Shown piece after piece: positions 1 through 33,316 of a stretch of 33,316 bases of DNA. The notes beneath the pieces are model-generated. The model ran no database searches. It worked only from the letters and a program-made list of their open reading frames with translations, and was not told where the DNA came from. The position numbers and the translations under genes are program-made. Position 1 is the first letter of the stretch. Each line of letters starts with the position of its first letter. The stretch comes from Ignavibacteriota bacterium (lineage in GTDB: Bacteria; Bacteroidota; Ignavibacteria; UBA10030; UBA6906): assembly GCA_003158475.1 (NCBI GenBank), contig PMJR01000131.1:1-33316 (forward strand), read 5' to 3'.

Positions 1-72
1 CAGTCCCGTGATGACCGTTCTCCGGCGGTTTCTGAAGACGTTTTTCGTCGCGAGCGTTATGAATTTGAACAT
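1..72 (-). CDS. ABC transporter permease, MacB/LolC/FtsX family (N-terminal 24 residues only)
   Basis: Only the first 24 codons are in the window; the gene runs off the left edge. The start ATG has a strong GGAGG ribosome binding site seven bases upstream, inside the 15 bases that separate it from the ATPase stop codon. The visible residues (MFKFITLATKNVFRNRRRTV and onward) match the usual start of MacB/LolC/LolE-type permeases, where a short amphipathic segment with 'N-x-x-R-x-R-R-R-T' precedes the first membrane helix. Directly following a LolD-like ATPase, it would be the membrane partner that carries lipoprotein, peptide or drug substrates across or out of the inner membrane. The family call rests on a short N-terminus plus context, so the exact subfamily cannot be given. 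Confidence 0.7.
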   Translation of the reverse strand, partial: MFKFITLATKNVFRNRRRTVITGL

Positions 73-87
73 TGCCGCCTCCGTTTG

Positions 88-771
88 TCAGTCCTGTCCG
101 TTGACGATTGCGCCGTCGTGCAGCTTGACGATGCGTTTCGCATACCCCATGACAGTCGGGTCATGCGTCGAAAAGAGAAACGTCACCTTTTCCTCCTCGT
201 TCAGCGTCCGCATCAGGTCGAGTATCTCTCCGGCGGTCGCCGAGTCGATGTTCGCCGTCGGCTCGTCGGCGAGCACCAGTTCCGGACCGTTGACGAGGGC
301 CCGCGCGATCGCCACACGCTGGCGCTGCCCACCGGAGAGCTCGTTGGGCTTGTGTTTGCGCCAGTCCCAGAGCTTGACCTCGCGCATGATCTTTTCAACG
401 CGTTGCTTCCTTTCTCCCGAGCTCTTCTTCGTAAGGAGGAGAGGGTATTCCACGTTCTCGTACGCCGTCAGAACGGGGATGAGGTTAAACGTCTGGAAGA
501 TAAACCCGAGCTTCTCGAGCCTGAGCCGGTGAAGGTGCGAAAGTCGGTTGTATTTGACCTCGGCGCCGTTGAAATAGACCTTCCCCGATGTGGGCGAATC
601 GATGAACCCGAGCATGTTGAGCAGGGTTGTCTTTCCGCTCCCGGACGGGCCGCAAATGGAGACGAACTCGCCCCGGTCCATGTTGAGATTGACATGCCTG
701 AGCGCGGGCACCGTCACCTTCCCGAGCGTGTACTGCTTCTGGAGCTCCTGTGTCTGGATGAGCGAGTTCAC
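88..771 (-). CDS. ABC transporter ATP-binding protein, LolD/MacB-type
   Basis: This 227-residue ATPase powers a permease of the MacB/LolCDE/FtsX class whose gene begins just downstream. Motifs are complete: Walker A GPSGSGKTT (41-49), Q-loop Gln93, signature LSGGQ (145-149), Walker B LVLADE (165-170) with catalytic Glu170, and switch His203 in STHD. Length and the PSGSGKTTLLN and SGGQRQRVAIARAL blocks are typical of the LolD/MacB group. I chose the GTG start at 771 because AGGAAGGG lies seven bases upstream and the protein then begins where the family begins; a longer open frame reaches 912 but adds sequence unlike the family. It is co-transcribed with the permease. Substrate is not deducible: lipoprotein release, efflux and cell-division roles all occur in this family. 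Confidence 0.9.
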   Translation of the reverse strand: MNSLIQTQELQKQYTLGKVTVPALRHVNLNMDRGEFVSICGPSGSGKTTLLNMLGFIDSPTSGKVYFNGAEVKYNRLSHLHRLRLEKLGFIFQTFNLIPVLTAYENVEYPLLLTKKSSGERKQRVEKIMREVKLWDWRKHKPNELSGGQRQRVAIARALVNGPELVLADEPTANIDSATAGEILDLMRTLNEEEKVTFLFSTHDPTVMGYAKRIVKLHDGAIVNGQD

Positions 772-799
772 TGTGTGTCCCTTCCTGGAATCCCGGACC

Positions 800-820
800 C
801 CCACGGGCCGAGCCCGTGGG
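800..820. other. Perfect 9-bp GC-rich hairpin upstream of the ATPase gene
   Basis: CCCACGGGC (800-808) and GCCCGTGGG (812-820) form a perfect 9-bp stem with a three-base loop. It lies about 28 bases upstream of the GTG start at 771, so on the minus strand it would be in the 5' leader of the transporter transcript. No T-run follows on either strand, so it is not a standard intrinsic terminator. It may be a leader structure, a terminator without a U-tract, or a dispersed repeat. Confidence 0.4.
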
Positions 821-983
821 ATTGAATTACTATGCTCAATGTACGTGTGGAGTCTGCCGGATGACATGAGAACCCGACGGAATGAAGAATGAGAGGGACG
901 AATTGCACGCACCGGCGACGGAATACACGTCTTCCCGGAGTGACGAAAAGGCCGACAGGAGGGCTGGGACCGGTGAAGGCGTT

Positions 984-1008
984 AGTCCCGCCTAAGATCA
1001 GCGGGACT
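984..1008 (-). terminator. Hairpin 3' of the DUF5916 gene (terminator-like, no T-run)
   Basis: AGTCCCGC (984-991) and GCGGGACT (1001-1008) form a perfect 8-bp stem with a nine-base loop, 51 bases past the stop of the DUF5916 gene. On the minus strand the 5' side reads CCCGCTGAT. A similar hairpin follows the gene ending at 25856. No T-tract follows, so it may act as a 3'-end stabiliser or a U-less terminator. The rest of 821-1059 shows nothing recognisable. Confidence 0.4.
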
Positions 1009-1059
1009 GGCTTGTCATTGCATTCCGTATGGGGGAACGATGCGGGAGCTGTAAATCAT

Positions 1060-3708
1060 TCATATCGAGATCCAGTAGCTGGCTTTGACAAGAAAAGCAT
1101 TTTTCGGGAATATATTCCCGAGATCGCGGAGAGACTCCCGAAGTGAAGTCCCCGTGGAGCCGGATCCCGTCACGTCACTTGCCCACACGAAGTAGATCTG
1201 AGAACCGGGCATGTATTCCCACCGGAACACCAGGTTCGATCGAAACTGGCTAAAGCTAAAATCAGGGCTCGGGATTGAATAATCAGGGATACCATCTCCG
1301 CTCTCATCGAGGAGAATACTGTTCCCCTGTCGCGTGGAAGTGTAGAGAGAAAACCGTTGTTTGTAGTCGCCTGACCGCGGATTCGTCACGTATTTAAACT
1401 CGGAATACGTCCCGACCGATGCAAACGGGCTTCCATAGTATTGGATCGAGAGCTCGGTCGAGATGTTCCAGTCAATCCTGAATGTCAGTCCAAGAGTGTG
1501 CTGCACGATCTTGCCAAGGATATACCGCGGGGTGTTGCCATACTCCAGGGTCGACACGTATTGGAGATTGTCTGTGTTCGCCGAATAGTCGGCGTTGAAT
1601 GAGAGGCTCAGCGTGTTCATGGGGCGGACGCTGACACCTGTCTGCAACGAAAGAAGGTGTGCATCATCGTCCCGCCAGGATTGCAGTCCAAGGCCGGCAG
1701 TAAAGAACAGAGGCCTGGAATCATCCGACCTCAGGCTGAAATTCACCCCGAAGTTCGACGGCATTCTCAGCGCGAACCCTCCCCGAAGTACCCGCACATC
1801 GAGGGAAGGCGTGACGTAGAAGACGCCCGATGTGAACGTCCAGTTGTTGAAAAAGCCGGCATACAGTGACAGCGCAGCGTTGGATGAGAGATAGTCTCCG
1901 GCAAAATCCCAGTTGTTGTATTGACTCGCTCCTATGGAGAACGCCTTAAAGAGAGAAACGGGTTCGGTGATAGAGTAGGAGAGGGAATTCTCCTGCTCAA
2001 TCACGTCGGCGGTCTGCATATACCCCAAATCGTTCAGCTCGAGCCCCGGAGAGCGCCAGAGGAATTCAGTCGAATAGCGCCAGTATCCCTTGCTTGCTTT
2101 CCCGATGCTGACCTTGCCTCCCGTTCCGCGCAGTGATTCTGACAAGGTGTCAAGGCGCGACGTCGCGGCATCGGGTCGTTGATAGTATCGTGCAGATGAC
2201 ATTTGCAGTGCCGTAATTGCCCTTCGATCGCCTTTGATAAGGCTCCCGATAGCCTCAGCACTCACAAAATATTCCTTGTCGTTCCAGTAGTGGAGGAGAT
2301 CGACGCCCCCCGTGTACGCTCCGGTGCTCAGAAATTGCAGATAGTCGTCCCTGATCGAACGGTTGGCGGCGGTGAAAATACCACCCACTATGGTCCCCCC
2401 TTCATTGAAATCCTTCTGCACGCGGCCGACGACATAGTTGGCCATCGGCTCAACCGTAACGCGGCGCTCGTTTGCCCCGTCGCTGATCCGCGCCCCTGCG
2501 TCAGACGTGAAACTCTGCAAAATCCCGACCGAAAGCCCATCGGCGCTCTTGCCGCTGAGCTTGATCGCATCGATTATCGTTGTCCGTTCCGGCATTTGGA
2601 TAAACTCGTTACCCGCCGCCTGCGGGGTGTAGTCAGCCGGGTGCCCGATACGCCGCGTATAGAACAGGCTCACGTCGTCATAGGCGAAACTCAGGATGCT
2701 CTTTCCTTCCAGGAAGAAGGGACGCTTCTCTTCATAGAATGTCTCGAAGGCCGTGAGATTCATAACCGAAGGATCAGACTCCACCTGGCCAAAATCAGGG
2801 TTGAACGTAAAATCGACGGTGAAATTGCTTGAGAGGCCTACCTTGCCGTCCAGCCCCCCGCTCCCGAACCAGGTTCTCCCGCTCGCTTTGAATGGATTCC
2901 CCCTCTCCATCCCGAACGTGTTGAGACTCCCCAGCCCGTAGGGCATGAGTTCCACATGCAAACCCCGGTGCAACCCTTCAAGCCCCTTCAGGTGCCCGAA
3001 CAGGTAGAGCATGCCCGGAGTGTTCTGTTCCTGCACTTCCCAATCATCCTCCTCTTTCAGCCGGTCGATCCAGCGCCAGCAGTGCAATCCCCACACCTGG
3101 TTGTCCTCGTCGCTGAACCGGAGTTGATTCAGAGGGATCTGCATTTCCGCCACCCACCCGGAATCTTCCATGCCCGCTTTTGCATACCAGACCGCGTTCC
3201 AGTTAACATCGGGGTTCATGGGATTCGTCAGGACAAGGTCCATTTTTTGTCCTCCAGCGGTAACGTCGAATTCAAATCCGGTCCTGTGGTCGTGATAGCT
3301 GTCGAAGCACACACCGACGCAGTCACCCACCTGCTGGTCGCGCCTGCCGGCAATGGGAAGGATTTCTCCCGGTTCGTTATCAAGCGCGCGAATTGCGACG
3401 TACAGGTTGTCATCGTCGTACAGGATCTTCAGTTCGGTCACCTGCGACGGCCGTCCCTTCTCCTTCGGATACCACTGCGTGAAGTCTCCCGCCCATGTAC
3501 CGGTGTTCCAGCAGGAATCATCGAGCACTCCGTCGATGGACGGCCTTGTGGTCGTAAGGCGGACAGCGTTGTATACCCTGGGCACCCGTGCAGAGTCCGC
3601 CGGGGCGACATTCACGGCGTTGTCCCCGGCGGGAACCGGGAAAGAGTCAGCGGAAGCATTGCCAAGGAGGATGAAACTGAGGATGGAAAGAGAGCGCACA
3701 GTGGGCAT
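1060..3708 (-). CDS. CBM9-like domain plus DUF5916 outer-membrane beta-barrel protein
   Basis: This 882-residue protein starts with a signal peptide (about 1-21). A carbohydrate-binding family 9-like beta-sandwich covers about 47-235 (RPSIDGVLDDSCWNTG..., GFEFDVTAGG, WVAEMQIPLNQL, WGLHCWRW). About 245-882 is a DUF5916 region rich in alternating aromatic beta-strands (NPDFGQVESDPSVMNLTAFE, EKRPFFLEG), the usual layout of a predicted outer-membrane barrel. Expected location is the outer membrane with the CBM9-like domain in the periplasm or at the surface; substrate and activity are unknown for the family. The ATG at 3708 lacks a clear ribosome binding site, so translation may be coupled to the lipoprotein gene that ends 36 bases upstream. 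Length and domain order look complete. Confidence 0.85.
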   Translation of the reverse strand: MPTVRSLSILSFILLGNASADSFPVPAGDNAVNVAPADSARVPRVYNAVRLTTTRPSIDGVLDDSCWNTGTWAGDFTQWYPKEKGRPSQVTELKILYDDDNLYVAIRALDNEPGEILPIAGRRDQQVGDCVGVCFDSYHDHRTGFEFDVTAGGQKMDLVLTNPMNPDVNWNAVWYAKAGMEDSGWVAEMQIPLNQLRFSDEDNQVWGLHCWRWIDRLKEEDDWEVQEQNTPGMLYLFGHLKGLEGLHRGLHVELMPYGLGSLNTFGMERGNPFKASGRTWFGSGGLDGKVGLSSNFTVDFTFNPDFGQVESDPSVMNLTAFETFYEEKRPFFLEGKSILSFAYDDVSLFYTRRIGHPADYTPQAAGNEFIQMPERTTIIDAIKLSGKSADGLSVGILQSFTSDAGARISDGANERRVTVEPMANYVVGRVQKDFNEGGTIVGGIFTAANRSIRDDYLQFLSTGAYTGGVDLLHYWNDKEYFVSAEAIGSLIKGDRRAITALQMSSARYYQRPDAATSRLDTLSESLRGTGGKVSIGKASKGYWRYSTEFLWRSPGLELNDLGYMQTADVIEQENSLSYSITEPVSLFKAFSIGASQYNNWDFAGDYLSSNAALSLYAGFFNNWTFTSGVFYVTPSLDVRVLRGGFALRMPSNFGVNFSLRSDDSRPLFFTAGLGLQSWRDDDAHLLSLQTGVSVRPMNTLSLSFNADYSANTDNLQYVSTLEYGNTPRYILGKIVQHTLGLTFRIDWNISTELSIQYYGSPFASVGTYSEFKYVTNPRSGDYKQRFSLYTSTRQGNSILLDESGDGIPDYSIPSPDFSFSQFRSNLVFRWEYMPGSQIYFVWASDVTGSGSTGTSLRESLRDLGNIFPKNAFLVKASYWISI

Positions 3709-3744
3709 ATCGAGGGATGAAGAAGACCTGGACCGCGGCGAAGG

Positions 3745-4191
3745 CTATTGACGACGAAGCCGGCCAGCAACCATTATTTGTTTTAGAGTGAAATGCGGCC
3801 TCCACCTCCCCGTAGAAATTCCCGTCAGAGAACTGCTTCCTTCATCCCATGCCATCCCGCCGACGATAAAAGTCGCAGGATCTATCCGTAACGTATCATT
3901 GGCCAGAGAATACACGCCCGCATACGACTGTGTGATGCCAGAGCCCATGACGGTTGAAACACTCTGAGGGATGGTGACTGTTGCGCTGAATGAATTGTCT
4001 ATCCTGAGCGTCATCTGGAGAGAACCACCTGCGGCCTGGACATCGACAGGCGCATCATTGGGGCCGGGCACGTCGAACGCAGTGCTGACATAATCGCCTA
4101 TGAGCCTATTTGCAGGCTCGGAGGCGTGTTCCGTCACACAGCCCGGAAGAGCAACGACGCTCGCCAACAACAGGCGATGGATTGCAGTCAT
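3745..4191 (-). CDS. Small putative lipoprotein, lipocalin-like beta-rich
   Basis: Not assigned to a named family. From the ATG at 4191 the protein has 148 residues and begins with a short hydrophobic signal ending in a lipobox-like LPGC, so the mature protein should be a lipid-anchored envelope protein. The rest is predicted beta-rich (LQMTLRIDNSFSATVTI, YAGVYSLANDTLRID, RPHFTLKQ), a spacing seen in small lipocalin-like lipoproteins, though no signature proves this. A GTG three codons upstream (4200) is an alternative start. Proline at -2 of the lipobox is unusual. It lies 36 bases upstream of the DUF5916 gene on the same strand and is probably co-transcribed, so it could be an accessory to that outer-membrane protein. 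Confidence 0.6.
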   Translation of the reverse strand: MTAIHRLLLASVVALPGCVTEHASEPANRLIGDYVSTAFDVPGPNDAPVDVQAAGGSLQMTLRIDNSFSATVTIPQSVSTVMGSGITQSYAGVYSLANDTLRIDPATFIVGGMAWDEGSSSLTGISTGRWRPHFTLKQIMVAGRLRRQ

Positions 4192-4272
4192 GTGGCTCAC
4201 TTCATTCCGGAACCCAAGATATTCTCAAACGGGAAGCATGGGGGAACGCTTTCCCTCGAAAAATCAGTTGTT

Positions 4273-4300
4273 AAAAAAATGCCCCGGATCCGAACGGATC
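4273..4300 (-). terminator. Intrinsic terminator downstream of the DinB-like gene
   Basis: On the minus strand GATCC-GTTC-GGATC (plus 4287-4300) forms a short hairpin, followed by CGGGGCA and seven Ts (plus 4273-4279). It lies 70 bases after the DinB stop and separates that unit from the lipoprotein/DUF5916 unit. The stem is short (5 bp), which keeps confidence moderate. Confidence 0.5.
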
Positions 4301-4369
4301 AGAGGCCTGTGTCAATGGAACGGGAACCAGAGTAATGTACTGAACTGCGGGGCGACGTGCAACAGCACG

Positions 4370-4858
4370 TCACATCCAGGGTTCGTCGCCCGAAGGGCCA
4401 TAGATGGATGGGACCTTCGCACCGGCCAGCCTCAGGTAGATAGAGAACTGACCGCGGTGGTGAATGCTGTCGTTCAGCATCATCCAGAGCATGTCCGCGC
4501 GCCGGACTTCCCCCATCTGCTTCGGCCCGACCGGGGCCGAAATCTTTGCGTTGTAGTCGGCCTCGGACATCGCCTGCACCTTCGGGACCATTTCTTTCTG
4601 TTTGCCTTCATACGCCTTGAGGACATCCGCCAGCGTCGCGAACGAAGGCATCGGACCGCCAAAATCAATCTTTCCCTTCACCACCATGTCCACGATGCCG
4701 AGCTCCAGTACGAAGACCGTGGCGAGCTCCTTCGCGGTCCTCAGCTTGTCCCCCGCGGGCTTGAAGCTCCCCTTGTCCGCCGGCATCGACTTGAGAATCT
4801 TCATCGTCGTGCCGAACTCCCGCTGCCAGTTGTTCAAGAACATTTCTTTTTCCGTCAT
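4370..4858 (-). CDS. DinB-fold four-helix-bundle protein
   Basis: The 162-residue protein has the DinB layout: an N-terminal helix (FLNNWQREFGTTMKILKSMP), a 'FKPAGDKLRTAKELA' segment equivalent to the usual 'rpsg..rs..ell.H', and the C-terminal hallmark DSIHHRGQFSIYLRLAG with His133/His134. DinB/YfiT proteins often bind a divalent metal through three histidines and some act as thiol-dependent transferases. The histidine usually found near residue 50 is absent here (LATVFVLELG), so the metal site looks incomplete. Start ATG has GGAGGTG five bases upstream. It follows the SRPBCC gene by 54 bases on the same strand, a common pairing in Bacteroidota. Substrate unknown. Confidence 0.85.
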   Translation of the reverse strand: MTEKEMFLNNWQREFGTTMKILKSMPADKGSFKPAGDKLRTAKELATVFVLELGIVDMVVKGKIDFGGPMPSFATLADVLKAYEGKQKEMVPKVQAMSEADYNAKISAPVGPKQMGEVRRADMLWMMLNDSIHHRGQFSIYLRLAGAKVPSIYGPSGDEPWM

Positions 4859-4912
4859 AACTGCACCTCCGGTTGGTGATGATGGATGGAGTGATGCGTG
4901 TGAGAGTACAGA

Positions 4913-5320
4913 CTACTTCCGTTTCCCCTTCTTTGCCAGGTATCTCCTCCACGGAGCCCAGTAATTGGTCGTCCAGCCCGTCTTGATGCCGGGATAATGC
5001 TCGTCAGGGATGTTCGCATGCACCATCGTCACTTTCCCCCCCCTCCCGTCCTTCTCGAAAAAGAATGTGAGAACCGAGTCCGCCGACTCGGGTTTCCAGT
5101 CATCTGCCCGCCAGGTCTGCACGAAAACGCGATTGCGGACCACTCCGAGCGTTGTCCCTCTCAGGCTCCCGCCCCACGCTTCGCAGATGCCTCCGACCTT
5201 GCTGCTGATGACTGCATGTCCACCTGTGGCCGCCGTGTGCTGACGCGAATTAACGTAGAGTGCGAACAGGACTTCGGGGTGGGCGTTGAATCTGACCGTT
5301 TGAACAATGGTTTTTGACAT
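4913..5320 (-). CDS. SRPBCC / AHSA1-like START-domain protein
   Basis: The 135-residue protein matches the AHSA1-type SRPBCC fold: an opening strand with 'V-x-F-N-A-H-P-E-V-L-F-A-L-Y', a central 'GG.CEAWGGSLRGTTL' strand-turn, 'VFVQTWRADDWKPESADSVLTFFFEKDGRGGKVTMVHANIPDEH' and a terminal helix 'GIKTGWTTNYWAPWRRYL'. These small cytosolic proteins have a hydrophobic pocket that holds lipid-like or aromatic ligands; the ligand is not predictable. GGAGG sits seven bases ahead of the ATG. The gene lies between a hybrid kinase gene (35 bases upstream) and a DinB gene (54 bases downstream), all in one direction, so the three could form an operon. Confidence 0.87.
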   Translation of the reverse strand: MSKTIVQTVRFNAHPEVLFALYVNSRQHTAATGGHAVISSKVGGICEAWGGSLRGTTLGVVRNRVFVQTWRADDWKPESADSVLTFFFEKDGRGGKVTMVHANIPDEHYPGIKTGWTTNYWAPWRRYLAKKGKRK

Positions 5321-5355
5321 ACGAGAACCTCCATGGAATTTAACGATATAGAGAT

Positions 5356-7716
5356 CTATTCATTTGGATGCAATAATTCATGCAGGACCTGAAGCAGCGT
5401 CTCCGCCGTGTAGGGTTTCCCGAGAAACTGCGTTGCCTCGTGAGGCGTCGTCGACCCCGGTGAGCGGTCAGCGAATCCGCTCGAGGCGATAATGATCGAG
5501 GCGGGATCCAGCTTCCTCAGCTCGCGGATCGTGGTCGCTCCATCCATGACGGGCATCATGAGATCCGTGATCGTCGCCTTGATTTCGTGTCTCCGGAGAC
5601 GGTAAAGCCCGACCGCCTCCGACCCGTTGCATGCGGTGAGAACCGTATAGCCGTTCGACTCAAGCATCCCCCTGGTGATCTCCCTGATGGACGGCTCATC
5701 ATCCACCACGAGTATCAATTCGCCAAGCCCGGCAGGAGCCCTTTTGTCCGCTTTCTTCGCCTTCGGAGTACTGGACTCCGCCTGCGCGGGGAGATAGGCC
5801 CTGAATGTCGTCCCCCTCTCCGGTTCCGTATAGACATTGATGAACCCACCGTGGCTCCTGATGATCGCCAGTGCGGTCGAAAGTCCCAGTCCTGTCCCTT
5901 TGCCCGGCGGTTTTGTGCTGAAGAACGGGTCGAATATCCTGTCCATGGCTTTCGGGGGAATGCCGGTCCCCGTGTCGCTCACTGAGAACGAGATGTAACG
6001 GCCCGGCTTCGCGTCAATATTCAACTTTGCGTAGTGCTCGTCCAGTATCACATTCCCGGCGGCGATTGTGAGAACCCCTCCTGACGGCATCGCGTCACGC
6101 GCGTTCAGGCAGAGGTTGAGGAGCACCTGATGCATCTGCGTCGGGTCAGCGACAATCGGCCAGAGATCCTTCGGGACATTCATCCGGATATCGATGGATT
6201 TCGGGAAGGTCCCGGTCGTAATCTTCAGCACCTCTCTTATTACGTGTCCCGGCTGGAACGCCACCCTCTCCCCTTCGACCCCCCTGCCGAAGCCGAGGAC
6301 CTGTCTCACGATCCCCGCCGCACGGACCGCTGAGGCGTCGATCGTGTCGAGCCATTTGAGCCCCGCCGGGTCGGCGAGCTTGTCCCTCAGCATGGCTATG
6401 GACATGGTGATCGGCGCCAGAACATTGTTCAGATCGTGGGCGATTCCGGCGGCCAGCGTGCCGATACTCTCCAGCCGCTGTGCCCGGAGAAACTGCCGTT
6501 CGAGGTTCTTCCTCGCAGTGATGTCGGTATTGATGACAAGGATGGAGACGGGGACCCCACTGTCATTGCGCACGATCGAACAGCGGCATTCAACGGTGAT
6601 TGCACGGCCGTCCTTCGCACATTCTGTCCGTTCACCGACCCATTCCCCCTTTTCCAATACGGAGGAGCGGATCTCTGCATGAGCCGGTCCCTCTTTCCGG
6701 AGGAGTGAGTCCGCCTTCCTGCCGCACGCTTCCTCCGAGGACCATCCGTAGATGCTCCCGGCTCCCCTGTTCCAGAAACCGATCACGCCATCAAGGTCCT
6801 CCACGTAGATGGCGTCCTGCGCCCTGTCGAGGAGAGCAGCCTGTTCACGCACTCGCTCCTCCGCCGATTTACGCTCGGTGATATCCGTGATGAACCCCTC
6901 CAGGGCTTCGAGCTCTCCGGACGCCCCGCGGATTCCTTCCCCTTTCTCCCAGACCCATTTGATTTTGCCGTCAGCGGTCGTGATGCGGTACTGGACCTGG
7001 TACGGTGTCTTTGCACGCAGAGACTCCTGGACATTTTCCCACACCTGTTCCCTGTCGCCGGGGACAATCAGGTCATTAAACGACCGCGTCCGGTTGAGTG
7101 TGAGATCGTAGGAACTGTACCCCGTCAATTCCCAGCACCCTTCGCTGATGAACTCCATCGTCCAATCACGGTCGTTCCTACACCGATATGCGATACCCGG
7201 GAGATTGCCGAGGAGCGTGAACATCTTCCGTTCGCTCTCCCTGAGCGCCTCCTCTGCGAGCTTTCGCGCCGTAATATCAATAGCGAGCCCCTCCAGACAC
7301 TTCGACTTTTCCGCGGGGTCCTCTACGGGATGCCCTGTTAACTCAACCCAGATGGGAGAGCCGTCTTTTTTCCTCCAGCGGACTTCGAGCCGCAGGTCTG
7401 TCCCACTGGATTCTACTTGAATGAGTATCGCCCGGCGCTGCGAGGGGTCAAAGTAGACATCGCGTTCGAGATTCCGGGTTTCGAGCTCGCTCCTCGAGGC
7501 ATATCCGAGCATGTCCGTCAGAAATTGATTGACAGCTATAAACGTCCCGTCCTTGCGAACCCTGAAGATCCCGATCGGGGCCCAGCGTATGATATCCGCG
7601 AATTGGTCATCGGGGGCATGCCGGAGTCCATCGGGCTGAGGGCTTTCTGAGTTCCCGACCGGGGGCGGGATTGGAGCGGGTTTCAGGGAGACAATTCCTG
7701 CTTTTTCGCGTTTCAT
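5356..7716 (-). CDS. PAS3 hybrid histidine kinase with C-terminal receiver
   Basis: The 786-residue protein has no membrane segment and should be cytosolic. Order: PAS 36-157 (ending DITARK), PAS 165-285 (DITERK), PAS 290-404 (DITARK), NtrB-like phosphoacceptor helix with His427 in GIAHDLNNVLAP, ATPase domain with N-box Asn538, G1 DTGTGIP (581-587), F-box FDPFF (595-599), G2 GKGTGLGLS (605-613), and a receiver at about 665-784 with Asp672/Asp673, phospho-acceptor Asp718 (ITDLMMPVMDG) and Lys767. It can autophosphorylate and pass phosphate to its own receiver; no output domain is present, so a partner is expected. GGAGA sits six bases before the ATG. It is divergent from the 8110-15654 operon and its core is a paralogue of the kinase at 12994. 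Signal sensed is unknown. Confidence 0.93.
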   Translation of the reverse strand: MKREKAGIVSLKPAPIPPPVGNSESPQPDGLRHAPDDQFADIIRWAPIGIFRVRKDGTFIAVNQFLTDMLGYASRSELETRNLERDVYFDPSQRRAILIQVESSGTDLRLEVRWRKKDGSPIWVELTGHPVEDPAEKSKCLEGLAIDITARKLAEEALRESERKMFTLLGNLPGIAYRCRNDRDWTMEFISEGCWELTGYSSYDLTLNRTRSFNDLIVPGDREQVWENVQESLRAKTPYQVQYRITTADGKIKWVWEKGEGIRGASGELEALEGFITDITERKSAEERVREQAALLDRAQDAIYVEDLDGVIGFWNRGAGSIYGWSSEEACGRKADSLLRKEGPAHAEIRSSVLEKGEWVGERTECAKDGRAITVECRCSIVRNDSGVPVSILVINTDITARKNLERQFLRAQRLESIGTLAAGIAHDLNNVLAPITMSIAMLRDKLADPAGLKWLDTIDASAVRAAGIVRQVLGFGRGVEGERVAFQPGHVIREVLKITTGTFPKSIDIRMNVPKDLWPIVADPTQMHQVLLNLCLNARDAMPSGGVLTIAAGNVILDEHYAKLNIDAKPGRYISFSVSDTGTGIPPKAMDRIFDPFFSTKPPGKGTGLGLSTALAIIRSHGGFINVYTEPERGTTFRAYLPAQAESSTPKAKKADKRAPAGLGELILVVDDEPSIREITRGMLESNGYTVLTACNGSEAVGLYRLRRHEIKATITDLMMPVMDGATTIRELRKLDPASIIIASSGFADRSPGSTTPHEATQFLGKPYTAETLLQVLHELLHPNE

Positions 7717-8055
7717 GTCAATTCTCCATCCACGAATCGAACTCGATCACAACGCGCACTCCAATCTGCTCCAGAGGTTACAATCTTCATGCCATGCAAG
7801 ATCCGTCATAATTTGGCGAATTTCCATAAGGTCAAGCAGAATAGGGGATACTTTCGTCAGTTTTGAAAATCCGTCCCAAGGGGAGAGAAAGAGTTCTGCC
7901 CGCGGGTAGGTGGAGAGGCAACTGCTTGTTTCCGAGGGAATTGGAGCCATTGCCGGTTTTCCGGATTCTGCTTTGCTTTCCATTGTGAAGGCGATTGTCT
8001 ACATTCAGTAGCACATACACTCGACCCGGATCATGTGTGAGCTGGGATAGAGATG
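7717..8055. other. Divergent intergenic region between two kinase transcription units
   Basis: About 340 bases separate the minus-strand hybrid kinase from the leader hairpin of the plus-strand kinase operon, so promoters for both directions should lie here. I found no sequence close to a TTGACA-N17-TATAAT pair on either strand. A 78-codon minus-strand frame (7747-7983) has no ribosome binding site and looks like chance. Confidence 0.5.
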
Positions 8056-8105
8056 GAGAACCTCCGGATTCGCATAGCGATGATGGAGGTTTTTGTGTTT
8101 GGAGG
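8056..8105 (+). promoter_or_regulatory. Leader hairpin with T-run and alternative pairing to the ribosome binding site
   Basis: AACCTCC (8059-8065) pairs perfectly with GGAGGTT (8085-8091); inside it TCGC/GCGA with an ATA loop extends the stem across a small internal loop. Five Ts follow immediately (8090-8094), then GTGTTT, giving an intrinsic-terminator shape. The real ribosome binding site GGAGG (8101-8105) lies just after it, four bases before the ATG at 8110. The CCTCC arm (8061-8065) can pair with either GGAGG copy, so terminator formation and ribosome-site masking would be alternatives. A start at 8053 in the same frame would make this coding; that start has only a weak ribosome site. 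Confidence 0.45.
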
Positions 8106-8109
8106 AAAC

Positions 8110-11100
8110 ATGAAAACACGCGAAGATCTTCGTCGCCGGATATTTTCTCTGCTCCCTCAAGCCTTCAGCGCAGCTGCGGCAGGGCTCGGCTTTACGGTTC
8201 TTTTCGGATGGCTTTCCGGTCACCCCCTGCTCGCCAGCTTCGGCGCGAATCTCATACCAACGGCTCCCAGCACAGCGCTGCTATGTTTCCTGCTCGGACT
8301 TTCCATCCTGTTCCGCAGTCGATTTCCGTTGAACAGAGGGGTAGCTTTCATAGGCACGGCACTCGGTTCCCTCAGTGCGGTAGCGACGTTTCTGCTCTTT
8401 TACGCTTCTTCCGCGCACATCTACTCCTCCGTCGAGCTCCTCGGAATATCCATCACCGGAACATTCAACGGTGTACCGATCGGACACATGTCTCCTCTGT
8501 CGGCCCTCATTTGCGCTCTCACTGCACTTGCGTTCCTGGGATCGCTTTCTTCGTCGCCGGAGCGGCGAGGGCGTGCATTTGCAGCTTTCGTGTTGGCCTG
8601 CATCCTGACACTGATGTCAACCGCTCTCGTACTGGCCTACCTGCTTGGAACACCTCTGATGTACGGAGGGGCTTTCATTCCGCCGGCCCTGCCGACTTCC
8701 CTTTGCTCTTTGTTCCTCGCGCTGGCGGTACTCTCACTTACCAACCTGCAGGTATGGCCATCGAGTACGACGGAGGAAACGGGAGTTGCCCGCTCCCTGT
8801 ATGCTTCTATTCTTATTTTCGTTCTCCTCTCCTCCGGTATCCTTGCCACCGGGTACGTCTATCATCGCCAATTTGAACGTCAGCACAGGGCAGAAATCGA
8901 AGACGTGCTCGCATCCGTCTCGGATTTAAAGGTGAGCGAACTCAAGCACTGGCGGGAAGAGCGTTTGGGAGGCGCCGCCCAATTCTACGGTAACACTACT
9001 TTTTCCAGGCTGGCCGAAAGTTCCCTTCGCATTCCTGAGTCCGTCGATGCCCGAATTGGCATTCTGACCTGGTTCCGGCAGGCGCAAGAAGGGGATCAGT
9101 ATGATCGCATCTCTCTCTACGATCCCGCGTTGGTAGAGCGGTTTTCGTATCCGAACGGATTTGAACCGGTTGATTCGTTGTTTCTGCGGCATGCAGCCAC
9201 GGCGCTCCGTTCTCGCGAAATTGTGTTCCAGGATTTCTACAGGGACGAACATACCGATCGTGTATTTCTGAACATCCTCATCCCGATTTGTGACATCCGG
9301 AACAGCAACCGGGTGATCGGGATGGTTGCAATGCGCATAGATCCAGACACGTACGTCTATCCTCTCCTCATCAAGTGGCCGACTCCAAGTCGAACCGCGG
9401 AGACCCTGCTTATCCGGAAGGATGGCAACAATGCGTTGTTTCTGAATCGGCTGAAGTTCAACAACGATGCAGCCCTGAAACTGCGAATCCCGCTGGATAG
9501 CACAGACGTTCCCGCGGTAAAGGCAGCTTTGGGACAAACCGGGATTATTGAAGGCAGAGACTATCGCGGAATGCCTGTAATAGCTGACCTGCATGCCGTT
9601 CCGGACTCACCGTGGTTCCTGGTCGCCCGGATGGATCTCTCAGAGGTGTACGAACCCCTCACCGAAAGATTATGGATAACCGTCTTCATCATGTGTGGAC
9701 TGCTCATCGGAGCGGGTACCGGCGTGGGATTGTTGTGGAGGGAGCAAAAAGCCCGATTCTACAGGGATCACTACCTGGCCGGACGTGAGCGCGCCTGGCT
9801 GCATGACGTGATTGCAAGGAGTCTCAATGAAGTCTATGTCTTTGATCCCGGGACGCTGCAGTTCAAGTTTGCAAATGCAGGCGCACGGCACAATATCGGT
9901 TACACCACGCAGGAGTTGGCAGGTCTCACTGCGCTCGATATCAAGCCGGAGTACACGGAACAATCCTTTCGGGCCGCCGTGCAGCCGCTCCTCATCGGCC
10001 GGGAAATGGTCCTGGTGTTCGAGACCGTACACCGGCGGAAAGATGGAACCCGGTACCCGGTGGAATCCCATCTCCAACTCGTCGAAAGGCCTGAGGGGGC
10101 CGTTATCCTGGCTATCGTCAACGACATCACAGAGCGGAAGAGGACGGAGGAAGCCAAGCGTGAAAGCGAAACACTTCTTCAAGATATCATTGATAATTCG
10201 ACATCGTTAATCTACATCGTTGATACTGACGGGCGGTTCGTCCTCGTCAACCGGAAGGCCGAATCCGTCCTCGGCATATCCCGGGAGCAGCTCATCGGGA
10301 GGACGCGCGATGCTTTTTTGCCGCAGGAAATAGCCGCTGCACACAGGCAGAATGACGCGGAAGTGCTTCGCGCGGGCACCTCAATGACGTTTGAAGAGGA
10401 GAACGTGGAGCCGGATGGAAGGCATACGTACCTCACCGTCAAATTCCCGCTCACGAATATCGAAAAGAGCGGGTACGCCGTTTGCGGCATGTCCACCGAC
10501 ATCACCGAGCGCAAGCGGATGGAAGAGACGCTCAAAGCGAGCGAACTCAGGTTCCGTCTGGCGGCGGGAAGTCTGACGGATGTCATTTATGAGTGGGACC
10601 TCAAGGAGAAGGTGGATTGGTACGGCGATATTGACGGACTGATGGGGTATCCGCCGGGCGAATTCCCCAGGACACTGGCGGGATGGGCACAATTGCTCCA
10701 CCCGGATGACAGCCAACTCGTATTCGCCGCCGTTGACAGACAATTGAAGGCCTCTGCGCCATACGATCTCGAGTACCGCATCAGGAGGAAAGATGGTGCA
10801 TGGTGCTGGTGGTCGGCGCGAGGTTCTGTGCGGCGAGATGAGAACGGTGAACCGTTCGGGTGGATCGGCTCCATTACGGACATTACCGAGCGGAAGCGCG
10901 GGGAGGAGGAGTCAGTATTTCTGGCTTCAATCATTCAGTCGTCAGACGACGCTATATTTGGCAAGACGCCGGAGGGAATTATTCTCAGTTGGAACGCGGG
11001 CGCGGAAAACATGTATGGCTATTCGGCCGAAGAAATACTAGGCCGGAACGTCGCGATACTTTCTCCACCCGATCGACCCCATGAGATCGCGCACCTTCTC

Positions 11101-12546
11101 GAAAGGGTCGGCCGCGACGAGACTATTCGTCAGTTTGAGACCGTACGAATGACAAAAGATCGGAAGATGATTGACGTTTCGCTTACGCTCTCTCCCATAC
11201 GGGACGCCGGTGGAAGAGTGACCGGCGTATCGAGCATCACGCGCGACATCACCCGTCGCAAGGAAGCCGAGAATGAGTTGCGCCGATATGTAAATCAGCT
11301 CTCGGTAATCAACCGGCTTGACCGTGTCATTTCGTCGACGTTTGACATCGAGGAAGTGTACGACACGGTTGTTTCTGAAATGCGGCATCTGCTCCGGTTC
11401 GACCGCACATCGCTGATGACTCTCAACGAAGACGGCACGGAGTGGCAGATCGTTAGACAGTGGACAAGCGGAGAAGCGGCATTCGTTCCAAAGACGTGGC
11501 GAAAGGTCGAGAATTCCGTGGTCGAATGGCTGGTTCGCAACAAGCGGACACTCGTGGAAAGCCACATTGGCGAGAAGGGGACGTGGTCCGAAACCGAGCT
11601 TCTGAAAAAGGAAGGGATCGCCTCAGGGGTGCGGGTACCGCTCATCGTGCGGGGAAAGGTCATCGGCGCCATGACGCTCGCAAGCAAGAATCCGGACGCA
11701 TACAAAAAGGGGGACGTCGAGATCCTGGAGTCGCTTGCAGACCAGGTCGGCATTTCGATCCATAACGCCGCGATGTACAACAAGGTCGAAGAGCACGCTG
11801 CGACGCTGGAGAAAAGGGTCGCAGAACGAACAGTGCAGCTTGAAGCCGCGAACAAGGAGCTTGAAGCCTTTTCCTATTCCGTTTCACACGATCTGAGAGC
11901 GCCGCTCCGATCAATTGACGGTTTCTCCCAGATCATCCTGGAGGAGTATTCGAACAAATTTGACGCCGAGGGGAAAAGGCTCCTGAATGTCATCCGTTCG
12001 AACACGCAGAAAATGGGGGAGCTTATTACCGATCTGCTCGACCTCGCGCGCGTAGCACGAGACGAGATGAAGACGGTGCGCATCGACATGTCCACGCTCG
12101 CGAATTCCATATTCCATGAGATCGCTTCACCCGAAGCCCAGAAACGGTATTCACTCTCCATCGGGGCGCTTCCTGAGGCATATGGCGACCCTTCGCTCAT
12201 GAGACAGGTGTGGCGGAACTTGATTTCCAATGCCATCAAATTTACAGCACCGAAGGATGTGCGCCGGATTGAAATCGGCGGCCGCTCTGAGGAGGGGAAA
12301 ACAATCTATTTCATCAGGGACTCCGGGGTCGGCTTTGATCCCCAATACGCACATAAGCTCTTTGGAGTGTTCCAAAGACTGCACAAAACAGAGGAATTCG
12401 AAGGTACCGGGGTCGGACTGGCCATCGTTCAGCGAATTGTTCACCGCCATGGGGGGGAAGTCTGGGCAGAAGGAGTGGTCGGAGAAGGCGCAACTTTCTA
12501 TTTTTCACTCACCTCAAAGGAGGGTGACCTTGAACAGCAACGCTGA
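8110..12546 (+). CDS. Large membrane sensor histidine kinase: multi-TM, CACHE-like, 4 PAS, GAF, HisKA-HATPase
   Basis: The 1478-residue protein starts at the ATG at 8110 with GGAGG four bases upstream. An N-terminal block of about seven hydrophobic segments (about 14-250) resembles a MASE-type membrane sensor. About 251-521 looks like an extracytoplasmic dCACHE-like domain ([17 protein letters not shown]..., [29 protein letters not shown]), closed by a membrane helix at about 522-543. Then come PAS domains at about 560-675, 686-800, 811-927 and 934-1052, a GAF domain (about 1070-1220), a short coiled coil, HisKA with His1260 ([12 protein letters not shown]) and HATPase_c (Asn1374, DSGVGFD from 1404, GTGVGLAI from 1432). 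It lacks a receiver; the overlapping downstream response regulator is the obvious partner, as in phytochrome/Rcp1-type pairs. Ligand unknown. Confidence 0.93.
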
Positions 12547-12976
12547 GGTGGAAATTCTGCTCGTTGAAGACAACCCCAATGATGCCGAACTGGCTCTCAG
12601 GGCGCTGAAAAAGAACAACCTTGCCAACAACGTTGTCGTGGTCGGCGACGGCGAGGAGGCGCTTGATTTTGTCTTTGCCCGCGGACAGTACGCACACCGA
12701 AAGATTGAAAACGGTCCAAGGGTGATTTTGCTTGACTTAAAGCTTCCAAAAGTGGACGGGCTCGAAGTCTTGAGGCTCATCAAAGCCGACCCGCGAACAA
12801 AGGCCATTCCTGTCATCGTCCTGACATCGTCGAAGGAAGAAAAGGATATCGTTGAGAGCTACAAACTGGGAGTGAACAGCTACATTCTGAAACCGGTTGA
12901 TTTCGACAAGTTTGTCGAGGCCGTCAAAGATATCGGATACTACTGGTTGCTCTTGAATCAATCAGCGAAAAACTAG
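12530..12976 (+). CDS. Single-domain response regulator, Rcp1-like
   Basis: The 148-residue protein is a stand-alone receiver: acidic pocket Glu13/Asp14 ([12 protein letters not shown]), phospho-acceptor Asp69 ([13 protein letters not shown]), Thr99 (VIVLTSS) and Lys121 (YILKPVDF). The extended loop between beta2 and beta3 ([12 protein letters not shown]) and the 'WLLLNQ' tail are typical of Rcp1-type regulators that partner bacteriophytochrome-like kinases. I chose TTG at 12530 because AAAGGAGG ends six bases upstream and the protein then begins like its family; a GTG at 12524 overlaps that ribosome site. The gene overlaps the kinase's last 17 bases, so translation is probably coupled. No DNA-binding or enzymatic output exists, so it likely relays phosphate, possibly to the next kinase. 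Confidence 0.92.
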
Positions 12977-12993
12977 AATACCCGGGCGAGACA

Positions 12994-15654
12994 ATGGCAC
13001 ACGCCACTCCGTTCCGCATTTTGTTCGTCGAAGACCTTCCCTCCGATGCAGAACTGGCAGAGAGGGAGATTCGCAAGAGCGGACTCGATTTCACTCTTCA
13101 AAGAGTGGAGACGAAAGACGCATTCCTGCTGGCGCTGAAGGAATTTCAACCCGATGTGATCGTTTCGGACTACAAGATGCCGGAGTTTGATGGAATGCAG
13201 GCACTGAAACTTTCACTCAAACGGGATTCGGCGGTTCCATTCATCGTTCTTACCGGATCGATGAACGAAGAGACGGCTGTCGAGTGTATGAAGGCCGGAG
13301 CGACAAATTACGTCATCAAGGAACACATTGCACGACTCCCGTTTGCGATCAGGGAAGCCCTGGAGCAGAAGGAGGTGCGCATAGCGAGGGATGAAGCCGA
13401 GCGGGCTTTGAAGGAGAGCGAGGAGCGCCTCAGAGTACTCTTCGAGTCCGCGCCCGACGGTGTTTTTCTCACGGATCTTGCCGGGACATTTACTGATGGG
13501 AACAGGACAGCGGAAGAGATCGTCGGTTACAAGAGAGAGGAACTCGTCGGAAAGAGCATATTCTCCCTGAATCTCATCTCCAGAGCCGACATCGGGAAAG
13601 CCACCGCTCTTCTTGCAAAGAATGCGCTCGGTAAGGTCTATGGTCCGGTTGAGTTCACTCTGTGCCGAAAGGACGGCAGCCGGATTTCCGTGGAAGTACG
13701 GACGTACCCTGTGACAATTGGGGGGAAAACTCAAGTACTGGGGATCGCCCGGGATATTACCGAGCGCAAGAAGGCGGAGCGGGAGCTCCGACTCATGGCA
13801 CAAACGGTCGAGTCCGCACGAGACTGTATATCCATTGCCGATCTTCAGAACAGACTCCTCTTTGTCAATGACGCATTTCGTACTACCTATGGATATACCA
13901 CGGAAGAGCTTCTGGGAAAAGATGTCTCCATTCTGAGATCGCCCGACTCACCGACGACCGTCACAGATCCAATACTCCACGAAACTCTGGGCGGGGGATG
14001 GCACGGCGAGATTCTGAACCGCCGGAAGGACGGGAGTGAATTCCCTGTGGAACTCTGGACCTCAGTAGTGAAAGATGGGTCGGGGAATCCGGTGGCGCTG
14101 GTCGGAGTCGCGCGGAGCATTACTGAACGCAAGGCGGCGGAGGAACACCTCAGGCAGAGTGAGGAACAATTTCGGCTGATAGCGGAAAATGTCGCAGACA
14201 TGATCGCGGTGATGGACCTGGAAGGCAGAAGGATCTATAACAGCCCCGCGTATAAGAATATTCTGGGGGACCCGGAGTCATTGAAGGGGACGGAGGGACT
14301 TCTCGAGATCCATCCGGAGGACAGGGAGAGGGTAAATCAGGTGTTTCTGGAAGCCGTCAGAACGGGTGTCGGGCAACGGATTGAATACCGGCTCGTGCGC
14401 CCAGATGGTTCCGTATGCAACATCGACTCGAAGGGAAGCGTGATCAGAGACAGCGACGGCAAGGTTTTTCGCGTCATCGTGGTCTCCCGTGACGTGACCG
14501 AGGAGAAGAGGCTTGCGGCGCAATTCCTGCGGGCGCAGCGGATGGAAAGCATCGGCACACTCGCCGGCGGTATTGCCCACGATCTCAACAACGTCCTTGC
14601 GCCGATTATGATGGCGATCGAGGTCCTTCGGAGCAAAATTGCCGATCCGGGCGGGCGGAACATCCTCAATACGATCGAGACATCGGCAAAGCGGGGCGCA
14701 GACATTGTCAGGCAAGTACTGGCATTCGGTCGGGGAGTCGAAGGCGACCGCATTCTCGTTCAAATCAAACATGTCGTCAACGAAGTCGCCAAGATTGCCT
14801 GTGAGACATTTCCAAAATCGATCGACATCAAAACAGATGTTCCACGGGATCTCTGGACGGTCTCCGCCGACCCGACACAGATGCACCAGGTACTCCTGAA
14901 CATGCTGGTGAACGCGCGGGATGCCATGCCCAAAGGCGGGATTCTTACAATATCGGCTGAGAACATTACAGTTGATGAAACTTACTCCCGTATGCATCTT
15001 GAGGCGAAACCAGGGGCGTACGTCTGCCTGGCGATCGCTGACTCGGGAACGGGAATTCCCGCAGATATCCGGGAAAAAATATTCGAACCCTTCTTCACGA
15101 CAAAGGAAATCGGGATGGGGACCGGTCTTGGCCTTTCCACCACGCTTGCCATCGTCAGGAGCCACAAAGGGTTCATCAATGTGTACAGCGAAGTGGGGAA
15201 AGGGACGACGTTCAGGATATACATTCCTGCGACAGGAACGGGTTCAGGTGCAGCGGCGGCAGGTGAGGAAGCGGACCTCCCGACGGGAAACGGCGAGCTG
15301 ATCCTCATCATCGATGATGAAGCTGCAATCCGGGAGATAACAAAGGAAACTCTGCAGGCTCATGGCTACAAGGCCATGACCGCCAGCAACGGCGCCGAAG
15401 GAGTCGCGGTCTACGCCGAGAATAAGAACGATATCAACGTCGTAATCACGGACATCATGATGCCTGTGATGGATGGGACGGCCGCCATTCTCGCGCTGAA
15501 AAGGATACGTCCGGATGTGAAAATCATAGCGGCCAGCGGATTGACGACGAAGGGGCAGGTCACAAACCCGTCAGACCCCAACGTGCAGGCATTTCTGACA
15601 AAGCCGTACACAGCGGAGAAATTGCTCATAGCTCTGGCAGCGGCGCTGCGATGA
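12994..15654 (+). CDS. Hybrid histidine kinase: REC-PAS3-HisKA-HATPase-REC
   Basis: The 886-residue cytosolic protein opens with a receiver (Glu13/Asp14, phospho-acceptor Asp59 in SDYKMPEFDG, Thr87, Lys109), followed by PAS domains at about 142-260, 266-372 and 386-505, an NtrB-like phosphoacceptor helix with His529 (GIAHDLNNVLAP), an ATPase domain (Asn640, DSGTGIP from 683, FEPFFTTK from 697, GMGTGLGLS from 707) and a second receiver (Asp774/Asp775, phospho-acceptor Asp820, Lys870). Receivers at both ends suit it to receive a signal from the upstream kinase and relay it onward. It starts 17 bases after the response regulator stop; the ribosome site is weak, suggesting coupling. From about residue 512 to its end it is strongly similar to the minus-strand kinase at 5356-7716. 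Confidence 0.93.
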   Translation: MAHATPFRILFVEDLPSDAELAEREIRKSGLDFTLQRVETKDAFLLALKEFQPDVIVSDYKMPEFDGMQALKLSLKRDSAVPFIVLTGSMNEETAVECMKAGATNYVIKEHIARLPFAIREALEQKEVRIARDEAERALKESEERLRVLFESAPDGVFLTDLAGTFTDGNRTAEEIVGYKREELVGKSIFSLNLISRADIGKATALLAKNALGKVYGPVEFTLCRKDGSRISVEVRTYPVTIGGKTQVLGIARDITERKKAERELRLMAQTVESARDCISIADLQNRLLFVNDAFRTTYGYTTEELLGKDVSILRSPDSPTTVTDPILHETLGGGWHGEILNRRKDGSEFPVELWTSVVKDGSGNPVALVGVARSITERKAAEEHLRQSEEQFRLIAENVADMIAVMDLEGRRIYNSPAYKNILGDPESLKGTEGLLEIHPEDRERVNQVFLEAVRTGVGQRIEYRLVRPDGSVCNIDSKGSVIRDSDGKVFRVIVVSRDVTEEKRLAAQFLRAQRMESIGTLAGGIAHDLNNVLAPIMMAIEVLRSKIADPGGRNILNTIETSAKRGADIVRQVLAFGRGVEGDRILVQIKHVVNEVAKIACETFPKSIDIKTDVPRDLWTVSADPTQMHQVLLNMLVNARDAMPKGGILTISAENITVDETYSRMHLEAKPGAYVCLAIADSGTGIPADIREKIFEPFFTTKEIGMGTGLGLSTTLAIVRSHKGFINVYSEVGKGTTFRIYIPATGTGSGAAAAGEEADLPTGNGELILIIDDEAAIREITKETLQAHGYKAMTASNGAEGVAVYAENKNDINVVITDIMMPVMDGTAAILALKRIRPDVKIIAASGLTTKGQVTNPSDPNVQAFLTKPYTAEKLLIALAAALR

Positions 15655-15768
15655 ACCGGCGGGAATCCGCGCAAGGGAAGTCCGGAAGCGGGGAGGACCG
15701 TGCCGGGAAGCGCTATGACGGGCGTTGACTCCGGTTACCGGGCAAGTGCCTCCAAACCCGGAAGAGAC

Positions 15769-15795
15769 CGCGGCCCGCCTTTCGGGCGGGCCGCG
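15769..15795. terminator. Strong 11-bp GC hairpin between convergent genes
   Basis: CGCGGCCCGCC (15769-15779) and its exact complement (15785-15795) enclose a five-base loop. It lies between the stop of the plus-strand hybrid kinase (15654) and the stop of the minus-strand gene at 15822, where a bidirectional terminator is expected. No T-run follows in either direction, so the terminator call rests on stem strength and position. Confidence 0.5.
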
Positions 15796-15821
15796 ACACA
15801 CGTGCGATCGGCGGCAAGCGG

Positions 15822-16139
15822 CTACTTCGCGACATTCTCGTTATGTTTCAGCCTGTAAATTTTCCTGCTGGCCCGGTTCTGTTCGCGAGCGAGCTTCGCT
15901 CGTTCGGCCGGCGTAACGACACCGTCTGCTTTTGCCTTCCTCTTGTCGGCCCGGATCTTTGCCTGTTGCAGTTCCAGCCTTTTCGTCTCACCCGCCGTCA
16001 ATTCTCCGCTTTTCACACCTTGCTCGATGCGAGCCTGCTGCTTTAATTGACGCTTTGCTACTCGCGGCGTCGTGGTTTGCGCCGATGCGAAAGCTGATCC
16101 GAGAACGAGCAGAGCACAGAGCACAATTGCCTTTTTCAT
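15822..16139 (-). CDS. Small secreted basic helical protein, function unknown
   Basis: From the ATG at 16139 (GGGGGGAAG three bases upstream) the protein has 105 residues: a signal peptide with likely cleavage after AFASA (20), then a charged, almost wholly helical mature part. The mature part has two related segments, 'ARIEQGVKSGELTAGETKRLELQQAKIRADKRKAKADGVVTPAERAKLAREQ' in outline: SGELT...E and ADGVVT..ER. The second resembles an EF-hand-like turn, but canonical calcium ligands are incomplete. I have seen this QG.xSGELT / ADG.VT.xER pattern in unannotated periplasmic proteins, but no function is known to me. A longer frame up to 16184 adds sequence before the signal peptide and is less likely. 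Confidence 0.75.
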   Translation of the reverse strand: MKKAIVLCALLVLGSAFASAQTTTPRVAKRQLKQQARIEQGVKSGELTAGETKRLELQQAKIRADKRKAKADGVVTPAERAKLAREQNRASRKIYRLKHNENVAK

Positions 16140-16433
16140 GACTTCCCCCCGATTGTGATTGAGAGCGAACACGTTTGCTATCATGGCGGGGATATGGTCA
16201 ATCTCCGTGCCAGAGAAAATCGGCCGGAATATCGCCGAAAACGTGTTGCAGGGAATGCGGGTGTATGAAGGAGTAGACAGAGGCCACGGTATGACCTAAG
16301 GAGAAGCCGGTTCACGGCTGACCGGCATATTCCATCGGGGACAGTCTCAAAAGGATTCTGGGCGTTCAGAATTGTCGACGCAACGGCGAGCAGGAAGACT
16401 ACAGAGATCGCCCCACCGGATACCGTTTTCCGA
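16140..16433. other. Intergenic stretch without a convincing gene
   Basis: About 290 bases upstream of the small secreted protein gene. A minus-strand frame (16181-16480) covers it but begins inside the terminator hairpin, has no ribosome site and ends in arginine-rich sequence typical of chance frames. The promoter of the 15822-16139 gene should be here; I see no clear consensus. Confidence 0.5.
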
Positions 16434-16476
16434 ACAGAAAAAGCCCCTTCCGCTCGAGAGAGTGAAAGGGGCTTTT
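16434..16476 (-). terminator. Intrinsic terminator downstream of the alpha/beta-barrel gene
   Basis: AAAAGCCCCTT (16439-16449) pairs with AAGGGGCTTTT (16466-16476), an 11-bp perfect stem that can be partly extended into the loop. On the minus strand the stem is followed by a T-run and then CTGTT. It lies 84 bases after the stop at 16560. Because both arms end in A/T tracts it may work in both directions. Confidence 0.8.
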
Positions 16477-16559
16477 CCAATGAACTCCATACAATGAACC
16501 AGTCTTCCGGGACTGAATCAATCCCCGAGAGGCGGTACGGGAGCTATCCTGCGCAAGCG

Positions 16560-16856
16560 CTATTCCACCCTGTAAAATTCACGGCGGCCGTCATTCACCA
16601 GATCGTGATAGCCCTTCATTGCCGCTGAGACTTTTGGATCCGCCATCAGTTTCTTGAAGAGGTCGGCCATTTCATCGAGACTCTTGATGTCCTGTTCGGA
16701 CACGACGGTCCAGTAGTTCTCGCCGCTCACATCCGTGTAGATCCGTATCGGGGGGAGTCCCATCCCTTTCATGGCATCGGCGAGTACCTTGAACTTCTCG
16801 ACCAGCTCCTTGACCTTCCCCGGCTTGCAGTGCATGATATTCCGTTCCATGAACAT
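16560..16856 (-). CDS. Dimeric alpha/beta-barrel protein (NIPSNAP/ABM-like)
   Basis: The 98-residue protein has the ferredoxin-like order beta-alpha-beta-beta-alpha-beta of dimeric alpha/beta-barrel proteins: 'RNIMHCKPGKVKELVEKFKVLADAMKGMG', 'PIRIYTDVSGENYWTVVSEQDI', 'SLDEMADLFKKLMADPKVSAAMKGYHDLVNDGRREFYRVE'. It is closest in layout to NIPSNAP or antibiotic-biosynthesis-monooxygenase-like families. Such proteins are small, cytosolic and often lack a cofactor; the substrate cannot be told. The ATG at 16856 has GGAGG five bases upstream. It is transcribed alone and followed by a good terminator; the broken ORF at 17015 is divergent from it. Confidence 0.75.
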   Translation of the reverse strand: MFMERNIMHCKPGKVKELVEKFKVLADAMKGMGLPPIRIYTDVSGENYWTVVSEQDIKSLDEMADLFKKLMADPKVSAAMKGYHDLVNDGRREFYRVE

Positions 16857-17014
16857 GGTGACCTCCGCTGATGGTGAACGATGACCCGGACGTTACGCAA
16901 CCGGGGACGCAGATTAACCGCATGAATATGTGATCCGATTTCCAGCGCCGGCGGCGTGGAACTCCTCGACTGCCGGCCGGAGATTGGATACATTGGACCA
17001 AACACGGAGGCGTC

Positions 17015-17269
17015 ATGAAAAGGTTCCTCGTCATCGTTCCTCACACGAAGGCGGAATGCAAGCAAGCGCCGGCGCAGGTGCTTGCCGTCGGATTTATCAC
17101 ACATTTTGACTGGGGCTGCATGGACGGGAACCGCACGGGGTGGGCGATGATCGAGGCGGAGAATGCAAAGGAAGCCACGTGAAGGCATTTTGCAAAGGAC
17201 TATCCGCTCATCTCCTCGGGGCTTCTCGGGCCCGTGCGACCGGTGTGGGAGAGGCCTGAAAAGCATTAG
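17015..17269 (+). pseudogene. Small ORF interrupted by an in-frame TGA
   Basis: An ATG with GGAGG four bases upstream opens a 55-codon frame: it starts MKRFLVIVPHTKAEC, contains VGFITHFDWGCMDG and TGWAMIEAENAKEAT, then meets TGA at 17180-17182. The same frame continues for 28 sense codons (HFAKDYPLISSGLLG, PVWERPEKH) to TAG at 17267-17269. The first part looks like a genuine small cytosolic protein (a 'VPHT...FDWGC.DG..TGWA..EAE' family I recall but cannot name). The cut falls in mid-domain, so this is either a recent nonsense mutation, a sequence error, read-through, or, much less likely, selenocysteine; no convincing bSECIS stem was seen after the TGA. Its end overlaps by four bases the convergent glycosyltransferase gene. 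Confidence 0.55.
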
Positions 17270-19194
17270 TACACGGGCCCCGGCTGACCCGCCATCAGCA
17301 CTTTGAGCTCCTTTAGCTTCTTTCGGCCGTTCTCGTTCCCCGGGTTGAGCTCTACAGAGCGAGTAAAATTCCGGACCGCATGGACGTACTGGTGGTCAGC
17401 CATCAACGCCTCGGCGAGACTGTCGTACACGTTGAACGATCCGGGAAAAGCTTCGACGTTCATCCGGAAAAGCGTTATGGCCTCCTTCACCTGTTTGCGA
17501 TTCAGGTACGCGTATCCCAGCGAGTTCATCTGTCGTTCTGTGAATAATACGGCTCCCGGATCCCGGCTCCGTTGCATGGAATAATATTCCGCCGCCCGAT
17601 CCACCCCCCCGCGCCGAAGGACATCCTCGAAGCCCGGATCCATTTTCTGCAGGACCATCCAGTACTTCCGCAAATCAAACCTCGGATTCGTGCAATAGTA
17701 AATCGAGTTGTTGTTCTCATCAGGCATGCAATGCGGATCGGTGAACACCGCCTTCAGCTCCACATGTTCAAACACAGACTGCAGCTGGGAATACGATACC
17801 CCGATCGCGACACACCGTCCCGGGAACGTCTGTCGGCGGAGACCCTCGAAATAATACCAGCCGTCCCCCGAAATCGGCTCGGGCAAGGAAAACTCTTCGC
17901 CATACACGTGCAGGGCTGAAGCTTCCCCCCAGTTTCCCGCCGTAACACCGACAGGATCGGGGGACGTGTTCTGTTCCCCGTGGTACACCGCGGCGACATC
18001 CCGTGCCATCTCCTCCCAGCCGAACCGATCGGCCACATGCTGGGGGAGGTCGGTGATGCGCCGATCCTCCGTCTTCACACCCGCATTGACGCCGAGCGGC
18101 TGAAGGTACCGGATAAGGGTGCCGACGGGAAGGAGGGGAACCGCAAACGGGAGTGCCGGCAAGCTTAACAGCACGTATGTCACCGGAAGGACGATCTTCA
18201 ACGTAACGCGGGGCGGTTCCGCACCCGAACGCCTGTCGAACCATTGTTCGATCCATACGGATCCGGCGGCGACAAGCACGCTGTAGATCGGCATCATAAA
18301 ATAGAACTGCCCGCCGAGGAAAAACAACGTCACGCACAGAATAGCATAGGCAAAACCGAAGAAGCGATACATGGACCACTGTCTTGCGAAAAGGAGCAAC
18401 ACAAGCCCGAGCATCCAGACGGGCAAGAGGGCAAGGTTGTTGGGCAGGATCTGATTCCACAGAAAATCGAGGACCGGCGATGCATGGGTCGCCCGTCCCG
18501 AGTAGGTTGTTGCGTAGGAAAGAAAATACCAGCCGTGCGTCCATTGCCAGATCACATAGGGGAAGGCGCAGAGGAGCGAAATGCCGGCGCCCAACCAGAT
18601 CCACGGGCGGGCATACCACGCTCTTTCGCGGATCATCCAGAGCGATATGAATATCGCGAACCCGAGAAAAAGGATAGTCAGCTTTGTCAGCATGCCGATT
18701 CCCAGCAGAGCACCGACGACAAGCCACAGGCGCTGGTCCGAACCTTTGAGCATCTTCACAATGCAGTACAACACTGCTGCCCAGACGACAAAACTCGGAT
18801 CGTCATAGGAGTAGAGTGATCCAAAAATGGTAAGCCCGGACAGCATAAGAAATGTCCCGGTCAGGACCATCGCATATCGCTTCCCGCCGAACTCCTTTGC
18901 GATCAGGCAGCCGAATACAATTACCATTGAGCCGCACGCGGACGCGGCGAGATGCACAACTTTGATCGAATGGCCGAAGAGGATGAGAAAGAACTTCAGG
19001 TACAGGGGTGCCCCGGGAGGCATGTCGAGATTGGAGAACGACAACCCGTCGGCGATCGCAACATAATACATCTCATCCCGGTGATAGCCATACTCGGGGA
19101 GGAGCAGGTGAAAAATGACGTTTGCGAATGCGAAACACGCAATGATCAATACTTCCGGTGTGAGGCGGAATCGGCCGAGTCGCTGTGACATCAT
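17266..19194 (-). CDS. GT39/ArnT-like membrane glycosyltransferase with C-terminal TPRs
   Basis: The 642-residue protein is a PMT_2 (GT39/GT83-type) integral membrane transferase. The first extracytoplasmic loop has the catalytic-type motif YGYHRDEMYY (Asp40/Glu41) and the NLDMPPGAPL element (from Asn56). About ten hydrophobic helices follow to about residue 370, then a soluble extracytoplasmic region. The last 80 residues (560-621) form two tetratricopeptide repeats (GYAYLNRKQVKEAITLF..., YDSLAEALMADHQYVHAVRNFTRSVELNPG). The family uses polyprenyl-phosphate sugars to modify lipid A, proteins or glycans; acceptor unknown. The TPR tail is not usual for ArnT and may bind the acceptor. The ATG at 19194 (a second ATG follows) lacks a strong ribosome site. 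Confidence 0.87.
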   Translation of the reverse strand: MMSQRLGRFRLTPEVLIIACFAFANVIFHLLLPEYGYHRDEMYYVAIADGLSFSNLDMPPGAPLYLKFFLILFGHSIKVVHLAASACGSMVIVFGCLIAKEFGGKRYAMVLTGTFLMLSGLTIFGSLYSYDDPSFVVWAAVLYCIVKMLKGSDQRLWLVVGALLGIGMLTKLTILFLGFAIFISLWMIRERAWYARPWIWLGAGISLLCAFPYVIWQWTHGWYFLSYATTYSGRATHASPVLDFLWNQILPNNLALLPVWMLGLVLLLFARQWSMYRFFGFAYAILCVTLFFLGGQFYFMMPIYSVLVAAGSVWIEQWFDRRSGAEPPRVTLKIVLPVTYVLLSLPALPFAVPLLPVGTLIRYLQPLGVNAGVKTEDRRITDLPQHVADRFGWEEMARDVAAVYHGEQNTSPDPVGVTAGNWGEASALHVYGEEFSLPEPISGDGWYYFEGLRRQTFPGRCVAIGVSYSQLQSVFEHVELKAVFTDPHCMPDENNNSIYYCTNPRFDLRKYWMVLQKMDPGFEDVLRRGGVDRAAEYYSMQRSRDPGAVLFTERQMNSLGYAYLNRKQVKEAITLFRMNVEAFPGSFNVYDSLAEALMADHQYVHAVRNFTRSVELNPGNENGRKKLKELKVLMAGQPGPVY

Positions 19195-19268
19195 TTCCGG
19201 GGACTGTGGGTGATAATCGGACTCTTGTACTATACGGATTTTTGCACGGAAGGATTCACCCGCTCAAC

Positions 19269-19305
19269 GGTGCGCCTCAGGATCATGTTGCGCACCGGAT
19301 GAGGC
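19269..19305. other. Interlocking dyads (possible pseudoknot) upstream of the GT39 gene
   Basis: GGTGCGC (19269-19275) pairs with GCGCACC (19290-19296), and GCCTCA (19274-19279) pairs with TGAGGC (19300-19305). The two pairings interleave, sharing two bases, so they are alternatives or a pseudoknot. The region lies between the GT39 start and the terminator of the DUF3160 gene. It may be chance. Confidence 0.25.
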
Positions 19306-19310
19306 AAGAC

Positions 19311-19344
19311 AAAAAAGCTTCTCCACCCTGCCAGATGAAGAAGC
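19311..19344 (-). terminator. Intrinsic terminator of the DUF3160 gene
   Basis: On the minus strand GCTTCT and AGAAGC (plus 19339-19344 and 19317-19322) form a 6-bp stem with a 16-base loop, followed at once by a T-run (plus 19311-19316). It lies about 110 bases after the stop codon at 19454. The long loop is unusual but the T-run is clear. Confidence 0.6.
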
Positions 19345-19453
19345 CGCTTTGGTGAACAACTGTATGTGCCAAGATACAGCGAAATCAAACCGAAATCACA
19401 CTGATGACTGAACGCTCAGGTTCGCACCGACTTTGCACCACGTGGCCCTGCGC

Positions 19454-21985
19454 TCACTTCAAAAGGAGCATCCGCTTTGTCTCGATAGAGCTTCCCGCCT
19501 GCAGCCTGTAGAAGTACACGCCGCTTGAGAGCCCCGCGCCGTCGAAATTCACCTGATGGTATCCCGGTTCCTGGGTTTCCCGGACAAGAAGAGTGATTCT
19601 CTGACCGAGAGTATTGTAAATCGTCACGGTCACCTCCGACCGGGCGGGCAGAGCATACCGGATCAATGTGGCGGGATTGAACGGATTGGGATAGTTCTGA
19701 AACAGCACAGGATCCCGGGGAAGGGCAGCGTGATAGTCCGTCTGTATGCCGGTCAGAAGCGACCCCCCCGGTCCCCGCGAATTGCCTGTGCTGTCGGCCA
19801 GGTACAGGTTCACGAATGACGGCCGTGATGATGCATTAAGCGCATACGACGTGCTCCACTCCTCATCGGTGAGCCGGAGGAAGTTGCCCGTGACGTGTTC
19901 TCCGTAGCTCATCACCGGGCCGACGTACGCCGCCCCACACCCGCCCGACGCTGTAACAGTCACGACTCCCATGTTAATGGGTCCCGTGCCGACATGAAGT
20001 ACCCATCCGACCATATTCCCCATCGCATCGGACGGGCATGTGTGAACATCCGCGACAACGTAATCCGTTTTGTAGAAACCGTTCGTCTCGTAGTACAGAT
20101 TGCAGTACCAGCCTGAGGGGGCCGGCACGCATCCTCCTGATCCCATGTACAACATATGCTGGAGAAACAGGTTCTCATTGCTGCTCAGGGGAGTCGCGCT
20201 CAGCTCTTTTCGCGCTATGGAGCCGAGCGTGTCAGCGACGGCGTCGAGCTTAGAGAAATACCAGGAAAGCGCATTCTGGGGGGCCTGAACAGACAGGAGC
20301 GGAACGAGCCGGTTCATCCCAAGCTGCGCAAATGCCCGCACGGCGTCGTAGAACGCCGGAATCGGCTCAACGTAGCCGTGGGGGAACGAACAGCTAGCGA
20401 CAACGGTGTAGGACTGCTTTGCGTAAAGCAAATTGTCGTGGCGGAGCTCGGCCCAGGAGGCAAGCTGCGTGTTCATTTTTTCCTGCCACCAGGATGCGGT
20501 GGTCATGAAACCGGGAAGCACGGAGCGGTCCGCCGGGGGATTGCACGCACGGATCATCTCCAGCCAGGCATTGAAGAGGGAACTATTCCAGAAGGATGCA
20601 TCGTATCCATCGATAAGATACCGGAGGGATGCGAGGTTCGTCCCATAATGATACGTCTCCAGCTCCGGAACAAGGAGCTGGGCGGCCGCGTCGTTTCCCA
20701 GCGCGAACAGAACGTCAAGCGGCGAGGGGAGTGCCCGCCACACGGCGTGCCCCTGATAGCTGATCCTGTCGAAGACGACGTCCCCGGTGACGTACGAATC
20801 GACGACGAACCGCTGCCCCAGGAGCAACACGGCAGAAGCAGGCTTTACACTGTCGGGCTTCGTCGGGTCTGAGCTTGCCAGAATCTGTGAGTTGATCCGC
20901 TGAAATGCGAAAGGCTGATTCTTCAGTGTGTCCTGCAACGCCGCAAGAAGGAGCGAATCAAGCAACTGACTCGCACTACCAATCTGTCCCCTCTGCAACA
21001 GGGATTTCATGTTCGGGAGTGTAACATTGTCCGACTCTCCCACGAACATCCGGATAACAGCATCGATCTCTTCCAGACGGGGAAACGCGGCGGCGCGATC
21101 CAGGGCTTCCACAAGCAATGCTGCATCGATCGTCTGCCGCTGGACGTCTGATGCTTTTTGCCCCGGGTTCACGTTCGCCGGTCCCAGCAGGTACAATTCC
21201 GTCTTCCCGAGCCACATCATAGATTGAAAGTACCGCCCCAGAACGGCGGACTGTGTGTAGTGACCCCGGACCGTGAACTGGCTGAAATCGATGAACCGGG
21301 CGGTCGAGGAGAAAAGCGGATACATGACAGGCTGCTGCAGCGTGATAAAATTTTCCAGCGTGCTTACCGTCGATGCGTCTTCGGGAAAACACGGGACAGC
21401 CGATCCCTTCAGCATCGCGTATGCGACCGTAAGATACACGTCAAGATCATGTATCATCGGCGCCATCGCCGTGTCCGGAGCATACGCGGCGCCTAGTGCG
21501 GGCAACTGGGCCCTGAGTGCGGAGAGGAGCGAATCGAGTCTCGGAATGAGGAACTGGTTCTCCGCTTCCATCAGTATCGCGTCGTAAGAAGCGTGGATTG
21601 CATGCAGTATTGCATCCGACGATACGAAGACGGGCAGGTCATGCGTGTAGATGTCCAGGAGCGCGTTTGCAAAAGACGGGAACCTGAGGCGATCGGCGAC
21701 GACGAATCCGTGATCCGCGAGCAACGACAATTCGTACGGCGTGAAGGAATAGCGGGATTGGATGCCGGGGAAGTACGTAAGTCCGTCGGGTGAGACCGGA
21801 GAGTGCTGTGCGAACGTCCCGGCAGAGTGAAGCGCCAGAAGCTGCGCGGAGCTCATATCCCTGTGCGCGGCGAGGAACGCCTCGTAGCCCTGGAGGTCGA
21901 ATGCCGGATTGTTCTGGGCGGGCGCGCATGGGACGATCAGCGCGACGAGAAGACTCAATGCGAAAACCGGGCGTAGAGAGCTCAT
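19454..21985 (-). CDS. DUF3160 protein with T9SS type A sorting domain
   Basis: The 843-residue protein has a signal peptide (1-23, ending APA) and a long DUF3160 region from about 30 to 700, recognised by 'YSFTPYELSLLADHGFVVADRLRFPSFANALLDIYTHDLPVFVSSDAILHAIHASYDAIL' in outline, 'VEALDRAAAFPRLEEID' and 'SWAELRHDNLLYAKQSY'. The last 85 residues are a T9SS type A sorting domain ([44 protein letters not shown], terminal KRMLLLK), so it should be exported across the outer membrane and released or attached at the surface. The function of DUF3160 is unknown; a mostly helical fold is expected. GGAGGAGG sits five bases before the ATG. It has its own promoter-like sequence (22024-22052) and a downstream terminator, so it appears monocistronic. 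Confidence 0.9.
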   Translation of the reverse strand: MSSLRPVFALSLLVALIVPCAPAQNNPAFDLQGYEAFLAAHRDMSSAQLLALHSAGTFAQHSPVSPDGLTYFPGIQSRYSFTPYELSLLADHGFVVADRLRFPSFANALLDIYTHDLPVFVSSDAILHAIHASYDAILMEAENQFLIPRLDSLLSALRAQLPALGAAYAPDTAMAPMIHDLDVYLTVAYAMLKGSAVPCFPEDASTVSTLENFITLQQPVMYPLFSSTARFIDFSQFTVRGHYTQSAVLGRYFQSMMWLGKTELYLLGPANVNPGQKASDVQRQTIDAALLVEALDRAAAFPRLEEIDAVIRMFVGESDNVTLPNMKSLLQRGQIGSASQLLDSLLLAALQDTLKNQPFAFQRINSQILASSDPTKPDSVKPASAVLLLGQRFVVDSYVTGDVVFDRISYQGHAVWRALPSPLDVLFALGNDAAAQLLVPELETYHYGTNLASLRYLIDGYDASFWNSSLFNAWLEMIRACNPPADRSVLPGFMTTASWWQEKMNTQLASWAELRHDNLLYAKQSYTVVASCSFPHGYVEPIPAFYDAVRAFAQLGMNRLVPLLSVQAPQNALSWYFSKLDAVADTLGSIARKELSATPLSSNENLFLQHMLYMGSGGCVPAPSGWYCNLYYETNGFYKTDYVVADVHTCPSDAMGNMVGWVLHVGTGPINMGVVTVTASGGCGAAYVGPVMSYGEHVTGNFLRLTDEEWSTSYALNASSRPSFVNLYLADSTGNSRGPGGSLLTGIQTDYHAALPRDPVLFQNYPNPFNPATLIRYALPARSEVTVTIYNTLGQRITLLVRETQEPGYHQVNFDGAGLSSGVYFYRLQAGSSIETKRMLLLK

Positions 21986-22023
21986 GGTGACCTCCTCCGC
22001 ATTCGAACAATGTCTACTATTGA

Positions 22024-22052
22024 AAGCTACATCAAACGCCAGGCTCTGTCAA
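22024..22052 (-). promoter_or_regulatory. Sigma70-like promoter for the DUF3160 gene
   Basis: Read on the minus strand: TTGACA (plus 22047-22052), 17-base spacer, TAGCTT (plus 22024-22029). The -35 is perfect, the -10 matches three of six. The start would lie near 22017, giving a leader of about 30 bases that includes the ribosome site. Confidence 0.4.
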
Positions 22053-22129
22053 CAGCAGCCGCTGTTCTTTTATCTGTAAATTTGCTTATTTTCAATCAGG
22101 AAAATTTCACTCACATTCGGACAGGTCAC

Positions 22130-23290
22130 ATGGACCGTGCAGCGTTCGGCTCCATGATCGCGCTCTTCCTCCTCTGGCCCTCTTTTCCTGCGTGCAAGGG
22201 GGGGACGAACGACAATCCCGCCGGCACGCTGGAGCTCGAATCAGCGTTTCCTCGCCTGACATTCGTCCGCCCTCTCGCCCTCGAGTCCCCTCCCGACAGC
22301 ACACACCGGCTGTTCGTCGTCGAGCAAGCGGGCCGGATATTTGTCTTCCCGAACGACAGGAATGTGAAACAGGCAAAGCTGTTCCTCGACATACGAAAGA
22401 TCGTGTACAGCGAGGGGAACGAGGAGGGATTGCTCGGGCTCGCATTCCATCCGGCGTACAGGACGAACGGATACTTCTATCTGAATTACAACGCTTCCAA
22501 TCCGGTCCGATCCATCATCGTACGCTACCGTGCATCCTCCACCGACCCGGATGCAGCCGATCCCTCGAGCAGACTGGTACTCCTGGAATATGAACAGCCG
22601 TATTCAAATCACAAGGGGGGACAACTCGCGTTCGGGCCGGACGGCTATCTCTACATCGGGACCGGGGATGGCGGATCGGCGGGAGACCCGCACGGGAACG
22701 CCCAGAAGACAACGACGCTGCTCGGAAAGATACTCCGCATCGACGTGAACAATCCGGGCGTAGGAAGGAACTACGGAATACCGGCGGATAACCCGTTCAT
22801 CGGGACCGCTTCGCGCCCGGAAATATTCGCGTTCGGACTCCGCAACCCGTGGAGGTTCAGCTTCGATCCGCCCACCGGCCGGCTGTGGGTGGCAGACGTC
22901 GGCCAGGACGCGATCGAAGAGGTGGATATAGTCGAAAAGGGAAGAAACTACGGATGGAACATCATGGAGGGGACGTCCTGCTTCAAGCCCTCCTCACATT
23001 GCGACACGACCGGCCTTGTCCCCCCCGTCTGGGAATATACGCATGACGTGGGGGTCTGCATCATCGGGGGATACGTGTACCACGGAGCGAGGCGACCTGA
23101 TCTGGAGGGGACGTACATCTGCGCGGACTACGGGAGCGGGCGGATATGGTCGCTCCGGCGCGCCGCCGGCGGGCAGGTTGCCGCGCGCGAGATGGCGTAC
23201 ACGCACCTCCCGATCGTCTCGTTCGGGGTGGACGACACACAGGAACTCTACCTCTGTTCGTTCGAAGGGAAGATCTACCGGTTGAAATGA
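22130..23290 (+). CDS. PQQ-dependent sugar dehydrogenase-like lipoprotein (GSDH family)
   Basis: From the ATG at 22130 the protein has 386 residues, with a short signal ending in a lipobox-like FPAC, so it is probably an envelope lipoprotein. The remainder is a six-bladed propeller of the glucose/sorbosone dehydrogenase family: EEGLLGLAFHPAYRTNGYFYLNY, NHKGGQLAFGPDGYLYIGTGDGGSAGDPHGNAQ, LLGKILRIDV, FGLRNPWRFSFD, LWVADVGQDAIEEV and GRNYGWNIMEG. Members oxidise soluble sugars with PQQ; sequence alone does not prove activity or PQQ supply, and no pqq genes are here. An in-frame ATG at 22010 would put 40 residues before the signal, so I prefer 22130 although its ribosome site (AGG) is weak. The 3' end overlaps the convergent FHA-SLT gene by 16 bases. 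Confidence 0.87.
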   Translation: MDRAAFGSMIALFLLWPSFPACKGGTNDNPAGTLELESAFPRLTFVRPLALESPPDSTHRLFVVEQAGRIFVFPNDRNVKQAKLFLDIRKIVYSEGNEEGLLGLAFHPAYRTNGYFYLNYNASNPVRSIIVRYRASSTDPDAADPSSRLVLLEYEQPYSNHKGGQLAFGPDGYLYIGTGDGGSAGDPHGNAQKTTTLLGKILRIDVNNPGVGRNYGIPADNPFIGTASRPEIFAFGLRNPWRFSFDPPTGRLWVADVGQDAIEEVDIVEKGRNYGWNIMEGTSCFKPSSHCDTTGLVPPVWEYTHDVGVCIIGGYVYHGARRPDLEGTYICADYGSGRIWSLRRAAGGQVAAREMAYTHLPIVSFGVDDTQELYLCSFEGKIYRLK

Positions 23291-24840
23291 TCGTCAGAGG
23301 GAGGAGAGATTCGCCCCCCGGGGAGAACGGTGTCCGCACCGGCGCGGGTCGAGTCGGCACCGCCGGTGCCGAGCGGATTGTCAAAGTCGAACCCAAAGAG
23401 CCGCGGGTTTTCTCCTATGACCGCGGCGGAGACGATGTAGAAGACGTAGTTGTACGTCTCGTCGGGAAGAGTGTTCCGGCCGAGGAGATTCCAGAAATTC
23501 CTCTGTCGGGGGGTCTCCGGCATTGCGCTCAACATTTCGCGAATTCTGTTTTCGTCCCAGTTGTAGCATGCCATGACGAGCAGGCCCGAAGCCTGTGCTT
23601 CCGTGTCGTACAGATCCCTGAGGTAGTGCGCCGCCGCCTGAGTCGATTTCCTGAGGTTGTGCCTTTCATCGTGCGGGTCGGCTCTCCTCAGGTCGATCAG
23701 GGGACCCGTCTGCAGACCGTACTTCCACGCTGTCATCGGAATGAACTGCCACATCCCCTTGGCAATGCCGGACCGGGTTTGGGGGCCGCACTGGGACGTG
23801 TCGAGGCCGCTCTCCTGAAGCGCGAGGTAAAAGAACTGCGGGGGGAGATCATAGGAAAGGAACGTGCTTGAGATCATCGGGGCCAGGTTGTCGCGTTCCG
23901 ACCGCTCGATGGCCTTTATGAACCGGTGCCCTCTCTGCCAGAAGCGGATGTACTCTTTCACCTTCCCGAGAAACCCGGCGGGCATGCTGACGTCGCACTC
24001 CCCGAACCGCCGCGCCACACGGTAAATGAGCCAGTCCTCCGGGGAAAGTTTCTCGCGGGATATGCCGAGCTCATCGAGGAAATCGACGTATTTCGCCTGG
24101 AGCTCCTGTTGTTCCTTTTGCTTCTCCCGGAATTCCTCCCTGAACTTCTCGTCCTTCGTTTTTTCGACTTCGATGCGGAGTTTCGCGAGCTGCAACTCCA
24201 GCGACTTGGTGGCATAGAAGACTTCCGCCGCCGTCGCGTGGAGCTTTTGAAGCTGTTCGATGCGGGCCCGGTAACCGACGATCGCGAGAACCGCGAGGAG
24301 GAGAAGCGACATGACCGCCCCGAGTGCAACCCAGTACCGCACCCTGTAGCGGCGGCGGACAGTCCTGAATGCTTCCCGGATAAGAATAGTCCGGTCGCCG
24401 ACTTTCCCTCCCGTTGACCCCTCGAAGTAACGCCGGATGACCTGTGTCCTTCCGATGCCCGGCTCCGGCCTGTGAGGGGAGAGCTCCCCGGCATGCACTT
24501 CCAGATCGAACACAAGCACCGGTCCCTTGCGCCCGAGACGGACCTCTTTTCCCACCGGAAGGGGGATCTTACCCGTGATCAGCCTTCCCCCGACGAAAAT
24601 ACCGTTCGTACTACCGAGGTCTTCCAGCCACCACTCATCCTGATCCCACGCGACGGAGGCGTGACGGGAGCTCACGTTTTCGTCCGTAAACTGAACGCCG
24701 CATCCGTCAGCGCGACCCAGCGCGAACGCGGATGTAAACGTACGCTGGCGCGTCAGAAGATTCCCCTTCTTGATGCGGAGGTGGACGGGATATGCACCCG
24801 CGGTCGGTACGTCAGCCGGATTCAGATCCGATGGATTCAT
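23275..24840 (-). CDS. FHA domain - TM - coiled coil - lytic transglycosylase fusion
   Basis: From the ATG at 24840 (AGAGGG just upstream) the protein has 521 residues. An FHA phosphothreonine-binding domain spans about 18-115 with Gly42-Arg43, Ser58-Arg59-His60 and STNG (77-80). A basic juxtamembrane stretch leads to one membrane helix (169-190), a coiled coil (about 192-260) and a lytic transglycosylase SLT domain (about 320-480) with catalytic Glu343 in LALQESGLD, AKGMWQFIPMTAWKYGL and AAHYLRDLY. Topology: FHA in the cytoplasm, transglycosylase in the periplasm, where it would cut peptidoglycan to 1,6-anhydromuropeptides. The arrangement suggests wall cutting controlled by Ser/Thr phosphorylation inside. 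A clear promoter at 24932-24960 excludes the longer TTG-started frame beginning at 24960. Confidence 0.9.
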   Translation of the reverse strand: MNPSDLNPADVPTAGAYPVHLRIKKGNLLTRQRTFTSAFALGRADGCGVQFTDENVSSRHASVAWDQDEWWLEDLGSTNGIFVGGRLITGKIPLPVGKEVRLGRKGPVLVFDLEVHAGELSPHRPEPGIGRTQVIRRYFEGSTGGKVGDRTILIREAFRTVRRRYRVRYWVALGAVMSLLLLAVLAIVGYRARIEQLQKLHATAAEVFYATKSLELQLAKLRIEVEKTKDEKFREEFREKQKEQQELQAKYVDFLDELGISREKLSPEDWLIYRVARRFGECDVSMPAGFLGKVKEYIRFWQRGHRFIKAIERSERDNLAPMISSTFLSYDLPPQFFYLALQESGLDTSQCGPQTRSGIAKGMWQFIPMTAWKYGLQTGPLIDLRRADPHDERHNLRKSTQAAAHYLRDLYDTEAQASGLLVMACYNWDENRIREMLSAMPETPRQRNFWNLLGRNTLPDETYNYVFYIVSAAVIGENPRLFGFDFDNPLGTGGADSTRAGADTVLPGGRISPPSDDHFNR

Positions 24841-24931
24841 GCCCTCTGTGGATACAGGGATACAGGAACGCAGGAGCTCGTGGCGCTTCTGGCGACAAAC
24901 GACGACAGGGTTTGTTGCCGATGACTGGGGA

Positions 24932-24960
24932 ATAATAGGGGTTGGCGGGGAGACAGTCAA
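24932..24960 (-). promoter_or_regulatory. Sigma70-like promoter for the FHA-transglycosylase gene
   Basis: On the minus strand: TTGACT (plus 24955-24960), exactly 17 bases, TATTAT (plus 24932-24937). Each hexamer is one mismatch from consensus. Predicted start is near 24925, leaving a leader of about 85 bases before the ATG at 24840. The -35 touches the hairpin at 24961-24981. Confidence 0.6.
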
Positions 24961-24981
24961 CCGCCCCTCATGGAGGGGCGG
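24961..24981. terminator. 9-bp GC hairpin between two minus-strand genes
   Basis: CCGCCCCTC (24961-24969) pairs perfectly with GAGGGGCGG (24973-24981) around a three-base loop. It follows the stop at 25060 by 78 bases and directly precedes the FHA-SLT promoter, a position that fits a terminator insulating the two genes. No T-run follows. Confidence 0.4.
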
Positions 24982-25059
24982 GGAGAAAAACGGGGGAACC
25001 CGAAGGGGTGGTTGCCTGAGAGTATCCCGGACACCCTTTCAGTGCTTGTCCCCCAATTT

Positions 25060-25491
25060 CTACTCCGAGGCGCGTGTAAGGAGGAATTTCTTCGCGAGCT
25101 GGTCCGCGGCTACCTTGAAGGCGGTTTCGTGATTGTACGGAGTGAACACCGAGGTGTCGTCCAGCCTCGTGCCGTACGAAAGATACATCACGGCCAGGCT
25201 TGCCTTGTACGCGATCGTTGAATCCGTGCTGCTCCGGGCCACGTCGCTCAGGCTGTGAACGAGCCGGGTGTATTCACGGTCCGGGAAGAAGCTCTTGTAC
25301 TCGACCAGGTTGTAGATCGTCGATTCGACGATCCCCGGGACATCACTGCGCAGCGATACGTCAAATGCCCTCATGAGCTTCTGAAAGTCATACTTCGCAT
25401 AACGGGCTTCATCGGGTTGAGCATGGGCCGTCAAAGCGACGCATAGTGCAACGGCGAGTGCGGCTATTCCCAGGACGGTGCGTGATTTCAT
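25060..25491 (-). CDS. Small secreted protein, helical repeat-like, function unknown
   Basis: From the ATG at 25491 (GGGGAG three bases upstream) the protein has 143 residues: a signal peptide with likely cleavage after LTAHA, and a mature helical part (RYAKYDFQKLMRAFDVSLRS, GIVESTIYNLVEYKSFFP, YTRLVHSLSDVARS, TIAYKASLAVMYLSYG, FKVAADQLAKKF) that reads like stacked short helices of a HEAT-like type. No family recognised. It should be periplasmic. A start four codons upstream (25503) is possible but lies in the ribosome site. A sigma54-like element lies about 50 bases upstream, suggesting stress or nutrient control. Confidence 0.75.
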   Translation of the reverse strand: MKSRTVLGIAALAVALCVALTAHAQPDEARYAKYDFQKLMRAFDVSLRSDVPGIVESTIYNLVEYKSFFPDREYTRLVHSLSDVARSSTDSTIAYKASLAVMYLSYGTRLDDTSVFTPYNHETAFKVAADQLAKKFLLTRASE

Positions 25492-25541
25492 TGTCTCCCC
25501 CATCAGTGTTGTGATTGTTCAATCTCTCTGGGGGAACCTAT

Positions 25542-25557
25542 TGCGAAATCAGTGCCA
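25542..25557 (-). promoter_or_regulatory. Candidate sigma54 promoter of the 25060-25491 gene
   Basis: On the minus strand TGGCAC-N5-TCGCA (plus 25557 to 25542) differs from the -24/-12 consensus TGGCAC-N5-TTGCA by one base and keeps the GG-N10-GC spacing. The start would be near 25531, about 40 bases before the ATG at 25491. No sigma54 activator gene is in the window. Confidence 0.35.
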
Positions 25558-25855
25558 GGTTCGGTCGACAGCCATAACCGGTTACGCTGAAAGGAGAAAG
25601 AGTCCAGGTCGCGAATTTTATCGCGCACAGATGGGTGCCACAGGGCGGCATGCCCCGTGGGAAGAAACATGGTAACCCAATTTATTTCAAGAAGTTAGGG
25701 GAAAGGAACAGAAGGTGGCTTCCGGAAGATATGTGGCAGGTGGTCGCTATGGCCAGATCCGTTCCCGGGGAGCCCGGTACTATCAGCCGGGCGCCCCAAG
25801 GAAGGAAAAGAGTTCGACATTCAGACTGTCTCACCCCCGAGGGGGCACCGGGTCA
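25558..25855. other. Intergenic region with hairpins only
   Basis: No gene is supported in this stretch; the open frames on the plus strand lack ribosome sites and family features. It contains an imperfect hairpin at 25638-25660 (CCACAGGGC/GCCCCGTGG, one mismatch) and the stronger one at 25767-25797. Confidence 0.5.
25767..25797 (-). terminator. Imperfect 11-bp hairpin 3' of the tail-anchored protein gene
   Basis: GGGG-A-GCCCGG (25767-25777) pairs with CCGGGC-G-CCCC (25787-25797) with a single A-G mismatch and a nine-base loop. It lies 58 bases past the stop at 25856. On the minus strand its loop begins CTGAT after GGG/CCGG bases, as in the hairpin at 984-1008. No T-run. Confidence 0.4.
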
Positions 25856-26290
25856 TTACACAAGAAGCACGACCAGGAGAATGATCAAGATAAGAGTGAC
25901 AAGACTTATCGTTATTACCTCGTCGGCCTGTTCGATATCCTGCACGACATAGCTGGAGAAGGCATTGAGTTGTTGATCTGATACTCGCACGTAGCCATTG
26001 CGGCCGGCAAGCTCGTCCTTTTTCTCCCGGAGCGTCGCCCTGAAGCGAGCAATGCCAAGGGAATCGTTTTTCGAAATGAACGGCAAGGTTTGAGCAATGT
26101 CCAAGGCTGTGAACATTGTGTTAAATGACTCGTCGAGGATCTGCCGCTTCTCGACAGGATCCGTGGTTGCTTTCGCCCTGGTCGCGGCATCGCTGAAGTA
26201 TTTCTGAATCTCCCCTTTTCCCCCCGCAAACGCGGGCAGGGCCAGAACGGACATTATGACGATAGATCCAAGAGCTTTCCGTGCTTTCAT
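25856..26290 (-). CDS. Small exported protein with C-terminal membrane anchor, function unknown
   Basis: From the ATG at 26290 (AGGTG five bases upstream) the protein has 144 residues: signal peptide (1-21, ALPAFA), a charged helical periplasmic part (GEIQKYFSDAATRAKATTDPVEKRQILDESFNTMFTALD, FRATLREKKDELAG) and a very hydrophobic C-terminal helix (about 124-144, rich in I/L/V) with no charged residues after it. It would be anchored in the inner membrane by its C-terminus with the helical part in the periplasm. No family recognised. It begins 47 bases after the YYY lipoprotein gene and may share its transcript. A longer frame to 26362 is less likely because it puts residues ahead of the signal. 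Confidence 0.75.
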   Translation of the reverse strand: MKARKALGSIVIMSVLALPAFAGGKGEIQKYFSDAATRAKATTDPVEKRQILDESFNTMFTALDIAQTLPFISKNDSLGIARFRATLREKKDELAGRNGYVRVSDQQLNAFSSYVVQDIEQADEVITISLVTLILIILLVVLLV

Positions 26291-26337
26291 GGTTACACCT
26301 TTCACTAAGTTGACACGAAAATGGAAGCCACAACGGC

Positions 26338-26814
26338 TCAGCGATTGTGCTCTTTTGCCCAATTCTCGTGCTGGGGATGGTCTTTGTTCTCAAAGTATTT
26401 CGGGTCCTTGCTATCGCGAATCACCGGCTGATCCTTGGTACCCTTGAACGATCCATACTTCGCCTGGTGGCTGGTGTTGTTTAGATACGGCTTGTCTTCG
26501 TTGACCACGGCTTTATAGGAATGGTATGGATCGTAGTTACTGTAGCTGGCGGGCAACGAGGCGCCATGTTTCCAATTTGATCCATCCCGGTAGATATACT
26601 GATGTTCGGAGACCGAGTAGTATGAGTCCACGTCGGGGATGTAATAGTACTCGGCGCGATCATACCCTGTCGGTCCCCACCCGGGCTGATCACCGATATT
26701 GACGCCAACGCTCCCATCCATGGTTCCCGTACCCAGGCAGCCCGCGGATAAAGCTGCCATGCCGGCGAATACCACGGCAGAAACCACAAAGAGGCTGAAC
26801 TTAGATTTATTCAT
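26338..26814 (-). CDS. Envelope lipoprotein with Tyr-rich repeat region
   Basis: From the ATG at 26814 (AAAGGA about ten bases upstream) the protein has 158 residues. A signal ends in the lipobox LSAGC, so it is a lipoprotein. The centre has 'EYYYIPDVDSYYSVSEHQYIYRDGSNWKHGASLP' in outline, followed by YDPYHSYKAVVNEDKPY: the same 'YYYxPDxxxYYxxxxxxxxYxxxxxWxxxxxLP....Y...YKVV' pattern seen in uncharacterised Bacteroidota envelope proteins. The C-terminus is His/Lys/Asp-rich and polar. Function unknown; repeated Tyr-Tyr-Tyr and Trp suggest a compact beta-structure. In-frame ATGs at 26832 and an upstream start at 26865 precede the signal peptide and are less likely. Confidence 0.75.
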   Translation of the reverse strand: MNKSKFSLFVVSAVVFAGMAALSAGCLGTGTMDGSVGVNIGDQPGWGPTGYDRAEYYYIPDVDSYYSVSEHQYIYRDGSNWKHGASLPASYSNYDPYHSYKAVVNEDKPYLNNTSHQAKYGSFKGTKDQPVIRDSKDPKYFENKDHPQHENWAKEHNR

Positions 26815-26905
26815 GATTGATCGTCCTTTCATGACGATGGATGAATCCGTTTCGTTTCGCGACACTTTAAACTCTTTGAGATGGGGTACGCCCTTCCCGT
26901 GAGAT

Positions 26906-26943
26906 GAATCATCGCTGCATGATGACTAGCTTAACGATGATTC
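26906..26943. repeat. 9-bp perfect inverted repeat, operator-like
   Basis: GAATCATCG (26906-26914) and CGATGATTC (26935-26943) are perfect inverted copies 20 bases apart, centred about 110 bases upstream of the lipoprotein start at 26814. Arm-centre spacing is about 29 bases. It could be a regulator site or a weak hairpin; no T-run. Confidence 0.35.
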
Positions 26944-27050
26944 CGCCGATCGGGAATAGCCCAGAAGGATGAAAGGGGGGTTAACTCCTTACACGGAAGA
27001 AACAGATCAGGCGGGGGAAAGTGAATCGGTGGAAGTGCTGCAGATGAAAG

Positions 27051-27077
27051 CCCCTTCTTCGTATCCACAAAGAGGGG
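27051..27077 (-). terminator. Weak terminator-like hairpin after the ABC remnant
   Basis: CCCCTTCTT (27051-27059) pairs with AAAGAGGGG (27069-27077), with one mismatch and one G-U pair; on the minus strand CTTTC follows. It sits 54 bases past the stop of the ABC ATPase remnant and may be that gene's old terminator. Confidence 0.3.
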
Positions 27078-27130
27078 ACCTTTTGCACCGGGGACGTTCC
27101 GCTATGGAAATGGCGTATGTGCAGGATACA

Positions 27131-27382
27131 TCAATTCGATGCAGTGACGCCTTTTTCCTGGGAAAGGGCCATCATCTTGTCCTCGATACCGTACACGTAC
27201 TGCACGAACCGGGGATCTCTCTTCACCTGGCGTGTTTTGTCAAAGGGGAGATCGATCGCAATGTGATGGACAATTCTGCCCGGATTTGCCTGCATGACAT
27301 AGATGTCCGTCCCCAAGTACACTGCTTCAGGAATATCATGCGTTACGAAAACGATGGTTGTCGCGGTAGTGATGTGCCACAG
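27131..27382 (-). pseudogene. C-terminal remnant of an ABC importer ATPase (NrtD/SsuB/TauB type)
   Basis: The minus-strand frame that ends at 27131 encodes LWHITTATTIVFVTHDIPEA, then VYLGTDIYVMQANPGRIV and KRDPRFVQYVYGIEDKM to a stop. This is the H-loop (VTHD) and C-terminal part of nitrate/sulfonate/taurine-type ATPases. Walker A, signature and Walker B are missing, and upstream of about 27382 the frame changes to unrelated residues, so roughly the first two thirds of the gene are gone. No start or ribosome site is present. The reading frame of the remnant is intact, which suggests recent decay. No matching permease or binding protein is in the window. Confidence 0.75.
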
Positions 27383-27414
27383 CCTGAAGGTCCAAGCAAA
27401 CAGATGAACTGGCC

Positions 27415-27636
27415 CTAACGGAGCTGCAACAATCGTTTTGTCTGCACGAAATCGCCTGTCTGCAATCGGCAGAAGTGCACGCCGCTCGCAAGATTGGTTG
27501 CGTCGAAGCGAACCTCATGGTTGCCCGCTTCCTGCTCTCCCTGAACGAGCGTGGCGACTTGCTGGCCGAGTGTATTGAAGAGAGTCAATACAGTTGGCGA
27601 AGTGACCCGCCGGAACGCTTGTCTGTATTTGTTGCT
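27415..27636 (-). pseudogene. C-terminal remnant of a T9SS-secreted protein
   Basis: The minus-strand frame ending in TAG at 27415 reads [38 protein letters not shown] and VHFCRLQTGDFVQTKRLLQL: the second half of a T9SS type A sorting domain. The NYPNPFNP strand and all of the cargo protein are missing; the frame is closed by a stop at 27637-27639. It shares 76 of 79 bases with the sorting-domain coding part of the haloperoxidase gene 1.8 kb away. The usual YFYRL is HFCRL here, a sign of decay. It lies about 30 bases from the ABC ATPase remnant, on the same strand. Confidence 0.8.
27501..27579. repeat. 79-base repeat shared with 29312-29390
   Basis: Comparing base by base, 27501-27579 and 29312-29390 differ at only three positions, in the same orientation. 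Both encode the '[26 protein letters not shown]' part of a T9SS sorting domain (minus strand). Identity drops sharply outside this core. Confidence 0.85.
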
Positions 27637-27741
27637 TCACAAAAACAGTTGTCACCTCATGTACTCCCGTGTATTCTCATATCGCCATATTCTGCCAAGG
27701 GTGTCTGATTTGCGGCCGCCGTAACGAAAGTGTCTCAATCA

Positions 27742-27791
27742 GGCTGGGTATGGGGCCACTTTGCAGCAATATAGTGGCCCCAATACCAGCC
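27742..27791 (-). terminator. Long hairpin just 3' of the ScyD/ScyE-like gene
   Basis: GGCTGG...GGGGCCACT (27742-27760) pairs with AGTGGCCCC...CCAGCC (27773-27791): a 9-bp and a 6-bp block separated by a small internal loop, with a 12-base apical loop. It starts 10 bases after the stop codon at 27802, a typical terminator position, but the bases after it on the minus strand (TGATTGAGAC) hold no T-run. Confidence 0.5.
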
Positions 27792-27801
27792 CGAGGAGGC
27801 A

Positions 27802-28986
27802 CTAATCGTCATCCCTCCTCACGAAATAATCTCTCCGATTATCTACAGCAATCCGCAGAATCTCACCAAATCCAGGGATGGGCGGTCCGAACCCCTTGTT
27901 CGAGACGTAGAGATCGCCGTCCGGACCCATGGTCATCGCCGTGGGAAGGAACAATCCCGTCGCGATCGTATCCCGTTTGCTCCCCTGATTCAGACGCAAT
28001 ACGGTGCCGGTTCCGGGAGTGGGAAATGGATTGCCGGTCGTGTTCTCAAGGACGTACAGTCTCCCTTCCCGATCGAAGGCAAGTCCGAGAATCGTTGTAA
28101 ATCCCGTCGCCCACACGTCGACCTGTCCACTGCGGGAAATCCGGTAGACGCTCGAGCTCCCTTCTACGATCGGGAATGTCCGAAGGTTGCCCACATAGAA
28201 ATACCCGTCGCGGTAGACACATGCTGTCGGGACAATGTGCCCCTGGCTCGCCGAAATGTCGCTGACACGCGAGACCCTGTGGTTCTCGGGATTGATCTTG
28301 TCAAGCTCGCCGTGATTGGGCTCGACGGCAAAGAGATCATCGCCCACGTGAACCATACTGTACCAGGTCCCATCAGGCTCAAAATCCAACGGGTTCGGAT
28401 GAAGCACCGGATGTGTCATCTGGAAATGACTCAGGTCGGCAACTATGGACCATTTTCCGCCATGAGACACACGAAGGACGGCATTCGGTATACCTGGCAC
28501 ACCATGAGAACAGCCGGCGCCCGCAAGGATTGCATACAGAGTGTTTCCGATGAATTCCACATCGGCCACCCCGCTCACAAGGCTACCGCTGCCGGGATTG
28601 GTTTGACTTGAAGGAAGATTCTCCGCGACGGTTGATCGCTGACCGGAGCGATTGACTCTTGAGATGCGGCCGGTCATTCCGCCCAGATAAGGTCCGACAT
28701 CAGGAACGGTATCACATTGTCCTACGGTCGAATTTGTCCCGCCCAGCCCCCCTTCCGCAACATACAGGTATCCATCAGGGCCGAATTTGAGACCGCGCGG
28801 GTTGTCGAATCCGGTTGCAAAGACCGTGACAGCGGCGGATTTCTTCATCCCTTCAATGGCGGCCGCAGGCAAAGGGACGGTTGCGCCCTTTGTATCCAGG
28901 GGCGCCGTTGGCTCCTTTTGACACGATATGAAGAAGAGAGCCGACAGAATTGCTGCCGTTACAGAGAAAACATAGAAGCGTTTCAT
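27802..28986 (-). CDS. ScyD/ScyE-like beta-propeller lipoprotein
   Basis: The 394-residue protein begins with a signal peptide ending in a lipobox (FISC, Cys22). The rest (about 52-394) is a beta-propeller with repeated 'LKFGPDGYLYVAEGG', 'ADVEFIGNTLYAILAGAGCSHG', 'GLAFDREGRLYVLEN' and 'TAMTMGPDGDLYVSNKGFG' units. 'ATGFDNPRGL.FGPDG.LYVAE.G.GG' is the hallmark of the ScyD/ScyE family, named after scytonemin-cluster proteins but widespread outside cyanobacteria, where its role is unknown. Expected at the inner or outer membrane facing the periplasm. AGAGAGG lies five bases before the ATG. It follows the haloperoxidase gene by 237 bases on the same strand and may be co-transcribed with it or have its own promoter. 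Confidence 0.88.
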   Translation of the reverse strand: MKRFYVFSVTAAILSALFFISCQKEPTAPLDTKGATVPLPAAAIEGMKKSAAVTVFATGFDNPRGLKFGPDGYLYVAEGGLGGTNSTVGQCDTVPDVGPYLGGMTGRISRVNRSGQRSTVAENLPSSQTNPGSGSLVSGVADVEFIGNTLYAILAGAGCSHGVPGIPNAVLRVSHGGKWSIVADLSHFQMTHPVLHPNPLDFEPDGTWYSMVHVGDDLFAVEPNHGELDKINPENHRVSRVSDISASQGHIVPTACVYRDGYFYVGNLRTFPIVEGSSSVYRISRSGQVDVWATGFTTILGLAFDREGRLYVLENTTGNPFPTPGTGTVLRLNQGSKRDTIATGLFLPTAMTMGPDGDLYVSNKGFGPPIPGFGEILRIAVDNRRDYFVRRDDD

Positions 28987-29130
28987 ATGAACCTCTCTGA
29001 GTATTGGTTGGATCGGTGGATTGAGACATTCGAACCTCTTTCATCCTTATGCAGTCTAGCATTCGACCGTTTTCAGATTCATGCCAACTGCCAGCTAAAT
29101 GGCTACAAAGTCTCGTCAGAGTCATGATGA

Positions 29131-29143
29131 GCCCCTTTGGGGC
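29131..29143 (-). terminator. Short GC hairpin 3' of the haloperoxidase gene
   Basis: GCCCC-TTT-GGGGC forms a 5-bp stem with a three-base loop about 80 bases after the stop at 29224. No T-run follows. Weak candidate; the rest of 28987-29223 shows no gene. Confidence 0.25.
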
Positions 29144-29223
29144 CATGGGGCGACAGGGCCACTTAGAGCAGAGCCTCCCCTCGCTCATCACCCGACGATT
29201 TCTGTTACAGCTTTCCTGGCTGC

Positions 29224-31749
29224 TTATCGGACCAGGACGAGTTTCTTCGCTTCCACAAAGGCTCCGGCTTGAAGGCGATAGAAGTAAACGCCTGAGGAGA
29301 GATCGCTGCCGTCGAATCGAACCTCATGATTGCCCGCTTCCTGCTCTCCCTGAACGAGCGTGGCGACTTGCTGGCCGAGTGTGTTGAAGACAGACAGTGT
29401 CACGTGTGCCCTGGTTGGCAGACCATAACGTATTGTCGTTGAGGGATTGAAGGGATTGGGATAGTTTTGCTCAAGCCGGAAACCCTCGACAACACTCTTC
29501 GACTGTCCCACAGACAAGACGAGCAGGTTGTTGTCCCATTTGTAAATGGAGTCGTTTACACCAGCGCTCCATCCAACATGAGCAGAGGCAAACGCAGCTT
29601 GACCATGTGGCAGGTTATCGACCTGCGTCCAGCTCAACCCGTCGTCGGTAGAGTATGCAGAACCCGGGAGAGTCTGCGTGCGGCCAGCGTTGAAGTCGGA
29701 GGTAATCACATATGTGCTCGTTCCAGGAACGTACGCGATATGGAATAATGATGGCGTTGCGAGAATTGAGGCTGCAGCAAGCGGCGTCCATGTTACGCCG
29801 CCATCAGTTGTCCTGGAGATTCGGTTGAACAGTCCTCCAATGGCGGGGAACGGCGTGCAACCTAAACCATTCAGACTATCCCTGAACGCAAGGAACGGTC
29901 CAAGACTTGCCGTTCCAAGCACATCGCGAGCCACCGTCCATGTCATCCCCCGATCAGTTGACCTGTATACCGAGTTGAATTCTGTTCCAAACCAGACGTT
30001 GTTGCCGGCACTTGCGATCTCCCCTGCAATGTCTCCGGAGACTGGAGCGGGAATGCTTGCGGACGGCACCCTGGTCCACTGCGATCCGCCATTTGTGGTA
30101 GTGTATATCTCCCAGTAACCGCCGTTTATACTGCCCGAACACACGCCATTGTTCGCATCGAAGAAGTATATCGCAAGAGGCTGCCCGTTAGGTAAGGGGA
30201 AGGCCGTCGGTTGCGACGTCCATGTCATACCGCCATCGGTTGTTTTGAAAACTCCACCTCCTGTTGAGATCCCGGGATTATGTAATGCGGCAAACGCTGT
30301 GTTGGCATCAAGTGCCGAGATGCTGGCGCCAAAAAGCCCGGTCGCGCCTCCAACCACCGAAGATGTCCAGGTTGTTCCACCGTTCGTTGTTCGAACGAAT
30401 TGGGCGGTCAAGGTTTTGATTCCCCAACAGACATTCTCATTCACGGCCGAAAACAGTACGTCCGGATTCCCCGATACGGGCAAGCCCGGTGCGCGCTGGA
30501 GAGCCCACGGTGATGCCCCCAGGCGTATGAAACGGCGTTGCGCCACCCATGCCGCAACATTGCGTCCGATGGCAATCCCATCCTCGCCGGAGGAACGGAA
30601 GTGCATGCCGCCGTAGACACGCGCGTTCATCGATTCCGCGGTGATCTGATTGATGTTTGTGAAAGAATGTTGCGTGCCGGTGACTGCGCTCGTGAGCGTG
30701 ACAGGGACGTTTGCAGTGCCGAAGAACTTTTCCAGAGCAGAGGCAAACGCGCCGAGTACAGAGCCGTGAGCAGCAACATATTCCGGATGAGTCGGTGTCG
30801 TTACCAGCGGCAGCCAGGAAGTGTCCTGCACAGTAAGCGGGTTGCCGTCGGTATCCGCCTCGCGGATTGCGGTGACCGGTCGCCAGTTGTTGTACAGGTA
30901 CTTGGACTCGAAGCCGGTAATCAAGGCATCGCCGATCGTGACGTAGAGCTGCGCAAAGAGCCGGGCATTGTCGGCAAGAGACATTCCGCGCGAGGTCGCA
31001 AAGAGCCTGATATTCCTTGCCATCTGGACGTTCGGGTTCTCGGTATAAAACCTCGCGATTTCTCTTTGCTGGGGAGTGGTATATGAGCTGTCGCGCGAGC
31101 CATAGCGTTTCACCTCGTTGAAGTCCCTCGTATAGACGTCGCTCGTGAATGGCGGCGGGCCCGGTGCACGGAACTGCGACGGCGAGGTAAGAGAAAACGG
31201 CCTGAGTTGCCCGAGCCACGGGTTGACCGGCTGGTACTGTGCCGCCCCGGGGGGCGTGGGTTGATATACACCCGGTCCCGGGGGGAGCCAGGTGTACGTG
31301 ACGATTGCAGTCCTCCCATCCCCTGCACGGTACGCAAGCCACCGTGTTGCAACGGTATCACCGATCGCAACACCTCGTGTCTTCGTGCTATCGTCGGGCA
31401 GGAGAGCGAGCGCCGCCGCGTAGACAGAGTCGATATACGGCTGCTGTGAAGCATAGAACGTCAGAAGCACCCGCCGTGCTGCCGCAGCAGTTGCCGCTTC
31501 TTCGGATGCCCACGGCGCGGCATTCGGCGGCGCCACCGCAAAAACCGAGTATCGACCGTCGATAGCATTGACTGCATCGTAAATAGCGATGTGCATGTTT
31601 GCCATATCGGTCATAGGGTCCCTCGCCAGAGTCGGCACCCTGAGCATGACTGTGATGGCCGTTGCATTCCAGTCGATCACCCCGTCCGCGCTGGACCGGC
31701 TGACGGACAATATCAATATCCCTACCAGGGACAAAAGCATGCGCTTCAT
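29224..31749 (-). CDS. Secreted vanadium-dependent haloperoxidase-like protein with Asp-box repeats and T9SS domain
   Basis: From the ATG at 31749 (GGAGG five bases upstream) the protein has 841 residues with a signal peptide (about 1-21). Residues 25-410 form a vanadium haloperoxidase/PAP2 domain: Lys283-x6-Arg290-Pro291, PEYVAAHGS with His328, and Arg377-x5-His383, matching the vanadate ligands and acid-base residues of the family. Residues 430-740 hold six Asp-box motifs (S/T-x-D/N-x-G-x-x-W at 454, 503, 551, 597, 647, 700), about 50 apart, forming a probable propeller. Residues 760-841 are a T9SS sorting domain. The enzyme would oxidise halide with peroxide outside the cell; phosphatase activity is the alternative for this fold. 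A start at 31761 would cover the ribosome site. The gene lies downstream of a two-component pair. Confidence 0.9.
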
Positions 31750-31838
31750 AAACACCTCCATAGAAACAACGATTGAAATGGTGAACTGGATTCTGGGGAC
31801 TAATGTCGAGAAGGATCGGAAAAGAGACTATCGCCGGT

Positions 31839-31898
31839 TTGGAGTATTCTGCACCTGGCGAAGGGCTAAATCAGCGGGAGTCTCACCCATTTGGAGTA
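31839..31898. promoter_or_regulatory. Two TACTCCAA half-sites upstream of the haloperoxidase gene
   Basis: TTGGAGTA occurs at 31839-31846 and 31891-31898 (TACTCCAA on the minus strand), same orientation, 52 bases apart (about five helical turns), 90-149 bases upstream of the haloperoxidase ATG. The same 8-mer makes both arms of the palindrome at 32595-32610. Likely binding sites of the neighbouring NarL/LuxR-type regulator, by inference. Confidence 0.45.
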
Positions 31899-31930
31899 GA
31901 GAGATGACCTGGGAGGAAAAGGAGGGGGCG

Positions 31931-32557
31931 CTACTTGTGGAGATACTTCAGCGTGGCTTCAGTGCGTGATCTCACGTGGAGTTTCTTATAGATATTTCTG
32001 AGGTGGGTGCGGACGGTTTCGGAGCTGAGGAAGAACTTCTCTGCAATCTCCTTATCCTGAAATCCCTTGGCAACATACGAAAGAATCTCGGACTCCCGCT
32101 GCGTCAGGTTCTCTGTTTCCCGGGACGACTGCCCCATCTGCTGAAAGGCCTGCACGACTTTCCGTGCAATCCTGTCCGACATGGGAGAGCCGCCATTGTG
32201 CAAGTCGCTGATGCCATCCATCAACTCGGACGGAGGTGTCTTCTTCAGGACGTAGCCGCTCGCTCCCGCAACAATGGACTTGAACACGTTGTCATCGTCT
32301 TCATAGATTGTGAGCATCATTATCTGTAGTTCGGGGAGCAGCCTCTTCAATTCCCGTACGCACTCGATGCCTGACATCCCCGGGAGCTGGATGTCCATGA
32401 GCACGACATCCGGCTTCTGAGCCGGAAGGTACTTCAAGGCGTTCTCCGCTGTCGGGTAGGTGGCAACGCACTGAAATCCGGTCGACCCGTTGATCAAAAC
32501 GGAGAGTCCCTCACGAATCTGGTCGTTGTCTTCTACTATCGAGACCTTGATTGGCAT
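31931..32557 (-). CDS. NarL/LuxR-family response regulator
   Basis: The 208-residue protein has a receiver (1-120) with Glu9/Asp10, phospho-acceptor Asp55 (VVLMDIQLPGMSG), Thr83 (MLTIYED) and Lys104/Lys105, and a LuxR-type helix-turn-helix at about 148-205 (LTQRESEILSYVAKGFQDKEIAEKFFLSSETVRTHLRNIYKKLHV). It would be phosphorylated by the kinase encoded just upstream (stop 32626) and bind DNA as a dimer. The ATG at 32557 has no ribosome binding site, but a promoter at 32566-32594 would start transcription within a few bases of the ATG, so the mRNA may be leaderless. A palindrome next to that promoter suggests autoregulation. The haloperoxidase gene follows 181 bases downstream on the same strand. 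Confidence 0.95.
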   Translation of the reverse strand: MPIKVSIVEDNDQIREGLSVLINGSTGFQCVATYPTAENALKYLPAQKPDVVLMDIQLPGMSGIECVRELKRLLPELQIMMLTIYEDDDNVFKSIVAGASGYVLKKTPPSELMDGISDLHNGGSPMSDRIARKVVQAFQQMGQSSRETENLTQRESEILSYVAKGFQDKEIAEKFFLSSETVRTHLRNIYKKLHVRSRTEATLKYLHK

Positions 32558-32565
32558 ATATGTTC

Positions 32566-32594
32566 AGGATACCACTATCTGACAGCCAGGTCAA
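32566..32594 (-). promoter_or_regulatory. Sigma70-like promoter of the response regulator gene
   Basis: On the minus strand: TTGACC (plus 32589-32594), 17 bases, TATCCT (plus 32566-32571). Only eight bases separate the -10 from the ATG, so the predicted start is at or a few bases before the start codon, fitting a leaderless transcript and the lack of a ribosome site. Confidence 0.55.
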
Positions 32595-32610
32595 TACTCC
32601 AATTGGAGTA
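32595..32610. promoter_or_regulatory. Perfect 16-bp palindrome abutting the -35 box (operator)
   Basis: TACTCCAATTGGAGTA is its own reverse complement. It touches the -35 hexamer of the regulator promoter and is centred about 43-45 bases upstream of the predicted start, close to the usual class II activator position (-41.5). Its half-site recurs twice upstream of the haloperoxidase gene. The likely binder is the LuxR-type regulator itself. Confidence 0.6.
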
Positions 32611-32625
32611 AAAGCCACTCAGGGC

Positions 32626-33316
32626 TTACACCGGGGGGACGCCAACCGGAACGGAAATGCATACCCTGGTGCCACCACCCCGATCGGAATCAAGAGTGAA
32701 CGTGCCTCCGATGTTCTCGATCCGCTTTCTCATACCAGGCACGCCATTCCCGAAACGGGAGATCTGATCAATCGGAAATCCCATTCCGTTGTCTTCCACT
32801 GAAACCTCCACAATCCCCCCGCGCAAACCACACCTCACCGTGGTTTCCGTGGCACCTGAGTGTTTGACAACATTATGCAACGCCTCTTTGACAACAAGGA
32901 AGATGTGACGCCGAACCTCAGCCGACAAGGAGAAATCCGCAATCGCCTCAGGTGATTCAAACCGGCATCGTATCGCTGTTGACTTGAGGAATTGCATGGC
33001 GTAGTGGTGAAGATAGGCGACAAGATCGTCGAGGTGATCGTTCTTTGGATTGATCGTCCAAATGATCTCACTTATGCTGTCCACCACTTCCCTTGACCGA
33101 TCCGCGATCTTGCGGATATGCGAACCGGCTACGTCCGACTCGCCTCCCATCTCCTTTTGTGCCAGCTCGCTGAGAATCGCAATCTCGGTCAGGCTCGCCC
33201 CAACCTCATCATGCATGTCCTGCGAAATGCGGGACCGCTCGCGCTCCAACGCCCGCTCCTGCACCAAGAGTTCGATTCTTCTTTTCATCTTTCGTATTTC
33301 AATATACCGAACTGAT
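32626..33316 (-). CDS. Sensor histidine kinase, NarX/HisKA_3 type (C-terminal part; runs off the window)
   Basis: The frame is open to the right edge, so the sensor part lies outside the window; an internal ATG at 33288 has no ribosome site. Counting from that Met, the dimerisation/phosphotransfer helix has His26 in SRISQDMHDEVGASL (HisKA_3), followed by a HATPase_c domain with VVKEALHNVVKHSGA, EDNGMGFP and GNGVPGMRKRI. The preceding 'IEIRKMKRRIELLVQERALERERSRI' is typical of kinases whose N-terminus is a two-component-regulator propeller with a Y_Y_Y domain, but that part cannot be seen. It would autophosphorylate and hand phosphate to the response regulator whose ATG lies 68 bases downstream. 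Confidence 0.9.
   Translation of the reverse strand, partial: SVRYIEIRKMKRRIELLVQERALERERSRISQDMHDEVGASLTEIAILSELAQKEMGGESDVAGSHIRKIADRSREVVDSISEIIWTINPKNDHLDDLVAYLHHYAMQFLKSTAIRCRFESPEAIADFSLSAEVRRHIFLVVKEALHNVVKHSGATETTVRCGLRGGIVEVSVEDNGMGFPIDQISRFGNGVPGMRKRIENIGGTFTLDSDRGGGTRVCISVPVGVPPV

Follow-up and report, generated by a model that had tools for sequence, protein, structure and literature searches.

The window, the whole stretch of DNA analysed here, is an entire contig of 33,316 bp (G000:C145) from a genome of 3.75 Mb. At one end, on the minus strand, lies the C-terminal part of a sensor histidine kinase (32626–33316), which is cut by the contig end and in which HisKA_3 and HATPase_c were recognised with Pfam. 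It adjoins a response regulator (RR) of the NarL/LuxR type (31931–32557, minus strand) with a Response_reg receiver and a GerE helix-turn-helix (Pfam), a combination that identifies a NarL/LuxR two-component pair. On the same strand follow a gene of the vanadium-haloperoxidase family (29224–31749), whose start ATG at 31749 stands behind GGAGG, a ScyD/ScyE-family lipoprotein (27802–28986), and a remnant of a T9SS sorting tail (27501–27581), the DNA of which is 96% identical to 29310–29390 within the haloperoxidase gene. Open reading frames, Pfam, and NCBIfam bore out the gene identities and the common strand given in the original prediction, and the ScyD/ScyE gene was found to lie beyond the interval to which that prediction had been assigned. 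The G+C content of the contig is 0.56 and that of 11 other loci of its genome spans 0.54–0.59; the contig may be misbinned.

The identities to the counterparts in a second genus (G016) are 84% for the kinase part (over 226 amino acids), 76% for the haloperoxidase, and 97.5% for the C-terminal 40 amino acids of the RR, which include the recognition helix. The G016 kinase continues upstream into a Y_Y_Y-like segment, as seen by eye, and Reg_prop propeller repeats together with Y_Y_Y were found in all four full-length kinase paralogues scanned. Judged from these relatives, the truncated kinase of the window would be a propeller-type membrane sensor. Bacteroides hybrid two-component systems also combine Reg_prop and Y_Y_Y sensors beside genes of extracellular function, but have kinase and regulator fused in one chain, whereas the RR here is separate, of the NarL type, and with a site at its own promoter.

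The haloperoxidase-family and ScyD/ScyE-family proteins

In the haloperoxidase-family protein (P0001), the enzyme domain covers approximately residues 20–410 and is followed by a propeller-like YCF48/BNR segment (approximately 450–720) and a T9SS type A sorting tail (767–842 in open reading frame numbering), which marks the protein as predicted T9SS cargo. Pfam returned Por_Secre_tail (5e-10), PSII_BNR, and a weak PAP2 match (8e-4, under the Pfam cut-off), and NCBIfam a T9SS sorting domain (5e-11). The haloperoxidase assignment is firm because the sequence matches PDB 4cit, a Zobellia vanadium iodoperoxidase (E 6.6e-25), and the best fold matches of the predicted structure were 4cit and 4usz (E about 1e-15), so that among solved structures this Zobellia galactanivorans enzyme is the nearest in both sequence and fold. 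Most of residues 21–410 were modelled with high confidence; residues 412–758, with the propeller segment, had a pLDDT below 50 and were not interpreted.

The vanadate site, which we take to consist of Lys, Arg, His, Arg, and His, is kept in full at the aligned residues K282, R289, H327, R376, and H382, in common with the Zobellia enzyme. The two proteins differ in the extra propeller-like segment and in the residues before the His, which are Ala-Ala here and not Ser-Gly. This spot is variable within the branch (CAH 17, SGH 10, AAH 4, SAH 3, and others 4 in a 38-row alignment) and Ser-Gly-His is absent here, so the product is termed a haloperoxidase-family protein and not a proven haloperoxidase. 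A further close fold match was NapH3, a homologue with a rearrangement named in the title of its entry. Halogenating activity and disruption of quorum signals might be supposed.

The ScyD/ScyE-family lipoprotein belongs to NCBIfam NF033206 (1.5e-70; 238 bits against a curated cut-off of 80) and differs from cyanobacterial ScyD/ScyE in its lipoprotein signal. According to the available text of PMC4870267, the cyanobacterial scytonemin cluster likewise has a putative regulatory RR and kinase upstream, and scytonemin is still produced after deletion of scyD. Other scytonemin genes were not noticed in the window.

Half-sites and gene order around the regulator

The half-site TTGGAGTA occurs four times in the 33,316 bp against 0.35 expected, and none of 100 shuffles contained at least four copies, which substantiates the earlier claim that regulator and enzyme gene share half-sites. 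All four copies are confined to the two gaps flanking the RR gene. Two of them make up a perfect 16-bp palindrome at the RR gene, TACTCCAATTGGAGTA, of two inverted heptamers separated by 2 bp (7-2-7; 32595–32610, minus strand). It is predicted to be the site of an RR dimer and abuts the −35 box of the RR promoter, TTGACC-17-TATCCT (32566–32594, minus strand). The exact 14-mer core of the palindrome is found at a single place in the genome. A consensus promoter scan of the window gave three matches, no more than in shuffles, and for this reason only the match abutting the palindrome was used.

Upstream of the haloperoxidase gene are half-sites and not a palindrome. The distal and proximal copies of TACTCCAA (31891–31898 and 31839–31846, minus strand) lie 52 bp apart, and a pair of them 30–60 bp apart exists at this one place in the genome. 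In G016, the kinase-RR-haloperoxidase order is kept together with all four half-sites and the same 52-bp spacing. The presumed core promoter of the haloperoxidase gene is TAGTCT-17-GACATT (31802–31830, minus strand); the aligned counterpart in G016 reads TTGTCC-17-TACATT. This promoter may be weak or decaying, because consensus bases kept in G016 are lost in both the −35 box (TTG to TAG) and the −10 box (TACATT to GACATT). No RR half-site was found in the 237-bp gap upstream of the ScyD/ScyE gene.

The kinase-RR-haloperoxidase order was seen in two genomes only, that of the window and G016. Conservation of the order extended by ScyD, the check named with the original prediction, could not be upheld: it occurs in this genome only, G016 is without ScyD, and G010 and G004 have kinase-RR-ScyD without haloperoxidase, which rules out a four-gene operon as a conserved unit. 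ScyD-type genes are present in 3 of 98 genomes of the order, each adjoining an RR of the same family as that of the window.

These arrangements bear on an unlikely alternative, namely that the RR regulates only itself, perhaps with an ancestral ScyD-type target, and that the haloperoxidase cassette is a later insert with decaying remnants of half-sites. It would account for the consensus bases lost from the haloperoxidase promoter, for ScyD and not haloperoxidase as the RR neighbour in G010 and G004, for the gene debris adjoining the locus (the sorting tail remnant), and for the G004 ScyD promoter, TACCTCAAATTCGGTA-TTGCCC-17-TACATT, whose site agrees with that of the G004 RR at 14 of 16 positions. 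However, the gap upstream of the haloperoxidase gene has changed at 34 of its 181 bases between the two genera with both half-sites intact, and the TACTCCAA pair is found once in the genome. Footprint conservation between the window and G016 was modest when tested (P 0.03 and 0.07).

In the contig scan of genomes, a single-protein query gave no match and an alignment query gave matches. Among 80 named haloperoxidase loci (enzyme domain re-found in 79), no close relative of the window RR or kinase was detected, with one weak receiver match at L052. A further 37 haloperoxidase loci from the phylum, of which eight were the same places fetched again, yielded no RR or kinase of this type, nor did the contigs of G020 and G013 that carry a haloperoxidase. 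Over the loci searched, signalling dedicated to haloperoxidases was therefore rejected, and the proposed signal system special to halogenation found no support; the same regulator family adjoins many unrelated secreted proteins. The postulated link between regulator and enzyme gene itself is supported by the recurrence of half-sites and three-gene order in the second genus and by the same promoter design in paralogous loci.

The promoter design of the regulator family

A promoter of stereotyped layout, [16-bp inverted repeat]-TTGNNN-N16-18-TANNNT, recurs among related RR loci. In 49 RR loci (48 genes, as L169 and L173 resolve to the same gene), its strict form was found 16 times upstream of the RR and 21 times in the 350 bp after it, against 0 and 0 in reversed sequences and 0 in RR coding sequence. 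It is absent before the RR in 33 and after it in 28 of the 49, the latter including the window's own locus. The next genes behind the strict promoter look exported in 20 of 21 cases, as judged by eye.

The 16-bp site varies between paralogues and tends to agree inside one locus. With exact half-sites in 10 groups, RR sites fitted their own neighbour gene over others (permutation 2/200,000; 35/200,000 without the window), as they did with full sites (39/200,000; 61/200,000 without the window). The permutation set kept 14 of 27 rows, chosen by hand: L019 was admitted on a perfect palindrome although TTG is missing; L137, a distant and dissimilar match, was removed; and rows were omitted if their best site did not combine 16 bp with 5/7 arms and TTG (e.g., L022, L129, L145, and L146). 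Co-variation in this first set had been noticed by eye ahead of its test. The held-out set was mixed: in five loci the own neighbour took ranks 1, 2, 3, 9, and 13 among 49, and in L169/L173 it came last. In an exploratory count of a pattern spotted beforehand, heptamer base 2 went with the residue that precedes the conserved His in the recognition helix, Thr being paired with A (24 of 26 half-sites), Asn being paired with G (6 of 6), and Ser in an Arg-Ser-His context with C (7 of 8).

That half-sites and gene order reflect chance or shared ancestry without regulatory meaning is very improbable: the order common to two genomes only and the modest footprint P values would fit, but half-site enrichment, site co-variation, and zero matches in controls argue against it.

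Escherichia coli NarX/NarL (NarQ/NarP) have the same RR family (GerE), a HisKA_3 kinase, and inverted heptamers with a 2-bp gap; TACCCCTAAAGGGGTA is an engineered NarL site (PMC4549865, in the text available). Promoter geometry also agrees, with a single site 31–32 bp upstream of the −10 box; as described in the accessible part of PMC9314961, one 7-2-7 site 32 bp upstream suffices for induction by NarL. In contrast to NarL, heptamers here vary among paralogues, that of the window being TACTCCA; a single neighbouring gene for a secreted protein, and not a respiratory regulon, is the predicted target; and Reg_prop/Y_Y_Y sensors are present in the kinase relatives. A site in contact with the −35 box is compatible with either role, and the RR might instead repress the haloperoxidase gene, its own gene, or both by blocking polymerase until the signal relieves it; NarL is a repressor of this kind at frdA, where it acts through a 7-2-7 site (PMC4549865, same text). 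We regard this as rather improbable, since the arrangement is that of the NarL-induced promoter, the palindrome stops just short of the −35 box and leaves the start site uncovered, and the counted sites lie upstream of TTG in fixed register, which the search pattern demands and which reversed controls never gave.

Proposed mechanism and meaning

We consider it probable that the locus is a self-contained module in which an autoactivating RR also switches on the adjacent exported haloperoxidase, within a family of such pairs with their own sites. The sequence itself shows the genes, the sites, and the promoter geometry, together with their recurrence and co-variation; from these we infer that the RR binds and activates (and does not repress), and further infer phosphotransfer, signal, export, and catalysis, along the following lines. 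The propeller-type membrane kinase would sense an outside cue and phosphorylate the RR. A dimer of the RR would then bind in two places: at the palindrome next to the −35 box of the RR gene, giving positive autoregulation, and at the TACTCCA half-sites in front of the haloperoxidase gene, where it would turn on an enzyme bound for export by the type IX system. In related pairs, a diverged recognition sequence would be common to the promoters of the RR and of the adjacent exported-protein gene, the haloperoxidase being the cargo of one such pair. The PorX/PorY-SigP system of Porphyromonas gingivalis is likewise linked to type IX secretion; in the accounts available it governs secretion machinery genes, whereas the modules here adjoin individual exported cargo genes.

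Because of promoter recurrence, the tendency of sites to match within a locus, and the apparently exported next genes, the locus appears to belong to a lineage-wide set of kinase-regulator-secreted-protein modules. A wider reading, held tentatively at somewhat below even chances, is an expanded set of insulated, positively autoregulated kinase-RR pairs with private 7-2-7 sites and a readable protein-DNA code, which the haloperoxidase joined by gene-cassette exchange. No comparable case of a regulator tied to such a haloperoxidase was found in the literature searched. If true, the haloperoxidase would gain a testable candidate regulator, and for dozens of signal systems in these bacteria the output gene and the DNA address could be read from sequence, a rarity among two-component systems. 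These systems would form a natural library of NarL-type regulators that shift DNA specificity while staying mutually insulated, would supply orthogonal sensor parts, and through their exported outputs would offer a way of finding out what the propeller sensors respond to.

The haloperoxidase locus and its gene order

The window comprises a single contig in its entirety. Read inward from the contig end, the minus-strand genes encode a kinase fragment, a NarL/LuxR-type response regulator (RR), a haloperoxidase-family protein and a ScyD/E-family lipoprotein. The haloperoxidase-family protein is composed of an enzyme domain, propeller-like repeats and a type IX secretion (T9SS) tail, and its closest solved structure is the Zobellia iodoperoxidase (E 6.6e-25). 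Most of residues 21-410 were confident in a model of the full protein, and the best matches were to 4cit and 4usz, two entries of this same enzyme. By alignment, the Lys, Arg and His positions that we take to form the vanadate site are conserved. Since these are kept while the usual Ser-Gly-His is replaced by Ala-Ala-His, at a position variable in the same branch, activity of the protein is likely.

A haloperoxidase relative was found in four of 21 family genomes, with the window genome counted. Among the other three, G016, which belongs to another genus, is alone in pairing it with an RR of the window type; the order of kinase, RR and enzyme is kept there, as are all four half-sites with unchanged spacing, and no ScyD was found behind its haloperoxidase. 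ScyD-type genes occur in three of 98 genomes of the order (the window genome, G010 and G004), in all three downstream of a kinase-RR pair belonging to the window RR family and adjoining the RR in G010 and G004. Thus, the four-gene order of the original prediction is unique to the window genome, whereas two overlapping three-gene orders recur.

Half-sites and promoters

The half-site TTGGAGTA is present four times in 33,316 bp versus 0.35 expected, a count reached in 0 of 100 shuffles. Two copies form the palindrome TACTCCAATTGGAGTA upstream of the RR gene, directly followed by TTGACC-17-TATCCT, and the remaining two lie upstream of the haloperoxidase gene with a spacing of 52 bp. The palindrome shares the layout of E. 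coli NarL sites, given as inverted heptamers with a 2-bp gap in excerpts of two articles (PMC9314961, PMC4549865). Its 14-mer core and the paired half-site each occur once in the own genome. Of 98 genomes of the order, two contain the exact 16-mer and six contain it when up to one mismatch is allowed. The haloperoxidase promoter reads TAGTCT-17-GACATT in the window versus TTGTCC-17-TACATT in G016 and may therefore be weak or decaying in the window genome.

Relatives of the RR in the window genome and seven others yielded 49 loci (48 genes), 27 of them first-set and 22 held-out. A 16-bp repeat with at least 5/7 arm matches, immediately followed by TTG and at most 110 bp upstream of the RR, was found at 14 of the 27 first-set loci (shuffled mean 0.6, maximum 3 in 500 rounds), at 7/22 held-out loci and at none of 11 distant RRs. 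Together with a -10 box, this design lies upstream of the RR in 16/49 loci and, at 4/7 arms, within 350 bp after it in 21/49 (10/27 first-set, 11/22 held-out), with no occurrence in either reversed-sequence control (0 and 0) or in RR coding sequence (0). Background sites with at least 5/7 arms numbered 15 in 163 kb of window-lineage contigs, mostly at the RR loci in question, compared with 14 in 1.04 Mb of contigs from other lineages. Judged by eye from printed N-termini only, 20 of the 21 genes behind a post-RR promoter encode exported products. At locus L036 of genome G012 (3802-9881), the RR precedes two successive genes for T9SS proteins, both carrying a copy of a matching site (TCCCCCTAAAGGGTAA), and at L035 the T9SS gene carries a near-copy of the RR site.

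The site sequence varies between paralogues and agrees within a locus, as in G004, where the RR site is TACCTCATTTTCGGTA and the ScyD site TACCTCAAATTCGGTA, both touching TTG. Exact half-site sharing within loci was reached by 2 of 200,000 permutations (10 groups), or 35 without the window, and full-site similarity by 39 and 61, respectively. Held-out loci agree partly: in five of them the own neighbour takes rank 1, 2, 3, 9 or 13 of 49, and it comes last for L169/L173. Heptamer base 2 is tracked by the residue preceding the recognition-helix His, a link that was spotted first and counted afterwards; in two regulators with Gln-Ser-His and one with Lys-Ser-Tyr, this base is A. Thr at this residue requires several changes on the receiver-domain tree, and Thr regulators are therefore not a single clade.

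Probable cassette origin of the locus and surrounding sequence

In three congeners searched, neither the haloperoxidase enzyme nor a close RR was found, and the own genome holds one member of the window RR subfamily, with no more than 34% identity to the remaining RRs found there; the locus is a likely candidate for a laterally gained cassette. Just past ScyD, a T9SS-tail remnant (27501-27581) with 96% DNA identity to the haloperoxidase tail (29310-29390) appears to be a trace of tail duplication or recombination. Locus L031 of G012 encodes a T9SS propeller protein (11568-12929) that lacks the enzyme domain and matches residues 412-840 of the haloperoxidase protein at 45% identity; its gene lies past a transposase-like ORF and a kinase-RR pair of the window RR family. 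Sorting tails and propeller segments appear to be sites of exchange.

A broken fragment resembling an ABC-transporter ATPase C-terminus, read by eye from the translation at about 27000-27400, is further debris adjoining the locus. Elsewhere in the window, 5800-6496 and 14520-15216 share inverted, diverged DNA similarity (71-82%) and are probably paralogous genes, and a single ORF (23275-24960) combines an FHA and a lytic transglycosylase (SLT) domain, a pairing that looked unusual.

Proposed regulation

Scans of full-length paralogous kinases found Reg_prop and Y_Y_Y sensors. Neither a two-component system controlling a haloperoxidase nor a family of kinase-RR-exported-protein modules is described in the titles and abstract starts of the papers found by searches of open-licence PMC literature. 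The window enzyme promoter sequence is the weakest link of an account by self-plus-neighbour activation. As far as the sequences indicate, the best account of the locus is a kinase-RR module in which the RR would activate its own gene and the adjacent gene for an exported product, which at the window locus would be the haloperoxidase.
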